Positions 1-64,000 of a DNA stretch of 64,000 nucleotides are shown here, in pieces. The notes under the pieces were generated by a model. That model ran no database searches, was not told where the DNA came from, and worked only from the letters and a program-made list of their open reading frames with translations. The stretch lies in contig NZ_SJOF01000002.1 of assembly GCF_004331255.1 (NCBI RefSeq), positions 310,001 to 374,000 of the forward strand, written 5' to 3'. How positions within the stretch are numbered: the stretch's first letter is position 1; each line of letters begins with the position of its first letter. Position numbers and translations under genes: made by a program. This DNA comes from Acinetobacter sp. ANC 4173. Its GTDB lineage: Bacteria; Pseudomonadota; Gammaproteobacteria; Pseudomonadales; Moraxellaceae.

Positions 1-138
1 GTTATGCTTCTCAAAACGCCCAACCGAGTTCTTTTTTACCCCAAGTATTTCTGCAAGCTCGTCCTGAGTATGTATCCCCAAACGCTTCCGTTCTGCTTTT
101 AAACGACCACCACGAGTCAATAAATCATCATTTTTCAT
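1..138 (-). CDS. XRE-family HTH transcriptional regulator (partial, cut by window edge)
   Basis: The reverse strand from an ATG at 138 reads MKNDDLLTRGGRLKAERKRL and continues into a Cro/C1-type helix-turn-helix (GRLKAERKRLG, then TQDELAEILGVKKNSVGRFEK), running off the left edge after about 46 codons. This is the usual N-terminal DNA-binding domain of a phage or element repressor. It is divergent from the small gene at 231, and a perfect 14-bp palindrome sits between the two starts, which suggests autoregulation and control of the element's rightward genes. The C-terminal half, which might carry a protease or oligomerisation domain, lies outside the window. Confidence 0.75.
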   Translation of the reverse strand, partial: MKNDDLLTRGGRLKAERKRLGIHTQDELAEILGVKKNSVGRFEKHN

Positions 139-172
139 ACTTTTCCCTAAAAAAGCACTTGTAAAACACCAT

Positions 173-186
173 ATTTAGTACTAAAT
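173..186. promoter_or_regulatory. Candidate repressor operator (14-bp palindrome)
   Basis: ATTTAGTACTAAAT is a perfect palindrome in the 92-bp divergent intergenic region between the XRE regulator and the 63-aa gene. A related half-site (TAAGTA) recurs nearby around 197-210. Its position between divergent starts fits an operator for the adjacent repressor. This assignment is inferred from position and symmetry. Confidence 0.5.
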
Positions 187-230
187 TTAGAAACACTAAG
201 TATCTAAGTACGATTAATGGTGATTTTCGC

Positions 231-422
231 ATGACTTCAACAAACATTCAAACAAAACCAAAGCACACAGAACTAACCCAAGTACGTTGGACTAAAAAAC
301 AGCTCAAAGCCCTAAAGAAAATTGCATTCGAGAAAGACACAAAAATTGCCATCTATATCCGTGATTTTATGGTCAAGCACCATCCCGAACTGCAAGACAC
401 CCCAAGCGACACGCAATTGTAA
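231..422 (+). CDS. Small basic protein of the integrative element, possibly DNA-binding
   Basis: A 63-aa lysine-rich protein, first gene rightwards of the repressor. I do not recognise the family. The segment after an ordered polar N-terminus (TQVRWTKKQLKALKKIAFEK then IAIYIRDFMVKHHPEL) has a short strand followed by two amphipathic helices. That layout resembles a ribbon-helix-helix (MetJ/Arc) DNA-binding fold, but this is only a shape argument. It sits where P4-like and phage-like elements carry small regulators, 93 bp before the primase-helicase gene. Start at 231 is ATG; no strong ribosome-binding site is seen. Confidence 0.5.
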   Translation: MTSTNIQTKPKHTELTQVRWTKKQLKALKKIAFEKDTKIAIYIRDFMVKHHPELQDTPSDTQL

Positions 423-515
423 TCAAAGCAGTTTTTATGCACATCGCATTGCTACAAAAAAGCAAAAAAGTACACAAACTCATACAGTTAAGTCGTTAAA
501 TTTTAGTGGGTCTAC

Positions 516-3236
516 ATGTCAAACATTCACGTTCTCATCGACGAAAAAATAAATCAGCTCTTCAGCTTTAAGCGGGTTGGAGACTGGTATCGTCAGGGAA
601 TCTGCCCCAACTGTGGTAAGAAAGAACTCTACACGCACGCAGTCAATCCACGTGTGGTCAAATGTGCCCGTCTTAACAAATGTGGCTATGAAGAACACGT
701 CAAAGAAATCTGTGAAGACCTATTCAAAGACTGGTCTAAAGACTTCCCGCGCACCAAAGAAAACCCACATGCCGCAGCAGACGCTTACCTGCTCCATGCT
801 CGTGGTTTAGACCCAAACCTACTCAAAGGTTCATACACCCAAGAACTATTCAGAAACGACCTCAAATATCCAAACGAAGTCACCGCAACCGTCCGCTTTA
901 AACTGGCAGATGGCATTTATTGGGAACGCTTTATCGACCGTCCAGAACGTTTTGGTCGTCAAAAAGCAAACTTCATTGGAAAATACGAAGGTCATGCATG
1001 GACTTTAGACAAGCTTGATGCCCTGTGTAATGCACCTTCTATCTGGATTACCGAAGGTATTTTTAATGCTATTGCACTGAGTTTTAGCAAACAGCCCAGC
1101 ATTGCTACGCTTTCAACCTCTAACTATCCAAGCATCATTCTCAAACAAATTGCCGACCGTTGTATCGAACTCAAAAAAGACCGTCCGCGTCTACGTTGGG
1201 CATTCGACAACGACAAAGCAGGTAAAAAGGCCATCAAGAAGTTTCACCTTCGTGCCTTACAGGAAAAATGGGACTCTACCGCAGCCCTACCGTCTGGTCA
1301 GTTAGACTGGAACGACCTTTACCAACGCGACCAACTGCATTCCGAATACCGCGACCAGTACAAACACTATGGCGAACTGCTTATCGCCGAGTCTCCAGAG
1401 CAAGCAGGCTTGCTCATTTACAATTATAAGGATGCCCGCAGAAAAACCTTCTGGTTTAACCACAACTTTCGCTTGTACTGGTTCAACCTCGACATGGACA
1501 AATACACCAAAGAACTGGAACGCATAGAAGCAGATCCAGAGCGTGATTTATTACTCGATAACCAAAAGCGTGAACTGGCTTTACAGCAATGTGCTGCCGT
1601 TTCCGAAATTTGTAATCGTCAGCTCAACCCTCTGTATTTTCAGCGCAATGAAATTACCGATGAGTCCTGGTACTACTTCCAAATTTTGGACGCAGAAAAA
1701 GAAATGAAAGCCACCTTTACTGCGGACCAAATCTCGGCAAAAGGAAAGTTTGGTCCACGCCTATTGTCAGTTCAAGTTGGTGCATGGTGGACAGGTAACG
1801 ACCATCAGCTTTTAACCTTCATGAAAAACCAAACCGAGCGTTTACGTGAAGTTAAAACCATCGACTTTATTGGCTACAGCAAAGAATTTCAGGCGTACAT
1901 TTTCAACAAACATGCTGTCTACAAAGGACAAGTGATTGAGATTAACGACCATGACTTCTACAAAGTCGGTCGTATTGAATTAAAGACGTTGGCAAACAGT
2001 CCAAATGTTCAGCTCAATCCCAAATCCACCTTTAAACCAACTTGGTGGAAAGACTTCTATCGTGTCCGTGGCGCAAAAGGACTCATCGCTCTGGCGTGGT
2101 GGACTGGCTCATACTTTGCTGAACAAATTCGTGCCATGCACAGCTCTTTCCCTTTTATTGAAATTGTCGGGGAAGCTGGTGCAGGTAAATCACGCCTTAT
2201 CGAATTTATGTGGAAGCTCTCAGGTCGCCAAGACTATGAAGGCTTCGATGCCAACAAATCCACCAATGTTGCGGTGTACCGTAATTTCGCCCAAATCTCG
2301 AACTTGCCTGTCGTACTGATTGAGGGTGACCGCAATGACCAAAATGGCAATACCATCGGTAAACCCAAGTTTTCATGGGATGAACTGAAAGATGCCTACA
2401 ACGGTCGTGCCATTCGCTCAAAAGGATTAAAAACCGCAGGGAACGAAACCTATGAGCCACCCTTTCGTGGTGCCATCATGATTAGCCAAAACACCGCTAT
2501 TCAGGCATCCGAAGCGATTTTGACCCGTACCTTACACCTCTACTTCGACCGTAAAGGACAGTCACTCGAAACCAAACGCATTGTTGATGAACTCGACCGC
2601 ATGAACATTGAAGATGCCTGCACTTACATGACCCATTGCCTACGTCATGAAACAGCTTTTCTTACAACCTATGCGGAAAAGCTCGATCAAATAGAAAAAG
2701 AGTTCCATAACAACGGCATTACCCATACCCGTATTGCGCTATGCCATGCCCAAGTTTCAGCACTGATAGATGCCTTGGCAAAGCACGTTTTGCACGATGT
2801 TTTAGACCTTGAAGATGTCTGTGCAGCCAAAGACATGCTGTTCGACATGGCACACGAACGCGTCAAACAGCTCAATGGAGATCACCCGTTGGTTGAACAA
2901 TTCTGGGACGTTTACGAATACCTCAATTCAAGCCGTTCTAGCGACTTCTCGATTAACCATTTTGACCATGATGCACACCAAATCGCTATCAACCTAAATG
3001 AAGTCTACAAAGTTGCAGCCAAGAACTATCAGCAGCTCCCAGACATTAAAGAAATGAAGAATCTTTTAACCTCCAGCAGACGCTATAAGTTTATCGACAA
3101 AAGCCGAGTGGTCAAAAGCCACCGCTACCCTGCGGACGAAGTAAAAAACGCACTGGAAGACCGAACCCTACGCGAACACACCGTTCGCTGTTGGATATTC
3201 CAAAATCCTGCCATTTCAGGAACACCCAACTCATGA
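516..3236 (+). CDS. Primase-helicase-like replication protein (zinc finger, TOPRIM, P-loop ATPase)
   Basis: A 906-aa protein with the layout of a bifunctional primase-helicase of mobile elements. The N-terminus has four cysteines (C30, C33, C50, C56) as in a primase zinc finger. A TOPRIM-like region follows, with the glutamate motif WITEGIFNA near residue 175 and an FDND acidic motif near 229. The C-terminal half has a Walker A GEAGAGKS near residue 552 and a Walker B-like LIEGDRND about 50 residues later. Inferred role: priming and unwinding during replication of the excised element. The middle segment (about 260-540) matches nothing I know. It is followed by a small HTH gene on the same strand and lies within the tRNA-Val element. 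Confidence 0.75.
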   Translation: MSNIHVLIDEKINQLFSFKRVGDWYRQGICPNCGKKELYTHAVNPRVVKCARLNKCGYEEHVKEICEDLFKDWSKDFPRTKENPHAAADAYLLHARGLDPNLLKGSYTQELFRNDLKYPNEVTATVRFKLADGIYWERFIDRPERFGRQKANFIGKYEGHAWTLDKLDALCNAPSIWITEGIFNAIALSFSKQPSIATLSTSNYPSIILKQIADRCIELKKDRPRLRWAFDNDKAGKKAIKKFHLRALQEKWDSTAALPSGQLDWNDLYQRDQLHSEYRDQYKHYGELLIAESPEQAGLLIYNYKDARRKTFWFNHNFRLYWFNLDMDKYTKELERIEADPERDLLLDNQKRELALQQCAAVSEICNRQLNPLYFQRNEITDESWYYFQILDAEKEMKATFTADQISAKGKFGPRLLSVQVGAWWTGNDHQLLTFMKNQTERLREVKTIDFIGYSKEFQAYIFNKHAVYKGQVIEINDHDFYKVGRIELKTLANSPNVQLNPKSTFKPTWWKDFYRVRGAKGLIALAWWTGSYFAEQIRAMHSSFPFIEIVGEAGAGKSRLIEFMWKLSGRQDYEGFDANKSTNVAVYRNFAQISNLPVVLIEGDRNDQNGNTIGKPKFSWDELKDAYNGRAIRSKGLKTAGNETYEPPFRGAIMISQNTAIQASEAILTRTLHLYFDRKGQSLETKRIVDELDRMNIEDACTYMTHCLRHETAFLTTYAEKLDQIEKEFHNNGITHTRIALCHAQVSALIDALAKHVLHDVLDLEDVCAAKDMLFDMAHERVKQLNGDHPLVEQFWDVYEYLNSSRSSDFSINHFDHDAHQIAINLNEVYKVAAKNYQQLPDIKEMKNLLTSSRRYKFIDKSRVVKSHRYPADEVKNALEDRTLREHTVRCWIFQNPAISGTPNS

Positions 3237-3311
3237 AAATACAAAACAACAGTAAATATAGAAACTTAACTCATGCAAAATTCAAAACAGTGGCACATAA
3301 GGGAGGCATAA

Positions 3312-3590
3312 ATGGCTGAGTACGTGATTACGGTTGAAGCAGACCGAGCACCTGAAATTTTACTGGGTCAAAAACTCTTTGGTGGCAAAGTCACAGCCCT
3401 AAATTTAGGTAAACGTAAACTCGTATCTGCCTCCGAACTTGCCGAAAAATATGGCTTATCCAACACCACAGTCCGAACAAAACTGGCAACCATTAACCAG
3501 GGAACCTGTGGCAAACATTTGTATGACCCAGAACTGGCAGATGCCATGCTGTCCAAAACCTCACGTACTCATAGACGCAGAAAGGAATAA
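3312..3590 (+). CDS. Small helix-turn-helix protein of the integrative element
   Basis: A 92-aa protein preceded by a good ribosome-binding site (GGGAGG, 3301-3306). Residues about 36-65 read as a helix-turn-helix (LVSASELAEKYGLSNTTVRTKL) and the C-terminus is strongly basic (RTHRRRKE). Size, position between the replication gene and the integrase, and basic tail fit an excisionase-type or regulatory DNA-binding protein. I cannot assign it to a named family. It ends facing the integrase gene, with a shared hairpin terminator between them. Confidence 0.55.
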   Translation: MAEYVITVEADRAPEILLGQKLFGGKVTALNLGKRKLVSASELAEKYGLSNTTVRTKLATINQGTCGKHLYDPELADAMLSKTSRTHRRRKE

Positions 3591-3601
3591 GTGAAGCCAA
3601 T

Positions 3602-3628
3602 TAAATCACCCGCCTTGTGCGGGTTTAA
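3602..3628. terminator. Bidirectional terminator between HTH gene and integrase
   Basis: ACCCGC-cttgt-GCGGGT stem flanked by TTAAA and TTTAA runs, lying between two convergent genes. The integrase stop codon (3625-3627) falls inside the right flank. Confidence 0.55.
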
Positions 3629-4650
3629 TTATGCCGGTTAAACGCTTCCACCAAATCATCCGCATTGGGGTTGTAATAAGTATTCACCAACACATCAATT
3701 TTCTTATGCCCAGTAATTTTGGCCAACACCTCTACAGGCAATTTACGAATCCGAACCATACGCGTAATGGCTTCATGTCGGGTATCGTGAAAATGTAGAC
3801 CACTTAAACCCACCGCATCCTTTCGTCTTTCCCACATTAACCGAAAAGCATTTTCAGACTGTGGAATCACCTTTTTACCATCGTGCTTAATTAAATCCAG
3901 CAAAGCCCGTGCTTCTTCAGTCAAAGGTACATTACGAGGTTCGCCATTCTTGGTTTTTGGCAGGTGAATATGATGCTCATGCACATCTTTTTTCTGTAGC
4001 GTAATTAACTCACCCCGACGTACAGCCGTTTCCAAAGCAAACAAAAAGCCCCATGCAACATAATGCTGTGGCAAAACTGGAGTTTCCCCTACTTCATAAT
4101 CCAACGCTTTCAGCATTAACTCAATTTCAGACTTATGAATACGACGCGATCGCGCTTTTGGCTTCTTCGGCTTGGTAATTAACATCCATGGGTTTTCATC
4201 GATTAGAAACAGCTCTTTTTGTGCATAAGTAAAAATAGCACTATAAAAAGAGATCTCTTTTAATAACGTATTTGCCCCAACCTCTCCAGATCGGCGGTTG
4301 CGCCAGTTGGTCAGTTGCTTTGGAGTAATATCATGCACAGACGTACCGGACAGAAAACCAAACTTTTCATCAAATATACTGACCTGACCTTTAATCCATA
4401 TGCGAGAACTTTTAGATTCTTTATATTGGCCAACATGCTCGTAGTAGTGATCGACCAACTCTCTAAAGGAAAATTTAGGCTTAATGCCTTGCTCTTCTTC
4501 TCTGACAGCAATTTTAGACTCTAATATTTTTTTCGCAGCCCACTGTTCACATTCTCGACTGGTGTCACGGGTGCAAGATACACGTTTTCCATCAATTTGA
4601 AGCTGAATACGGTAAACATCGCCTCTTTTAACGGGCTTTGGCATTTTCAT
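3625..4650 (-). CDS. Tyrosine recombinase / integrase of the tRNA-Val element
   Basis: A 341-aa site-specific recombinase of normal length. It has an N-terminal SAM-like core-binding region (about 60-170) and a C-terminal catalytic domain. The conserved set is visible: Arg in ETAVRRGELITL, His-x-x-Arg in LHFHDTRHEA, His in KITGHKK, and the nucleophilic Tyr in VNTYYNPN near residue 328. The gene is read away from the tRNA-Val gene whose 3' end lies 145 bp upstream of its start, the normal arrangement for an element integrated at a tRNA. It appears intact. The start could also be the second Met two codons in (4644). Confidence 0.9.
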   Translation of the reverse strand: MKMPKPVKRGDVYRIQLQIDGKRVSCTRDTSRECEQWAAKKILESKIAVREEEQGIKPKFSFRELVDHYYEHVGQYKESKSSRIWIKGQVSIFDEKFGFLSGTSVHDITPKQLTNWRNRRSGEVGANTLLKEISFYSAIFTYAQKELFLIDENPWMLITKPKKPKARSRRIHKSEIELMLKALDYEVGETPVLPQHYVAWGFLFALETAVRRGELITLQKKDVHEHHIHLPKTKNGEPRNVPLTEEARALLDLIKHDGKKVIPQSENAFRLMWERRKDAVGLSGLHFHDTRHEAITRMVRIRKLPVEVLAKITGHKKIDVLVNTYYNPNADDLVEAFNRHN

Positions 4651-4742
4651 TGGTGTAATTCTTGGTGCATTTCTGGGGAAGTTTATTAATTATTTCTACT
4701 ATTTTTTAAAATATCTAGGCAAAACAACAAAACTCAAACCAT

Positions 4743-4783
4743 AAAAAAAGGGCTTACAAGTCGTTGAAATTGCTTGTAAACCC
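4743..4783 (-). terminator. Rho-independent terminator of tRNA-Val
   Basis: On the reverse strand GGGTTTACAAG and CTTGTAAGCCC form a long stem followed by seven T residues, 12 bp beyond the tRNA 3' end. If the element inserted at the tRNA, this terminator may have arrived with it or been retained in the duplicated att segment. Confidence 0.75.
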
Positions 4784-4794
4784 TTATTTTGTCT

Positions 4795-4871
4795 TGGTAG
4801 GCATATCCAGACTCGAACTGGAGACCTCTACGATGTCAACGTAGCGCTCTAACCAACTGAGCTATACGCCT
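4795..4871 (-). tRNA. tRNA-Val (anticodon GAC)
   Basis: A 77-nt cloverleaf on the reverse strand: acceptor AGGCGTA pairs with TATGCCT, D-arm GCTC/GAGC, anticodon stem CTACG/CGTAG around loop TTGACAT (anticodon GAC, codon GUC), T-arm TCCAG/CTGGA with TTCGAGT loop, and an encoded CCA. It lies 28 bp beyond the 3' end of tgpA. Its 3' half is the likely attachment site of the element to the left. Confidence 0.95.
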
Positions 4872-4899
4872 ATATGCCACGCATAATATTCAGTTTTTT

Positions 4900-6927
4900 T
4901 CACTTAGACAAGATCTTTCTTTTATTTTTCAACACAAATGCACAAGTTTTAAGCATTTCACCAAATTGCACTATCTCTTGTTTACTGTGCTGCGGTGCAT
5001 ACATAATCTTTTGATGCAATTGAGCAGTATTTTTAAATATCTGAGTATCAACTAACTCCTTTCGCTCACTAAGGCGTTGCATCCAAACAGTGATGGTTTC
5101 AAATTCCTGCTTACGTAAATCATGCTGTAATCCTTTAGAAAAATGCCAAAGTAAACGCTCAATTTCAGAGGTTCTTTTCCATCTCAGATAAAAAATAAAG
5201 AGAAAATACCCTGCTAAGAGCGATAAAATACTCAAGACCAATACCATGACCATCGTATAAGTTGAACGAATACCCAACTTCGTTAACCAACTTTGTTGTG
5301 ATTCAGCATTATAGCCAACCACCTTACTTTGCCACTGATAGCTTGCATAATCGCTCCAGATTCGCATTTTTTTAAGTAAAGCATACTGCTGATAACTCAC
5401 GTTAGATCTTTCGGCTCCCCAAACATTTTGTTCAGCGTCCATATAGTTTTGCATTCCAGTATCTATACGCTGTGGTGCAATAATCGCAGTCGGATCAATC
5501 CTCATCCATTTACCTTTCAACCCTACTTCTGTCCACGCATGAGCATCGAGCTGCCTTAATTCCCAACTTTTGCTATCGGGTGCTAATTCTCCCCCCTGAT
5601 AACCAACGACAATACGTGCAGGTAGCCCCACATATCGCATCAATAAGGCGAAACTCGAAGCATAATGTTCACAAAAACCTTGCTTTGATTGAAATAAAAA
5701 ATCATCAATGCGGTTATGCCCAAGTAATCCTGGTTGTAGGGTATATGCAAAATGTTGGTGCTTATACCAGTCTATAACGTTATAGATATATCGTTCTGGA
5801 TCACGACCTGCTTGTTCAAATAATTGCTGTGCTAATTTTTGTGCACGAAGATCCAAATGCACTGGATACTCGGTAGTCATTTTACTAACCGTTAGATGAT
5901 GGTTAGAAATATCCTGCAACCCACTTTTTCCTAACCATTGTAAATCTATGGGTTCATTCAACTGTACGGCTCGATTTGGCACGATACTGCCATCATTTTT
6001 TAAGGAATATTGGGGATTATTCGGAATAGATTGATCCAGCCCCATTACCCAACTGCTCTGCGGATCCGCTGCTAAATATCGATATGTAAACTGCTTGTGC
6101 TGCTCCAATCGTGTCTGATTTTCAGAGCTATAATTTTGCTGATTAAACGGGCCACTGGTCCACATTTGACCATCATAATGATCAAGCACCATAGCTCGCC
6201 AATACAATTCTGAACGTGGTGGTAGCTTCGACATATCACCCAAAATACGGAACGCTAACGCACTGGATTGGGATAATTCTGCAATATCCCCAGGTGACAT
6301 GCGATCACTCATGCCTGTAACAGCTTTATTTTCAGGAATCGGGATATGCCATAACGGCGGCAGGCGCGGAAAGAATAAAAATAACAACACAAAAAAAGGA
6401 ACTGCAAGTCCAATGAACTTTGCAACATGTTTTAAATCCTGCTGAAACCCACCTCTTATTCTATCTTGGTGCTGAAAACCTGCGGTTTGAAGCCGATATA
6501 GCCCCATAAAACTACTAACTAAACAGGCAAGTACAATACTTGCCATCCAAACGGATTGACTAAATAAAAACGAACTCGCAGCCACAAATAAAGCAAAATT
6601 GAAAATAATAATGACATCACGTGTATTTTTAATTTCTAAGGCTTTTGCAAATAGAAACGCGGTTAATATAGCCACTCCCGCCTCTACACCAATAAAAGTA
6701 CGATAGCTAAAATAAATGCAGGCAAGTGCTGTGAGCACCCCCAAACCTGTCCCTAATTTTGAAAATGCTTGTAATTCGGTTTGTCCAAAATGAATAGACA
6801 AAGTTACAATCGTAATCAGTAGAAGTACCGAAAGCATGATTGGCAAATACACAGCTTGAGCCATCAAAATTAAACTCAAGCTCAATAAAATGGTCAATTT
6901 AACAGATGAGTTCACTGTATTTTTCAT
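4900..6927 (-). CDS. tgpA: TgpA-like membrane transglutaminase (DUF3488)
   Basis: A 675-aa inner-membrane protein. The first about 200 residues form a cluster of hydrophobic helices, followed by a large periplasmic region and one more membrane segment near 555-580, then a cytoplasmic tail. The periplasmic part has a transglutaminase-like fold with the Cys-His-Asp triad: GFCEHYASSFALLMR (Cys about 417), QLDAHAWTEV (His about 460) and RIDPTA (Asp about 477). It is the last gene of a MoxR-DUF58-TgpA operon, 3 bp after the DUF58 gene. In Pseudomonas aeruginosa the homologue is essential, but its substrate is not established, so the exact function here is unknown. Confidence 0.88.
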   Translation of the reverse strand: MKNTVNSSVKLTILLSLSLILMAQAVYLPIMLSVLLLITIVTLSIHFGQTELQAFSKLGTGLGVLTALACIYFSYRTFIGVEAGVAILTAFLFAKALEIKNTRDVIIIFNFALFVAASSFLFSQSVWMASIVLACLVSSFMGLYRLQTAGFQHQDRIRGGFQQDLKHVAKFIGLAVPFFVLLFLFFPRLPPLWHIPIPENKAVTGMSDRMSPGDIAELSQSSALAFRILGDMSKLPPRSELYWRAMVLDHYDGQMWTSGPFNQQNYSSENQTRLEQHKQFTYRYLAADPQSSWVMGLDQSIPNNPQYSLKNDGSIVPNRAVQLNEPIDLQWLGKSGLQDISNHHLTVSKMTTEYPVHLDLRAQKLAQQLFEQAGRDPERYIYNVIDWYKHQHFAYTLQPGLLGHNRIDDFLFQSKQGFCEHYASSFALLMRYVGLPARIVVGYQGGELAPDSKSWELRQLDAHAWTEVGLKGKWMRIDPTAIIAPQRIDTGMQNYMDAEQNVWGAERSNVSYQQYALLKKMRIWSDYASYQWQSKVVGYNAESQQSWLTKLGIRSTYTMVMVLVLSILSLLAGYFLFIFYLRWKRTSEIERLLWHFSKGLQHDLRKQEFETITVWMQRLSERKELVDTQIFKNTAQLHQKIMYAPQHSKQEIVQFGEMLKTCAFVLKNKRKILSK

Positions 6928-6930
6928 TAT

Positions 6931-7857
6931 TTAAGCCTGTGCCAGCAGCCGTTTGGCTTGCAGCATTTGTTGCTCCCCAACGCCGTTTGCCAGTTCAGCA
7001 TGTGGTAAAAGTAAACGATAAGCATATTGCTGTTGCTCACATTGTTCGATCAATCCCATCATCAAACTCAACTTCTCTTCATGATCTGTGCTCGGCATAT
7101 GTAGATAATCAATTTCTACACTATGCAAATTATCATGCTGCTCAAAAACTTTCACATAAAGCCCTTGCCCACGCGCCACCTGCTTCCATGAAACCGTTTG
7201 TATAGAATCACCTTGTCGGAAATCACGTAACTCGCGAAATTCATCCAAATCTAATTCCTGCGCTTGCCGCAAACGCTGCTGTTGCGTTACTGAATATTGA
7301 GCATGTGGTGCAATCCAAGACTGTCTTTTTAAATACATATAAGTCCACGCCCGAACCAATCCAAATGGATAGACTGAAAAAAGCTGCACAGTAGGATATT
7401 CAAATACCCCACGTTTGTTGGGGTTCAATTCAACGGTATGACAATATCGAAGGTCTGCAAACATAATCTGATGCATCTGTGCATCGACCTTGATCCACAA
7501 ATATCGCGCTTGAGCTTGAGGCTGTTTAAAGTAGAGTTCTAAGCTTAAAGGTTGTCCCACTTGCCCCAGTTCTGTATAGGAAACTTCAATATGCAAACCG
7601 TGCAACTGCTTAAAGGTAATGTAAAAACTAATACATAAAATGGCACTAATCAGAAAGCAAAAACCAAGAATTAAGTTATTGGCATAATTCACACCTGCAA
7701 TAAAGGTAATTAAAATCAACACCAGATATAAATACCCCTGCTGATACATAAAAACCAACACATCTTTTTGCGTCAATCTTTTATGTTGCTCAAAACTAAA
7801 TCTTTTTTTTGTCCATTTCGACCACAATGACTGAATCAACGTAAATTTCCTTGCCAT
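6931..7857 (-). CDS. DUF58 domain protein
   Basis: A 308-aa protein with two hydrophobic helices at about 45-85 and a C-terminal DUF58 domain carrying the signature around ELRDFRQGDSIQTVSWKQ and GLYVKVFE. DUF58 proteins are usually encoded with MoxR ATPases and TgpA-type transglutaminases and probably act in envelope maintenance or assembly of other proteins. Its ATG overlaps the MoxR stop codon (TAATG), which suggests translational coupling. The family's biochemical role is unresolved. Confidence 0.87.
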   Translation of the reverse strand: MARKFTLIQSLWSKWTKKRFSFEQHKRLTQKDVLVFMYQQGYLYLVLILITFIAGVNYANNLILGFCFLISAILCISFYITFKQLHGLHIEVSYTELGQVGQPLSLELYFKQPQAQARYLWIKVDAQMHQIMFADLRYCHTVELNPNKRGVFEYPTVQLFSVYPFGLVRAWTYMYLKRQSWIAPHAQYSVTQQQRLRQAQELDLDEFRELRDFRQGDSIQTVSWKQVARGQGLYVKVFEQHDNLHSVEIDYLHMPSTDHEEKLSLMMGLIEQCEQQQYAYRLLLPHAELANGVGEQQMLQAKRLLAQA

Positions 7858-8816
7858 TAACTGATCGGAATCTGTCGCATCAGTTGTGCAGTTTCAACTT
7901 CACTTAAACCTATTCGATGCGCCGTAACCGCAACAAAAATGGCTTGAACATCATCCGCAGTAACAAAACTACGCTGCTCAATTAAAGCATGCGCTTGTGC
8001 TGCCTTTTTCAATGCTAATAATCCACGCGTTGACAAACCGTGACGCTCTTTACGACTTTCTTGTGCCAAGTCCAAAAGATAATCCATGATCACATCGCCC
8101 ACATAAACTTGTTGCACCAAATGTTGTAATTGCAATATCTCATCTTGCTGAAAGACTTGCGCCAAAGTTGAAATTAAAACTTGTCGTGAATCTTGCTGTA
8201 ATAACAACTTCTCTGCTGAACGTGAAGGATAACCCAGAGACAGTCGCATTAAGAAACGATCCAACTGAGATTCAGGCAATGTATAAGTTCCACTCTGGAA
8301 TAGCGGATTTTGCGTCGCAATCACCCAAAAAGGCTGAGGTAAAGCATAGCGAGTTGCGTCGACAGTAACTGCACCTTCTTCCATCGCCTCGAGTAAAGCA
8401 CTTTGCGTTTTCGGACTACAGCGATTAATTTCATCAGCCAAAAGAATTTGAGTAAAAATTGGGCCTTGTTTAAACTCAAACACATGCTCTTTTTGATTAA
8501 ACATATTGACGCCAATCACGTCACTCGCCAACATATCATTGGTAAACTGAATACGTTGAAATTTCAGTCCTGCGATATGCGCCAAAGCACTTGAAAGTGT
8601 GGTTTTCCCTAAACCAGGTAAATCTTCAAAAAGTACATGTCCACCTGCCAACAAACAGCTCAGTGCCAATTTAGTTTGTTGTTCTTTATCTAAAATAATT
8701 CGATTAATTTGAGTCAAAAAAGTCTGAACTTTACTGGCATAGGCTTGAATTTTGGCATCTATTTTTCGTGTGTCTTCTGCTAAGTGTTGCTGTTCTTTCT
8801 GTTTTACCCAAATCAC
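7857..8816 (-). CDS. MoxR-family AAA+ ATPase
   Basis: A 319-aa AAA+ protein of typical MoxR length. Walker A is LPGLGKTT near residue 67, and Walker B is LLADEINRCSPKTQSALLEAMEE. A sensor region (FWVIATQNP) and a C-terminal lid follow. The start is a GTG preceded by GGGGAA at good spacing. MoxR ATPases act as chaperones for partner proteins; here the partners are presumably the DUF58 and TgpA products encoded immediately downstream in the same operon. Confidence 0.9.
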   Translation of the reverse strand: MIWVKQKEQQHLAEDTRKIDAKIQAYASKVQTFLTQINRIILDKEQQTKLALSCLLAGGHVLFEDLPGLGKTTLSSALAHIAGLKFQRIQFTNDMLASDVIGVNMFNQKEHVFEFKQGPIFTQILLADEINRCSPKTQSALLEAMEEGAVTVDATRYALPQPFWVIATQNPLFQSGTYTLPESQLDRFLMRLSLGYPSRSAEKLLLQQDSRQVLISTLAQVFQQDEILQLQHLVQQVYVGDVIMDYLLDLAQESRKERHGLSTRGLLALKKAAQAHALIEQRSFVTADDVQAIFVAVTAHRIGLSEVETAQLMRQIPIS

Positions 8817-8830
8817 AAATGTTCCCCAAT

Positions 8831-8863
8831 AAAAAACGGCGCATGATTAACATACACCGTTTT
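8831..8863 (-). terminator. Terminator of cstA-ybdD
   Basis: AAAACGG and CCGTTTT pair across a 17-nt loop; on the reverse strand the stem is followed by TTTTTTATT. It lies between ybdD and the MoxR operon, both on the minus strand. Confidence 0.55.
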
Positions 8864-8903
8864 AGACTTTTTCCAAAGGAATCAGTGACTTTCTATATGT
8901 CCA

Positions 8904-9206
8904 TCAACATGGACATTTCTTTAAATTGCCACCAGCCGTTGGATAACGTGAATCTATACAATGACGATAAAAGGTTTTCGCATCCATTGGCGTTAAATCC
9001 GGATGGTGCTTTTTCATGTGCTCCACATAGTTTTCATAATCAGGAACACCAACCATCAACCGAAAGCTTTGTTGTAAACCCTGCCACAGTGCTGCAATTC
9101 TTGACCAATTTTTTGGCGAAAAAATTAAGTCTTTTTGCGACATGATGGTCATTTTGATGATTTTATAAATCACCGTTTTACCACCTTTAGCAAATCTAAG
9201 ATTCAT
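8904..9206 (-). CDS. YbdD/YjiX family small protein (CstA partner)
   Basis: A YbdD/YjiX protein, encoded 46 bp after cstA as in many proteobacteria. The conserved part begins with NWSRIAALWQGLQQSFRLMVGVPDYENYVEHM and ends with the family's Gly/Lys/Cys tail (AGGNLKKCPC). The start is uncertain. ATG at 9206 has an AGGTG site 6 bp upstream and gives 100 aa, longer than the usual about 65 aa. ATG at 9143 (MSQKDLIF) gives 79 aa without a clear ribosome-binding site. Known: this family works with CstA/BtsT-type transporters in pyruvate or peptide uptake. The mechanism is not shown by the sequence. Confidence 0.82.
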   Translation of the reverse strand: MNLRFAKGGKTVIYKIIKMTIMSQKDLIFSPKNWSRIAALWQGLQQSFRLMVGVPDYENYVEHMKKHHPDLTPMDAKTFYRHCIDSRYPTAGGNLKKCPC

Positions 9207-9252
9207 CTTACTCACCTCATCTTATTTACTTGTAAAGTCATATCGCAAAACA

Positions 9253-11352
9253 TTAATGTGACTTAGAAATACTTACTTCTTCAGGGTCTGCATACACAGC
9301 TGGCGCTTCATTGACTGTTGGCACTGGGCTTGCCAATGCACGGCGAATCACACCAATCGCAGCAAAGATCATCACCACCGCCACAATCATAAAGAATGCG
9401 CAAAGCGCAGCATTGATTTGATTCGACAATACAATCGTTTGCATTTCTTCAAATGTTTTCGCTGGTTTTAAAATCTCACCCTTAGCAATAGCAGCTGAGA
9501 ATCTATCTGCTTGCGCCAAGAAACCAATTTTTGGATTTTCATGGAAGATTTTTTGCCAACCTGCTGTCATACAGGTAATGATTAAGAAAACCGTTGGGAT
9601 AATGGTGACCCAAACATATTTCTCTTTCTTCATTTTAAACAGAATGACAGTACCCAATATCAACGCCATAGCTGCCAACATTTGGTTACCAATACCAAAT
9701 AACGGCCATAAACTGTTAATACCACCGAGCGGATCAACAACGCCTTGATAAACGAAGAAACCCCATCCTGCAACAGCAACTGCTGTACCGACCATGTTTC
9801 CAAAAAAATTGTGTGTGTTTTTAAGTGAAGGAACCACAATACCTACAGTATCTTGCACCATAAAACGACATGCACGTGTACCTGCATCCACCGCAGTTAA
9901 AATAAACAGTGCTTCAAATAGAATCGCAAAGTGATACCAAAAAGCCATCATCGAACGGTTATTAAAAATTTCCGTAATGATATGTGCCATACCAATTGCA
10001 AAAGTCGGTGCACCGCCCGTACGCGAAAGAATGGTGGTTTCGCCCACTTCTTTTGCAAGTAAACTTAAGGTTTCAGGTGTCACCACAAAGCCTAAATTTC
10101 GTACTGCTTCTGCCGCGGATTCTACCGTCGTACCAAGCACAGCAGCAGGTGCATTAATTGCAAAATACACCCCTGGTTCTAGCACAGTCGCACAAATCAT
10201 GGCCATAATGGCAACAAATGATTCCATTAACATGCCACCATAACCAATCACACGAATATTTACTTCGTTATCGATCAATTTAGGCGTGGTTCCTGAAGAT
10301 ACTAAAGCATGGAAACCTGAGATTGCACCACAAGCAATGGTAATGAAGAGGAATGGGAACATTGAACCCGCGAATACTGGGCCAGTACCATCAACAAAAT
10401 GCGTCACTGAAGGCATTTTTAACATCGGCATTGCAATCATAATACCAACTGCAAGCCCTGCAATAACCCCAATTTTCAAGAACGTAGATAAATAATCACG
10501 CGGTGCTAACAATAACCACACAGGTAAAACAGACGCGACAAAACCATAAATAATCAAACACCACGTTAACTGTACGCCAGTTAAAGTAAAAAATGGTCCC
10601 CAGTATGGATCTGCAGCAACATTACCGCCATAGACAATTGCCGCCATCATCAATACAAAACCAATGATGGAAACCTCTGCGATCTTGCCTGGGCGCAAGT
10701 AACGCATATAAATACCCATGAACAACGCAATCGGTATTGTTGCAGCAATAGTGAATACACCCCAAGGACTATGTGCAAGTGCTTTGACCACCACCAAAGC
10801 TAATACAGCCAAAATAATGATCATTACGCCAAGCGCACCAAGCATGACCACAATACCGGCAAAGGAGCCTAATTCCTGCTTTGCCATTTCACCGAGTGAT
10901 CGTCCATCGCGACGGGTTGAAATAAACAAGACCAAGAAGTCTTGAACAGCCCCTGCAAGAACAACACCCACTAACAACCAAATCGTACCAGGCAAATATC
11001 CCATTTGCGCCGCTAGAATCGGCCCGACTAAAGGACCTGCACCCGCAATTGCCGCGAAATGGTGACCAAAAAGAACGTATTTATTGGTCGGTACATAGTC
11101 CAAGCCATCATTTAAACGATGTGCTGGAGTTAACCGTCTTGGATTCAGTTCAAAAACTTTGGTTGCAATAAATAAACTATAAAAACGATAAGCAATACTG
11201 TATACACAGATGGCAGCTAAAACCAGCCAAACTGCATTAACATGCTCGCCGCGACTAACCGCCAATATTCCAAAAGATACCGCGCCTATAATCGCGACTA
11301 AACTCCAGATCAATTTGGAAGGGAGTGTAGATTTTCGTTGAATCGTATCCAT
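9253..11352 (-). CDS. cstA: CstA carbon starvation / pyruvate transporter
   Basis: A 699-aa polytopic membrane protein with about 16-18 hydrophobic helices. Family signatures are clear: FGHHFAAIAGAGPLVGPILA near residue 95 and VSSGTTPKLI around 355. The length matches Escherichia coli CstA (701 aa). ATG at 11352 is preceded by GAGG with 6-bp spacing. Known: CstA imports pyruvate and has been linked to peptide uptake under carbon starvation. The small YbdD gene follows in the same operon. No CRP-like site is evident in the 115 bp upstream. Confidence 0.95.
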   Translation of the reverse strand: MDTIQRKSTLPSKLIWSLVAIIGAVSFGILAVSRGEHVNAVWLVLAAICVYSIAYRFYSLFIATKVFELNPRRLTPAHRLNDGLDYVPTNKYVLFGHHFAAIAGAGPLVGPILAAQMGYLPGTIWLLVGVVLAGAVQDFLVLFISTRRDGRSLGEMAKQELGSFAGIVVMLGALGVMIIILAVLALVVVKALAHSPWGVFTIAATIPIALFMGIYMRYLRPGKIAEVSIIGFVLMMAAIVYGGNVAADPYWGPFFTLTGVQLTWCLIIYGFVASVLPVWLLLAPRDYLSTFLKIGVIAGLAVGIMIAMPMLKMPSVTHFVDGTGPVFAGSMFPFLFITIACGAISGFHALVSSGTTPKLIDNEVNIRVIGYGGMLMESFVAIMAMICATVLEPGVYFAINAPAAVLGTTVESAAEAVRNLGFVVTPETLSLLAKEVGETTILSRTGGAPTFAIGMAHIITEIFNNRSMMAFWYHFAILFEALFILTAVDAGTRACRFMVQDTVGIVVPSLKNTHNFFGNMVGTAVAVAGWGFFVYQGVVDPLGGINSLWPLFGIGNQMLAAMALILGTVILFKMKKEKYVWVTIIPTVFLIITCMTAGWQKIFHENPKIGFLAQADRFSAAIAKGEILKPAKTFEEMQTIVLSNQINAALCAFFMIVAVVMIFAAIGVIRRALASPVPTVNEAPAVYADPEEVSISKSH

Positions 11353-11467
11353 TCATGACCTCATTTAATATTCATTAAGCAGTTTGATTTTTTTGTTCAC
11401 GTTATATCTGCCGAATTCCTTGTCGACTTTACTCCTTATACTTTGTCTGCCACTACGACTTTGGCAT

Positions 11468-11496
11468 AAAAAAAGGGATGATTTTCATCATCCCTT
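11468..11496 (-). terminator. Terminator of efp
   Basis: AAGGGATGA and TCATCCCTT form a strong stem; on the reverse strand it is followed by seven T residues, 25 bp after the efp stop. Confidence 0.85.
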
Positions 11497-11520
11497 CGAT
11501 AATAGTCTATTTTTAAACTA

Positions 11521-12090
11521 TTATGCACGCTCTAAATAATCACCCGTACGAGTGTCTACACGAACGCTTTCTTCTTGCTGTACGAATAATGGAACACGTA
11601 CTACAGCACCAGTTTCCAATTTCGCTGGTTTACCACCACCGCCAGAAGTATCGCCACGAACGCCTGGATCCGTTTCAACAATTTTTAATACAACAAAGTT
11701 TGGTGCATTTACATTTAACGGTACGCCATTGAACAACATAATTGTGCAAAGTTCGTTAGAATCATCTTTTAACCATTTTGCAGCATCGCCCATTGCTGTT
11801 TTATCAGCTGCGATTTGCTCAAAAGTTACAGGATCCATAAAGTTCCACAATTCACCATCGTTGTACAAGTAGTTCATTTCTACTTCTACAATGTCTGCAC
11901 CCTCAAGTGAGTCGCCAGACTTGAATGTTTTTTCTAATACTTTACCTGTTTTAAGGTTACGTAATTTAACACGGTTAAATGCTTGACCCTTACCAGGTTT
12001 TACGTATTCGTTTTCCATGATTGAACATGGGTTACCGTCAAGCATAACCTTAAGGCCTTGCTTGAAATCATTTGTAGAATAATTGGCCAT
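11521..12090 (-). CDS. efp: Elongation factor P
   Basis: EF-P of 189 aa with the three expected beta-barrel domains. It relieves ribosome stalling at polyproline stretches. The modified lysine is K34 in [10 protein letters not shown]. The bacterial beta-lysylation type is supported by a divergent epmB gene 90 bp away. The start MANYST at 12090 is preferred over an upstream GTG (12099) because it places K34 correctly and has GGAG about 10 bp upstream. epmA is not in this window. Confidence 0.97.
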
Positions 12091-12122
12091 GACTGGCACA
12101 CTCCAAACTTGCTAACTTAAAA

Positions 12123-12156
12123 TCTATTAATGCTAGAATAGTCTATTAATGCTAGA
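12123..12156. repeat. Tandem 15-bp repeats in the efp-epmB divergent promoter
   Basis: TCTATTAATGCTAGA occurs exactly twice, at 12123-12137 and 12142-12156, a 19-bp period. Each copy contains TGCTAGA, which resembles an extended -10 element (TGCTAGAAT and TGCTAGACT) directed toward epmB. The repeats may be duplicated promoter elements or paired protein-binding sites. Confidence 0.6.
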
Positions 12157-12180
12157 CTAGCACTATTTTTAACACGTGGC

Positions 12181-13197
12181 ATGATAAACTATTTGTATCA
12201 AGAGCAAAACTGGCAATCTCAACTGAGTGACTTAATAACAGACCCTTTAGAGTTACTTGAAACGCTCCAGTTATCACCAGACCAATTATTATCAGGGGCA
12301 ATCTTGGCTTCTGAACAGTTCAAATTGCGTGTTCCACGTGCGTTCGTCGGAAAAATGATCATTGGTGATGCCCTAGACCCACTTTTACTGCAAGTACTCC
12401 CTCATCATTTAGAATTGCATGATCATCCCGAATTTGTAACCGATCCATTGGGTGAAGAACAAGCCAATCAACAGCCAGGCGTATTACATAAATATAAATC
12501 GCGTTTTCTGCTCACGTTAACAGGCGCATGTGCTGTCCATTGCCGCTATTGTTTTCGACGTCATTTTCCTTATCAGGAAAACTTACCAAAGAATGAAGAT
12601 TGGATCAATATTCGTAATTATATTGAAAGCCAACCTGAGGTGAATGAAGTCATTTTAAGTGGTGGTGACCCACTTACTTTATCGAATCGCAAGTTAAAAC
12701 TCTGGTTGGAACGCTTAGAATCTGTTCCGCAAATTAAATTTTTGAGAATTCATTCACGGGTTCCTATTGTAATCCCCAACCGTGTCGATGAAGAGCTTGT
12801 TTCTTTATTAAAAAACAGTAGGCTACGCATAATTCTGGTGGTACACTCAAATCATGCAGCAGAATTAGATGATTTTACCTGCGCCAAACTTGCAACATTG
12901 GTTCAGAATCAAATCACCGTTTTAAATCAGTCAGTGTTATTAAATGGGGTTAATAATTCTGCACAAGTTTTAGTCGATTTAAGTTATCGACTATTTGAAG
13001 CTAGCGTGATGCCTTACTATCTGCATGTTCTCGATAAGGTAAAAGGTGCACAGCACTTTGATTTGGCTTCAAATGAAATCGATGAAATTTACAAAGAGGT
13101 TTTAGCAAGCTTACCGGGATATTTGGTACCTAAACTTGTCAGGGAAATTGCGGGCGAAAAAAACAAAACACCGCTTTTTGGAGTTTCAACTTTCTGA
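12181..13197 (+). CDS. epmB: EF-P (R)-beta-lysylation protein EpmB (lysine 2,3-aminomutase family)
   Basis: A 338-aa radical-SAM enzyme of KamA type. The cluster-binding motif C117-x3-C121-x2-C124 is in ACAVHCRYCFRRHF, followed by the GGDP glycine motif (ILSGGDPLTLSN). The PLP lysine is expected near the C-terminus (VPKLVREIAGEK region). It converts L-lysine to (R)-beta-lysine, which EpmA attaches to EF-P K34. Divergent to efp, which supports the assignment over a catabolic KamA. The next gene begins 14 bp downstream on the same strand. Confidence 0.95.
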   Translation: MINYLYQEQNWQSQLSDLITDPLELLETLQLSPDQLLSGAILASEQFKLRVPRAFVGKMIIGDALDPLLLQVLPHHLELHDHPEFVTDPLGEEQANQQPGVLHKYKSRFLLTLTGACAVHCRYCFRRHFPYQENLPKNEDWINIRNYIESQPEVNEVILSGGDPLTLSNRKLKLWLERLESVPQIKFLRIHSRVPIVIPNRVDEELVSLLKNSRLRIILVVHSNHAAELDDFTCAKLATLVQNQITVLNQSVLLNGVNNSAQVLVDLSYRLFEASVMPYYLHVLDKVKGAQHFDLASNEIDEIYKEVLASLPGYLVPKLVREIAGEKNKTPLFGVSTF

Positions 13198-13211
13198 GTT
13201 AAATAACAATT

Positions 13212-14957
13212 ATGAATATGAGCACTGCAGAAATGTTTCAAACGCCGACTGAATTAAAGTTGGATGAATTGAGTTTTTGCCAAAGCACGGTGACGGACAT
13301 TCAGGATTGGGTGTCCAATTTATCTATTTTACAATTAGGTGATTCCTCTCGTGCGCTATTTAATGCCCTACTTGAAATTTCTGAACTTCAATGTAGTGAA
13401 ACTCTCCGCTTTGATTTAATTCATGCTATTCATCCAACCATTGAAAATGTATTAACCAGTTTAGAAAAACATTTTTTTAATCAAGGATTAATAACAACAG
13501 ATCGGAATGACCATATTATTGAATTGGCTATGTTATTGCGCAGTTGTTTTGCAAAAACATATATTGATATTGCGAAACGCTGTGACCAACAACTGAATCA
13601 GCAAAAATTCTCCCTTTTTGCTTTTAGTCAAAAGAAAAATTTACAAACTGCACGTATTCTCTCCAGCTATTATGGTTTACAGCAGCTTGCTCAACTCCTG
13701 TATCAACAGCAAATTCTTTATACTAATCCACTGTCTGGTCAATGGTTAGTCACCCACCAGTTAATGGAAAGTGCAATTCAACATAATTTTAGTCAAACTA
13801 ATATTAATCAATTGCAAGGTACGCAGCACCAACTACAAACGATTAGTCAAATCTATGCACAAATTATTCTTTTAGATATCTTAAACCCGCATCAGATTCG
13901 ACCATCAGAAATTCAAGGGCTATTCTTATGCAGTTATGATTGGGCAAAGTTAATTCAGGTTTTACCTAAAGAAACGACCTTATCACGCTATATTGTGGAT
14001 ACTTCATTAGACCATCCGCCTGTATTTAATGCGCATCAAAATAGTAGTTTTAATCCGACAATTTATATCTCTACTCAAAATTTATTAGACCATCTTACAG
14101 AAGCTCAAGGTAAGCATGGTGAATATCTTTCTCGGAATGAGAAAATTTTCCTCACCCCTGCTTTACATTTCCATATTCATAGTTTACTCACCAGTACTGC
14201 TGAACGCCGCCATGAGCGTTATGAATATTCTGCCCAGTTGCATATCTGCTTCGGTTTAAATATCGCTCATTTCTATTTGTCGAAAGGCAAAAACTTTAAT
14301 GAGACACTGAACCTAGAGGCACATTATGGTTTGCAATCTGAAAGTAATATTTTTAGCTCCATGAATGACAATAATCCGTTAAGTACGAGTAATATTAAAA
14401 CTTTAGATCGCGAAGCAAAACAAATTTATCCAGCTGAAGTCCTTGATATTAGTGTCAATGGATACCGTATTAAATGGTCTGGAAATACCCCAAAAAATTT
14501 AAAAACAGGTGAATTTATTCTGGTGCAGGAAAATGCACAAAGTGAATGGCGTGGTGGCGTTGTTCGCTGGATCAAACAGTCGACCGAGAAAAGTCTTGAA
14601 CTTGGACTCGAAATGCTAGCGCAAGACATTTTCCCTTGTGCAGTCTATGTGAAGAATGATCGTAATACGGGCAATTACTATCCAGCCTTATTGGTTCAAA
14701 CAGCCGAGTTAAATGAAGTATCGACCACGCTTATTTTACCTGGTTCACACTTATTCAGAGAAAAACAAACGATTCATTTACGCTTGGAACAAGATGAACT
14801 GAAAGTCTATTTGCTAAAAGCGCATTTAATTACGCAAAGTTTTATGCGGTTCGATTTTGAATTACTGAATGATCAACAAGAACATTTGATCAAAAATTTT
14901 ATTCAAAAACAAACCAATGAAATTAAGAATCATGATTTATGGGAAGCATTGAAGTGA
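13212..14957 (+). CDS. Large protein with C-terminal PilZ-like domain
   Basis: A 581-aa cytoplasmic-looking protein without signal peptide or membrane segments. About 400 N-terminal residues are helical and glutamine-rich and match no family I can name. From about 400 a PilZ-like segment appears: DREAKQIYPAEVLDISVNGY contains the D-x-S-x-x-G loop motif, and a basic patch precedes it. A second beta-rich segment follows (about 490-575). PilZ domains bind cyclic di-GMP; whether this one does is uncertain. It is translationally coupled to the downstream FimX-like gene (GTGA overlap), suggesting a joint role in type IV pilus or cyclic di-GMP signalling. Confidence 0.6.
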   Translation: MNMSTAEMFQTPTELKLDELSFCQSTVTDIQDWVSNLSILQLGDSSRALFNALLEISELQCSETLRFDLIHAIHPTIENVLTSLEKHFFNQGLITTDRNDHIIELAMLLRSCFAKTYIDIAKRCDQQLNQQKFSLFAFSQKKNLQTARILSSYYGLQQLAQLLYQQQILYTNPLSGQWLVTHQLMESAIQHNFSQTNINQLQGTQHQLQTISQIYAQIILLDILNPHQIRPSEIQGLFLCSYDWAKLIQVLPKETTLSRYIVDTSLDHPPVFNAHQNSSFNPTIYISTQNLLDHLTEAQGKHGEYLSRNEKIFLTPALHFHIHSLLTSTAERRHERYEYSAQLHICFGLNIAHFYLSKGKNFNETLNLEAHYGLQSESNIFSSMNDNNPLSTSNIKTLDREAKQIYPAEVLDISVNGYRIKWSGNTPKNLKTGEFILVQENAQSEWRGGVVRWIKQSTEKSLELGLEMLAQDIFPCAVYVKNDRNTGNYYPALLVQTAELNEVSTTLILPGSHLFREKQTIHLRLEQDELKVYLLKAHLITQSFMRFDFELLNDQQEHLIKNFIQKQTNEIKNHDLWEALK

Positions 14958-17050
14958 GAAATCCACTATTGTCCAAAAAATTAAAACGTACGGAAACTCG
15001 TTTACTCATAATCGATGACAACCAAATTCGTTTTAACAAAATCTGTGATTTATTAACGGCAAGCGAACATCAAGTACACGCTTTTTTATTGGATGACTTA
15101 CAAACTTTCGAAAAACAACTTCATTTAAACTGGGATATTGTTATTTTCGGTCGTGCCTACGATTTAAAATATGAACAAGCCTTAAGTCTTATTCGCCTGT
15201 CTAAGCAACCTGAATTACCGCTTATTCTACTCAAACCTGATGATTATGAGCCGAGCCAATATGTCACTTATATCCGAAAAGGTGTCTATGATGTTGCCAA
15301 TCTAGATTATCCTGATCGATTCTACTTGTCTTTATTGCGTGCACTCTCTTTAAGCCGCCTGAATCAAGGGCAACAACATCTCATGCAAGAACTCGAAAAT
15401 GTGCAGACCCAAGCTCAGGCATGGGTAAGCGAAAGCAATAAAGCGGTAGCTATTATTCAAGAAGGAATTCATATCGGAGCCAATGAGGAATACCTCCATC
15501 TGTTTGGTTTAAAAAGTGAAGATGAAATTATTGGCTTACCTTTACTGGATGTACTGCAACCGCAAGATCTGAATGATTTTAAACTCCGCTTTAAGAAAAT
15601 CTCGCAAGGTCAATTAGATCAAGGGCGTTTTGAGCTGACTACGCTCAATAGTCATGTCCAAACAAATCCGTTAAAAATTGAATTCTTAGCAGCCGTTGAA
15701 GAGGATGCCCTACAAATCACGATTGAGTTAAATCAAAGTGAAAACACTACATCAGCTCAGCCTACGGTTGCACACGTTGAAGCCCCTGCCGCAAAGCCAA
15801 ATGCATATCAACTCATTAATAGAACCATTGCCAAGCAACCTGCTGATTGCAATGCACTTGTGCTTTTCTCACTTGCATCTTGTCCTGAATCTATATTCCA
15901 ACAAGACTGGGCAACCTCAAATGCCTATTTTTCGAATATTCATAGCTTCTTAAAAGAACAAACCAATGTTCCATTGTTTAAGGTCAACCATGCCTTATAT
16001 GCAGGTCTATTCCAAGGCTCTAGTGAAAGTGTGTTGGAATCTAAACTTATTGGATTAAGTGCTTTATCTAAACCACAATTATTAGGCGTCAACCAACAAA
16101 CCTTCCCATTAAATTTAAGAATGGGTTACACGTTGATTCAACACAATATAAAGGATGAGCAACAGTTCCAACAATTAATAGAACAAGCGTACAACACAGC
16201 TCTACCATCTGGGCAACAAGAAAATAATATTGAACTTAACCCAATAGCCCATCCTCATATTGAATTAATTGATTCTCATCTGAATCTACAAGAACACTCT
16301 AGCTTATTAAAAGCATTGCAGAAGAGTTTAGAGCGTGGGGAAATTCATCTTAAATATCAACAACTGTATGATAAACAAGATAGCAACCTATACACCTATG
16401 AAGTTACCAGCGGCTTCATTTATAATAATGCTTGGCAAGATATTACATCAATTCGTGAACTTGCAGATGACCCAGAATTCTCAATTAAACTGGATCGTTG
16501 GATTTTAGTTGAGGCGTGTAAACAGTTACATAACTTTATTACTCAATATCCTGATGCCAAAATTATTGTCAATTTAAACAAAGACGTTCTCTTCTCTGAC
16601 CGAACATTCCCTGCATTTATCACTAAATTAATTACGATCGTTGGCAGCAAACAAAGCCACCCACTCATTTTACAATTCTCTGAAGAAGATATTGCCAAGA
16701 ATCTAAATGACGCACAGAAATATACAGCTCAGTTAATTCAGAGTGGTGCAGAAGTATCATTACGAGAATTTGGTAACTCGATTTATAGCGAATCTATTTT
16801 AAATCAGATGAATATTAATCATGTTACCTTACATCCTCAGTTAACGAAGATGCTCGATTCAGATAAATCTACAGAAGATTTACAAGAACGTATTAACCAT
16901 TTCCATGAAATTAAAGCAACGCAAATGTTATTACATGAGCTGGATAATATGACGATGTTCGCCAATGCATGGAATGTTGAAGCACGTTATCTACAAGGCG
17001 ATTATTTCCAGAAAAAACTGGATCATTTAATTGATGTACAAGACCAATAG
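14954..17050 (+). CDS. FimX-like degenerate REC-PAS-GGDEF-EAL protein
   Basis: About 698 aa, close to FimX of Pseudomonas (691 aa). The order is a receiver domain (TRLLIIDDNQIRFNKI, about 14-130), a PAS-like domain (about 160-265), a degenerate GGDEF region with no GGDEF motif (about 285-440) and an EAL domain from about 460. The usual receiver Asp motif is DIVIFG, so phosphorylation is unlikely. The catalytic EAL tripeptide reads EVT (TYEVTSG), so it probably binds cyclic di-GMP without hydrolysing it, as FimX does. GTG at 14954 is chosen because it overlaps the previous stop (GTGA) and has GGAAG upstream; an ATG at 14939 is the alternative. Confidence 0.75.
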   Translation: MRNPLLSKKLKRTETRLLIIDDNQIRFNKICDLLTASEHQVHAFLLDDLQTFEKQLHLNWDIVIFGRAYDLKYEQALSLIRLSKQPELPLILLKPDDYEPSQYVTYIRKGVYDVANLDYPDRFYLSLLRALSLSRLNQGQQHLMQELENVQTQAQAWVSESNKAVAIIQEGIHIGANEEYLHLFGLKSEDEIIGLPLLDVLQPQDLNDFKLRFKKISQGQLDQGRFELTTLNSHVQTNPLKIEFLAAVEEDALQITIELNQSENTTSAQPTVAHVEAPAAKPNAYQLINRTIAKQPADCNALVLFSLASCPESIFQQDWATSNAYFSNIHSFLKEQTNVPLFKVNHALYAGLFQGSSESVLESKLIGLSALSKPQLLGVNQQTFPLNLRMGYTLIQHNIKDEQQFQQLIEQAYNTALPSGQQENNIELNPIAHPHIELIDSHLNLQEHSSLLKALQKSLERGEIHLKYQQLYDKQDSNLYTYEVTSGFIYNNAWQDITSIRELADDPEFSIKLDRWILVEACKQLHNFITQYPDAKIIVNLNKDVLFSDRTFPAFITKLITIVGSKQSHPLILQFSEEDIAKNLNDAQKYTAQLIQSGAEVSLREFGNSIYSESILNQMNINHVTLHPQLTKMLDSDKSTEDLQERINHFHEIKATQMLLHELDNMTMFANAWNVEARYLQGDYFQKKLDHLIDVQDQ

Positions 17051-17091
17051 GTCTTGTACTTTTGTAGAATTTTTAAGATTTCTACAGGCAT

Positions 17092-17120
17092 AAAAAAACG
17101 AGCCATTGGCTCGTTTTTTT
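17092..17120. terminator. Bidirectional terminator between FimX-like gene and rpmE
   Basis: AAAAAAACGAGCC-att-GGCTCGTTTTTTT: a perfect stem with A and T runs on both sides, between convergent genes. Confidence 0.92.
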
Positions 17121-17131
17121 CAACTGGGATA

Positions 17132-17359
17132 TTAGTCGCGTTTGATAGAACGAGACATACCAGAAAAACGTTGCTTGAATTTGTCGATACGACCACCAGT
17201 GTCAACGTTCTTTTGCTTACCAGTGTAGAATGGGTGGCATGCAGAACATACGTCTAGGTAAAGAGCTTCTTTACCAACAGCTGAACGAGTTTCAATTACG
17301 TTACCGCAAGAACAAGTAGCTACTAATTTTTCATATTTTGGGTGAATATCGGCGCGCAT
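17132..17359 (-). CDS. rpmE: Ribosomal protein L31 (zinc-binding form)
   Basis: A 75-aa L31 of the large ribosomal subunit. The zinc ligands C16, C18, C38 and C41 (TCSCGN and DVCSACHP) are all present, so this is the zinc-binding paralogue. Start ATG is preceded by AGGAG. It stands alone on the minus strand, convergent with the FimX-like gene. Confidence 0.97.
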
Positions 17360-17556
17360 GGTCGATTACTCCTAAGTGTAAGAAAGGCTTATGCTGTCAT
17401 CGCAATTGACCGCTCTTGCATATTGCAAGGAAAGCTTTAAATTAAAGCAGATCAATACCACAACAGACCATTCTCTTGGCCCACCGAGACGGATACCGTC
17501 AGAGCTAAGCACAACAAGTGGACAGTATTATACGCCAAATAAATCTAGATAGCGAA

Positions 17557-18543
17557 CTATTCTCCGCTTTCATCTGGATTTTGTTTAGACCAACGATTTG
17601 CAATAATACCGCAGACCATCAACTGTATTTGGTGAAAGATCATAATTGGCAGAACAATCATCCCGAGTGGTTGTCCAATAAACAGAATTTGAGCCATTGG
17701 GACACCACTCGCTAAAGTCTTTTTTGAACTACAAAAGAAAATCGCGATTTGGTCTTTACGGTTAAAACCGAATAACTTCGGCAGATAATACGCCAATAAC
17801 ATAATTACAGTTAAAAACACCGAACATGCCAAGACTAAAATCAACATAGTTTGCCAACTGACTTCGTTCCACAGCCCTGCAACAACTGCGCTACTAAAAG
17901 CACCATAAACCACCATCAAAATAGAACCTTGATCAAAACTTTTAACCAAGCGCGGTACTTTCATCATATGTGGGTAAACGAGTGGGCGAAACAGTTGTCC
18001 CAATACAAACGGCAGTAACAACAATAAGGTAATTTGAATGATGGATGCTGTTGGATCAAATCCATGTTCTGATTTGCCCAGAATAAATACACTCACCAAT
18101 ACGGGTGTAATAAACATCCCAATGATATTAGAAAATGAAGCACTACACACTGCACTGGCGACGTTACCTTTAGCAACTGAAGTAAATGCAATTGAAGATT
18201 GCACCGTCGAAGGTAGAAAACACATGAACAAGAAACCCCAATACAGTTCTTGCCCCAGCATTGGTAGCAGTACAGGTTTTGCAAGCAAGCCTAAAATTGG
18301 AAATACCGCAAAGGTAAAAGCAAACACCAAGACATGAAATTTCCAGTGCATAATCCCTTGAACAATTGCTTCACGGGAAAGTTTCGCACCGTGTAAGAAG
18401 AATAAAATTGCGATTGCGATCGTAGTAATAACACTGAAAAAATGGGCGGCCGAACCAGAAACAGGAAGAAACGATGCCAGTACAACCATGGCAACTAAGA
18501 GTAAAGTGAATCGATCCAAGGCAAGAAGCTTGAGCATGTTCAT
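17557..18543 (-). CDS. Bile acid:sodium symporter family (BASS) transporter
   Basis: A 328-aa membrane protein with nine or ten hydrophobic helices. It has the SBF-like pattern, including CFLPSTVQSSIAFTSVAKGN and CSASFSNIIGMFITP, the two crossover regions of BASS transporters. This subgroup (YfeH/PF13593-like) is distinct from true bile-acid carriers, and its substrate is unknown. It forms a single-gene unit between rpmE and gloA. The 197 bp separating it from rpmE contain only a short GACGG-ata-CCGTC hairpin near 17489. Confidence 0.85.
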   Translation of the reverse strand: MNMLKLLALDRFTLLLVAMVVLASFLPVSGSAAHFFSVITTIAIAILFFLHGAKLSREAIVQGIMHWKFHVLVFAFTFAVFPILGLLAKPVLLPMLGQELYWGFLFMCFLPSTVQSSIAFTSVAKGNVASAVCSASFSNIIGMFITPVLVSVFILGKSEHGFDPTASIIQITLLLLLPFVLGQLFRPLVYPHMMKVPRLVKSFDQGSILMVVYGAFSSAVVAGLWNEVSWQTMLILVLACSVFLTVIMLLAYYLPKLFGFNRKDQIAIFFCSSKKTLASGVPMAQILFIGQPLGMIVLPIMIFHQIQLMVCGIIANRWSKQNPDESGE

Positions 18544-18702
18544 TGCTTAACATCCTGTTATATATATTTTAAAAAAGTAAGACGAAATAAAACCCAGTAG
18601 ACAAATTGTACCCGCAGGCCGCCTTCATCTTACTGGGCTGTTCAAATATTGCTAGCTTTTCAACTGCTATATTCAATATTTAGTTAATCAATAACACGAT
18701 GC

Positions 18703-19104
18703 TTAGTTATTGCGTGCGTTTGAATCTTGCTGAATCAATTCAACTTTATAACCGTCAGGATCTTCAACAAAAGCGATTACGGTTACGCCACCTTTCATTG
18801 GGCCTGCTTCACGTACAACTTTACCACCACGTGCTTTAATCTCTTCACATGCTTTATAGGCATCTTCAACACCAATTGCAATGTGACCATAAGCATTCCC
18901 TAAATCGTACTGATTCGTATCCCAGTTATGCGTCAATTCAAGCACTGTGGTATTGGCTTCATCACCATAACCAACAAATGCCAGTGTGAAACGACCTTCT
19001 TCATAATCACGTTTACGGAGCAAAGTCATACCCAGCACTTCGGTATAGAACTTTAATGACTGTTCTAAATTGCCTACACGTAGCATAGTATGGAGCATTC
19101 GCAT
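18703..19104 (-). CDS. gloA: Lactoylglutathione lyase (glyoxalase I)
   Basis: A 133-aa VOC-fold metalloenzyme that isomerises the methylglyoxal-glutathione hemithioacetal to S-lactoylglutathione. Family signatures include [40 protein letters not shown] and [12 protein letters not shown], with metal ligands His (LHTML), Glu (VLELTHN), His (GHIAIGV) and Glu (YKVELI). The start at 19104 matches E. coli GloA and has AAGGA at 8-bp spacing; an ATG three codons earlier (19113) has poor spacing. It is coupled to ampG upstream. Confidence 0.95.
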
Positions 19105-19105
19105 A

Positions 19106-21265
19106 TTATTCATCCTTCAGTTGAAGTTGTTTGTTTTGATGATCACGGAGTAACTTCGCGACCCAAACCACCAAAATTAAAATTGGAATTCCAATTAAAG
19201 TGGTCATCAAGAAAAATTTCGGATATCCAATGTTAGTCACTATAGTACCCGAATAGCCCCCTAAAATTTTAGGTGTAAGGGTCATCAGTGAACTAAAAAT
19301 AGCGTATTGAACGGCAGTAAAAGAAACGCTGGTCAAACTAGAAAGAAAGGCAATAAATGCCGCCCCTGCCAGTCCTGAAGCTAAATTGTCGACAATAATG
19401 GCAAAATAAAGCCATAAAGTACTATATGACTTAATTACTTTGCCCGTAATTTGTACGTCTTGCTTTGAATCTGCTGAAGCGCCTATCGGATCTATCGTTA
19501 ATTCTAAAGCAGATTGTTGCTTAGATAGTTGATAAGGATGGCTAATCTTGACTACTTCTGAAGCATTTAGCGTATTTAATTGAGCTATCACCTGTTTATT
19601 TTTGGCATGTTCTAATAACTTGCCATCAATTGCTCCACTAAAAATGCCTTGTGCATCGAGTTTTGCAGGATATTGCTGACCATCTAACCATAAGCTGACG
19701 GGTTGCTCTGGCTGTAATTGAGCAGCATCAACACCCTGAATTTGACCTTTGACCACAACGGATTGCTGAACCTCTTTCGGGCTTAAAGCATTATCCGCAG
19801 TTAACGGAAATAAGATAATGGCTTTAGTTGCTGAACCCATTAAATAAGGCATCTCTACAGATGATTTTTCATCAGACTTATCAGCAAATGCAACTGAAGC
19901 ATGAATTTGATTGGACTGATTCAGCACTTGAGCTGGAACATTCAGCTTCCAATAACCCACTTCATCTGCCTGAACTTGATAATGCTGTGCACCAATCGAA
20001 ACTTCGACTTGCTGCAAAGGTTGACCTGATTTTACCAAGCCAATAAAAATAAGATTGGTTGAACTAGCAAGAATGGCGCCAACAAACATCAGTTTCATGA
20101 TGTTCATCCGCTGCGCCAATAAACCGCCTAAAAAACCACCCAAAAGGCTAAAAATAACACCGTAAATTTTCACGGCTTCAGCAATTTGCTCTTTGGTGAA
20201 ATTCAAATCTTGATAAAAGACATTGGAAATCACACCAGCAATAATATCTGAAATACGATAAAAACCAATCAATAACAAGAGAACTAAAGCGAGCTTTACC
20301 CCATAACGTTTGAAGAAATCCGCAATCGGATTGACCCACGTTTCAAATGCCATTTGCTTATTCACGGCACCCATTTTGACTAACACTGCACCGACAATCA
20401 GCGCTATAGCCCCTGAAGCCAGAAAACGTAATGCCTCAAAACAAAACAATAAAAATGAGTCTTTGATCGCCAAAGATGCAACTAAAGCTTCAATTAAAGT
20501 CCCTGAATAAATATAGGACAAGACAAAACTAATCACAGCAACAAAGAACACCATGACCAAACGATAATAATCTGAACGTTGATATTCTTTATAAACACGA
20601 TTGACCTGTGGTTCACGAATAATCAAGGTCGTTAGAATACCGACCACCATCACCGCAGCCATGGCTAAATAGGTCGTTTTCCATGCACTATAGATATAAT
20701 TGCCTTTCGCTGTACCTAATGACGCTGCCAGAAACAACGCCCCTGCACCCGCCACAATCATTCCGATTCGATAACCCGCATTATAAGTCGATGCCAAAAC
20801 CGTTTGCATTTCTGTTTCTGCTAACTCAATACGATAGGCATCGATGACAATATCTTGTGTCGCGGCAGAGAAACCTAACAATACCGCGCCAACTGCCATT
20901 TGGTACAAATAGCTTTGTCCTAAAGCAGGATCTGAAAATGCCATAATACAAATGGCACAAATAATGAGACATTGCGCAATCAGCAACCATGCACGGCGAC
21001 GTCCCAAACGTTTGGTTAAAAATGGAACAGGAAGTTCATCAATCAAGGGAGCCCAAACAAACTTAAAGGAATAACCCAGAGCTGCCCAACTAAAAAAAGT
21101 CACGGCACTTTTTTCAATACCTGCTTCACCAAGCCATAAAGACAGACTAGAGAAGATCAATAAGATTGGAATACCGGCTGAAAAACCAAGGAACAGCATA
21201 ATTGCAGCACGCCGATCGAGAAATGCCTGAAATGCAGCCTTCCATCCATTTGCTTGAGTTGTCAT
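19106..21265 (-). CDS. ampG: AmpG muropeptide permease with soluble insertion
   Basis: A 719-aa MFS transporter that imports GlcNAc-1,6-anhydroMurNAc peptides for cell-wall recycling. AmpG signatures are strong at the N-terminus ([52 protein letters not shown]). It is about 220 residues longer than E. coli AmpG (491 aa). The extra length lies mainly at about 411-608 between the last membrane helices and is beta-rich and soluble, with repeats resembling bacterial Ig-like domains ([23 protein letters not shown]). It precedes gloA in an operon. Confidence 0.88.
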
Positions 21266-21381
21266 TAGGTTATTATTTTCTACAAAAAATCATGTGTGCT
21301 ATTCAACCGTTTAAGTGCTCGGGTTTCAACAGTATTTATGAAATGTTTGCTGCATTTTGATGAGAAAAACAGCGGCTTTGC

Positions 21382-21409
21382 TTGAATTTTTCCACTAAAC
21401 CTGTATACC
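21382..21409 (+). promoter_or_regulatory. Candidate promoter of the Lon-like protease gene
   Basis: TTGAAT at 21382-21387 and TATACC at 21404-21409 are separated by 16 bp, a sigma-70-type arrangement. Transcription would then begin near 21416, so translation should begin at 21448 or 21469 rather than upstream. Confidence 0.5.
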
Positions 21410-21447
21410 TTAAACTTCTACCGCAATATTTTGTTTTGGATTTCACA

Positions 21448-24090
21448 GTGACCCAAAAACTTGAACAGATGAATTCTTCTTTATCCACCAACCTTTCAAA
21501 TAATAAAGCACGAGATCCGAAAAACCACCTGATTACCGCCTTCGAGCAAACCAAAATTCAAAACACCTTCAATCAAACACGTTTAAAATCAGAACAACTC
21601 ACGCATATTCCGAATTTAACCAACATTCCGACTTCAACAAAACGTATTAAACCGCTCAATAATTTTCTTGGACAAGACCGTGCGCGTGCGTCTGTAGAAG
21701 CTGGGATTGCTTTGCCATATTCTGGCTATAACATTTTTGCTGTAGGTACCGCAGGCTTAGGGAAACGCACCATGGTTAAACGCCTGTTGCAACAACACGC
21801 CAAAACCATGCCTACGCCTAATGACTGGGTTTATGTCAATAATTTCAAATCTTCACGCCAGCCCATCGCGCTTCAACTTCCTGCGGGACAAGCACCCAAA
21901 TTTCAGGCTTTATTACACCAAACATGGCAAACCATTTTAAAGCAACTTGAACGTCGCTTTACCACTGAAACCTATCACAATCGTATCGAATTGATTCGCC
22001 AACAAACAGGCGATGAACAACAACAAGCTTTGGTTGAACTAACCAAAGAAGGTGAAGAACTCAGTTTAAAATTGGTCACACGCCATGACGAGCACTGCTT
22101 TATTCCCGTGCAATTTAAAGACGATCAACTGCAAGAGATGTCGCAAAAGGATCTTGATGCATTAAATAGCAAACAGCGCGCAGAAGTTGTCTCAAACATG
22201 CGCTATATGGATAAAAAGCTTGAGCGTTTAGGATTACATTTAGGTGATCTCGAAGATGATGCACGTGACAAAGTGCAAGAGCTGAATCGTGATATAGCCA
22301 ATCAAGTGGTTATGCCGCGTATTGATCTGTTACTCAATAAGTTTTCTAAAGTTGAAGGTTTAGCCGAATACTTAAAACTGTATGCCGAAGACATTATTAA
22401 CAATGTTGAAATTGTACTTGAGCAAGAAGAAGATGATTTCACACCTGGGCTGTTTAGCCGAGTACCAGCGCGCTACCAAGCCAATATTATTGTAACCTAT
22501 AAGCCCAACAGTGGCGCACCTGTGATTTTTGAGGACTTCCCTACACATTACAATTTATTGGGACATGTCGAGCAACTGACCCAACATGGCACGATTACCA
22601 CTGATTTCACCCTAATTCGCCCAGGTGCATTGCATAAAGCCAATGGCGGATTCTTAATGCTTGAAGCAGAACAATTACTCGAACAACCTTATGCATGGCA
22701 AGGTTTGAAGCGTGCTCTCAAATCTGGAAAATTAAAGCTTTCTTCGCTAGAACACATGTTAACGCTTACAGGCAGTATTTCTATTGAGCCTGAAGCAATA
22801 CCACTGAATATCAAAGTCATTTTATTGGCAGAACCCGAAGTTTATTACGAAATTTTGGAACTCGAACCTGAACTGGGTAGTGTTTTTAAAATTCGTGCCG
22901 ATTTTACTGACACACTGCAACGTAATGACGCCAATGAACAAGCTTATATGCAGTTGATTGCAGATTATGTACAAGCCGATAAATTGTTACCTTTTGATCG
23001 TTCAGCCTTGGCTGCTTTGCTTACAGACTCGAGTCGCCAAGCCGAAGACCAAAGCTCTCTCTCGCTCCATGCGTTGACGTTGGGTGACTTAATTCGTGAA
23101 GCTCACCATCATGCTGCGCAAGCGGGCGATAAAATTGTAGCTGACAAACATATTAATACGGCCTTACAACATCGTCAGTATCGCTTAGGCTATTTACGTG
23201 AACTGTATTGGCAAGATCTGTCCCGTGGCACACAACTGATTGAGACACGTGGGCATCGTCTTGGTCAAATTAATGCTTTATCCGTCATTCACTATGCAGA
23301 TGTTGAATTTGGCTTACCTTCTCGTCTAACTGCCTCCGTATATCAAGGGGGTGGTGATATTCTTGATATTGAACGCAGTGTTGAACTGGGTGGCTCATTA
23401 CATGCCAAAGGCGTGCTATTAATGTCGAGCTTCTTAAAAGCACATTTTGGGCGTGAGCAAATACTGCATTTCTCTGCTGCCCTCGCCTTTGAGCAAAGCT
23501 ATGGTCAGGTCGATGGTGATAGTGCGACCGTTGCTGAACTGTCAGCTCTCATTTCTGCAATTAGCCAATTACCAATTGATCAGTCATGGGCAATTACTGG
23601 CTCTATGAACCAATTAGGTCAAGTACAACCTATTGGTGGCGTCAATGCCAAAATTGAAGGCTTCTTCGATGCCTGTAAACTGCAAGGACTTACAGGGAAA
23701 CAAGGGGTTATTATTCCACGTCAAAACATGCAACACTTAATGTTACGTTTGGATGTTCGCGAAGCTGTTGAACAAGGTCAATTCCATATTCATGCGATTG
23801 AAACCATTGATCAAGCCCTTGAAATTTTAATGGCTCGACCAGTAGGTACACTCGATAAAAAAGGTCGCTATAGCAAAGGTTCAATCTATGCAGCAGTCAT
23901 GGAGCAACTAGAATATTGGCAAGCCATTGAAGATGGTGCTGAAATTGAAGAAGTGACAAAGAAAAAAAAGAAAAAAGAAAAAAAAGGTAAGAAAAAAGCC
24001 AAAGCTCCTGAGCAATTGACAGATGAATTACTCAAAGAAGGGAGTGAAGCGGTAGAAGTGTCTGCAAGTGAGCCAAATCTTCAACATTAA
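21448..24090 (+). CDS. Lon-related (LonB-like) ATP-dependent protease
   Basis: About 880 aa. It has an AAA_32-type ATPase region with Walker A GTAGLGKRT near residue 100, a coiled-coil insertion (about 200-310), and a C-terminal Lon protease domain. The catalytic dyad is Ser692 in GDSATVAE and Lys735 in VNAKIEGFFDACK. This is the cytosolic Lon-like family without the classic Lon N-domain. The last 60 residues include a lysine-rich tract (KKKKKKEKKGKKKAKA) encoded by long A runs. The start is uncertain: GTG 21448 (MTQKLEQM) or ATG 21469; neither has a strong ribosome-binding site. Confidence 0.85.
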   Translation: MTQKLEQMNSSLSTNLSNNKARDPKNHLITAFEQTKIQNTFNQTRLKSEQLTHIPNLTNIPTSTKRIKPLNNFLGQDRARASVEAGIALPYSGYNIFAVGTAGLGKRTMVKRLLQQHAKTMPTPNDWVYVNNFKSSRQPIALQLPAGQAPKFQALLHQTWQTILKQLERRFTTETYHNRIELIRQQTGDEQQQALVELTKEGEELSLKLVTRHDEHCFIPVQFKDDQLQEMSQKDLDALNSKQRAEVVSNMRYMDKKLERLGLHLGDLEDDARDKVQELNRDIANQVVMPRIDLLLNKFSKVEGLAEYLKLYAEDIINNVEIVLEQEEDDFTPGLFSRVPARYQANIIVTYKPNSGAPVIFEDFPTHYNLLGHVEQLTQHGTITTDFTLIRPGALHKANGGFLMLEAEQLLEQPYAWQGLKRALKSGKLKLSSLEHMLTLTGSISIEPEAIPLNIKVILLAEPEVYYEILELEPELGSVFKIRADFTDTLQRNDANEQAYMQLIADYVQADKLLPFDRSALAALLTDSSRQAEDQSSLSLHALTLGDLIREAHHHAAQAGDKIVADKHINTALQHRQYRLGYLRELYWQDLSRGTQLIETRGHRLGQINALSVIHYADVEFGLPSRLTASVYQGGGDILDIERSVELGGSLHAKGVLLMSSFLKAHFGREQILHFSAALAFEQSYGQVDGDSATVAELSALISAISQLPIDQSWAITGSMNQLGQVQPIGGVNAKIEGFFDACKLQGLTGKQGVIIPRQNMQHLMLRLDVREAVEQGQFHIHAIETIDQALEILMARPVGTLDKKGRYSKGSIYAAVMEQLEYWQAIEDGAEIEEVTKKKKKKEKKGKKKAKAPEQLTDELLKEGSEAVEVSASEPNLQH

Positions 24091-24105
24091 CTCAATCTGA
24101 ACCCT

Positions 24106-24140
24106 AAAAAATAACCAGTCTTTCGAGGCTGGTTATTTAT
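24106..24140 (+). terminator. Terminator of the Lon-like gene
   Basis: AATAACCAG and CTGGTTATT form a stem closed by a tctttcgagg loop, with A-rich and T-rich flanks, 16 bp after the stop. Confidence 0.75.
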
Positions 24141-24331
24141 ATTCTCTTTTGAACAAAGGTATAAAAATCATCCAATATAATGAATAAAAATAATATAAGT
24201 GACTTTATTCAAATATTTTTTTGCTATTGTATGACCTTATAAATCTCTAATAAAACTTGAGAATAAATCGTACATTTCATTTAAAAAAGCTGTACATCAA
24301 AATGACTTTTATACATAAAAATGAGGCAAGG

Positions 24332-25291
24332 ATGAGCGAAACAGATCACGAAATTATTCAATTATTCAAACAACACATTCATCCACTATCGTCTAAACTT
24401 ACCGAAATGCTCAACGAGCATTTTTCACATCAAACCGAACGCAGAGGTTGTGGCTACACGCAAGCCACCCGAGTATTGGCTGAATACATCAATACCACTC
24501 GATTGCCACAAGATTTTTCTGATTTAAAACTTTTTAATCAATTTGAAACCAAGGCACTCAAAGCTTTGCTTGAACAATCCCAGTTCGCAATTTCGGATTG
24601 GCATAATTTAGATCAAAATCATGCCGCACATACACTTCCCGACTCCACGCCTGAACAGCTTAAGTTTGAAGTACAACAGCAAATTAAACTCCAACAAAAA
24701 CTTCGTGAAATTTCTTCCTACGCAAAACTCGAAGAAAGCAAACTGCTTTGTGGTCTAATTACCGATATTATTTTACCCAGAAATTCTACGCAAACAGGTA
24801 TGGTGGAATTAAAGGCTTTAGAAGAAAAGCCTAAAGTGGGATCATGCCCAATGGCAGAAAATTTTTTCCTTAAAATTGCGCATGGTCGTATGCTTCGACA
24901 AGGTGAAATCAATATTTTTGTCGATGAACAGCAGCAACCCATTTTATTAGAAAAATTAAATATGGGAGATAATCACTCCTGTATCAGCTTGAAACCCGTT
25001 TTAATGAACGGCGTTTGCCTACCCGCGGGATCATTATTTTCTGTGAACTATGACCGCACACTCATTCAAGAAAAAACACCCAATCAGAAATTTAAGGGAT
25101 ACATTATGCCTTATTCTGCAATCAATGGTTTCTGGTTTTTACGCCTTACTACCTTAGCTGTTTCACCAGAAAATCGTGCGCGGGCATTTACGACACATTA
25201 TCAACAACAAGTTGATAATGGCTTATTTAGTCCAGGAACAACTCAACTTCAACAATTACAGGATATTGCTTTAATGCAAATTCAAGGTTAG
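24332..25291 (+). CDS. Protein of unknown function, upstream of HDAC-family gene
   Basis: A 319-aa protein I do not recognise. It has no signal peptide or membrane helix. The first 190 residues are helical, and the C-terminal part is beta-rich with aromatic residues (about 195-300). ATG 24332 (MSETDHEI) has GAGG upstream; an ATG at 24302 would add ten residues without a ribosome-binding site. The histone-deacetylase-family gene follows 4 bp later on the same strand, so the two are very likely cotranscribed. A role linked to deacetylation is a guess from position only. Confidence 0.65.
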   Translation: MSETDHEIIQLFKQHIHPLSSKLTEMLNEHFSHQTERRGCGYTQATRVLAEYINTTRLPQDFSDLKLFNQFETKALKALLEQSQFAISDWHNLDQNHAAHTLPDSTPEQLKFEVQQQIKLQQKLREISSYAKLEESKLLCGLITDIILPRNSTQTGMVELKALEEKPKVGSCPMAENFFLKIAHGRMLRQGEINIFVDEQQQPILLEKLNMGDNHSCISLKPVLMNGVCLPAGSLFSVNYDRTLIQEKTPNQKFKGYIMPYSAINGFWFLRLTTLAVSPENRARAFTTHYQQQVDNGLFSPGTTQLQQLQDIALMQIQG

Positions 25292-25295
25292 TCCC

Positions 25296-26162
25296 ATGCT
25301 ACAGGTTTGTTACTCTCCACAGTACTTCGCACAAACTCATACCAATAGTATGGAGAAATTAACAGCGGTGGCTGAGGCATTAAAACCCTTAGGGATCACC
25401 CAGTTCCATGTACCTGATCCACTAACGATAGATATTTTAAAACAATTACATGCGCCTGAATATGTAGATGCCTTTCATACAGGCATGCCTGAGAAAATGG
25501 CGACATTTCAGGGTTTTAAACCTTGGAATACGCAACTTCGCGATGCGGTATATCAAATTAATGCAGGTCAAATTCTTGCGGCTGAATTGGCGTGGAAACA
25601 TCAAATTTCTGCCAATATTGCCCAAGGATTCCATCATGCAATTTATGAATTTGGTAGCTCATTTTGTACGTTTAATGGTTTAGCACTCATCGCCAAAAAA
25701 TTCCCCAATAAGCGTATTTTTGTGCTCGATTGTGATCAACACGGGGGGAATGGTACTGCTGAATTTACCAAGCGATACGAAAATTTATTTAATTATAGTA
25801 TTTATGGTCTTGCGTTTGGCTGCCCAACCTATGAACGTTCTGAAACCAGTCACATACATAAGCATAATGGTAACTTTAGCCAATATATTCTCGCCATTCA
25901 CCAAGCCTTTAAAAGAGCAATTGAATGGAACGCCGATCTGATTGTTTATCAGGCTGGCATGGACTGTCATCAAGATGATCCTTGCGGTTCTGCTTGGTTT
26001 AGCACAGAGTTGATAGAAAAACGTGATGAGATGATTTTCCGACTAGCTAAAAAGCATCAGATTCCACTGATGTTTGTCTTGGCTGGCGGATATCAAGCTT
26101 TGCCCGAATTAGTACAGCTCCATTTAAGTACCTTTAAAACTGCACACCAAATTTATTATTGA
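25296..26162 (+). CDS. Histone deacetylase superfamily (AcuC-like) hydrolase
   Basis: A 288-aa zinc amidohydrolase of the HDAC/AcuC/acetylpolyamine fold, somewhat shorter than typical (about 300-375 aa). The active-site set is visible: the His pair in AQGFHHAIYEFG, zinc ligands Asp and His in LDCDQHGGNGTAEF, the third ligand in YQAGMDCHQDDP, and the Gly-Tyr near the C-terminus (LAGGYQ). It should be catalytically competent. Substrate may be an acetyl-lysine protein or acetylated small amine; the sequence does not decide. Cotranscribed with the unknown gene upstream. Confidence 0.88.
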   Translation: MLQVCYSPQYFAQTHTNSMEKLTAVAEALKPLGITQFHVPDPLTIDILKQLHAPEYVDAFHTGMPEKMATFQGFKPWNTQLRDAVYQINAGQILAAELAWKHQISANIAQGFHHAIYEFGSSFCTFNGLALIAKKFPNKRIFVLDCDQHGGNGTAEFTKRYENLFNYSIYGLAFGCPTYERSETSHIHKHNGNFSQYILAIHQAFKRAIEWNADLIVYQAGMDCHQDDPCGSAWFSTELIEKRDEMIFRLAKKHQIPLMFVLAGGYQALPELVQLHLSTFKTAHQIYY

Positions 26163-26172
26163 AATAAGAACC

Positions 26173-26204
26173 AAAAAATGCCAATGTGAATTACATTGGC
26201 ATTT
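26173..26204 (-). terminator. Terminator of the roadblock gene
   Basis: AATGCCAATGT and ACATTGGCATT form a perfect stem around gaatt. On the reverse strand it ends in six T residues. It may also stop transcripts from the HDAC-like gene. Confidence 0.8.
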
Positions 26205-26221
26205 GAATCGCTTTGATTTTA

Positions 26222-26578
26222 TTAAGAAAAATCAAGACCTTTTTCAAAGCCTTTTAATTCGTAACGCGCCATAGCCAAGTTTGATTTAGAGCGGTCAAGT
26301 ACCAAGTACAAAAATAATGTTTCATTGGTATCTAATGGACGAATTAAGTGATACTGCTTCCCCAATGTAATAAGAATATCTTCAATATTGTCATTAAGTT
26401 GCAATGCTTTTGCCACTTTACGTTTAGAGCGAATCACTTCAGTATTACCCGCAGCTGCAAGCTCTAGATCTACACCATTCCCCTGAGTAGCCAAAGCTAA
26501 ACCACTGTCGCTATCAACTAATGCTGCTGCGACAAAACCATCTAAACTTGTTAATGCATCTAGACTAACACGTGCCAT
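26222..26578 (-). CDS. Roadblock/LC7 domain protein
   Basis: A 118-aa single-domain protein with the roadblock/LC7 pattern: helix ([11 protein letters not shown]), strand pair ([18 protein letters not shown]), long helix ([22 protein letters not shown]) and C-terminal strands ([25 protein letters not shown]). MglB-type roadblock proteins act as GTPase-activating or scaffolding partners of small Ras-like GTPases. A Ras-like GTPase gene lies about 1.6 kb upstream on the same strand, with an unknown 328-aa gene between, so these are likely one functional unit. Good start at 26578 with AGGAAA upstream. Confidence 0.85.
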
Positions 26579-26638
26579 TTATTGTTTCCTCTTGATATGG
26601 GAATTACCCCGTTTAAATTATGAGTAGGCGCAGATTAT

Positions 26639-27625
26639 TTATAAGCCAAGTTTTTTGCGCAATTTTCCAATAAAACTACGGAGCTTATGTCCTTGACCAG
26701 ATTCTACTTGTTTTGTATCTTCCTGAAACTTCACTTCATTTTGATTTACAAAACGCCCCAATTGCAGTAAAACAGCACAGGATACAAAATTCAATATCTG
26801 ATCATGACTTAAATTCAAAAAATGCTTTACATCTCTTATTTTTGCACCCTGTGAGAAACATGCTGCCATTTTTAAAAACTCATTTCGTTTCAAATCACGT
26901 TCAAATTGAGGCCAAATTTCAAGTTTGAAATTCTTATTTAGATCAACCATAGGTAATTTTAAATCTGTTGACGCATTTACCACTTTCCACAACCATACGC
27001 GTAAATCATAGACTTCTTTATGCTTTGTTATTTCTTGCACAAATTGCGCTGTTGCATACGTTTGATTCAAAGTTGAGTTCAGTTGAATAGTTTTACCTGC
27101 ATCCACCCATACTCTTTCTGTTCGAGTATCAATCAATGCTAAAAAACCGCTGGCATCAAATAATTGAATAAAACCATTTCTGGGGGTGAATATTTCGGTA
27201 AATACCCGCTCGATTGATATGTCAACTTGAGGAGTAATCGCTGGAAAAATTGGGGGTACTTTCATCTCTCTTGCGGGTAACGAAAAAGGCATAGCCGTGA
27301 CTTGAACCAATTTTTCGGACAGCCATTCATGTAAATGCTCTAAATTTGAAAATGGATAAAACAGCTGATCACCAATAATACGCCCAGCATATTCGACCTT
27401 TTTGACTAAGCGCAAATAGGTAATTTGAGGATTACTCAAAATTTTCTGAATCCCTGGTGCATTAAAGAACACATCATTGACCAGCAACAGATCAATTTTT
27501 TTCTCTGCCAAATTTACCCATTGCACCTGAGTAGACGATGGCAACGCAAGTAAAACCTGCGTTTTAATATGATCTAGGGTGCTTAAACTTAGCCCAAATA
27601 CTGCAATATTTAAAATGCTCTTCAT
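26639..27625 (-). CDS. Unknown protein in the GTPase-roadblock locus
   Basis: A 328-aa soluble protein of unrecognised family. The N-terminal 110 residues alternate strands and helices in a receiver-like way (LNIAVFGLS, KIDLLLVND, ITYLRLVKK) but lack the acidic pocket of response regulators. The middle is beta-rich. The C-terminal about 90 residues are helical with a winged-helix or PATAN-like pattern (FLKMAACFSQGAKIRDVKHFLNLSHDQI). Such folds are known partners of MglA-type GTPases in other bacteria, so a scaffold or effector role is plausible but unproven. It sits 60 bp upstream of the roadblock gene. Confidence 0.65.
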   Translation of the reverse strand: MKSILNIAVFGLSLSTLDHIKTQVLLALPSSTQVQWVNLAEKKIDLLLVNDVFFNAPGIQKILSNPQITYLRLVKKVEYAGRIIGDQLFYPFSNLEHLHEWLSEKLVQVTAMPFSLPAREMKVPPIFPAITPQVDISIERVFTEIFTPRNGFIQLFDASGFLALIDTRTERVWVDAGKTIQLNSTLNQTYATAQFVQEITKHKEVYDLRVWLWKVVNASTDLKLPMVDLNKNFKLEIWPQFERDLKRNEFLKMAACFSQGAKIRDVKHFLNLSHDQILNFVSCAVLLQLGRFVNQNEVKFQEDTKQVESGQGHKLRSFIGKLRKKLGL

Positions 27626-27684
27626 TCAGAATTAACCATAATTTCAAGATTTAAAACATATCCTTACACTGACAACTCCATCAA

Positions 27685-27822
27685 TTATTCAGTGATTCCC
27701 ACAATAAACTGACGCTTAACTTTGATGAATCTGAACCTGCTCTGCTGTTCATTTAATTTTGGAAAGTAATAACGTCTTTCATCAATTAAAATATCTTGAT
27801 AGACAACAACCATCAAAACCAT
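27685..27822 (-). other. Short open segment, possible gene remnant
   Basis: A 45-codon reading frame from ATG 27822 (MVLMVVVYQDILIDERRYYF) between the decayed roadblock gene and the 328-aa gene. It has a protein-like strand and helix pattern but no ribosome-binding site and no recognisable family. It is most simply a fragment of a gene lost from this locus. Confidence 0.25.
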
Positions 27823-27845
27823 TAGAGCGCTCAAATGGTTCAGCG

Positions 27846-28070
27846 CTAATAAAAAACTTTCCGATTTTCTGTACCTAAACGAATAGCCTGATAATACGCT
27901 AAATGGCTTTCGGTAATAACCGCAGAAACAATTGCTAAAATTGAATGACTGACCACTACAATTTCACCTTGATTCTCAATGATATTTTTCGATACTGTGG
28001 CCAGTGCCAAGCCATCTAAAATACAAAACATAATTAACACTAATCCAGCAATACTATTTATAAAATCATA
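27846..28070 (-). pseudogene. Decayed second roadblock/LC7 gene
   Basis: The open stretch reads INSIAGLVLIMFCILDGLALAT, then a helix (VVVSHSILAIVSAVITES) and YYQAIRLGTENRKVFY before a stop. This aligns with the intact roadblock protein at 26222-26578: [23 protein letters not shown] shares the hexapeptide GLALAT at the same place, and [17 protein letters not shown] matches the end. The frame has no normal start (a TGA precedes it at 28071) and has lost an internal segment and the C-terminus. It is read as a dead paralogue between the GTPase gene and its partners. Confidence 0.6.
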
Positions 28071-28139
28071 TCATTATGCACAAATAAAACCCTTAAATGA
28101 CGATGGTATTTCACCTACATTAGACCTTTTACTCGCGAC

Positions 28140-28682
28140 TCAAATAGCTATAAGGTTTTGACTTGCAAGCATTGCAATTAATGTCTCAATTAAAAGTAGC
28201 ACATCATCTTTTTCACGTGCATCCACAGCAAATATAGGATAATTTTTTTGATGGACGTGCATCCAATCTCTGTAAATTTTCAACTTTAACTCATGTTCCA
28301 CATCTATATGTGTGATACCCACCACAATATTGGAACCATAATTTTCAAATGTTTTTAAGTAAAAGTCTAAATCGAGCAGCCGTTCAGAACTACTATGATC
28401 AATCAGCAGTACAATTCCTATCGCTCCTTTACAGACAATTGACCACATAAAATCAAAGCGGTCTTGCCCAGGAGTCCCATATAAGCCTATTTGTGTACCG
28501 TCATCTAATCTAATCTCACCATAGTCAATTCCAACTGTGGTCAGAAGTTTAGAATGAGCTTGTGTATCTGTATTCACAGCTTCTGTACTAATCACCGCTA
28601 TGTCTGAAAGTGTTTTAATCGCAGCAGACTTGCCTGCTCCCATGGTCCCGCCAAAAACTATTTTGTATTGTTGTAAAATCAT
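28140..28682 (-). CDS. Small Ras-like GTPase (MglA-like)
   Basis: A 180-aa GTP-binding protein. Walker A is GGTMGAGKSAAIKTL at 11-25, the G3 switch II motif reads YGTPGQDRFDFMW in place of DTAGQ, and G4 is ITHIDV (T-H-x-D rather than N/T-K-x-D). This places it with the prokaryotic MglA/Rup GTPases that pair with roadblock proteins; a roadblock gene and an unknown gene follow on the same strand. Expected role: a nucleotide switch at the membrane or cell pole. The process it controls cannot be told from sequence. A promoter and inverted repeat lie just upstream. Confidence 0.82.
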   Translation of the reverse strand: MILQQYKIVFGGTMGAGKSAAIKTLSDIAVISTEAVNTDTQAHSKLLTTVGIDYGEIRLDDGTQIGLYGTPGQDRFDFMWSIVCKGAIGIVLLIDHSSSERLLDLDFYLKTFENYGSNIVVGITHIDVEHELKLKIYRDWMHVHQKNYPIFAVDAREKDDVLLLIETLIAMLASQNLIAI

Positions 28683-28704
28683 GATTTAACCCAAACAACA
28701 AAAA

Positions 28705-28726
28705 GTGTGACTTATCACACATTATA
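28705..28726 (-). promoter_or_regulatory. Promoter -10 with overlapping operator-like inverted repeat for the GTPase gene
   Basis: On the reverse strand a perfect TATAAT (28721-28726) is followed immediately by GTGTGA-ctta-TCACAC inverted (28705-28720), a 6-bp perfect repeat with 4-bp spacer covering the expected transcription start. The -35 is weak. A start-site palindrome suggests repression by a dimeric regulator. Confidence 0.5.
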
Positions 28727-29186
28727 ATGTTTTTAATTGACATTAAACATCATTTTTTTAACATTTAATAAAAAACCAGATGATAGAATCACTTAATATT
28801 TTTATGTATTTAATCTAATTCAACGCTCAAAATCTCATAAATAAGATTTAAATAATTGTTTTAAATGATTATTAAATAATGAACTCAAATCTATTTTAAT
28901 TAATACTGGATTTTCATTTTTGCTTAAAACATTATTTATATTCAAAATAGAACTCACTCACTCCCCTTTAAAAATGAGACAAACAGTGCAGAAATTCATT
29001 CTTCGTAATCACTTTATACAATAAAACGTATCTGAAATTTCTAATATTTTAACGCGTTCAAATCACATCACTGACTTTTTACATAATACACGCTCTATGT
29101 TTCAGACCTACATCTGACTATTAATAATAATTACAAATACTTAACATTTTTTGATCATACTTTCACTAAATTTACTTTATATTTTG

Positions 29187-29207
29187 TCTATCCCTTCGTC
29201 GGATAGA
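29187..29207 (+). promoter_or_regulatory. Leader hairpin upstream of the small lipoprotein gene
   Basis: TCTATCC and GGATAGA form a 7-bp perfect stem with a CTTCGTC loop, 22 bp before the start codon and just upstream of the AAAAGGAAA ribosome-binding site. It may stabilise the leader mRNA. Confidence 0.45.
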
Positions 29208-29229
29208 ACAAATAAAAAGGAAACTTCTT

Positions 29230-29574
29230 ATGAATAAATTGCTTATTGCTTTAGGTCTAGCTGCTGCTGTGACTTTAGTTGGATGTAGTAAAGAAAAAGC
29301 CCCAGAAACTGGTGCTACGACAGGTGAGCACTTGGAAAATGCTGCTCAACAAGCGAGCCATGATATGGAAAATGCGGCTAGTGAGGCTGCTGCCAAAACT
29401 CAAGCTGCAACGAATGAAGCCGTAAATAAAATTGATAATGCAACGGATGAGGCTGCTGCTAAAACCGAAGCTGCTGCAAAAGACGTGAAAGATGCCGCAA
29501 AAGATGCAACAGCACATGTTGCGGGTGCTGTTGAGCAAAGTGCTGGTGATGTAAAAGAAAAAGCACAACAGTAA
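29230..29574 (+). CDS. Alanine-rich, repeat-containing small lipoprotein
   Basis: A 114-aa protein with a lipoprotein signal peptide (MNKLLIALGLAAAVTLVGCS; lipobox LVGC, Cys19). The mature part is almost entirely amphipathic helix built of degenerate 11-residue-like units rich in Ala, Lys, Glu and Asp (ATDEAAAKTEAAAKDVKDAA). This resembles LEA-type or apolipoprotein-like sequences, which can bind membrane surfaces or protect against desiccation. No Asp follows the Cys, so outer-membrane sorting is expected. Strong AAAAGGAAA ribosome-binding site and a strong terminator suggest high expression as a single gene. Confidence 0.8.
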   Translation: MNKLLIALGLAAAVTLVGCSKEKAPETGATTGEHLENAAQQASHDMENAASEAAAKTQAATNEAVNKIDNATDEAAAKTEAAAKDVKDAAKDATAHVAGAVEQSAGDVKEKAQQ

Positions 29575-29582
29575 TCTTTAAT

Positions 29583-29614
29583 AAAAAAACACCCTGCTAT
29601 AGGGTGTTTTTTTA
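29583..29614 (+). terminator. Terminator of the lipoprotein gene
   Basis: AAACACCCT-gctat-AGGGTGTTTTTTT: perfect stem with T run, 9 bp after the stop. Confidence 0.92.
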
Positions 29615-29782
29615 TTGCTTATAATTTTTTTTGATTTAAAGCTATGTAATATAGCCCCATAAATCATAAAATTACATTCAAAATCAGTATTTTCTAGCCC
29701 ATATTTTTAGATTAAATAGTGAATATTATTTGCTTAATTTATTCAGCTTGGGCACAGTGAAGTAAATACATGGAGCCTGATT

Positions 29783-30829
29783 ATGTCTTTACTAGAACAA
29801 CTAGAAATTAAACATCCTATTTTTCTAGCCCCAATGGCAGGAGTTTCCACGCCGACATTGGCAGCAGAAGTTTCTAATCAAGGTGGATTGGGTTCATTAG
29901 GCTTAGGCGCAAGCTCTGTAAATTCTGCGCGCGAACAAATTCTTGCAACTCAAGCCTTAACAGATCGTTCATTTCAAGTGAATTTTTTCTGCCACCAAAG
30001 CCAAGTTTTAGATCAAGCGATTGCAACGCAATGGATCGAATATTTAAGCCCACAATTCTCGCGCTTGAATGTCGCTGCTCCTCAGCAGCTAGAATGTATT
30101 TATCCCAGTTTTTTAGACAATGATGATTTTTTGAATCTTGTGCTTGAAACACGACTTAAAGCTGTAAGCTTTCATTTCGGTATTCCGCATCCTCATCAAA
30201 TAACAGCATTAAAAGCTGCGGGCATCATCACTATGGTCTCTGCGACTAATTTGCCTGAAGCGCTTGCAATTGAAGCAGCAGGAATAGATGTCGTGATTGC
30301 ACAAGGAATTGAAGCAGGTGGTCACCGAGGTATTTTCAACCAAAATATTGATGGTGCAATTAAAACCTCCGATTTAGTACAACTGCTAAATCAACACTGC
30401 CATATACCCGTGATTGCAGCAGGTGGAATTATGACGGGTCAACAAGCATATCTAATGCTACAGCTTGGCGCTCAAGCTGTTCAGCTCGGTACAGCGTTTG
30501 TACAGTGTAAAAGTTCAAATGCCAATCCCGCTTATCGTAAGGCATTATTGGATACCCCAGTTACACAAATTACAGACAGTATTTCTGGTCGTCCTGCCCG
30601 TGGATTAGTGAACACTTGGCATACTGCAATTGATCAACCTAACCGTCCTGCCGTACCCGCTTATCCATACACGTATCACTTAGCCAAACAATTAAATGCC
30701 GCAGCAAGTCAACAAGGTGACCATAGCTATGGCGCATTCTGGGCAGGCTCGAACGTGGCTCAAATCCGTGAATTGGAAGCTGCTGATCTCATCAATCAAC
30801 TGGTCTTAGAATTAAGTCAGGCACAATAA
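29783..30829 (+). CDS. Nitronate monooxygenase family flavoprotein
   Basis: A 348-aa TIM-barrel FMN enzyme of the NMO/2-nitropropane dioxygenase family. Signatures: HPIFLAPMAGVSTPTLAAEVSNQGGLG at the N-terminus, the catalytic-His-containing GIEAGGHRG near residue 182, and phosphate-binding strands PVIAAGGIMTGQQA and LGAQAVQLGTAF. Length fits the family (about 320-380). Known chemistry is oxidation of propionate 3-nitronate, a respiratory toxin, but many members act on other substrates. Single gene, with its own terminator. Confidence 0.88.
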   Translation: MSLLEQLEIKHPIFLAPMAGVSTPTLAAEVSNQGGLGSLGLGASSVNSAREQILATQALTDRSFQVNFFCHQSQVLDQAIATQWIEYLSPQFSRLNVAAPQQLECIYPSFLDNDDFLNLVLETRLKAVSFHFGIPHPHQITALKAAGIITMVSATNLPEALAIEAAGIDVVIAQGIEAGGHRGIFNQNIDGAIKTSDLVQLLNQHCHIPVIAAGGIMTGQQAYLMLQLGAQAVQLGTAFVQCKSSNANPAYRKALLDTPVTQITDSISGRPARGLVNTWHTAIDQPNRPAVPAYPYTYHLAKQLNAAASQQGDHSYGAFWAGSNVAQIRELEAADLINQLVLELSQAQ

Positions 30830-30833
30830 ATAC

Positions 30834-30859
30834 AAAGCCCAGCAATCGCTGGGCTTTTG
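30834..30859. terminator. Bidirectional terminator between the NMO-like gene and dusB
   Basis: CAAAGCCCAGC-aatc-GCTGGGCTTTTG: perfect 11-bp stem between convergent genes. Confidence 0.85.
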
Positions 30860-30870
30860 ATATAAGATGT

Positions 30871-31914
30871 CTAGACATCAAGCAAATTAATCTGTTCGAC
30901 TTGCACATCGTGCATGGTTTGCCCTTCTCTCAATAATAAGTTGAAATAGTTCTCAACGACTTGAGCCTGCTCTGCTGTCGTTTCAACTTTATACATGTTC
31001 TGACGAAATTCATTACTTGCTCGTAGTCCTTTGGTATACCAAGCAATATGCTTACGTGCAATGCGACAACCCGAATATTCACCATAGAATTGATAGAGTT
31101 CGGCCAAATGCCCCAACAGAACTTCTTTGACTTCAGAAATCTGTGGTGCAGCCAAGTGCTGCCCAGTTGTTAAATAATGTGCGATTTCTCTAAAAATCCA
31201 AGGTCGACCTTGTGCAGCACGCCCAATCATAATCGCATCTGCACCAGTATAATCCAATACATATTTGGCTTTTTCAGGGCTATCAATATCGCCATTGGCA
31301 ATCACAGGAATATTCAGTAATTGTTTGACTTGTTTGATTAAATCGTAACGTGCCGTATTTAAATACATGTCCTCACGGGTCCGCCCATGCAATGCCAAAG
31401 CAGTAATACCTGCTTGCTCAGCTCGTTGCGCCACACGCAAAATATTTTCATGCCCATTTAAAAAGCCCAAACGTGTTTTGAGCGTGACAGGGACATCTAC
31501 CGCAGCAACAACTTCATCTAAAATCCGCGCAACCAAATCTTCATCTTGTAATAAAGCTGAACCAGCCAACTTATTACAGACTTTTTTGGCAGGACAGCCC
31601 ATATTAATATCGACGATTTGTGCCCCATTTGCGACTTGATAACGTGCGGCCTCTGCCAAATCTTTCGGATCGGAACCTGCAATTTGTGCTGAAATTGGTG
31701 CCAATTCCCCATCAAAGTTAGCTCGATACAAACTTTTCTTACTCATACGTAAGGTTTTATCTGCTGTCATCATTTCACTGACCGCATGACCAGCACCAAA
31801 GTATTTACACAGCGTGCGAAACGGGCGGTCTGTCACACCCGCCATAGGAGCGACCCAAAGTTTCTTATCTATTGATCTATCAAACAATTCTTTAATAGTG
31901 TTGTTTTGACTCAA
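30871..31914 (-). CDS. dusB: tRNA-dihydrouridine synthase B
   Basis: A 347-aa FMN enzyme that reduces uridine to dihydrouridine in the tRNA D-loop. Signatures: VAPMAGVTDRPFR at the start, the catalytic-Cys motif NMGCPAKKVCNKLAGSALL (about 100-118), KTRLGF, and VIANGDIDSPEKA with GADAIMIGRAAQGRPWIF. The last matches DusB rather than DusA or DusC. In enterics dusB precedes fis; here the gene downstream is a convergent NMO gene, so that linkage is lost. Confidence 0.95.
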   Translation of the reverse strand: MSQNNTIKELFDRSIDKKLWVAPMAGVTDRPFRTLCKYFGAGHAVSEMMTADKTLRMSKKSLYRANFDGELAPISAQIAGSDPKDLAEAARYQVANGAQIVDINMGCPAKKVCNKLAGSALLQDEDLVARILDEVVAAVDVPVTLKTRLGFLNGHENILRVAQRAEQAGITALALHGRTREDMYLNTARYDLIKQVKQLLNIPVIANGDIDSPEKAKYVLDYTGADAIMIGRAAQGRPWIFREIAHYLTTGQHLAAPQISEVKEVLLGHLAELYQFYGEYSGCRIARKHIAWYTKGLRASNEFRQNMYKVETTAEQAQVVENYFNLLLREGQTMHDVQVEQINLLDV

Positions 31915-32081
31915 TTTCTTAAACCTCGTTTAACTTCGTTTAATCGCTTCTAGTCGAGTTTTAATGATTTTTTACTACACCCTTATTCACACCTTATCAA
32001 AATTATGGTGTAAATTGCATGGGAATAATCACTAAATGCCAACTCGCAAACGTTACAATACACGATAAAGCTCAAGTCTGA
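31915..32081. other. dusB upstream region
   Basis: Noncoding. It should hold the dusB promoter on the minus strand; no unambiguous promoter pair is seen. Confidence 0.4.
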
Positions 32082-32542
32082 GTTCAATATGAAAACTACT
32101 CACTATTTAAGACTTCAAAGAATTTCAGTAAGAAATCACGTGCAGATGCGTGGATAACACGAACTGAAACAGAAATTGAATGAAATCCAGAAAGAATACT
32201 TAGCTCAACGAGTGAGCTTAAGCACAAAACATTGGCTGGATTTATTGATCAATACCAGGAAGGGATAAATAGTTTCGCGAGAACAAAAACAGGTGCTTTA
32301 AAATTGATGGCTAGTGTAGAGATTTCAGCGAAAAATATCTATTCATTAACATGACAAGATTTTTCAGACTTTTAAATTGTGCATGATAAAAGTGATCAAA
32401 TCACTGGTCATGATGGGATTACCCCTAAAAGCTGGACGGATTTTGAAGTGTAGCCTACATGTTATTGCAGTCTTTGAAAAAGGTGATGATTGGGTTTAAC
32501 CCATTGCAAAACCGCTATCCATTAAAGATAGATTTCAAATAG
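32082..32542 (+). pseudogene. Relic tyrosine-integrase gene (N-terminal part)
   Basis: One frame carries protein-like sequence interrupted by stops at 32181, 32352, 32373 and 32451. Between them it reads NFSKKSRADAWITRTETEIE, then LKHKTLAGFIDQYQEGINS, KTGALKLMASVEISAKNIYS, and ITPKSWTDFE; a frameshift continues as SVAYMLLQSLKKVMIG. The pattern (K-x-F-x-K-K-x-x-A-x-x-W near the start, then L-x-x-x-I-D-x-Y, then a helical core-binding region) is that of phage integrase N-terminal and core-binding domains. The catalytic domain is not found. This is the trace of a former integrative element upstream of dusB. Confidence 0.6.
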
Positions 32543-32744
32543 GTTTATCTAGATCGTTGAAGTTATGATTTGATTTTCGTGAATAACATCTAAATTTGGA
32601 TAAAATGAATTCTATTTTGTTTCAAACAATCAGCAATGCCACGCCACAATCGAATAGATTTCACAGCAGAATACTCACTGTAGATGAGCTATACGCAAAT
32701 CAAATATGATTCATGACTGCTCAAGAAAATTTTTAAATTATTTC
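32543..32744. other. Noncoding region between integrase relic and polyene operon
   Basis: About 200 bp with no open frame or repeat that I can support; probably further decayed element sequence. Confidence 0.4.
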
Positions 32745-32773
32745 TTAAAACAGTGAGGGATTTGCTCCCCCAC
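32745..32773 (-). terminator. Terminator of the aryl polyene operon
   Basis: On the reverse strand GTGGGGGA and TCCCTCAC pair (one G-T wobble) around gcaaa, followed by TGTTTT, 12 bp after the last stop codon of the operon. Confidence 0.65.
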
Positions 32774-32784
32774 TTCTAGCTGAT

Positions 32785-33219
32785 CTAGAATTTTACCAAA
32801 TCCCCTTTCAATGCCACGCCTGCTAGTGCCGTACCTTTCGCACATTGGTAGGTGGTGGTGCTACGTGTTTCATTCGATTTATAGAAACTCACCAGATTAG
32901 TCACAGCATTTGCACCATTGGCTTTGGCGGTATTTTGGAATTGAATCAATGCTGAACGGAGTACATGATCACATGAAGTTTCCGCAGACTTGGCAAAACC
33001 ATTGGTCTTTTTATTGGTCACTAAGCCCTTTTCAATCACCTTGCCGCCTGACTTGGTTCCTGCCAAATAGAATTTTACCGAGCCATCCAGCACACCATCT
33101 GCAACAGCACGATTCACTGCTTCTTTAAACTTAAAATCATACATTTGATCGGCAGCCTGAGCTGATGCAATCGCACCTAAAGACAACACAGCGACTACAC
33201 AGATTTTTTTGAATAACAT
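32785..33219 (-). CDS. Small exported protein at the end of the aryl polyene operon
   Basis: A 144-aa protein with a Sec signal peptide (MLFKKICVVAVLSLGAIASAQA, cleavage after AQA). Conserved parts include DGSVKFYLAG, VTNKKTNGFAKS, NGANAVTNLVSFYKS and GTALAGVALKG, and two cysteines (in TSCDHV and TYQCAK) that may form a disulphide. Relatives are often labelled excinuclease ABC subunit, which is wrong: there is no ATPase motif and it is exported. It lies 18 bp after the terminal ketosynthase and shares the operon terminator, so a periplasmic or outer-membrane role in polyene handling is likely. Biochemical function unknown. Confidence 0.75.
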   Translation of the reverse strand: MLFKKICVVAVLSLGAIASAQAADQMYDFKFKEAVNRAVADGVLDGSVKFYLAGTKSGGKVIEKGLVTNKKTNGFAKSAETSCDHVLRSALIQFQNTAKANGANAVTNLVSFYKSNETRSTTTYQCAKGTALAGVALKGDLVKF

Positions 33220-33237
33220 GGTTCTACCCTTATCTTA

Positions 33238-34458
33238 TTAGACACGTTTAAAAATCAAGGAGGTATTAATCCCCCCAAAAGCAAAATTGTTGCTCATTAT
33301 CATTTGCGTTTCTGCTGAACGCATATCTGACACGATATAATCCAGATCACCACAAGCACTGTCAATCTGATCTAAGTTCAGTGTAGGCACCAACTGATTG
33401 CGTCGCATCATTTCAATACTCAGCCACGCCTCAATGGCGCCACACGCCCCGAGCGTATGCCCAAAATAACTTTTTAATGAGCTGATCGGTTTTTTCCCAA
33501 AAATACGCGCAGTCGCTTGTGATTCAGCAATATCCCCCTGATCAGTCGATGTCCCATGCGCATTGACATAATCAATATCCGCGGCAGTCAACTGGGCATC
33601 TTTCAGTGCCAACTGCATACAACGGCCCATCATTTCAGAATCAGGTCGAGTCACATGCTGACCATCAGTATTACTACCATAACCGACAATCTCGGCATAA
33701 ATGGTCGCACCGCGTGCTTGGGCGTGTTCATATTCTTCTAAAATCAAACAGCCTGCCCCTTCACCGACCACCAAACCATCACGGTCTGCATCAAACGGGC
33801 GTGGCGTGGCCTCAGGTTGATTATTTTTCATACTGGTTGCTAACAACACATCGAACACGGCTGAACCCGCGGCACTGAGTTCTTCTGCACCACCTGCAAT
33901 CATCACAGTTTGCTTGCCATATTTGATCGCTTCATACGCCTGACCAATCGCCATAGAACCTGAAGTACAGGCACTTGAGGTCGGCAGCGTCAAACCTTTT
34001 AGGCCAAAATACACCGTCATATTGACCGCACTGGTATGCGACATCATACGAATGTAGGTCGTGGCATTCAGTTGGCTCATATTGTGCTCAATCAACATGG
34101 CGCCAAACTCACGTACGGCATCCACACTGCCCGCAGAGGAACCAAAGGCCACGCCTGCATCACCACTTTTTAAGATATCGGCATGCAGTAAACCTGCATC
34201 TTCCAATGCCTTTTCAGCACATACCGTAGACATTAAAGCAACACGCCCCATGCCACGGGTGACTTTACGGTTAAAATGCTTCGGTACAGTAAATGACTCC
34301 ACCGGGCCAGCCAATTTACTGCGTAAATCAGGATAAATTTCCCAGTCAGGCATATAGCGAATACCGCTTTTGCCTTGTGCAAACTGCTCAAAAATTTGTT
34401 CTGCGGTTTCACCCAAAGAGGTAATCCCAGACATGCCTGTTACGACAACACGTTTCAT
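33238..34458 (-). CDS. Beta-ketoacyl-ACP synthase II-type (aryl polyene elongation)
   Basis: A 406-aa FabF-type condensing enzyme. The Cys-His-His set is complete: C164 in SSACTSGSMA, H301 in NAHGTSTDQGD and H334 in YFGHTLGACG. It would catalyse decarboxylative condensation of malonyl-ACP onto the growing polyene. It overlaps the ketoreductase gene by one base. Of the two complete ketosynthases in the operon, this is the longer and more FabF-like. Aryl polyene systems use a ketosynthase paired with a chain-length factor; which of the two pairs with the factor encoded at 48861 is not decided by sequence. Confidence 0.92.
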   Translation of the reverse strand: MKRVVVTGMSGITSLGETAEQIFEQFAQGKSGIRYMPDWEIYPDLRSKLAGPVESFTVPKHFNRKVTRGMGRVALMSTVCAEKALEDAGLLHADILKSGDAGVAFGSSAGSVDAVREFGAMLIEHNMSQLNATTYIRMMSHTSAVNMTVYFGLKGLTLPTSSACTSGSMAIGQAYEAIKYGKQTVMIAGGAEELSAAGSAVFDVLLATSMKNNQPEATPRPFDADRDGLVVGEGAGCLILEEYEHAQARGATIYAEIVGYGSNTDGQHVTRPDSEMMGRCMQLALKDAQLTAADIDYVNAHGTSTDQGDIAESQATARIFGKKPISSLKSYFGHTLGACGAIEAWLSIEMMRRNQLVPTLNLDQIDSACGDLDYIVSDMRSAETQMIMSNNFAFGGINTSLIFKRV

Positions 34459-35183
34459 TAGATTAGGCCTCCATTGACTGAAATCACTTGGCGGGTGATA
34501 TAACTGGCATCATCACTACATAAAAACTTCACCGCTTTAGCCACTTCTTCCACCTGTCCCATGCGTTGCATCGGGATCATTTTCAAGGCGTGTTCTTTAA
34601 CTTCTTCCGTGACCATTTCGGTTTCAATCAAGCCCGGAGCAACACAGTTCACCGTGATTTTACGTTTCGCCAACTCTAACGCCAGTGCTTTGGTCGCACC
34701 AATCAAGCCCGCTTTGGCAGCACTATAGTTCACCTGACCACGGTTACCCATGATTCCTGACACTGAAGACAAGGTCACAATACGCCCACCTTTTTTCAAG
34801 CGGATCATTGGCATCATCAGGGGTTTCAGCACATTATAAAAACCGTTCAGAGAGGTCGAAACCACCTCATCCCAGTCTTCATCGGTCAATGCAGGAAATG
34901 CCCCATCTCTGGTCAGTCCGGCATTCAACACCGCACCGTAAAAAGCGCCATGCTGTGCCATATCTTGCTCCAAAATGGCGGCAATCTTTTCACGCTCATT
35001 CACATCGAACATCAGTACATGACTCGCCTGCCCAAGCGCTTGAATCTCCTGCGCCACTGCTTCGGCCTCAGATTGTCTTGAGCGAGCATGGACCGTGACA
35101 TCAAAGCCTGCCTTTGCCAACTCTAAAGCGATCGCTTTACCTATTCCACGACTCGAACCCGTGACTAAAACTCTTCTGTTCAC
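34458..35183 (-). CDS. 3-oxoacyl-ACP reductase (FabG-like SDR)
   Basis: A 241-aa short-chain dehydrogenase. It has the NADPH motif TGSSRGIGKA (8-17), NAG near 87, and catalytic N113, S140, Y153 and K157. It would reduce the 3-oxoacyl-ACP intermediate to 3-hydroxyacyl-ACP before dehydration, leaving a conjugated double bond per cycle. Coupled to its neighbours by short overlaps on both sides. It is pathway-dedicated by location; the housekeeping FabG should be elsewhere. Confidence 0.92.
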   Translation of the reverse strand: MNRRVLVTGSSRGIGKAIALELAKAGFDVTVHARSRQSEAEAVAQEIQALGQASHVLMFDVNEREKIAAILEQDMAQHGAFYGAVLNAGLTRDGAFPALTDEDWDEVVSTSLNGFYNVLKPLMMPMIRLKKGGRIVTLSSVSGIMGNRGQVNYSAAKAGLIGATKALALELAKRKITVNCVAPGLIETEMVTEEVKEHALKMIPMQRMGQVEEVAKAVKFLCSDDASYITRQVISVNGGLI

Positions 35184-35617
35184 ACTAATTTTCCAATGAT
35201 TTCATTCATATTTTCAGGCTCAAAGACACTCAACATGGCACTGAACCGATGTTCTTGATATTCAATTTCACAATGAAACTGCCCTAAACCCTCATGCAGA
35301 TAACTTTGTTCGACCCGAATCCGCACGGTTGTGCCCAAACTAAAATAGGCACAAGGCAACTGCATTTTACGCGTTCCCAATAAAAAACCAATTTTCGGTG
35401 GCAATCCCTGAGTTTGTCCTTTATAGCCTGCATAGACACTGATGGTCTGCGCCATCAGCTCAATGCTGCTCCATGTGGGCAAGCCTTCTGGCTCACAAAA
35501 CATCAAATCAGGCGTGATATGAAGTTCTGCAATGGCAAACGTATCATTGGCTTCAATCAGATGACTCACGAAAACCATCGGTTTCACATGTGGAATAAAC
35601 TGTACTGCATCCATCAT
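35180..35617 (-). CDS. Hotdog-fold 3-hydroxyacyl-ACP dehydratase (ApeP-like)
   Basis: A 145-aa single hotdog domain. The catalytic pair is H10 in FIPHVKPM and E53 in SSIELMAQT, in the FabA/ApeP style. It dehydrates 3-hydroxyacyl-ACP to the enoyl form. Since no enoyl reductase is encoded in the operon, double bonds are retained, as required for a polyene. Overlaps the ketoreductase and ketosynthase genes by 4 bp each. Confidence 0.85.
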   Translation of the reverse strand: MMDAVQFIPHVKPMVFVSHLIEANDTFAIAELHITPDLMFCEPEGLPTWSSIELMAQTISVYAGYKGQTQGLPPKIGFLLGTRKMQLPCAYFSLGTTVRIRVEQSYLHEGLGQFHCEIEYQEHRFSAMLSVFEPENMNEIIGKLV

Positions 35618-36810
35618 GACAAAGCTGTCCCGAAAATTAAACTGATATTGCTCCCCCCAAACGCAAACGAATTACTCATCGCATAGCGCATCGGTACAGC
35701 CAAATGCGGAGTAAGCACATAATTTTGCCCAGCCAACGCATCGTCCAATTTGCCTGCATGATGTAATGGCAGCCAGGATTGATCCAATAGAACCTGCTGG
35801 CAAATAAAGGCTTCGATTGCGCCCGCTGCCCCTAAGCAATGTCCCGTTTTATGTTTGGTACTGCTTAATGCCACAGTTGCATCTGAAAAAACGGTCTGTA
35901 CTGCCTTAATCTCCATCGCATCATTTTGCGGTGTAGAAGTCCCATGTAAGTTCAAATAACCAATATCGCCTGCTCCAAGCTGTGCCATACCTAAAGCTTT
36001 TTGCATCGCCTCCGCAGCCCCCCGTCCTTCTGGATGCGGCGCTGAAATATGCCATGCATCCATTGACTCACCACTCGAGAATAGCATCACAGGTGCAGGC
36101 GCTTTAGAGAGTAAAAACAGTCCTGCAGCTTCACCAATATTAATGCCGTCACGGTTGGCACCACAGGGCTGACAAACTCCGCTCGATAAGCTTTCTAAAC
36201 TATCAAAACCATTTAAGGTCAGCTTGCATAGGGTGTCGACTCCACCGACTAAGACAGCATCGGCCAAATCGACATTCAGCAAACGTTGCCCCGCCGCCAT
36301 CGCTTTGGCTGCCGAAGAACAAGCGGTAGAAATGGTATAGGCAGGCCCTTCCCAGCCCAAATACTGTTGTAAGGCTTTCGCTAAACTGCCCATTTCTTGT
36401 TTTTGGTGCTGTACAGACTGCGGTGCTGGCTGTTGAAACTGGGCTTTTAAGACCGGCTCATTATCCGCGATGCCTGAGGTTGACGTACCGATAATCACAG
36501 CGAGACGTTGTTTAGAAAACTGTGCAGTATAGGCACGAATCTCGGTTTCAATGTGTGCCAAAGCCGTCAGGGCAAAGCGTAGATTCCGTGAATCTGCACC
36601 GCTCAAGCTTTCAGGCACTGTTTGGAGCAAGGCTTGATCCGATGCGCCGACCCATATCGTACGCCCTGCAATCAGATCCTCTCGTTGCGATAAGGTATTT
36701 TCGGTGCTTGTTAAGGCATGTTGAAGCTCAGCGGCATTTTGTCCCAAAGCCGACAGCGCCGCACTGAACTGAATACCGACGGCTGAAACATGCTGTAGAT
36801 TTTTAGTCAT
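35614..36810 (-). CDS. Beta-ketoacyl-ACP synthase (second condensing enzyme)
   Basis: A 398-aa ketosynthase. Catalytic residues are complete: C164 in STACSSAAKA, H289 in NLHGTSTPQND and H324 in KTGHCLGAAG. The start at 36810 (MTKNLQHV) is chosen because AAGG lies 8 bp upstream; an ATG at 36828 is possible. It could initiate condensation from the aryl starter or form a heterodimer with the chain-length-factor protein. Overlaps the DUF3261 lipoprotein gene upstream by 8 bp. Confidence 0.9.
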   Translation of the reverse strand: MTKNLQHVSAVGIQFSAALSALGQNAAELQHALTSTENTLSQREDLIAGRTIWVGASDQALLQTVPESLSGADSRNLRFALTALAHIETEIRAYTAQFSKQRLAVIIGTSTSGIADNEPVLKAQFQQPAPQSVQHQKQEMGSLAKALQQYLGWEGPAYTISTACSSAAKAMAAGQRLLNVDLADAVLVGGVDTLCKLTLNGFDSLESLSSGVCQPCGANRDGINIGEAAGLFLLSKAPAPVMLFSSGESMDAWHISAPHPEGRGAAEAMQKALGMAQLGAGDIGYLNLHGTSTPQNDAMEIKAVQTVFSDATVALSSTKHKTGHCLGAAGAIEAFICQQVLLDQSWLPLHHAGKLDDALAGQNYVLTPHLAVPMRYAMSNSFAFGGSNISLIFGTALS

Positions 36811-37360
36811 GATTGTCGCCTTGATCATCTTCTAAAGTATTGCTCACGGCACTGATCACCATCTGATACGGCACTTGCAGATTATCCAGCTCAATTACCC
36901 CTTCATTTTGCTGAATTTTCAACACAGGCTGCTGCTGTATATAAATGGTATCGGCTTTCTGTACGACAGCATTTTGAGCAGCATGTAACGCAGCAAAATT
37001 TGGATAAGTTGCATACAGAATATCACGCACCACATAATCAAAAGGCAACAGTTTCATTTGATCAATCCGCTGTTCCACATGTACGTTTTGACCATCAAAA
37101 CTCAACTTAAATAACTGCTGTCCCGTAAGGCTAAGCGCCAGCATGTCAAGCGACTGTCCCCGTTGCTGCTGGTACAGTAAGAAGCTGAAACTCTGGGTTT
37201 TCCACTGCACTTCGATTTGGTCTTGGCGCTGGTAATTTTGTGCCACCCACAGCGGAGTCGCGAGTCCTTGCGCTTTGGGAATCCAACTTTGGCAGGCACT
37301 ACAGAGCAAAGCACTGGCTAAAACCCAACTGATGGTCTTTAAACACAACTTAAGTTTCAT
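36803..37360 (-). CDS. DUF3261 lipoprotein of the aryl polyene cluster
   Basis: A 185-aa protein with a lipoprotein signal (ASALLCSACQS; lipid-attachment Cys23). The mature part is beta-rich, as expected for a LolB-like fold (VQWKTQSFSFLLYQQQ, LALSLTGQQLFKLSFDG). DUF3261 lipoproteins occur regularly in aryl polyene and xanthomonadin-type clusters next to an MMPL exporter and a LolA-like protein, and the three probably form a dedicated route for moving the lipid product to the outer membrane. No Asp at +2, consistent with outer-membrane sorting. Confidence 0.82.
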   Translation of the reverse strand: MKLKLCLKTISWVLASALLCSACQSWIPKAQGLATPLWVAQNYQRQDQIEVQWKTQSFSFLLYQQQRGQSLDMLALSLTGQQLFKLSFDGQNVHVEQRIDQMKLLPFDYVVRDILYATYPNFAALHAAQNAVVQKADTIYIQQQPVLKIQQNEGVIELDNLQVPYQMVISAVSNTLEDDQGDNHD

Positions 37361-38651
37361 CAGTCAGCAACTCTTTCTGTTGTTGTGCTTCTCGGCAATA
37401 TTCTGCCAAGGTGCTCAAGCGTTGCTTGGCATTACGATGAATCGGGTTGCTCGTATCCCATGCATAACCTGCCAGTAAAGATGCAATCATACGGCGGATT
37501 TTTTCATCCTGCTGAGTCGAAAACACCACATCCTGAAACTCTCCTGAATACCATGACTCGACATAGGCACGGAATACTTGAATGCCTTTACGCAGTGGCT
37601 TTTCGTATTGCTCCATCCAATCTACTGCCTGACCTTGCAGCACTTGCTCGACCAATGGCACCGCTAGACTGGAAGATTTCAATGCAATCGTTACACCTGA
37701 GGAAAAGACAGGATCTAGAAACTCACCGGCATTACCGAGTAGTGCATAGTTTTCAGATGCCAAATGTTTCACATCGGCAGAGTAGCCCACCAAAGTACGT
37801 ACAGGAGTATCATGTTTGGCATGGCGCAGCACATGCGACAAGCTAACATCATCGGCTAAAATACGTTTCTGCAAAGCTTCTAAATCATAGTCGGCACTGC
37901 CGTCATAACCGTATTTTTCAAAGAAATCTTGCTCCGCCACAATACCAAATGAAGAACGTCCATCAGCAAAGGGAATCAGCCAATACCACGCACGATGGTC
38001 TTTTTCATGTACGGTAATTAAGATTTTCTCACGGTCAAACTCAGGGTCATCCAACAAACCGTCTTCAATATGGGTAAAGACCGCACGGCGCACAGGAAAG
38101 TCCGACGGGCTTTCTAAATCGAGAAACTTCGGCAAAATGCGGCCAAAACCACTGGCATCCAAGAGGAATTTGCCTTGAATTTGGTAGCTATTGCCCTGTT
38201 CATCTTTCACCGTCAAAATCGGCTGTGTAGATGCCACATCGACGGCCAAAACTTCATGACCAAAACGGATATCTGCGCCCATTTTCTCGGCTTGCTGAGC
38301 TAAGAGCTGGTCAAAGTTGGCTCGTCGTACCTGCCATGTGGTGCCTGGGCCTTCACTAAACTTTTGGGTAAAGTCATAAAAACTGCGCTGCGTGCCTCTT
38401 AAAAAAGCCGCACCATTTTTAAACTGAAAGGCATATTCGTCGGCATGGGCACGCACCGTCTCCAATAAACCCGCTTCTTCTAAAAACACCATACACTGCG
38501 GCAATAAAGACTCGCCGATGGAAAACCGCGGAAAATATTGCTTTTCGATGACTGTGACTTGATGGCCTTTTTGACGCAGCAAAGCCGCGGCCGAGCTACC
38601 TGATGGTCCCGCCCCAATAATTAAAACATCTGTCTGTTGCATGGTGCTCAT
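37350..38651 (-). CDS. FAD-dependent oxidoreductase (tryptophan-halogenase-like)
   Basis: A 433-aa flavoprotein with an N-terminal Rossmann motif (LIIGAGPSGSSAA at 10-22), a GESLLP segment near 48-53 and FAD-binding GNAGEFLDPVFSSGV near 315. Overall like the geranylgeranyl reductase / halogenase-like family. The tryptophan halogenase motif WxWxIP is not seen (WYWLIPF occurs instead near 220), so halogenation is not supported. Such enzymes occur in aryl polyene clusters, where they probably modify the aryl head or polyene; exact reaction unknown. Overlaps the DUF3261 gene by 11 bp. Confidence 0.82.
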   Translation of the reverse strand: MSTMQQTDVLIIGAGPSGSSAAALLRQKGHQVTVIEKQYFPRFSIGESLLPQCMVFLEEAGLLETVRAHADEYAFQFKNGAAFLRGTQRSFYDFTQKFSEGPGTTWQVRRANFDQLLAQQAEKMGADIRFGHEVLAVDVASTQPILTVKDEQGNSYQIQGKFLLDASGFGRILPKFLDLESPSDFPVRRAVFTHIEDGLLDDPEFDREKILITVHEKDHRAWYWLIPFADGRSSFGIVAEQDFFEKYGYDGSADYDLEALQKRILADDVSLSHVLRHAKHDTPVRTLVGYSADVKHLASENYALLGNAGEFLDPVFSSGVTIALKSSSLAVPLVEQVLQGQAVDWMEQYEKPLRKGIQVFRAYVESWYSGEFQDVVFSTQQDEKIRRMIASLLAGYAWDTSNPIHRNAKQRLSTLAEYCREAQQQKELLTDET

Positions 38652-38669
38652 TGCACTGTACCCTTTGAC

Positions 38670-40994
38670 TCAGCTCTTTGGCTGATATTGTTGAACCACC
38701 ACATGTTTTGCATCGGAGGATGTAAAAAGTGTGGCATAAATAAATGAAAAAATAACGCCCAGTAATACCGTTAAGCCGAAACTGTGAATGGCGTAGGTAT
38801 GACTGAAAGACAACAAGCCAAAACTAAAGAAAGTCGACATCATACACAGGAACAAAGCCATACCCACCACCTGCGGGTGATCATGTCCGTGACGGTAGAA
38901 AATCGCATAGTCCACCCCTATTCCAATGATTAGGAAGGTACCCATAATGCTGAATAAATTAATCTCGACACCCAGCCATGCTTGAATCGCAAACGTGGTC
39001 ATTAAGGCCATACTGACAGGTAACACTAAAGGCAGAATGGATTTTTTGCCATACAGTGCCCCTAAGCCAATGGCTAAAATCAGCAACGCACTGAGTAATA
39101 GCCACTGTGCCTGCTCACGGTGCTGTTTAAACAATTCAGACAGTTGATGAACGGGACGTAACAGTTGTACATCAGCATTTTCAAGCTGTTGCACGGCTTT
39201 GACGTCATGCACATTTTGCAGCATCACCAAACGCTGCGTCGGACTCATCTGCAAAAAATGCAGGGGGTGATCTTTAAAAACTGCTTCGGTCAGCAACGGT
39301 TGGTCTTTTAAATGGGTTTGCCAGTTTAAAACATCGACTGCGTTGAGCTGTAATGCTTGCGCATATTCCACCAAAGCGGGCTGAGGAATCGCCTGCAACA
39401 TCACAATATTGTGTTTTTGCTGCTCAAGCGATGGAATCCACTGCCCTAAAGCTTGTACAGCATCCAACTTGCCAGCCTGCTGCAAGGGCACAAGTTTTGC
39501 CAGTAGCTGCTGTTCATGCTGCTCTAATTCTGCTGGGGTTCGGCCCTGTACCACAAAGTATTCACTGCTTTGCTGTTGCATAAAACGCGTACGAATATAT
39601 TGATCTTCCTGCTTTAAGGTGGCATCCATACTTTGTAAATTACGGATGTCATCATTGCTTTTCAGGAAGAAGAGGCTGCTACCGGTCAGCAGTAGAATCA
39701 GTGCAATCATGCCATAACGTAGCGTGTTGCGGCTCTGCACATAACTGCGTGCTTTGCCAATAAAGCCCAAAGCACGTATTGCAGGTTCCGCATTTAGCGC
39801 AGGCAAACGTGGCAGCAATAAAATACTGGTCACCCATGCGGCGCTCAGTCCAACCATGGAAAAGACCGCAATCTGCTTAAAGCCCGGAAATGGGGTAAAA
39901 CTCAGTACCACATAGGCCAATAGCGTGGTCATCAACCCCACAAATAAACTCGGCAATAATGGTTTTAAAACAGTAAATCCATCGATCTGTCGGTGCTGAG
40001 ACTGCATGGCCATAAAGTAAAATGAAAAATCGACACAGACCCCAATCAAACTGGCACCAAAGACCAGTGTCATCAGGTGAATTTCACCAAAAACCCAATA
40101 CGTCACCGCAAAGGCCACCAAACTGCCTGTACCGACCGCAACCATTTCCGTCAGCATCGGGCGTATCGAATGGAAGCCAAACCAGACCAGCAGTAAAATC
40201 CCGATGGTCGAACCCACGCCAATAGTCGAGATTTCCTCTTTGGCAGAATTGGTGCCAAACTGTGCAAACAGTAACGTGCCTGTCCAGTGCGGTTTAACCT
40301 GCAACTGGTTGAGCTGCCGATTGATATTCTGAATAAATGCAGCAGTCTGCTCTTGGTAGGCAATGTTATAGGGACTGCTATTGAGCTGAAGCACCATCAG
40401 GCGCGAGATGCCCTGCTCATCACGAAGCGTGGCAAAACCCTGCTCTAAATTGATATCGGCATTGTTTTGTAAAGCACTTAACCCCACTGCATAACGCGGA
40501 AACAGCAATAAAGGATCTTGCTTCAGCATTTCAGCCGTGATTGGCATGCCCGGACTCATCAGTTGTAATAAGCCCTGCTCCATCAACGCAGCAGTATCCT
40601 GCCCTTGCACAATCTGTTGATCTGTCTTGGATAATAGCCCTGCTTTGTGCTGATACAGCGCTTGGGCAAATTGATCAGGATCAAGCTGTGGACGAACAGG
40701 TAAAAATAGCTGACTTTGGTCGGCTTGGGTTTTGAATACTTGCGTTGCCTGTTCTAATTGCTGATCCGTTTTGGCATCCAACACCACAAAAACTTTGTCA
40801 TTTAACTGCTGACTGACATATTGCTGTGCTTGTTCCAGATGAGCATCTTGATGGGCCTCAGGCAGCAAAGCAAAAATATTGGTCTCAATCTTGATGCCTT
40901 TATTCAGCCAAGCCACGCCCAGTGCCAAAGCAATGACACACAGCACCAACAGCCACAGGGCGCTAAACTTATTTTGCCAATTGGAAAAGCGCAT
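38670..40994 (-). CDS. MMPL-family (RND) exporter of the aryl polyene cluster
   Basis: A 774-aa RND-superfamily protein. It has a first transmembrane helix (LWLLVLCVIALALGVAWLN), a periplasmic loop of about 220 residues, five more helices (GTLL, IGVGSTIGILLLVWFG, VFGASLIGVCVDFSFYF), a repeat helix near 425, a second periplasmic loop and a final helix bundle (FLIIGIGVDYAIFYRHG). The paired G-x-x-x-D-Y/F motifs are typical. With the LolA-like and DUF3261 proteins it probably extracts the polyene lipid from the inner membrane. Overlaps the LolA-like gene by 26 bp. Confidence 0.9.
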   Translation of the reverse strand: MRFSNWQNKFSALWLLVLCVIALALGVAWLNKGIKIETNIFALLPEAHQDAHLEQAQQYVSQQLNDKVFVVLDAKTDQQLEQATQVFKTQADQSQLFLPVRPQLDPDQFAQALYQHKAGLLSKTDQQIVQGQDTAALMEQGLLQLMSPGMPITAEMLKQDPLLLFPRYAVGLSALQNNADINLEQGFATLRDEQGISRLMVLQLNSSPYNIAYQEQTAAFIQNINRQLNQLQVKPHWTGTLLFAQFGTNSAKEEISTIGVGSTIGILLLVWFGFHSIRPMLTEMVAVGTGSLVAFAVTYWVFGEIHLMTLVFGASLIGVCVDFSFYFMAMQSQHRQIDGFTVLKPLLPSLFVGLMTTLLAYVVLSFTPFPGFKQIAVFSMVGLSAAWVTSILLLPRLPALNAEPAIRALGFIGKARSYVQSRNTLRYGMIALILLLTGSSLFFLKSNDDIRNLQSMDATLKQEDQYIRTRFMQQQSSEYFVVQGRTPAELEQHEQQLLAKLVPLQQAGKLDAVQALGQWIPSLEQQKHNIVMLQAIPQPALVEYAQALQLNAVDVLNWQTHLKDQPLLTEAVFKDHPLHFLQMSPTQRLVMLQNVHDVKAVQQLENADVQLLRPVHQLSELFKQHREQAQWLLLSALLILAIGLGALYGKKSILPLVLPVSMALMTTFAIQAWLGVEINLFSIMGTFLIIGIGVDYAIFYRHGHDHPQVVGMALFLCMMSTFFSFGLLSFSHTYAIHSFGLTVLLGVIFSFIYATLFTSSDAKHVVVQQYQPKS

Positions 40995-41610
40995 TTTCCG
41001 CAGCCGTTAAAGTTTGAGGTTGAGCCGTTTGCTGGCTAAAACGAATGATGGTGCGGTTATTGGCTTGTTCCAAAATCGTAATACGGTCTACATAACGCTG
41101 ACCTTGCGCATCGACTTGGACAAAAAGCTTTTTAAATAGACTGCTTTTCGGCGTCAAGCTGACATTCCACTGCGTCGGACTGTAATTGGCAGACACCACA
41201 TTAAAGTTTTTAGCGAGGGCCGCTTCATTGCCTGACATCAACTGTAAAAACATCGTTGCAACAGAGCCATACGGAGTTTTGTCAACTTCAATTTGAGTGG
41301 AAGTACGCTGCGTCTTTTGTACCAACTTACGCGGTGTCACCACCAAATCGGCTTTGACTGGACTTTGAATCTGCCACAGCACACCTTGGTTTTTGCTGAA
41401 CAGCACCGTGCCTTTGGACACATAGGTTTTATTCAAAGAGGCCAGTTTTTTCTGCTGCTCAAATTGGGCACGCACCACAGGCGTTGCACCGAGCTGAGTA
41501 AACACCTGCTTCAATTCAGTATTTTGTGCATTCACTGTGGGAGCAAGCAAAGTCATCGCACTGGCTGTACACGCAACCAAAATCGACTGAGGGAATTTGT
41601 ATCGAATCAT
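40969..41610 (-). CDS. LolA-like outer-membrane lipoprotein carrier of the aryl polyene cluster
   Basis: A 213-aa periplasmic protein with signal peptide (LVACTASAMTLLAPTVNA, cleavage after NAQ or VNA) and LolA-like fold (VVRAQFEQQKKLASLNK, GTVLFSKNQGVLWQIQSPVKADLVV). The start at 41610 has GGAG 10 bp upstream and fits a signal peptide; a longer frame from 41646 would overlap the thioesterase gene. It is a pathway-specific paralogue of LolA, expected to shuttle the polyene lipid across the periplasm from the MMPL exporter to the outer membrane lipoprotein. Confidence 0.85.
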   Translation of the reverse strand: MIRYKFPQSILVACTASAMTLLAPTVNAQNTELKQVFTQLGATPVVRAQFEQQKKLASLNKTYVSKGTVLFSKNQGVLWQIQSPVKADLVVTPRKLVQKTQRTSTQIEVDKTPYGSVATMFLQLMSGNEAALAKNFNVVSANYSPTQWNVSLTPKSSLFKKLFVQVDAQGQRYVDRITILEQANNRTIIRFSQQTAQPQTLTAAENALFQLAK

Positions 41611-41617
41611 GCTTACA

Positions 41618-42037
41618 TTACTCCGCTTTAAACTCAGGCCATGCATTTAAACAGTCCAACAACACCTGTGGGGATTGGAAGCACATTTCACGTTTTTCAA
41701 TATGTACCGCCACTTGCGAAGTAAAGCCCTTAGTCAACTTTCTGCCCGAAACCGCATCAAAAATCAGATATTCAATTTTTAGGCGATTTTCCCACTCTTT
41801 CAGAACGGCGCGCACACGAATTTTTTGCTCAAACTCAATGCCTTGCACATAACGCACATAGCTTTCAATTACCGGCCATGCATAGCCTGAGTCACGCATT
41901 TGATTATAGTTATAGTGAAATTGATCCAGCAGTTTGCAACGCGCAATTTCAAAATATTTTAAATAATGACCGTGCCACACCACATGCATGGTATCGACAT
42001 CATGAAAAGGCACCTCAATAATTACATCAGCATACAT
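41618..42037 (-). CDS. Acyl-CoA/ACP thioesterase (4HBT hotdog)
   Basis: A 139-aa hotdog thioesterase. The active-site Asp is in FHDVDTMHVVWHGHYLKYFEIAR, the typical 4-hydroxybenzoyl-CoA thioesterase pattern. Start at 42037 (MYADVI) is preferred because AGGA lies 7 bp upstream; ATG 42043 has the site directly against it. In aryl polyene clusters such an enzyme may release or edit ACP-bound intermediates. Lies between the ammonia-lyase and the LolA-like gene with short spacing. Confidence 0.87.
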   Translation of the reverse strand: MYADVIIEVPFHDVDTMHVVWHGHYLKYFEIARCKLLDQFHYNYNQMRDSGYAWPVIESYVRYVQGIEFEQKIRVRAVLKEWENRLKIEYLIFDAVSGRKLTKGFTSQVAVHIEKREMCFQSPQVLLDCLNAWPEFKAE

Positions 42038-42046
42038 GCTCATTTC

Positions 42047-43579
42047 CTATGAATATTGAACAGCAATGCTGTCTAACAGTTCTAAATGCTCAAAGCGATT
42101 GACCAATGCTTGAAGCTCTTGTTGTAAAGGACGATCTTCCGCTACATAGGTGAAGCTCTGAAGCACCCACTGTTGAAATGCTGTTAAAACAGGGCTGAGT
42201 TCTGTATCTACAGCTTTAAGTTTAACCGCCTGAACCGCTGCACAACTGAGTGCCGCAATCACTTGTTCGGTCAGGGTAATCACACGGCTGGCATCACGCG
42301 CAGCAATGGTACCCATACTGACTTTGTCTTGATTATGACATTCGGTTGAGCGTGAGAAAATCGACGCTGCGAGTGTTTGTTTCAAGGCTTCTGCCGTCCA
42401 TGCCGAAACCCCAATTTGCACCGCTTTAAAGCCATGATTCAGCGGTAAACGCTCAGGACTGGAACCGGTTAAATTGCGCGGCAAACCATTGTTCATTTTA
42501 TAGTCGACCAACTGCGCCAACTGACGATCCATTAAATCGGCAATATTCGCGATCATAATTTTCAGGCTGTCCATGGCTTGGGCAATATGTCCGCCATAGA
42601 AATGGCCACCATGCAGTACACGCAGGTTCACTGGGTCAATCAATGGGTTGTCGTTACTTGAATTCAGCTCATTTTCAATAAACTGACGCAACCAGACTTT
42701 AGAATCTTCAAACACCCCAATCACATGCGGTGCACAGCGCAGTGAATAACGGTCTTGCAGGCGCGAACTTTGATGCGCGGTCTGCACTTCACTGTTTAAC
42801 CAGTCACGTAATTGAGCTGCAATATGTTGCTGTCCCGGATGTGGTTTTTGCGCAAACAAGACTTCATCAAAATGGCTTGGATTCCCTTCTAAAGCCAAAA
42901 CATTCAGTGCGGTAATCAAGGTACTGGCAAAAGAAATCTGTTCGGCTTTTTTATAGTTCAGGCAAGCAATCGCGGTCATGACTGCTGTACCATTCATCAA
43001 GGCCAACCCTTCTTTAGGACGCATTACCAAAGGCTGCAAACCTTTTTCGACATACACTTGTGCAATCGGTACGATCTGACCTTGATAGTACACGTCGCGC
43101 TCACCGACCAAGGCCCCAGCGATATAAGACAAAGGTGTCAAGTCACCACTGGCACCCACCGAACCTTCTGAGGGAATCACAGGAATTACATCTTCATTCA
43201 GCATCCAGACTAAACGCTGCAACAAGGCATGCGAAACACCCGAATAGCCACGCGCCAAAGAACATAAACGCACCACCACAACAGCACGTGCGGTAATTAA
43301 GTCTAAGTTTTGTCCCATGCCACAGCCATGAAAACGCGACAAATGTAGTGGTAGCTCATGCACTTGATGGGCTGGAATTTCGACTAAGCACGAGTCTCCA
43401 TAGCCCGTGGTCACGCCATAAATGACGCCTTCGTCTTGCAACAGTTGATCGAGGAAATCTGCGCCACGTTGAATCAATGCTGTCCATTCAGCAGAGGCAG
43501 GCAATGCCACCAGTTTTTCCTTACGCGCTACAGCCACAACATCTTCAATACTGAGCGGAGTTTCCCCAACAATTAACAC
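42047..43579 (-). CDS. Aromatic amino acid ammonia-lyase (HAL/PAL/TAL family)
   Basis: A 510-aa enzyme of the MIO-dependent ammonia-lyase family. The MIO-forming triad is A143-S144-G145 in GSVGASGDLTPLSYIAG, and the catalytic tyrosine is Y54 in VIYGVTTGYG. The substrate-selectivity pair, at the place where histidine lyases have S-H, tyrosine lyases H-L and phenylalanine lyases F-L, reads F83-H84 (SRFHGCGMG). In the aryl polyene operon the likely job is making a cinnamate-type starter from tyrosine or phenylalanine, rather than histidine breakdown: no hut genes are nearby. Starts with GTG, preceded by AAGGA at 8 bp. Confidence 0.88.
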   Translation of the reverse strand: MLIVGETPLSIEDVVAVARKEKLVALPASAEWTALIQRGADFLDQLLQDEGVIYGVTTGYGDSCLVEIPAHQVHELPLHLSRFHGCGMGQNLDLITARAVVVVRLCSLARGYSGVSHALLQRLVWMLNEDVIPVIPSEGSVGASGDLTPLSYIAGALVGERDVYYQGQIVPIAQVYVEKGLQPLVMRPKEGLALMNGTAVMTAIACLNYKKAEQISFASTLITALNVLALEGNPSHFDEVLFAQKPHPGQQHIAAQLRDWLNSEVQTAHQSSRLQDRYSLRCAPHVIGVFEDSKVWLRQFIENELNSSNDNPLIDPVNLRVLHGGHFYGGHIAQAMDSLKIMIANIADLMDRQLAQLVDYKMNNGLPRNLTGSSPERLPLNHGFKAVQIGVSAWTAEALKQTLAASIFSRSTECHNQDKVSMGTIAARDASRVITLTEQVIAALSCAAVQAVKLKAVDTELSPVLTAFQQWVLQSFTYVAEDRPLQQELQALVNRFEHLELLDSIAVQYS

Positions 43580-43584
43580 AAGAC

Positions 43585-44499
43585 TTATCCTTTATTCCAA
43601 AAATTATAAAAATTAAACCATTGATAGGGCGAGCGTATGCAATGCTGTTCCAACAACTCCACATACTGTCGTGTGGTCTGTTGCATGGCCTGTAAACGCT
43701 CTTTACGTGGCCAATTTAATTGCTCCGCCACGGAGTGAATATGCACTTCAAAATGTGCATCGACTCGATAGCAGAACACTGCCAACACAGGAGCTTTCAA
43801 CAAACTGGCCAAAATCCATGCGCCTTGCGGCCACAGCGCTTGCTCACCTAAAAAAGCAACCGATTGTACCCGATCCGACTGCACGGGTACGCGGTCAGCC
43901 GCCACAATCACCCATTCACCCTGATCCAATTTATCCTGCAAAATCAATGCTGTTTCGATTCCCAACTCATCCACCGAAACCAAATTAACATCGGCATGTT
44001 CATTTAGTTTTTTTAAAAATGCATTGAACTTGGTGGCATGTTTTTGATACACCAACACATTAATTTTCTGCGAATGCTCAGCTTTGATGGCACGTAGCAA
44101 TTCAATATTGCCAAAGTGCGACACCACAATTACTGCACCTTTTTGATAGTGCGAACGAAAGTGCGCATGACCATGCAGCTTTAAGTTCTGCTCAGGAATA
44201 TGCCCGAGCCAACCTTCAATTTTATCTAAAATACATTCGCCAAATTGCATCAAATGCGTATAGCTGTGCCAAAGCTGTGGCTCAGCCTGAAACGGTGACT
44301 GTGCACCTGCAAAATGATGCAGTTTTTTTAAGTACAACAGAGAAGCCTGACGCGCGGTATTGGAAAAAAGCCAGTACCATAAAATCACAAAATACAAGAT
44401 GACCCGGCACAGCCAGCGCCCACCCAAACGGTAGAAACCCAGCATCAGCATCAGCGGCAACATCCCGCCCCGCTCTTTTACGGCGCTCCATTTCTGCAT
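43585..44499 (-). CDS. Lysophospholipid / lipid A acyltransferase-like protein (LpxL-type)
   Basis: A 304-aa membrane-bound acyltransferase. It has an N-terminal hydrophobic helix (CRVILYFVILWYWLF) and the catalytic H-x-x-x-x-E motif in VVSHFGNIELLRA near residue 135. Members of this family in aryl polyene clusters are thought to attach the polyene acyl chain to a lipid or sugar carrier. Flanked by the glycosyltransferase and the ammonia-lyase with 5-15 bp spacing. Confidence 0.82.
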   Translation of the reverse strand: MQKWSAVKERGGMLPLMLMLGFYRLGGRWLCRVILYFVILWYWLFSNTARQASLLYLKKLHHFAGAQSPFQAEPQLWHSYTHLMQFGECILDKIEGWLGHIPEQNLKLHGHAHFRSHYQKGAVIVVSHFGNIELLRAIKAEHSQKINVLVYQKHATKFNAFLKKLNEHADVNLVSVDELGIETALILQDKLDQGEWVIVAADRVPVQSDRVQSVAFLGEQALWPQGAWILASLLKAPVLAVFCYRVDAHFEVHIHSVAEQLNWPRKERLQAMQQTTRQYVELLEQHCIRSPYQWFNFYNFWNKG

Positions 44500-44514
44500 A
44501 TGCGTCTCTGACCC

Positions 44515-45249
44515 TTAGCCTTTGACTTTCTGATAAATCAGTTTGGGGAACCTCAGCAGCATGCCACCTAACAAGCGACTATGCGCACGCGCCATGCCCA
44601 GATTGTCCCGCCAAACATCAAAATGTGAAATGCCACCTTCAGGGTAAACCACATGCGTAGCCAGATTGATAAACGGCACATTATCCCATTTCAACCGCAC
44701 CAAAATCTCCGAGTCAAAGCCCATCCGCGGTTGAAACTTGGCTGTGTTTAGAATGTTCACTGTCTGCGACAGAGGATAAACGCGGAAGCCACACATGCTG
44801 TCTTTAATCTCAAAAGACAGGCTGTTAATCCACACCCAAATGTGCGTTGCATAACGGCCATAGAGACGTTTTTTCGGAACAGTCGCATCAAAAATCGGCT
44901 GACCAATAATCATGGCTTCAGGATGCTGGATAGATGTGTCTAAAAAGCGTTGCACATCCTGCCAGTCATGTTGTCCATCGGCATCCAGTTGCAAGGCATG
45001 ACTATAGCCACATTGAAAGGCATGCTTGAGCCCTGTGATCACCGCCTGCCCCTTACCCTGATTATGGGTATGTTCAACCAAATCAACCACTGGGTAGTTA
45101 TGTGCGAGCTGATGTAACACTGCTGTACAAGCGGCATCACTGCCATCATTCACCATAATAATGGGTAGCTCAAAAGAGCTTAAATGTGACAGTAACGCAG
45201 CCAAATAATGCGGATGGTTATACACAGGGATCACAAAGCAGTGTTTCAT
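44515..45249 (-). CDS. Family 2 glycosyltransferase
   Basis: A 244-aa GT-A fold glycosyltransferase with the N-terminal CFVIPVYNHPHYLAALL and IIMVNDGSDAACT, and the metal-binding D-x-D in LDADGQHDWQD near residue 88. No membrane helices. It may glycosylate the lipid carrier or aryl head of the polyene. Common in aryl polyene clusters, next to the LpxL-like acyltransferase. Confidence 0.87.
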   Translation of the reverse strand: MKHCFVIPVYNHPHYLAALLSHLSSFELPIIMVNDGSDAACTAVLHQLAHNYPVVDLVEHTHNQGKGQAVITGLKHAFQCGYSHALQLDADGQHDWQDVQRFLDTSIQHPEAMIIGQPIFDATVPKKRLYGRYATHIWVWINSLSFEIKDSMCGFRVYPLSQTVNILNTAKFQPRMGFDSEILVRLKWDNVPFINLATHVVYPEGGISHFDVWRDNLGMARAHSRLLGGMLLRFPKLIYQKVKG

Positions 45250-45262
45250 TTTTTCTCTCGGC

Positions 45263-46924
45263 TTAAACGTCTACAGGGACAGCAAACAGCAAACGTCCTG
45301 ATGCCAATATTTTGTCATGATTTTTCAGTTCAAAACTGATCTTATGCGCTTTACGGCTGAGCACCAGTTCCACCGTTTGATAGGGTTGGATCAGTCCTTG
45401 AAATTTTAACTGCTCAAAACCATTGCACCACAGTAAATCTGCCCAGTTTTGTTTGGCAAAATGTTGAATAAATCCAATTTGCCCTACACCTGGATAAATC
45501 GGGAAGTTTGGGAAATGCCCTTTAAAGCACTCCAGCTCAGGAATAAATTCCAAAGCATAACTGATCTGCGTATCCTGAGATTGCTGCATCAACACCACAG
45601 GCAAGCTCATCGGTTGAAAGAGCGATTTTAAATACTGTTTATTCAATTTCGATTGTGCATTTTGTGGCATTTGCGTTAAGAAACGCCACTGCCGCGGAAT
45701 CGCGATACTTTCCAGTTTCTGTTGCAATTGTTTTTTCAGTTGTGCGGTAAAGGCGGCTTTGCCCTTTTCAGTGAGCAGCGCCCGAGCATCCTCGGTCAAC
45801 ACTGCCACCACCGCCAACATCTGACGCTGTTCTTTTTCATGAATTAAGACATGGCACTGCTGTATTTCAGCCAACTCAGCGATTTTTGCTTCAATCGCAT
45901 CGAGACTTAAACGCTTTTCTTCAAGTTTGACAATGCGATCCAAACGCCCCAACAACTGAAACGAACTTTTGGGATTATCTGCATCCACGACCTGTACTTT
46001 ATCTCCGGTCAAAATCCAATCCGCACTAAAGGCATGGTTGGTTTTGACGGCTAACTCTTGCTGCTCAGTGCACTTAATTTCGACATTGGCGAAGGGTGCC
46101 CATAGCGCATCATCTGCCTGACGGTGAGCAATCCCGCCTGTTTCAGAACTACCAAATACTTCAGTAATCGGACGGTTCAGTAAAGGACGCACGCCTGCAT
46201 CCAACTTTCCACCAGAGGAATAGACCCTATAGCAGTCTTGCAATACCACATCTGTGGTCCAGCGCTTCAGCAAAGCGGGACTGGAAATTACATAATTGGG
46301 CAGCTGCACATGGGCAATTTTCTTTTGAAGATCGACCACATCTTCAGGGAAAGCCAGTTGTTTTTGGTAAAAACTGCGTCCACTGGCTAAGGGCCATAAC
46401 AACTTAAACAACAAACCATAAATATGTTGATGGCTCACCGTAGCAATCGCAACCGCTTGCTCAGGCAAATCAAAACTGGCTTCCAAACCACTAACTTCAT
46501 TGAATAATTGTTGCAAGCTGCGCGGAATCTTTTTCGGTTGCCCTGTTGAACCCGAAGTATAGAAATACAGCTGTGCCTGATTGAGAAAGGCCGCATCAAA
46601 TTGAAGCTCGAAGGTTGACGCTGCTGTCGACGGCAAACGCTTTAAAAAATAAATCTGCTGTTCAGCCAGTTCTTTTTCTAAGTCGCTGACCCGATGTGGG
46701 GGTAACAACACTTGCTTGCCTGCTTGTAAGGCCGCAAACAACAACACTAAAAACTCATAACTGTCTTGTTGCCAAAGCGCCCATACAGGCTGTTCCAACT
46801 GCTGAATTTGCGCAGCTTGCTCAGCCACATCCAACCAAAAAGTGTGAAAGGACACAAAACTAGAGTCCGCCTGAATACACAGGGGACGCGATGAATGCAG
46901 ATGGTGCTGAAAATGACAAGACAT
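45263..46924 (-). CDS. AMP-ligase fused to a hotdog dehydratase (aryl starter activation)
   Basis: A 553-aa two-domain protein. Residues 1-430 are an adenylate-forming enzyme: P-loop YTSGSTGQPKKIPRS near 122-136, GSSETGG near 258, LTGDKV, and the C-terminal lysine motif QSKLNKQYLKSLF. Residues about 445-553 are a FabZ/ApeI-like hotdog with ECFKGHFPNFPIYPGVGQIGF (catalytic His about 472). The ligase presumably activates an aryl acid and loads it on an ACP; the hotdog domain gives the pathway a second dehydratase. No ribosome-binding site is seen before the ATG. It is separated from the upstream gene by 77 bp, the largest gap in the operon. Confidence 0.88.
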   Translation of the reverse strand: MSCHFQHHLHSSRPLCIQADSSFVSFHTFWLDVAEQAAQIQQLEQPVWALWQQDSYEFLVLLFAALQAGKQVLLPPHRVSDLEKELAEQQIYFLKRLPSTAASTFELQFDAAFLNQAQLYFYTSGSTGQPKKIPRSLQQLFNEVSGLEASFDLPEQAVAIATVSHQHIYGLLFKLLWPLASGRSFYQKQLAFPEDVVDLQKKIAHVQLPNYVISSPALLKRWTTDVVLQDCYRVYSSGGKLDAGVRPLLNRPITEVFGSSETGGIAHRQADDALWAPFANVEIKCTEQQELAVKTNHAFSADWILTGDKVQVVDADNPKSSFQLLGRLDRIVKLEEKRLSLDAIEAKIAELAEIQQCHVLIHEKEQRQMLAVVAVLTEDARALLTEKGKAAFTAQLKKQLQQKLESIAIPRQWRFLTQMPQNAQSKLNKQYLKSLFQPMSLPVVLMQQSQDTQISYALEFIPELECFKGHFPNFPIYPGVGQIGFIQHFAKQNWADLLWCNGFEQLKFQGLIQPYQTVELVLSRKAHKISFELKNHDKILASGRLLFAVPVDV

Positions 46925-47001
46925 ATAATTTGTTTTTAAAACCGTATTTCTAATCGCGATAGTTCGAGGCCACTGTTTCAGTTGCCCTGACCGAAAGGCT
47001 G

Positions 47002-47556
47002 TTATTTCTGTGCCTGATGTAGTCGCTGTTGACGTTTACGCAACACAAACTCACCCAGTAACAGTCCACCCATCAAGACGTAAGAGATCAAGCCGTTATA
47101 CAACACCCAAATCTTCATTGGTGCGAAAAAAACAGTGATCAACGCGATGACTGCATTGATGCAAAAAAAACCACACCAAACTTTGGTCACTTGACGGGTC
47201 CATTCTACCCCTTCTTTGGGTAGATTGGGCTCTACCAAACGTGCAAAACGTTCAATCATTGAAGGCGGTCGAATCAAGGTGCTGGCAAAAATAAACAGCG
47301 CCCCAAGACTCATAAAGACAGGATAGAGTTTCAGCCACGCATGATCTTTTAAAATCAAACTCAGCCCGCCACATAAAATGGCAAAACCTGTCAAGGGCCA
47401 CAGCAAAGCATTACCCTTACTTAATAGACGCAGGACGCCCAGTGCAATCAATACAGCACTGACCCAGACATACTGTCCATGTGCCAAAGCATAAGCCACA
47501 AAAAAAGGATAGAGGATCAATCCGACTCCTACTACCCCTTTTAAAATGTTGTTCAT
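47002..47556 (-). CDS. Small membrane protein of the aryl polyene cluster (COG4648-like)
   Basis: A 184-aa protein with five or six hydrophobic helices (GVGLILYPFFVAYALA, VWVSAVLIALGVLRLL, LYPVFMSLGALFIFAS, WCGFFCINAVIALITVFF, ALMGGLLLGEFVLRK-like end). Its ATG overlaps the ACP stop (ATGA). Proteins of this shape recur in aryl polyene and related clusters near the ACPs, but their role is not known. Confidence 0.75.
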   Translation of the reverse strand: MNNILKGVVGVGLILYPFFVAYALAHGQYVWVSAVLIALGVLRLLSKGNALLWPLTGFAILCGGLSLILKDHAWLKLYPVFMSLGALFIFASTLIRPPSMIERFARLVEPNLPKEGVEWTRQVTKVWCGFFCINAVIALITVFFAPMKIWVLYNGLISYVLMGGLLLGEFVLRKRQQRLHQAQK

Positions 47557-47801
47557 GCAGCAGACATATTCTGAATCACGACCACCACATCTTGCACGGT
47601 ACGCACATTTTTAAAGTCTTCAGGATTGACTTGTTTACCTGTCAGTTCTTTAATTTTAACAACTAAATCAATGGCATCAATACTATCAACATCAAGATCT
47701 GAAGCTAAGTTTGATTCTAACTGCACCTCTTCAGGTTCAATTTCAAACAGATCTTCCATCCATTCACGTAATTTTTCTAACACGGTTTCTTGTGCAAGCA
47801 T
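47553..47801 (-). CDS. Acyl carrier protein 1
   Basis: An 82-aa ACP with the 4'-phosphopantetheine attachment Ser40 in DLDVDSIDAIDLVVKI. Acidic, single domain. Preceded by GAGG. Carries the growing polyene or starter. Sits in tandem with a second, distinct ACP as is usual for aryl polyene clusters. Confidence 0.93.
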   Translation of the reverse strand: MLAQETVLEKLREWMEDLFEIEPEEVQLESNLASDLDVDSIDAIDLVVKIKELTGKQVNPEDFKNVRTVQDVVVVIQNMSAA

Positions 47802-47810
47802 AGCAACCTC

Positions 47811-48071
47811 TTATGCTGTTTTCTGTGCTTCAACCAAAGCCACTAAACTTTGAATTGATTTAAAATATTCTTTGGTATCTGCTGACTCTGCATTCAGATG
47901 AATGCCATAACGCTTTTTCAATGCCAAACCCAATTCTAAAGCATCAATCGAGTCCAAACCCAAACCATCACCAAACAAAGGCGCATCTGTATCAATATCT
48001 TCAATACGGATGTCTTCAAGGGCAAGGACATCAATAATCATTTGCTTTAATTCGTCAGCAAGATTGCTCAT
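47811..48071 (-). CDS. Acyl carrier protein 2
   Basis: An 86-aa ACP with phosphopantetheine site Ser41 in GLGLDSIDALELGLALK. It differs from the first ACP in helix III and in the GDGLG loop, which suggests a division of labour (starter versus extender). Overlaps the acyltransferase gene upstream by about 17 bp. Confidence 0.93.
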   Translation of the reverse strand: MSNLADELKQMIIDVLALEDIRIEDIDTDAPLFGDGLGLDSIDALELGLALKKRYGIHLNAESADTKEYFKSIQSLVALVEAQKTA

Positions 48072-48867
48072 TTACGGATAACTCTTGGTTAAAAAACCAC
48101 TGTAATTGTTGATTTAATTGACGCACATTTTTGGGATTGACCGTTACATCATCCAATACGTCTTCCACTCGGATCGCATCCAACACTTTCACATGGATAT
48201 GGAAAGGCTGTTCTGGAATGTGATACCACTTTTCATTTTTGGTCAGGGTTGATGGCGTGCAGGTAATCAACACAGGGCGAATCGGCACCCCTGCACGCAG
48301 GGCAATATTGGCCGCACCACGCTGAAAGTCATTCAGCTGCTCACCTTTTGCTGTCCGCGTCCCTTCAGGAAAGATCAACAAAGACGCCGCATGATCCTGC
48401 TGTAGTTTGTGTACGCAGTCCTGAATAAATTGTTCAGAACCTGCATTTAAAATATAGCCCGCACTTTGCACTGGGCCTTTGGTAAATGGATTCGACCACA
48501 GCGCCTGCTTGACCACACAGTTTGCTTGTTCCATTAAACCAATTAAAACCACTACGTCAATCAGTGTCGGATGATTGGCAATCACCAACTCCTGCTGGCT
48601 GTGCTGTAGTTTATCTAAGCCTTCAACCGTATAGGTCATGATGCCCAGTTTCACCATCATTTCGGTGAAACCTTTAAAACTGTGCTTAATCACCTTCTGA
48701 GTGCGCTGCTTTCGAAGTTCAAGGTCTGCTGAACTCAGCTTGACCAGCGGTGCAATCAAACCACCAATCGCCACGCCGCCTAAGCCAAAACTGGCAAAAC
48801 TAAACCCTGTCGCCCCAACGCGCCAGACATAGTTGGCTTTTTGCTTGATTCGATTTAATTTCAGCAT
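48055..48867 (-). CDS. PlsC-family 1-acylglycerol-3-phosphate-type acyltransferase
   Basis: About 270 aa. It has the PlsC motifs: catalytic H-x-x-x-x-D in IANHPTLIDVV near residue 98, and FPEGTRTAKG near 168. A hydrophobic N-terminal segment (GATGFSFASFGLGGVAIGGLI) anchors it to the inner membrane. It probably acylates the lipid carrier of the polyene. Start could be GTG 48876 or ATG 48867; both overlap the previous gene. Confidence 0.87.
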   Translation of the reverse strand: MLKLNRIKQKANYVWRVGATGFSFASFGLGGVAIGGLIAPLVKLSSADLELRKQRTQKVIKHSFKGFTEMMVKLGIMTYTVEGLDKLQHSQQELVIANHPTLIDVVVLIGLMEQANCVVKQALWSNPFTKGPVQSAGYILNAGSEQFIQDCVHKLQQDHAASLLIFPEGTRTAKGEQLNDFQRGAANIALRAGVPIRPVLITCTPSTLTKNEKWYHIPEQPFHIHVKVLDAIRVEDVLDDVTVNPKNVRQLNQQLQWFFNQELSVNEQSC

Positions 48868-49481
48868 TTCGTCCACGCTTCAGATTCAGTTTGCTCAGGA
48901 TTATTCCAAAACGTGTTAAATGCTAAAGCCTGCTGATAAGCTGGCGTTGAATCCGTATGCTTTGGCGTCAATATCAAATTGGCAGGCGCTAACGAAATAA
49001 TCGCTACCATCGCAAAAGTAGCAAATGGCTGATGCTCGATATAAATTTCCGACAAGGCTTCATCATAATACAACAGCAAAACATGACGGGCTTCAGGCAT
49101 TGTTTTTAGCCACGCATAGGCTTCAATCAGCCCATCATTCCACGAACCTGCCAAACTGGTCGCAGGTGTCGTATCCTGACATAAAATGGAATAGAGGCCT
49201 GAAATTGCATTATGTACCGACGTTGAAAATTGAGTCGGTGAAGGGGTTTGCTCGCTTAACACATCTTCTAGAATATTCAGTGTTTTTGCTTCATCGCCAT
49301 ATTGTGACACCCAAACAATATAATCGACATTACGGGTGTCCAAAGTCTGCATGGCACTATTCAACGCCAGTTTTGCAAGATTCGATAAGCGTCGGCGTTG
49401 CATCGCAGGAATTTTTTCTATAGCTGGTAATTCTTGATCAACCGAACTCATATTCAAGCGGGATATGTGGAGTTGCATCAT
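48861..49481 (-). CDS. Beta-ketoacyl synthase-like chain length factor
   Basis: A 206-aa protein like the N-terminal half of ketosynthases, of the PF13723 (CLF) type found in aryl polyene clusters. It shows FSTSVHNAISGLYSILCQ and SLAGSWNDGLIEAYAW, but lacks the active-site Cys and the His pair and ends before a full ketosynthase fold. Expected to pair with a complete ketosynthase and set the polyene length (ApeC-like role). First gene of the operon, with a promoter about 40 bp upstream. Confidence 0.82.
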   Translation of the reverse strand: MMQLHISRLNMSSVDQELPAIEKIPAMQRRRLSNLAKLALNSAMQTLDTRNVDYIVWVSQYGDEAKTLNILEDVLSEQTPSPTQFSTSVHNAISGLYSILCQDTTPATSLAGSWNDGLIEAYAWLKTMPEARHVLLLYYDEALSEIYIEHQPFATFAMVAIISLAPANLILTPKHTDSTPAYQQALAFNTFWNNPEQTESEAWTKC

Positions 49482-50252
49482 AATTAGCAGTATTAAGAAT
49501 GAAATATTATCAATGCCAAATTATAGCATTTACAAAAAAATAACACAAAACAACAACTTTAAGCATTAACTTAAATAATTCAATCAAGTTAAAGCAACGG
49601 AATTTTAAAATAAATCGACTAACAAAAACTAGCCAGCATTATTCTATCAAATAGTCTTTTCAAATTGAATAGTTTTCCATAGCTGCGTATTAGTTAAATT
49701 TTTTTATACCTACTAAATCCATATAATCCAACCACTTAATACAAATATAAATGATATCAATCGCAGCAGGTCGCAAGTCTTTTAAATTTCAATTATAAAA
49801 GCATCAAAAGAATACAAAATCAGTGCATAACAAAATGCTGTTTAAAATTTGATAGTACATATTTGATATTAATCAAACTTCAGTCATCTTGACTATCTGG
49901 CATGATTAATTCTGAACATTAACTTCTTCGCACGCCATATAATAAATTTTGATCAAGCCTATTCATTTACTGTTTTATTTAAATAGCCGAATCAGCCCAC
50001 ATCATCAAAGCAATACGATTAAGTCCTCTTTAGAGAAAATCAATCTACGTCTCTTTAAACACTTAAAACGATAAAAATTTGTAATATATCAACTCTTAAA
50101 CAGACTTACGCACTCACTGTCGTGGGAGCAACAATTAAATTATTTGACAGTTGATAGGGACCAATATACATATATATTCATAACTTTTAATCAGCAACAT
50201 AGTATACTGCACCTGCTCTATTTGCTCACCCCTTACCTACTGCCCAGAGACT
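49482..50252. other. AT-rich intergenic region, 771 bp
   Basis: Between the divergent aryl polyene operon and the DUF1615 gene. It contains the operon promoter at its left end and presumably a plus-strand promoter at its right end. No open frame longer than about 60 codons that looks coding, no repeat array and no RNA fold that I can support. The length and AT richness make it a candidate for H-NS-type silencing. Confidence 0.55.
49520..49548 (-). promoter_or_regulatory. Promoter of the aryl polyene operon
   Basis: On the reverse strand: -35 TTGTGT (49543-49548), 17-bp spacer, then extended -10 TGCTATAAT (49520-49528). Transcription would begin near 49513, about 32 bp before the first start codon. 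Confidence 0.65.
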
Positions 50253-51467
50253 ATGAGAAAAACTGCTTTTCATGTATCCCTAATTCAATCACTAAAGCCA
50301 TTCAGTGTATTAGCACTCTCATTTAGTCTTATTGCCTGTGGTGATCACTCATGGTGGAAGAATGACGAGCCAACATTAGACAGTGATCAGATTAAAGGTC
50401 TCATTCCATCACGTGCGAAAGACCGTAGTTCTTGGGCTAAAGATATTTTCGACATTACCGAACAGTTGGGTATTCCGCAAACCAAAGAGAATATTTGCAG
50501 CATTGTGGCCGTAGTCGATCAAGAATCTAACTTTGTTGCCGATCCTAAAGTGCCAGGTTTGGGTGAAAAAGCAGTGAAGGAGGTGCAAGACCGCCTCACT
50601 GAAAAATTTACTGATAAATTGGGTGAAACTATTGGTGGCACCGTCGCTGGTTATTTTGAAGAAGTTTTAAAAACACAACCAAGCCCTGAAGATAACTATT
50701 TAAGTCAAATGCGCCGCGTACAAACCGAGCGCCAATTAGACGAACTTTACCGTGAAATTTTCGACTATATGTCGCAGCATTATCATGTTAGTGCACTTAC
50801 TGGCGCGGCCAAACTGGTTGGACAAGATGTTGGTGAAAAAATGAATCCAATTACCACATTAGGTTCTATGCAGGTCCACATTGGTTATGCCAAAGCACAT
50901 AAACGTCAAGGTGGCAATATTGCGGAGTTACGTACCGATTTATACAGCCAATACGGCGGACTATATTACGGTATTCACCGTTTAATGATGTATCCAACGG
51001 ACTATGACAAGTCAATTTACCGTTTCGCCGATTACAACTCAGGGATGTATTCAAGTCGTAATGCCGCTTTCCAAAGTATGTTAAATGACTTGACTGAAGC
51101 CGAACTCAGCCTTGACGGTGACCTATTACTTTATAATAAAGATGGTTCTGTACGTTCAGCAAACAGCGAGTCGGAACGTGAGTTAATCAATGTATTTGCT
51201 CAAAATAATGTTTTAGTCACGCCTCGCCAAATTCGCAGTGATTTGAAAAAAGAAAAAGAGAAAGATTTTGAAGAAACCGCGACATACCGCGCAGTGACCA
51301 AATTATATGAAGAAAAAACAGGCAAAAAGGCATTTTATGCCATGATGCCTCAAGTGGTCATTTCTGGACCCAAATTAAGCCGTGATTATAATACCAACTG
51401 GTTTGCCAGCCGTGTGAATGGACGTTATGAAACATGTATGCAACGGGCGAAACGCATAAAAATCTAG
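50253..51467 (+). CDS. DUF1615 lipoprotein (lysozyme-like)
   Basis: A 404-aa protein with lipoprotein signal (VLALSFSLIACGD; lipid-attachment Cys29). The mature region has the lysozyme-superfamily look of DUF1615: a conserved Glu in VAVVDQESNFVADPKVPGLG and an aromatic-rich active-site region (YSQYGGLYYGIHRLMMYPTDYDKSIYRFADYNSGMYSSRNAAF). It may act on or bind peptidoglycan from the outer membrane. The HAD hydrolase gene overlaps its 3' end by 34 bp. Confidence 0.8.
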   Translation: MRKTAFHVSLIQSLKPFSVLALSFSLIACGDHSWWKNDEPTLDSDQIKGLIPSRAKDRSSWAKDIFDITEQLGIPQTKENICSIVAVVDQESNFVADPKVPGLGEKAVKEVQDRLTEKFTDKLGETIGGTVAGYFEEVLKTQPSPEDNYLSQMRRVQTERQLDELYREIFDYMSQHYHVSALTGAAKLVGQDVGEKMNPITTLGSMQVHIGYAKAHKRQGGNIAELRTDLYSQYGGLYYGIHRLMMYPTDYDKSIYRFADYNSGMYSSRNAAFQSMLNDLTEAELSLDGDLLLYNKDGSVRSANSESERELINVFAQNNVLVTPRQIRSDLKKEKEKDFEETATYRAVTKLYEEKTGKKAFYAMMPQVVISGPKLSRDYNTNWFASRVNGRYETCMQRAKRIKI

Positions 51468-52081
51468 CATTATTCGATTTTGATGGCACTTTGTACAAAA
51501 AAGACAGCTTTACTGGCTTTATTTTTTATGCACTCTCCACGCGACACATTGTTAAACAAGGCTTGAAACTCCTGCCATGGATTCAAGCTTATTACCTCAA
51601 TGTTTATCCAGCACATGCCATGCGACCAAAATTATTTTATGGCATGTTTAAGGACGCAGATTATGCTGAAATTCAACAAATTGCTAAAGAATATGCACAT
51701 CAACTGATGCACGAATTAGACCCTAAATTTATTGAGCAATTGCGACAGCATCAAGCACTTGGGCATGATGTGGTTTTGGTTTCAGCATCAGTCGATTTAT
51801 ATTTAAAACCATTATGCCAATTATTGTCGATTAATCTTATTTGTACTGAAACTGAAATTCAAGATGGTCGACTTACAGGATATTATCAATCTGCCGACTG
51901 TAGTCGAATTGAAAAGAAGAAGCGTATTTCTCAGCAATACCCCGTGGCTGAATATGCCAGCATTTACGCTTATGGCAATAGTGAAGAAGATCTCGAAATG
52001 TTCAGCCTGGCTCAATACACCTATATGGTAGGACGAGACCAGAAACTTCCAGCTTTGCCAGCTCATTTAAAAATGGCTTAA
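51434..52081 (+). CDS. HAD-IB family hydrolase
   Basis: A 215-aa phosphatase of HAD subfamily IB. The nucleophile motif is LALFDFDGTLYKKDSF, motif II is VVLVSASVDLYL, and motif III/IV is ASIYAYGNSEEDLEMF. This group includes SerB-like and phosphatidylglycerophosphatase-C-like enzymes; the substrate is not evident. Start ATG 51434 lies within the DUF1615 gene; no strong ribosome-binding site. Confidence 0.87.
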   Translation: MYATGETHKNLALFDFDGTLYKKDSFTGFIFYALSTRHIVKQGLKLLPWIQAYYLNVYPAHAMRPKLFYGMFKDADYAEIQQIAKEYAHQLMHELDPKFIEQLRQHQALGHDVVLVSASVDLYLKPLCQLLSINLICTETEIQDGRLTGYYQSADCSRIEKKKRISQQYPVAEYASIYAYGNSEEDLEMFSLAQYTYMVGRDQKLPALPAHLKMA

Positions 52082-52111
52082 GCTCCAATATCAGTTTTAA
52101 TTTTCAAGCAT

Positions 52112-52140
52112 AAAAAAAGCCAACTAACTGTTGGCTTTTT
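52112..52140. terminator. Bidirectional terminator between HAD gene and grxD
   Basis: AAAAAAAGCCAAC-taact-GTTGGCTTTTT: perfect stem with A and T runs, between convergent genes. Confidence 0.92.
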
Positions 52141-52155
52141 ACCACATCCAATTAC

Positions 52156-52497
52156 TTATGCTTCTGGTGCAGGGCTGTATTGCTCAACTAAAGGCTTCAA
52201 TTCACCTTTTTGGAACATATCAAGCATAATATCGCTACCACCGATCAACTCACCGTTAATCCACAATTGTGGAAATGTCGGCCAGTTCGCAATACGTGGT
52301 AATGTTGCACGAATATCTGGGTTTTCTAGAATATTAACATAAGCAAATGGACGACCAATTTGACTGAGTGCTTCTACCGCACGAGCAGAAAAACCACACT
52401 GTGGAAATTGTGGCGTGCCTTTCATATAAAGAAGAACTGCGTGTTTAGCAATCTGGTCACGAATTAACGCTTCTGTATCGCGTGTTTGTTCAGTCAT
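52156..52497 (-). CDS. grxD: Monothiol glutaredoxin (CGFS type)
   Basis: A 113-aa Grx4-type glutaredoxin with the CGFS active site (PQCGFSARAV) and glutathione-binding residues (WPTFPQLWINGELIGGSDIML). Known role: iron-sulphur cluster carriage with BolA partners. Start at 52497 (MTEQTRD) is chosen because GAGG lies 8 bp upstream; a longer frame from 52536 has no support. Confidence 0.95.
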   Translation of the reverse strand: MTEQTRDTEALIRDQIAKHAVLLYMKGTPQFPQCGFSARAVEALSQIGRPFAYVNILENPDIRATLPRIANWPTFPQLWINGELIGGSDIMLDMFQKGELKPLVEQYSPAPEA

Positions 52498-52736
52498 TGA
52501 TGAATCCTCAACTAATCTGCCTTGCATTATACCCAAAACACAACAAAACAGTATGCTTAAAGCAATATTTCCAGTTTTATTTACATTCAGGCTTTAATTC
52601 TAGATGAGATTTTGCTTATATAGGGTTTGTTTTTCAGTTCTACCCAGAATTGTAAAATCAATCCACTAACATCGCCCTACTTTCGGTAAGCCGATGCTAG
52701 TGAAGTCTATTATTTCTTTTCAAATACGAGTTAGTT

Positions 52737-53948
52737 ATGAATACCTTTACTCAAGCCCCTATACAAACTGATCAACCATCTCATTTGATGCCTGTATTTG
52801 GCCGTCAGCCGATCAGCTTTGTCCGAGGTCGAGGAACGTATTTATACACCGCAGACGGAACTGAGTATTTAGATGCCTTAACGGGTATTGCTGTTTGCGG
52901 TTTAGGGCACTCTCATCCCGAAGTAACTCAAGCTATTGCAGAACAAGCGGGTACGCTTATTCATACCAGCAACTTATTTGAAGTCCCTTGGCAAACTGCT
53001 GCTGCACAAAAACTTGCACAAGTTGCAGGCATGGAAGAAGTATTTTTCTCGAACAGTGGTGCAGAATCGAATGAAGGCGCAATCAAAATTGCGCGTAAAT
53101 TCGGATACTTACAAGGTATTGCAACACCTAAAATTATTGTCGCAGATCATTCTTTTCATGGTCGTACCTTAGCGACTTTATCTGCTACAGGAAATAAGAA
53201 AGTCCAAGAAGGCTTTGGACCTTTGGTTACAGGTTTTATTCACGTACCTTTTGGTGACGTAGAAGCCATTGAAGAAGCTGCAATTCAACACCCAGATATC
53301 GTGGCTATTTTGATTGAACCCATTCAAGGTGAAGGTGGTGTAAATACTGCACCGCAAGGCTTTAGTTATTTAGAAGATATTCGTCGTATCTGTAATCAAC
53401 ACAATTGGTTAATGATGCTTGATGAAGTTCAAACAGGGAATGGTCGTACAGGTAAATATTTTGCCTATCAACACACCAATATTGTGCCAGATGTGCTCAC
53501 CACTGCAAAAGGCTTAGGCAATGGCTTCCCTATTGGTGCTGTCATGACTCAAGGTCGTGGTGTAGGTGTGCTCACTGCTGGAAACCATGGTTCAACGTAT
53601 AGTGGCACGGCTCTAGGTTCACGTGTGGTTTACACCGTGATTGATGTCATTGAGAAAGAAAACTTACTTGAAAATGCAGCAAATATGGGAAGCTATATTG
53701 TTCAGCAGTTGGCACAACAGCTTTCTGATCAAAAAGTAGCAGTGCGTGGTTTTGGATTGATGATTGGTATCGAGTTACCAAAACCATGTGCAGAATTGGT
53801 TCATATTGCACGTGATGAATATCAACTCATTATTAATGTCACTGCCGGTTCAGTGGTACGTTTATTGCCCCCATTAAATATCACGCAAGAGCAAGCCGAT
53901 CAACTGATTCAACGTTTAGTGAGTATGATTCAAGCTTATCTTGCTTAA
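52737..53948 (+). CDS. argD: Acetylornithine / succinyldiaminopimelate aminotransferase
   Basis: A 403-aa class III PLP aminotransferase. Signatures: FSNSGAESNEGAIKIARKFG, FHGRTLATLSATG, LIEPIQGEGGV, LDEVQTGNGRTG and the PLP lysine in TTAKGLGNGFPIGA near 255. Matches ArgD of arginine biosynthesis (and lysine biosynthesis) in length and motifs. Single gene, convergent with a LysR gene across a double hairpin. Confidence 0.93.
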   Translation: MNTFTQAPIQTDQPSHLMPVFGRQPISFVRGRGTYLYTADGTEYLDALTGIAVCGLGHSHPEVTQAIAEQAGTLIHTSNLFEVPWQTAAAQKLAQVAGMEEVFFSNSGAESNEGAIKIARKFGYLQGIATPKIIVADHSFHGRTLATLSATGNKKVQEGFGPLVTGFIHVPFGDVEAIEEAAIQHPDIVAILIEPIQGEGGVNTAPQGFSYLEDIRRICNQHNWLMMLDEVQTGNGRTGKYFAYQHTNIVPDVLTTAKGLGNGFPIGAVMTQGRGVGVLTAGNHGSTYSGTALGSRVVYTVIDVIEKENLLENAANMGSYIVQQLAQQLSDQKVAVRGFGLMIGIELPKPCAELVHIARDEYQLIINVTAGSVVRLLPPLNITQEQADQLIQRLVSMIQAYLA

Positions 53949-53954
53949 TGACAC

Positions 53955-53980
53955 GGCGATGTAAAACACATTACATCGCC
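53955..53980 (+). terminator. Perfect hairpin after argD
   Basis: GGCGATGTAA-aacaca-TTACATCGCC: 10-bp perfect stem without a T run, 4 bp upstream of a canonical terminator. It may protect the mRNA 3' end or be a processing site. Confidence 0.4.
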
Positions 53981-53984
53981 TAAC

Positions 53985-54014
53985 AAAAAAAGCCGCGTTT
54001 AGCGGCTTTTTTAT
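53985..54014. terminator. Bidirectional terminator between argD and LysR gene
   Basis: AAAAAAAGCCGC-gttta-GCGGCTTTTTTATT: strong stem with A and T runs on both sides. Confidence 0.92.
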
Positions 54015-54023
54015 TTCAGCTTT

Positions 54024-54953
54024 TTATGAAGCTTCTTGATAAATTCTGCCACCGGGTAATTGGCAAAAATATTGTTTCAATGCATCTAAACAGCGGTGAA
54101 TTTTCATAGGCTGTTGTTCACGTTTAGATGTAATTGCATATAAGTAGAAATTAGGTAATTTCCACTCAGGCAATACCTCTACCAAGGTACCATTGACTAA
54201 ATCTTTTTGAACATCAAGATATAAAATTCGAGAAATTCCATGTCCTTGTAGACATAAAGACTTGGCAACCAACACATTATTGGTGGTCAAACGCGAGTTC
54301 ATTTCAATACTCACAGATTCACCAGACATGCCATGCTGGAAAGCAAAACTTTCATAGTTTTTCATTAAGTTAACGGGAATCAAATCATGATTCTTTAAAT
54401 CTTCTGGCCGCGAAATAGGTGCCGTCTGATTTAAATAACTCGGTGAAGCAACTAACACTTGTTCAACGCGGGCCAGTGGAACCGCATGTAAACTTTGATC
54501 TTCAATTTTCGGACTCATGCGTAACGCAATATCAATTCGACCTTCAATCAAATCAATATAATGATTGTCCGCTTCCAAATGAACAGCTAAACCTCGATGG
54601 GCCGACATCCAATGTGATAATGCAGGAATAACGTGATTTGCACCTAACTCTGGAGTTGTCGCAATACGCAACTCCCCAACCAGGTCATCGCGTAATTCGT
54701 TAATACGAATCTTCCCACGCTCTGCAGCAGCTAGCATCTCTTGGCAGCTATGAAAAAAAGCTTGTCCAGCTTCAGTCAAACTCAATTTCCGTGTCGAACG
54801 ATGTAGAAGGATCACTTCCATCTCGTGTTCTAAAGAACGAATCTGTTGGCTTACAGCACTTGTAGTAATTCCTAACTCTCGTGCGGCTCCGCTAAACGAA
54901 CATTTTTCCACAACACAAGCAAACACTCCCATTGCTCGAAGTTGATCTAACAT
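54024..54953 (-). CDS. LysR-family transcriptional regulator
   Basis: A 309-aa LTTR with an N-terminal winged helix-turn-helix (SFSGAARELGITTSAVSQQIRSLEHEMEVILLHR) and a periplasmic-binding-protein-like effector domain. Start 54953 (MLDQLRAMG) is preferred because GAGGG lies 6 bp upstream; a frame from 55007 would add 18 residues. The effector is unknown. Its neighbour argD is convergent, so regulation of argD is not implied. Confidence 0.92.
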   Translation of the reverse strand: MLDQLRAMGVFACVVEKCSFSGAARELGITTSAVSQQIRSLEHEMEVILLHRSTRKLSLTEAGQAFFHSCQEMLAAAERGKIRINELRDDLVGELRIATTPELGANHVIPALSHWMSAHRGLAVHLEADNHYIDLIEGRIDIALRMSPKIEDQSLHAVPLARVEQVLVASPSYLNQTAPISRPEDLKNHDLIPVNLMKNYESFAFQHGMSGESVSIEMNSRLTTNNVLVAKSLCLQGHGISRILYLDVQKDLVNGTLVEVLPEWKLPNFYLYAITSKREQQPMKIHRCLDALKQYFCQLPGGRIYQEAS

Positions 54954-55048
54954 AAATTTCCCTCTAAACTTATGAGATGCTCCTACCTTTCGATAAAAGC
55001 AACTCATTGGATTATACGGTGAAATTTAAAAGTTGTAATGATCTTAAT

Positions 55049-55858
55049 TTAATTTATTGGTAAAACATTAGTCGGATTGATTGGTTTACCATTTAAGCGT
55101 ACCTGAAACTCAAGCATAGTACGGCTTGTACCAGAAGAACCCATCTCTGCAATTTTTTGACCAGCCGTTACATTTTCTCCGCTTTTCACAATCATCTTGC
55201 TGTTATGTGCATAAGCCGTAATATAACCATCAATATGCTTAACTAAGATTAAATTACCATATTCTTTCAGCCCATCAGCAGCATAAACCACTTGACCATT
55301 TGCAGCAGCGTACACTGGGTCACCCACATTGCCACTATAACGAATACCTTTCACATTATTGGTTAAATTGAAGTTTTCAATTACAGCACCATTCGATGGT
55401 TTAACCCAGCGCAAAGAACTCGCTTGCGCAGGAGTCACAGGTACAGAGTTAGTCGAAGGCGTTGTCGTGACTGCTGGAGTGGTTGGTAATGTGATTGCCT
55501 GACGTTGAATCGGAGCAGTTTGTGTGACTGCTTGAGTCGTGGTGGTACGACGATTATTTCCAGAACCTTTCAGCTTGAGCGACTGGCCTACATATATTCG
55601 ATAGGGTGGCGCAACATCATTCATATCAGCTATGCTGATATAGCTCAGTCCATAACGTGCCGCAATTCCACTTAAAGTATCGCCAGAACGAACAGTATAA
55701 TAGTCTGGAGCCGTCGCGTAACGGGTCGGATTATTAATCTGAGGTTTAGATGCACATCCACTTAAAATAACAGTGGTCACAATAGCAGTTGAGATTACTA
55801 GGGTTTTCAACAATGCTGTTGGCGTAGCAAAGATCCGATTTTGCGACATCGCAGGCAT
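55049..55858 (-). CDS. nlpD: NlpD-like lipoprotein (LysM + degenerate M23)
   Basis: A 269-aa lipoprotein (signal VTTVILSGCAS, Cys34). A LysM domain (DYYTVRSGDTLSGIAARYGLS, about 52-95) is followed by a low-complexity linker rich in Thr/Pro and an M23/LytM domain from about 155. The zinc-binding His of the first motif is missing (GIRYSGNVGDPVYA where active enzymes have H-x-x-x-D), so it is likely an activator of amidases such as AmiC rather than a peptidase. It follows surE as in other proteobacteria. Confidence 0.9.
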   Translation of the reverse strand: MPAMSQNRIFATPTALLKTLVISTAIVTTVILSGCASKPQINNPTRYATAPDYYTVRSGDTLSGIAARYGLSYISIADMNDVAPPYRIYVGQSLKLKGSGNNRRTTTTQAVTQTAPIQRQAITLPTTPAVTTTPSTNSVPVTPAQASSLRWVKPSNGAVIENFNLTNNVKGIRYSGNVGDPVYAAANGQVVYAADGLKEYGNLILVKHIDGYITAYAHNSKMIVKSGENVTAGQKIAEMGSSGTSRTMLEFQVRLNGKPINPTNVLPIN

Positions 55859-55982
55859 TTATCTTCCTCTCTTTATGTCTTTATTGGTTTTCATGCGCGT
55901 AAGAGTAGCAAAAATATTTTGAAAAAATCCGCATTCACGGACTTTTTCACAAAGTTACAACATTTACAAGACTTTTGATGTT

Positions 55983-56750
55983 TTAGCGATACTGTTCATG
56001 CAAGTTCTGTAAAATTTCATAATTGGTCGCATCCATTTGAATGGGCGTAATACTGACAAAACCATTTGCAACAGCAAAAAAATCAGACTCAATCCCAGCA
56101 ATCCCTTGTTTTGGTTCAGCCACTGCCTCACCAGACAAGCCAATCCAATACACTTGACGACCGCGTGGATCGACATGGCTGGTAATCGGTTTGGATTGAT
56201 AGCGGCGACCTTGATAAGTAATTTTCTGACCTTGCAACTCGACGACATCAGGAATATTAATGTTCAAAATATGACGCGGTGGTAATTCTGGCAAGCCTGC
56301 CTGAATAAAGTCATGTACCCATTGTGCTGCAACCGCGTAATCGTCTGGATGCTCATAACCACGTACATTGCTTCCTGCTAAAGAAACTGCGATTGCAGGC
56401 TGTTTCATTAAACGCCCTTCAAATGCTGCACCAACTGTTCCTGAATACAGCACGTCGTCACCGAGATTGGCACCGCTATTAATACCACTGACCACCAAAT
56501 CAAACTCAAAATCGAAGAGTCCATTCATTGAAAGATACACACAATCCGCTGGTGTTCCATTCACTGCCCAGACATCGGGTGCAATAGAGATAGGGCGCAA
56601 TGGTCGATCTAAAGTTAAAGCACTGGAAAAACCACTTCGTTCACTTTCGGGTGCAACAATGACTACACGACCTAATGGTTTTAGCGCACGTGCTAAAGCT
56701 TGTATCCCTGGCGCAAAAACACCATCATCGTTGGCTATTAGAATATTCAC
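55983..56750 (-). CDS. surE: 5'/3'-nucleotidase SurE
   Basis: A 255-aa metal-dependent phosphatase acting on nucleoside monophosphates, part of the stress and stationary-phase set. Metal ligands D8-D9 in [11 protein letters not shown], plus [16 protein letters not shown] and [24 protein letters not shown]. Normal length. Encoded upstream of nlpD on the same strand. Confidence 0.96.
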
Positions 56751-56854
56751 AAAAAACTCGCTTAAAAAAGTGACTGACTAGAACATTTCATTGAATTATA
56801 TGTGAAATTATATATATTAGCGCTCAATATCTATCACTAAATGAGTGCCTTATA

Positions 56855-57226
56855 ATGATTAAAACTTTATCATTTCGTAGTGTTTTGGGGTTCGGTCTTG
56901 CAATTTTATTTACTCAAGCAGTCAACGCAAATGATGGTTTAAGCCCAGAAGAAGCCAATAGCATTGTAAAAGAAGATATCGCTTCTACCCAAATTATGGC
57001 TGAAGTCTGCCCTGCGGTTATTGGGAAAAATGCAAAATTAGATGCCAATATAAAATTACTCACGCAAATGTATTTAAAAGACTACTCTGGCTCAATGACG
57101 ATAGATCAACTTCAGTCTGACCCAGAATATAAATCTATTTTGCAAGAAACACGCAAAGCTGCTCAAGAAACCAGTCAAGAAGAACAACAAGCTGTATGTA
57201 TGGATGTTGTTGAATATCAAGCGTAA
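56855..57226 (+). CDS. Small exported protein, paralogue 1
   Basis: A 123-aa protein with a Sec signal peptide (LGFGLAILFTQAVNA, cleavage after VNA). Two cysteines (C52-like in AEVCPAVIG and QAVCMDVV) may form a disulphide. It resembles small exported proteins of Moraxellaceae without known function. The gene 180 bp downstream encodes a clear relative. Confidence 0.7.
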   Translation: MIKTLSFRSVLGFGLAILFTQAVNANDGLSPEEANSIVKEDIASTQIMAEVCPAVIGKNAKLDANIKLLTQMYLKDYSGSMTIDQLQSDPEYKSILQETRKAAQETSQEEQQAVCMDVVEYQA

Positions 57227-57404
57227 TTGCTGAAATTACTTACGAATGACTTCAAGTCGAGTTGTTCGTAAGCTTTAATTGTGTTTTACCAAGCCCACAA
57301 CTTCTTCACTATTTCAACCATTTATATACATTTCCCCCCTTCCATTTCTACATAATCTGTTTAACCTTAGCTCAAATAGATTGATCTTTTTGAGTTTATT
57401 GTTT

Positions 57405-57788
57405 ATGAAATTCGCTGCTTTAAAAACAACATCTTTAGCTTTACTCACCGCGTTTACTTTTTCTTTCACTCATGCTGAACAAAGCAAAGACGAAAATATT
57501 GAAGTCACACCAAACCAAACCATTACTCAACAAGAACTTGCTGCCATTTATGTACTTTCAGAAATTTGCCCAAGCCTAGTTGACAATAAAAATGGCTTTG
57601 AACAAGGCTATGCCAAACTCGCACAAGAACATCTTCCTGAAGAAAAAGATGCTGTTTCTGCCTTAGCTGAATTAAGTAAAAATAAAAAATTTAAGCCAAT
57701 TTTAGCTGAGGCAAAATCTGATGCTCAAACTGCTGGTGATGATAAAAACAAAGAAATCTGTCAAGAATTGACCACCTATAGCAATTGA
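57405..57788 (+). CDS. Small exported protein, paralogue 2
   Basis: A 127-aa protein with signal peptide (TTSLALLTAFTFSFTHA). It shares the layout and cysteine motif of the upstream protein: SEICPSLVDN versus AEVCPAVIGK, KKFKPILAEAK versus PEYKSILQETR, and KEICQELT versus QAVCMDVV. The start at 57405 (MKFAALK) is chosen because it begins the signal peptide; the frame opens earlier without support. Tandem duplication is likely. Function unknown. Confidence 0.72.
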   Translation: MKFAALKTTSLALLTAFTFSFTHAEQSKDENIEVTPNQTITQQELAAIYVLSEICPSLVDNKNGFEQGYAKLAQEHLPEEKDAVSALAELSKNKKFKPILAEAKSDAQTAGDDKNKEICQELTTYSN

Positions 57789-57906
57789 AACAAATTGGTT
57801 ACAATACTTTTGAAATAAGCCGATTTCACAGGTAGAAGTCGGCTATGCTTTGTCCTAGAATGCTAAGTTCTTTGTGCTTACATCAAGATATTGGAACCCG
57901 CTAGAA

Positions 57907-59055
57907 ATGATCCGTAAAAGCGCCCTTGCTGCAACATTACTATTACCAAGTTTCTCTTTCGCAGCAACTGTCTTATCTACGCCGCCAGAACTCAATAATA
58001 AATCTTATGTTTTGATGGACTATGAGACGGGGCAAATCCTCGCAGCAAAAAATGAAAATGAAAAGTTAGCACCTGCTTCAATGACAAAAATGATGACCAG
58101 TTACATCATTGAACAAAAACTGTTGAAGGGTGAGCTCACTGAAAATGAAAAAGTTCGTATGAACGAATCTGCATGGTGTCGTGGCAGTAGCACAGAATCA
58201 TGTATGTATGTACCACTTAATGGTACGGCAACTGCTCTAGAAATGTTGCGTGGTATCATTATCCAATCAGGTAACGATGCTTCTAAAGCAATGGCTGAGC
58301 ATATTGCTGGAAATGAAGGTACTTTTGCTTACATGATGAATGAAGAAGCAAAACGTATGGGCATGACCAATACCCACTTCATCAACTCGACTGGTATGCC
58401 TGCGGATGGTCACTATTCAACTGCAAAAGATATGGCAACGCTAGCACAACATATCATTCATGACAGTTCAAAATACTACCCAATCTATTCTGAAAAAGAA
58501 TTTGCATTTAATGGTATTAAACAAGGCAACCGTAATGCCTTGCTTTATACAGACCCAAGTGTTGACGGTTTAAAAACGGGTCATACTGAAGAAGCAGGTT
58601 ACTGTGTCACCACTTCGTCAAAACGTGGTCCAATGCGCTTGATCTCTGTTGTATTTGGTACCCCAACGATACAAGAGCGTGCGACCCAAACACGTAGCTT
58701 ATTGGCTTGGGGCTTTGCAAACTTTGAAACCGTAAAAGTACAGCCTGCAAACCAAGTTTTAGCTAAAGCAAAAGTTTACTTTGGTAAAGAAAACGAAGTT
58801 CAAATTGGCTTAGCCGAAAACTTCAATGTGACCATGCCTAAAGGCAAAGCAGATGCGATTAAAACGCAACTTGTGGTTCAACCTAAACTCACTGCACCTT
58901 TACAAAAAGGTCAAGTGGTTGGTAAGTACGTTGCCAGCTTAGATGGTAAAGTGATTTCAGAGAAACCATTGGTTGCATTACAAGCGGTTGAAGAAGCTGG
59001 ATTCTTCGCACGTTTAATCGACCATATCAAACAATTCTTCGCAAACTTATTTTAA
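57907..59055 (+). CDS. dacC: D-alanyl-D-alanine carboxypeptidase (PBP5/6)
   Basis: A 382-aa low-molecular-mass penicillin-binding protein. Signal peptide (SALAATLLLPSFSFAA); active site SxxK S58-K61 in APASMTKMM, SGN in IIQSGNDASKAM, and KTG in GLKTGHTEEAG. A C-terminal PBP5 domain and an amphipathic membrane anchor (FFARLIDHIKQFFANLF) end it. Start 57907 (MIRKSA) puts the signal peptide first; an upstream GTG (57874) is not supported. It trims peptidoglycan pentapeptides. Confidence 0.93.
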   Translation: MIRKSALAATLLLPSFSFAATVLSTPPELNNKSYVLMDYETGQILAAKNENEKLAPASMTKMMTSYIIEQKLLKGELTENEKVRMNESAWCRGSSTESCMYVPLNGTATALEMLRGIIIQSGNDASKAMAEHIAGNEGTFAYMMNEEAKRMGMTNTHFINSTGMPADGHYSTAKDMATLAQHIIHDSSKYYPIYSEKEFAFNGIKQGNRNALLYTDPSVDGLKTGHTEEAGYCVTTSSKRGPMRLISVVFGTPTIQERATQTRSLLAWGFANFETVKVQPANQVLAKAKVYFGKENEVQIGLAENFNVTMPKGKADAIKTQLVVQPKLTAPLQKGQVVGKYVASLDGKVISEKPLVALQAVEEAGFFARLIDHIKQFFANLF

Positions 59056-59079
59056 GATTTAACGACTTAAACTAAAGTT

Positions 59080-59113
59080 AAAGCATTCGTATACAAATAC
59101 GGATGCTTTTTTC
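59080..59113 (+). terminator. Terminator of dacC
   Basis: AAAGCATTCGTAT and ATACGGATGCTTT pair around acaa, followed by T residues. Confidence 0.85.
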
Positions 59114-59149
59114 TTTTATACTCTGCTGTAAATTGCTGAATGATGCTGT

Positions 59150-59695
59150 ATGAACATGAAAAAAAATATCCGTCCTTATCTAGATAGCAAACCGAAGATT
59201 GATGCAAGCTGCTATGTTGATGATGCCTCTATTGTGATTGGAGATGTCGTACTGGCTGATCATGTTTCCGTATGGCCTTTCGCTGTGATTCGCGGCGATG
59301 TAAACAGTATTCGCATTGGCAAATACAGTAATGTGCAAGATCACTGCATGCTGCATGTTAGCCATAAAAATGATGCTAAACCGAACGGTTCTCCCCTGAT
59401 TATTGGGGAAGATGTCACGATTGGACATCATGTCACTTTACATGGCTGCACCATTGGCAATCGTGTATTGGTCGGAATCAACAGTATTGTTTTAGACGAT
59501 GTGATTATCGAAGATGATGTAATGATTGGCGCAGGTAGTTTAGTTCCGCCACGTAAACGTCTGGAAAGTGGATATCTCTATGTCGGTAGCCCCGTGCAAA
59601 AATCACGTCCATTAACCGATAAAGAAAAAGAGTTTTTAACTTACTCTGCACGACATTATGTGAAAGTGGCAAATAATTACCGAGAACAAGATTAA
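59150..59695 (+). CDS. Gamma-carbonic anhydrase-like hexapeptide protein
   Basis: A 181-aa left-handed beta-helix protein of the YrdA/gamma-CA group. Hexapeptide turns are regular (VIGDVVLADHVSVWPFAVIRGD, VTIGHHVTLHGCTIGNRVLVGINSIV). Zinc-ligand histidines are at DHCMLHVSHK and IGHHVTLHG. Carbonic anhydrase activity is unproven in many members. Start could be ATG 59150 or 59156. Confidence 0.9.
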   Translation: MNMKKNIRPYLDSKPKIDASCYVDDASIVIGDVVLADHVSVWPFAVIRGDVNSIRIGKYSNVQDHCMLHVSHKNDAKPNGSPLIIGEDVTIGHHVTLHGCTIGNRVLVGINSIVLDDVIIEDDVMIGAGSLVPPRKRLESGYLYVGSPVQKSRPLTDKEKEFLTYSARHYVKVANNYREQD

Positions 59696-59717
59696 TATTC
59701 AGCGTAAAGTTTATTTT

Positions 59718-59748
59718 AAATAGCCCCTGAATTTGGGGCTATTTTTTA
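59718..59748 (+). terminator. Terminator of the gamma-CA-like gene
   Basis: AAATAGCCCC-tgaattt-GGGGCTATTTTTT: strong stem with T run; 63 bp short of the convergent isochorismatase-family gene. Confidence 0.9.
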
Positions 59749-59810
59749 ATGTCTCATGTATCAATCATGATGTTATGTGATCATATGCAGTATAGAATCG
59801 CTTCGTAAGC

Positions 59811-60347
59811 TTAGAAATTAAACTCAGCGCTTGTAGTAAGTTTAGCAAAAGCTCCATTTAACGTTGAATTATGGTGCATTATAATTTGCTGAGCTGAGAG
59901 TTGCTCAGAATCAAAAGTTGTATGTGCATCCGAAATAAGGCTTACACTAAAACCTAAATCAGCCGCAGCTCGTACAGTTGTATCAATACAATACTCTGTT
60001 TTCATTCCAACAATTACCAACTCTTTAATCTTAAGCTCAGTCAAAATTTTATGTAAATTTGTCTCTCTAAAACAATTTGGGTACTGCTTTTCTAAAATAT
60101 TGTGATGATTGCCCATTTTCAACTCACTAATGAGCTGAGTCATTGAACTTTCTGGACTTAAAGGCGTTTGAGCTAAGCCAACATGACGCATATAGATCAC
60201 AGGTACCTGTGATAGGTCTGCTTTTTCTATAAGAAGATTAATATTATTCAATACGTGATTATTATTGAATGGTGCAACAGCTTGTTTGAATAAACCGTTT
60301 TGCATATCAACTATAATTAGTGCTTTACGTGCAATTAAATTAGACAT
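59811..60347 (-). CDS. Isochorismatase-family cysteine hydrolase
   Basis: A 178-aa alpha/beta hydrolase of the isochorismatase/nicotinamidase superfamily. Catalytic triad: Asp in LIIVDMQNGLF near 14, Lys in ILEKQYPNCF, and Cys in VGMKTEYCIDTTVRAAADLG. Substrate unknown. Single gene on the minus strand. Confidence 0.88.
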   Translation of the reverse strand: MSNLIARKALIIVDMQNGLFKQAVAPFNNNHVLNNINLLIEKADLSQVPVIYMRHVGLAQTPLSPESSMTQLISELKMGNHHNILEKQYPNCFRETNLHKILTELKIKELVIVGMKTEYCIDTTVRAAADLGFSVSLISDAHTTFDSEQLSAQQIIMHHNSTLNGAFAKLTTSAEFNF

Positions 60348-60802
60348 TTAGAGCTCCATTCTTACCAATAATGAACAGAGCATTACCCTAGCCATTATTG
60401 GCTGAGGGTTGGATTATAGAATTATAAGATAAGTTCTAAAATTTACACACAGCCTTTTAAGAAGGTTGTGGTCATCGTCGATGAGATATTGTGAAGAAAT
60501 TTATTCATTTTTGATGTGATTAAAATTAGAATTAAACCAACATATCACAGATTTATTTCTAGAACAGTGCAACTGAACGAGAAACATTAATTCAAAGCGT
60601 AATTTGGTTTGATATATCGTTAGATCTTTTGAAAATAACACAATACCCTAAGACCATTTCATGAATTAGTGGGGGTTTAAGAAATAAAATGGCATGATTA
60701 AAACAACAGAGGATCGATCCCCCCCGAAGAAAACTGCCTGTCAACATAGCCACCGCCTTCTAAATTTTGTAGAATACTCCTTTTATTCCATGGTACTTTT
60801 TT
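60348..60802. other. Intergenic region, 455 bp
   Basis: No coding frame found. A perfect palindrome GGATCGATCC lies at 60711-60720 followed by a C run, and a G run sits about 45 bp before it, which could pair to form a large hairpin. The remainder is AT-rich and carries the promoters of the two divergent neighbours. Confidence 0.5.
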
Positions 60803-61288
60803 ATGACCGCTTGGGCAGCTCACGTCACTGTAGCTACTGTCGTTGAAAAAGACGGAAAGTTTCTATTTGTCGAAGAACACAGCGAAGGCATTACACATAC
60901 GGTGTTTAATCAACCTGCTGGGCATGTTGAATGTGGTGAAAGCATTATTCAAGCAGCTGTTCGTGAAACCATGGAAGAAACAGGTCATGCAGTTGAAGTA
61001 GATGCTCTATTAGGCATTTATACTTACACTCCGCCTATGTTCCCTGACCGTACTTATTTTAGATTTTGCTTTTTAGCACATGTTTTAGAGTATTTTCCTG
61101 AAGCTGAACTCGATCAAGGTATTGTTGGTCCGAAATGGATGACCTTAGACGAACTTCAAGAAACTGCTCGTGCACGTAGCCCTTTAGTGATTAAAGCAGT
61201 GAAAGATGCGCTCGCTGGGCAACAATACCCTTTATCGCTCGTTTATGAGCACCAAAACTCTCCTCTTATCTCAAATCTGGATGCTTAA
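60803..61288 (+). CDS. nudJ: Nudix phosphohydrolase NudJ-like
   Basis: A 161-aa Nudix hydrolase. The Nudix box is [23 protein letters not shown] (37-60). It starts [19 protein letters not shown], close to E. coli NudJ (YmfB), which hydrolyses HMP pyrophosphate and nucleoside tri/diphosphates. The order nudJ-mnmA-hflD-purB is the same as in E. coli. Confidence 0.92.
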
Positions 61289-61292
61289 TCCT

Positions 61293-62429
61293 ATGCAACA
61301 ACGTGTCATCGTCGGTATGTCTGGTGGTGTAGATTCTTCTGTATCTGCAGCACTTCTTCTTCAACAAGGATATCAAGTTGAAGGACTTTTCATGAAGAAC
61401 TGGGAAGAAGATGACGGCACGGAATATTGTACCGCAATGGAAGACCTTGCCGATGCGCAAGCCGTTTGCGATAAAATTGGAATTAAATTACATACTGCCA
61501 ATTTCGCTATGGAATATTGGGATCGAGTGTTTGAACACTTCCTTGCCGAGTATGCTGCAGGTCGTACCCCAAACCCAGACATTTTATGCAATAAAGAAAT
61601 TAAATTCCGTGCCTTCCTCGACCATGCAGTCAATTTAGGTGCGGACTTTATTGCCACAGGTCACTATTGCCGTCGTGGTGAAACCATGACCAATTCACGT
61701 GGTGAAGAATACGCGCCTTTACTGCGTGGTTTAGATCAAAATAAAGATCAGACTTATTTCTTACATGCCGTACATGGTCGTGAAATTAATAAAACCTTGT
61801 TCCCTGTGGGTGAAATTGAAAAACCAGAAGTTCGTCGCATTGCCGAAGAACTTGGCTTGGCTACTGCAAAGAAAAAAGATTCAACCGGTATTTGTTTTAT
61901 TGGTGAACGCCGCTTTAATGACTTCTTGAAACAATACTTACCCGCTCAACCCGGAAAAATTGTATTGGATAACGGGAAAGAGGTTGGTGATCATCACGGC
62001 TTAATGTACTATACGCTCGGTCAGCGTGGCGGTATTGGCATTGGTGGTATGAAAGGTGCTGACGAAGGTGCTTGGTTCGTCTTACATAAAGACATTGAAC
62101 ATAACCGCCTTGTGGTCGGTCAAGGTCATGATCACCCATTAATGCAAAGTACAATGCTTTGGAGTGAAGTGATTGACTGGGTTGCAGGCGAACAAGACAT
62201 TCCTGCTTCAGGTTTCCGCTGTACGGCAAAAACCCGTTATCGCCAACCCGACCAAGCTTGCGTATTATATAAAGATGACACGATGCCAAATGGTGTTCGC
62301 GTTGAATTTGATGAATCACAACGTGCTGTTACCCCAGGTCAAAGTGTTGTGTTTTATCTAGATGATATTTGTTTAGGCGGTGGCGTCATTCATCACACCA
62401 ATGCACCTAAGCCAGATTTTATTGCATAA
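61293..62429 (+). CDS. mnmA: tRNA 2-thiouridylase MnmA
   Basis: A 378-aa thiouridylase that forms s2U34 in tRNA-Lys, -Glu and -Gln. PP-loop [16 protein letters not shown] at 8-23, catalytic cysteines in [11 protein letters not shown] (about 99) and [10 protein letters not shown] (about 200). Start 61293 (MQQRVIVG) gives the standard length; an ATG at 61281 overlaps the nudJ stop and is possible. Operon with nudJ, hflD, purB. Confidence 0.96.
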
Positions 62430-62443
62430 AAGGATTGTTCGGT

Positions 62444-63175
62444 ATGGTTGAGTTACCGTTTCAACAGCCTCAAACTTTAAGTCAACGCCAAAATCGCGCA
62501 TTGGCGCTTGCGGCTGTGTTTCAGGCAACACAACTCACCCATATGACTGCTATTTCTGGGCGACAGAGCATCGGAGATAGCGGGAATTTCTATTTAGAAC
62601 AGCTCATTAAAGCCAGCCTAAATATTCGTCCGACTTCCAATCAATCCTGTCAAACTTTAGATTTTTTCAATCAACTTGCTGATATCTCTCTGGGATTGAA
62701 AACCCTAGAAAGCAGTATTACCCAACCGTTTAATCCTGCACCGAAATCCCGTTTACCCAAACTCTCTAATGCCAAGCTTCCGATGTCTTATGCCATGGCA
62801 TTATTACAATTAGAAAAAAAGGTCTATAGCAATCCAAAGTTTGTTGAAATTATTGAAAAATCACAGCAAAAAATTCTGAAACAACTCTCTTTTTTCGACA
62901 ATAACTATACGCATCCGAGCATTCTTGCCAACTTAGCCCAAACCTATGTCGATACCGCAGGACAAATTAATCCTCGTATTATGGTACGTGGCAATGCAGA
63001 AGCATTTAAGGATACAGCGCATACCAACCGAATTCGTGCTGCCCTCTTTACTGGTCTACAAATGGCACATTTGTGGCGTCAGCATGGAGGAAGCTCTTGG
63101 GGCATGATTTTCAGCAAACGAAAACTGCTCCAAGACATTCAAGATCTCGCTCGTTTACAGTATCAAGTGGTCTAA
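62444..63175 (+). CDS. hflD: HflD-family lysogenisation regulator homologue
   Basis: A 243-aa helical protein of the HflD/YcfC family, peripheral inner-membrane. Signatures: [28 protein letters not shown]-like [14 protein letters not shown] and [20 protein letters not shown]. Start 62444 with AAGGA 9 bp upstream. Position between mnmA and purB is conserved in gammaproteobacteria. Confidence 0.95.
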
Positions 63176-63223
63176 CCACATGCTGTACGAAATTTTCGTT
63201 TTACGTTTTATTCCAAAGTTTAA

Positions 63224-64000
<777 letters not shown>

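Follow-up and report, generated by a model that had tools for sequence, protein, structure and literature searches.

A conserved F/Y-H-type ammonia-lyase of an Acinetobacter aryl polyene operon is most likely a tyrosine ammonia-lyase

Which amino acid does the ammonia-lyase encoded in an aryl polyene (APE) operon of Acinetobacter sp. ANC 4173 deaminate, and does its product start the pigment? We examined this locus in the window, meaning here the whole 64,000-nucleotide stretch of contig NZ_SJOF01000002.1 that was analysed. A first-pass annotation had placed at 42047-43579 an ammonia-lyase with a hybrid selectivity motif, and had proposed that it supplies the aryl starter while leaving the acid fully open. 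The comparison described below favours tyrosine: judged by sequence, both the enzyme and its operon are of kinds already described, and the lyase is most likely a tyrosine ammonia-lyase (TAL).

The ammonia-lyase gene proved real. Its open reading frame lies on the minus strand (no strand had been given before), starts with GTG, and translates into 510 amino acids, and the plus-strand frame across the same positions contains many stops. Pfam Lyase_aromatic (PF00221) matched residues 9-470 with an E value of 1e-156 and 522.8 bits, above the cut-off of 27.3. Alignment placed the MIO triad at A143-S144-G145; this Ala-Ser-Gly triad, the domain match, and Y54 assign the protein to the MIO/PF00221 family. 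The residues Y54, N196, Y278, R281, and F327, which we take to be catalytic positions, were identical in all eight aligned proteins, including the tyrosine aminomutase of S. globisporus C-1027 (L189). The active site of MIO lyases is assembled from three chains. As judged from these residues, the encoded MIO-type lyase of aromatic amino acids is intact.

The pair F83-H84 was present as claimed, within LSRFHGCGMG when numbered from the GTG codon. His84 aligned with His in the S-H motif of HutH, and Gln417 occupied the position at which the genome's own HutH has Glu, a residue that in HutH belongs to the NQED motif. The C-terminal ExHNQD signature, presumably of the PAL type, was also present and agrees with a place on the PAL/BagA side. 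Ile389 aligned with Tyr415 of the S. globisporus aminomutase, a residue that we assume to lie near the substrate phenol.

Family models were then compared by score. The best NCBIfam match of the lyase was BagA_FevW (NF041222), at 411.8 bits against a cut-off of 1000, closely followed by histidine ammonia-lyase (HAL) models at 397.5 and 392.1 bits. The latter value is that of the hutH model, whose cut-off is 539.15 and on which the genome's own HutH, encoded on the same contig, reached 734.2 bits. Scores also fell below the cut-offs of the phenylalanine ammonia-lyase (PAL) model (315.4 versus 519.15 bits, with F-H instead of F-L), the FlxA model (343.9 versus 700 bits), and the tyrosine 2,3-aminomutase model (300.3 versus 501 bits), for which the S. 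globisporus enzyme gave 1022.6 bits as a positive control. His at the second selectivity residue, the mark of BagA-like TALs, was found as H84. In two of four other clade members tested, a HAL model outscored the BagA model. The best PDB matches of the lyase were tyrosine aminomutases (E 2.5e-72).

We next examined the selectivity pair among relatives, defined as distinct sequences with at least 50% identity and more than 430 matched residues. Of these 165 sequences, 153 carried F-H and 12 carried Y-H, and both the His at the second selectivity residue and Gln417 were found in all 165. The 50% line sits in a gap, as no match occurred at 40-52% identity in the Acinetobacter and class-wide draws, and the phylum draw listed only matches with E <= 1e-75, namely, 56% identity or more; because the relatives were chosen by identity, conservation of the motif is partly expected. 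In a redundant table, in which the same genes are repeated, all 148 rows of at least 50% identity agreed on His and Gln417. The 20 rows below 50% comprised 14 S-H with Glu, one S-H with Gln, two H-L (one gene at two loci), and one each of F-L, A-V, and A-L. That single S-H row with Gln, among 15 S-H rows, is the tyrosine aminomutase L189. Of the 14 S-H rows with Glu, the genome's own HutH is the one that was run against the hutH model. Gln417 therefore separates the orthologue group from the histidine-lyase kind at the sequence level, and a histidine lyase is disfavoured because 14 of 15 S-H rows have Glu where the clade has Gln.

Orthologues were detected at identities of at least 73% in 75 of the 149 Acinetobacter genomes, the one studied here among them, in 15 of 321 genomes of a class-wide draw (own included) at 53% or more with the next match at 39%, and in 41 of 397 other genomes of the phylum draw at E <= 1e-75; these three draws overlap. 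The pair does differ from S-H, H-L, and F-L, as first proposed, and not by chance. It is, in the sequences compared, a fixed trait of a widespread orthologue group and not an oddity. Accordingly, we rejected the idea of a new or hybrid selectivity motif, since F-H or Y-H is the norm of this clade and F-H is already in print. According to part of a 2017 paper (PMC5651878), F-L (PAL), Y-H (known TAL), and F-H ("possibly intermediary") motifs are interspersed, with F-H grouped beside Y-H as TAL-like or possibly intermediary. Equating S-H with histidine proved unsafe as well, given that the aminomutase L189 is S-H and that excerpts of PMC3992019 class motif 1 of FlxA as HAL-like.

For phylogeny, the 165 distinct sequences were thinned at 88% identity to 52 representatives (42 F-H and 10 Y-H) and combined with 12 outgroup rows. 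All 52 formed one group with support of 98/98, within which Y-H required three changes. Viewed from the Pseudonocardia outgroup, Y-H rows were basal in the clade and occurred once more inside it. Long-branch warnings were raised for L047, L050, L052, L060, L188, and L189. The nearest outgroup was L188, a Pseudonocardia plasmid protein with 40% identity that keeps GCG and ECHNQDK and carries F-L; being one sequence on a long branch, its exact place in the tree is unsure. Its gene lies at 7926-9551 of plasmid pLS2-2, beside ketosynthase, FabG, methyltransferase, and F420-type genes. From its sequence, this F-L relative is likely a phenylalanine lyase of another pathway.

Across the clade, F and Y interchange at position 83 in the aligned sequences, while His84 and the operon slot stay constant. 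Because the nearest outgroup carries F-L, the PAL motif, position 84 looks like a switch, and the simplest reading of the alignment would be that Leu versus His at 84 corresponds to the change between Phe and Tyr, with Phe or Tyr at 83 a minor variation. Excerpts of PMC5651878 associate the strict TAL activity of BagA with a His as second selectivity residue. In the tyrosine lyase of Rhodobacter, however, the first-residue substitution His89Phe turns the preference from Tyr to Phe, as given in part of PMC9002059, and this counts against position 84 as the switch because there the first residue does the switching. The code of S-H, H-L, and F-L misreads the F/Y-H clade.

The proposed polyene-operon setting was borne out. 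A run of 18 same-strand genes extends over 33238-49481 of the minus strand, with the lyase ninth in the direction of transcription (Table 1). Its largest internal gap is 77 nt, the others are at most 18 nt, and many genes overlap; we infer that the run forms one operon. Pfam, NCBIfam, and PDB searches identified the components of an aryl polyene cluster, namely, a KS/CLF pair, two acyl carrier proteins (ACPs), an acyl-ACP synthetase, a ketoreductase, two dehydratases, a thioesterase, and a LolA/RND/LolB-like export set. The ApeH-ApeI fusion is a candidate for loading the aryl acid onto ACP.

Table 1. Genes of the aryl polyene run, in the direction of transcription
Gene product	Coordinates	Strand	Remarks
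ApeC, chain-length-factor-like ketosynthase (Ketoacyl-synt_2)	48861..49481	-	
ApeD, 1-acylglycerol-3-phosphate-type acyltransferase	48055..48876	-	
ApeE, acyl carrier protein	47811..48071	-	
ApeF, acyl carrier protein	47553..47801	-	
ApeG-like membrane protein (IspA/IspZ-like)	47002..47556	-	
ApeH-ApeI fusion: adenylating acyl-ACP synthetase and dehydratase domain	45263..46924	-	
Family 2 glycosyltransferase	44515..45249	-	matches part of E. coli ApeJ
Acyltransferase, lipid A acyltransferase family	43585..44499	-	matches part of E. coli ApeJ
Aromatic amino acid ammonia-lyase	42047..43579	-	PF00221, F83-H84, A143-S144-G145, Q417
ApeK, hot-dog thioesterase (4HBT_2)	41618..42043	-	3 nt from lyase
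ApeL, LolA-like carrier	40969..41646	-	
ApeM, RND/MMPL-type transporter, HpnN-like	38670..40994	-	no Pfam match at E 0.001
FAD-dependent halogenase-like oxidoreductase	37350..38651	-	
ApeN, DUF3261 LolB-like lipoprotein	36803..37360	-	
ApeO, ketosynthase	35614..36828	-	
ApeP, dehydratase	35180..35617	-	
ApeQ, ketoreductase	34458..35183	-	best PDB match 7caw (A. baumannii ApeQ)
ApeR, ketosynthase	33238..34458	-	NCBIfam NF006587, above cut-off

For the FAD-dependent enzyme of the run, the best NCBIfam match was the halogenase CmlS (147.7 bits, below the cut-off) and the second was a geranylgeranyl reductase family. Its PDB matches were headed by 3nix, a flavoprotein of unstated role, followed by the halogenases 8zop and 3i3l. 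It contains WYWLIP and FKNGAAF, which in our estimation resemble halogenase motifs; given these motifs, the pigment head may be halogenated.

The G+C content of the run was 46.1%, compared with 39.4% in the remaining window, and this higher value may reflect horizontal gain. Beside apeR, the minus-strand frame 32785-33219 encodes a 144-aa protein with a start that by eye resembles a signal peptide; no Pfam or NCBIfam match was found for it at E 0.001. At the same place, the A. baumannii record CP035931.1 (L185) has a gene of equal length (435 nt) annotated as an excinuclease, an annotation that is probably wrong, followed by a phosphopantetheinyl transferase gene. In the window, a stretch of about 870 nt (31915-32784) downstream of the run contained no ORF of 70 aa or more, and the only PF01648 match in this genome lay on another contig (C27).

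To describe the operon slot beyond this genome, 123 loci with flanks were compared, comprising 80 Pseudomonas-side records (the best 80 of 583), 18 and 20 genomes, and 5 plasmid-collection records. These best 80 were all named Pseudomonas or Stutzerimonas, except one labelled only gammaproteobacterium, a bias due to the query alignment, whose first row is close to that group. The apeK gene lay directly downstream of the lyase in 122 of the 123 loci. When each place was assigned to its best-matching query only, apeM and apeQ were each found in 121 loci, apeO and apeP in 120, apeF and apeG in 118, apeD, apeE, and apeR in 117, and apeC and apeHI in 114, and the FAD enzyme was found in 109, being missing from 14 within the stretch fetched. 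A looser count, in which related ketosynthases can substitute for each other, gave 114-121 of 123 for the core genes. The methyltransferase ApeB of E. coli was matched in only six of the 123 loci, three of them being L222 (G779), L223 (G525), and L224 (G617); an ORF test found ApeB in none of 20 loci, and a translated search added L062 and L068, which the ORFs had missed.

A few loci departed from this pattern. L236 (G761) was the sole lyase orthologue of the 123 without an adjoining apeK or APE operon, the second half of the run was absent from L067, and L147 lacked apeO, apeQ, and apeR in a stretch that ends with its contig. In a Pseudoalteromonas record the gene order was nearly identical, with ApeH and ApeI split. 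On the 200-kb A. junii plasmid CP077416.1 (L190), a lyase 96.1% identical to that of the window was flanked by matches to core ape genes, a record suggesting that the APE operon may move on plasmids.

APE operons that lack the lyase were examined on a tree built from ApeR of 41 operons, of which 35 carry the lyase and 6, including that of E. coli, do not. For this tree, 20 of 61 loci with less than 45% identity or short matches had been dropped, namely, the lyase-bearing L063, L066, L219, L225, and L238 and 15 lyase-less loci. The six lyase-less rows needed six changes, at least five of them forced by well-supported branches, and labels shuffled on the tree needed a mean of 5.7, indicating no clustering of the lyase-less rows. 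E. coli was sister to the lyase-bearing L222 and L224. A class-wide protein search gave no match to the lyase in four of the five lyase-less genomes other than E. coli and only a HutH-like match in the fifth (G297). Such scattered absence, whether by loss or by gain, is as expected of an optional entry point.

We propose, with a probability of about two in three, that the lyase is an F/Y-H-type tyrosine ammonia-lyase that would provide p-coumarate for APE synthesis, with loading by ApeH and an optional entry one cycle downstream. Its family, intact catalytic residues, conserved motif, operon placement, and scattered absence were observed, whereas we infer the substrate, the ability of ApeH to load coumarate, what F83 and H84 do, and the bypass. 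In the proposed pathway, L-tyrosine would be deaminated to p-coumarate through the MIO group of the lyase, and ApeH(-ApeI) would adenylate p-coumarate and load it onto ACP. The type II set of ApeO-ApeC, ApeQ, ApeI/ApeP, and ApeR would then extend p-coumaroyl-ACP to the polyene, to be exported through ApeL, ApeM, and ApeN. Within the active site, His84 would contact the phenol hydroxyl, and Phe83, or Tyr in other members, would pack on the ring, roles presumed from tyrosine lyase and aminomutase structures.

In this scheme, p-coumaroyl-ACP is the compound that 4-hydroxybenzoyl-ACP yields once it has been extended, reduced, and dehydrated a single time, and the lyase would thus open a second way into the pathway, one cycle later than UbiC/4-hydroxybenzoate. 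As p-coumaroyl-ACP is a first-cycle product, the lyase could be gained or lost without any other change to the operon; as both starters give the same p-hydroxyphenyl polyene, the pigment head cannot tell them apart. This one-cycle equivalence was not met in the portion of the APE literature consulted. Coumarate would not be strictly needed, because a UbiC homologue is present in the window's genome and A. baumannii enzymes make polyene in vitro from 4-hydroxybenzoate-loaded ACP. The family score of ApeH proved uninformative as a marker of the starter: the 4-coumarate ligase model gave 86.7 bits in the window, 79-100 bits in five lyase-bearing relatives, and 75-102 bits in four lyase-less operons, scores that do not tell the two kinds of operon apart and lie far below the cut-off of 334.7 throughout. 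A literature search of open-access papers found no substrate assay of an F-H APE lyase.

Other substrates and fates of the product were weighed against this proposal. Were the enzyme a phenylalanine ammonia-lyase, cinnamate would give an unsubstituted phenyl head, perhaps later hydroxylated or halogenated. The C-terminal signature on the PAL/BagA side and the halogenase-kind FAD enzyme of the operon speak for this, as does Phe83, a PAL-type residue in the part of PMC9002059 considered; yet all 165 relatives have His and none has Leu as the second residue, 12 have Tyr in place of Phe, and His at that position is treated as a TAL mark in the excerpts of PMC5651878. Moreover, in the texts available, 4-hydroxybenzoate is the starter assigned to or tested with the E. 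coli and A. baumannii APE enzymes, and we regard a phenylalanine lyase as unlikely. It is also conceivable, though quite unlikely, that the coumarate formed is an indirect supply, its side chain being shortened by host enzymes so that ApeH loads 4-hydroxybenzoate, the compound from which A. baumannii APE was made in vitro according to part of the published record. The genome has a match to NF006588 (PRK09120) at 505.1 bits (cut-off 276). We take this model to represent a p-hydroxycinnamoyl-CoA hydratase/lyase. However, no shortening gene lies among the 18 genes of the run, the UbiC homologue could already provide 4-hydroxybenzoate, and a 4-hydroxybenzoate 3-monooxygenase match (630.8 bits) would drain it.

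The tyrosine aminomutases that head the PDB matches raise the thought of a tyrosine 2,3-aminomutase, and the halogenase-like enzyme in 109 of 123 of these operons that of another ring-substituted substrate, for example, DOPA or tyrosine bearing a methyl group or a halogen. Both are very unlikely: the aminomutase score of 300.3 bits is well short of 501, the APE line has no obvious need for a beta-amino acid, and in 14 of the 123 loci the fetched stretch contains no FAD enzyme. A duplicate histidine ammonia-lyase would agree with the alignment of His84 to the S-H His of HutH, but it was rejected as highly improbable given F-H, Gln417 in place of Glu, a hutH score under the cut-off (392.1 < 539.15 bits), a separate HutH above it (734.2 bits), and the APE context. 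The earlier view that the enzyme is no ordinary histidine lyase and feeds the aryl starter stands, the latter as the most likely role.

The substrate of the lyase would decide how a very widespread class of bacterial pigments is primed in a sizeable share of producers, because the gene occurs in 75 of 149 Acinetobacter genomes and 41 of 397 phylum genomes. We give even odds to a broader proposal, that Acinetobacter APE, including that of A. baumannii, is primed in the cell by p-coumaroyl-ACP and not 4-hydroxybenzoyl-ACP, that the two entries are interchangeable, and that E. coli-like lineages, having lost the lyase, came to rely on the ubiquinone precursor instead. If so, work on the A. baumannii operon with 4-hydroxybenzoate may have used a second-choice starter. 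The lyase makes the question of APE priming in Acinetobacter directly testable.

Several named systems resemble this locus. For APE clusters of the Aliivibrio fischeri APE_Vf kind, an ammonia lyase has already been named as a characteristic gene in Pseudomonas genome papers (parts of PMC8719888 and PMC5851621), so its presence in many APE clusters has been published before. The TAL of bagremycin and ferroverdin synthesis (BagA/FevV) shares His at the second selectivity residue with the lyase (excerpts of PMC5651878), and Y-H stands as a known TAL motif in the same text. Its pathway differs, involving p-vinylphenol (part of PMC6692506). FlxA of flexirubin synthesis in Chitinophaga pinensis is a TAL with a kcat/KM of 7728 versus 7.7 M-1 s-1 for Phe, and as in the proposed pathway it works with a ligase to begin an aryl polyene from tyrosine, but it is HAL-like at motif 1, not F-H, and supplies a CoA ligase (text excerpts of PMC3992019).

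The A. baumannii operon of CP035931.1 has an identical gene order, an acyltransferase gene and a thioesterase gene flanking that of the lyase, and its lyase and ApeQ are 85.3% and 87.1% identical to those of the window. In vitro, A. baumannii APE enzymes formed polyene from ACP loaded with 4-hydroxybenzoate (part of PMC8041823); in passages of two A. baumannii structure papers, the starter is 4-hydroxybenzoate, and no word of their main texts begins with "lyase". The APE operon of E. coli CFT073, whose starter has been assigned to UbiC-made 4-hydroxybenzoate (part of PMC8253772), has the same core ape genes as the window and carries the methyltransferase ApeB, which only 6 of 123 lyase-bearing loci match, whereas the lyase is absent and the apeJ and apeK homologues lie 3 nt apart.
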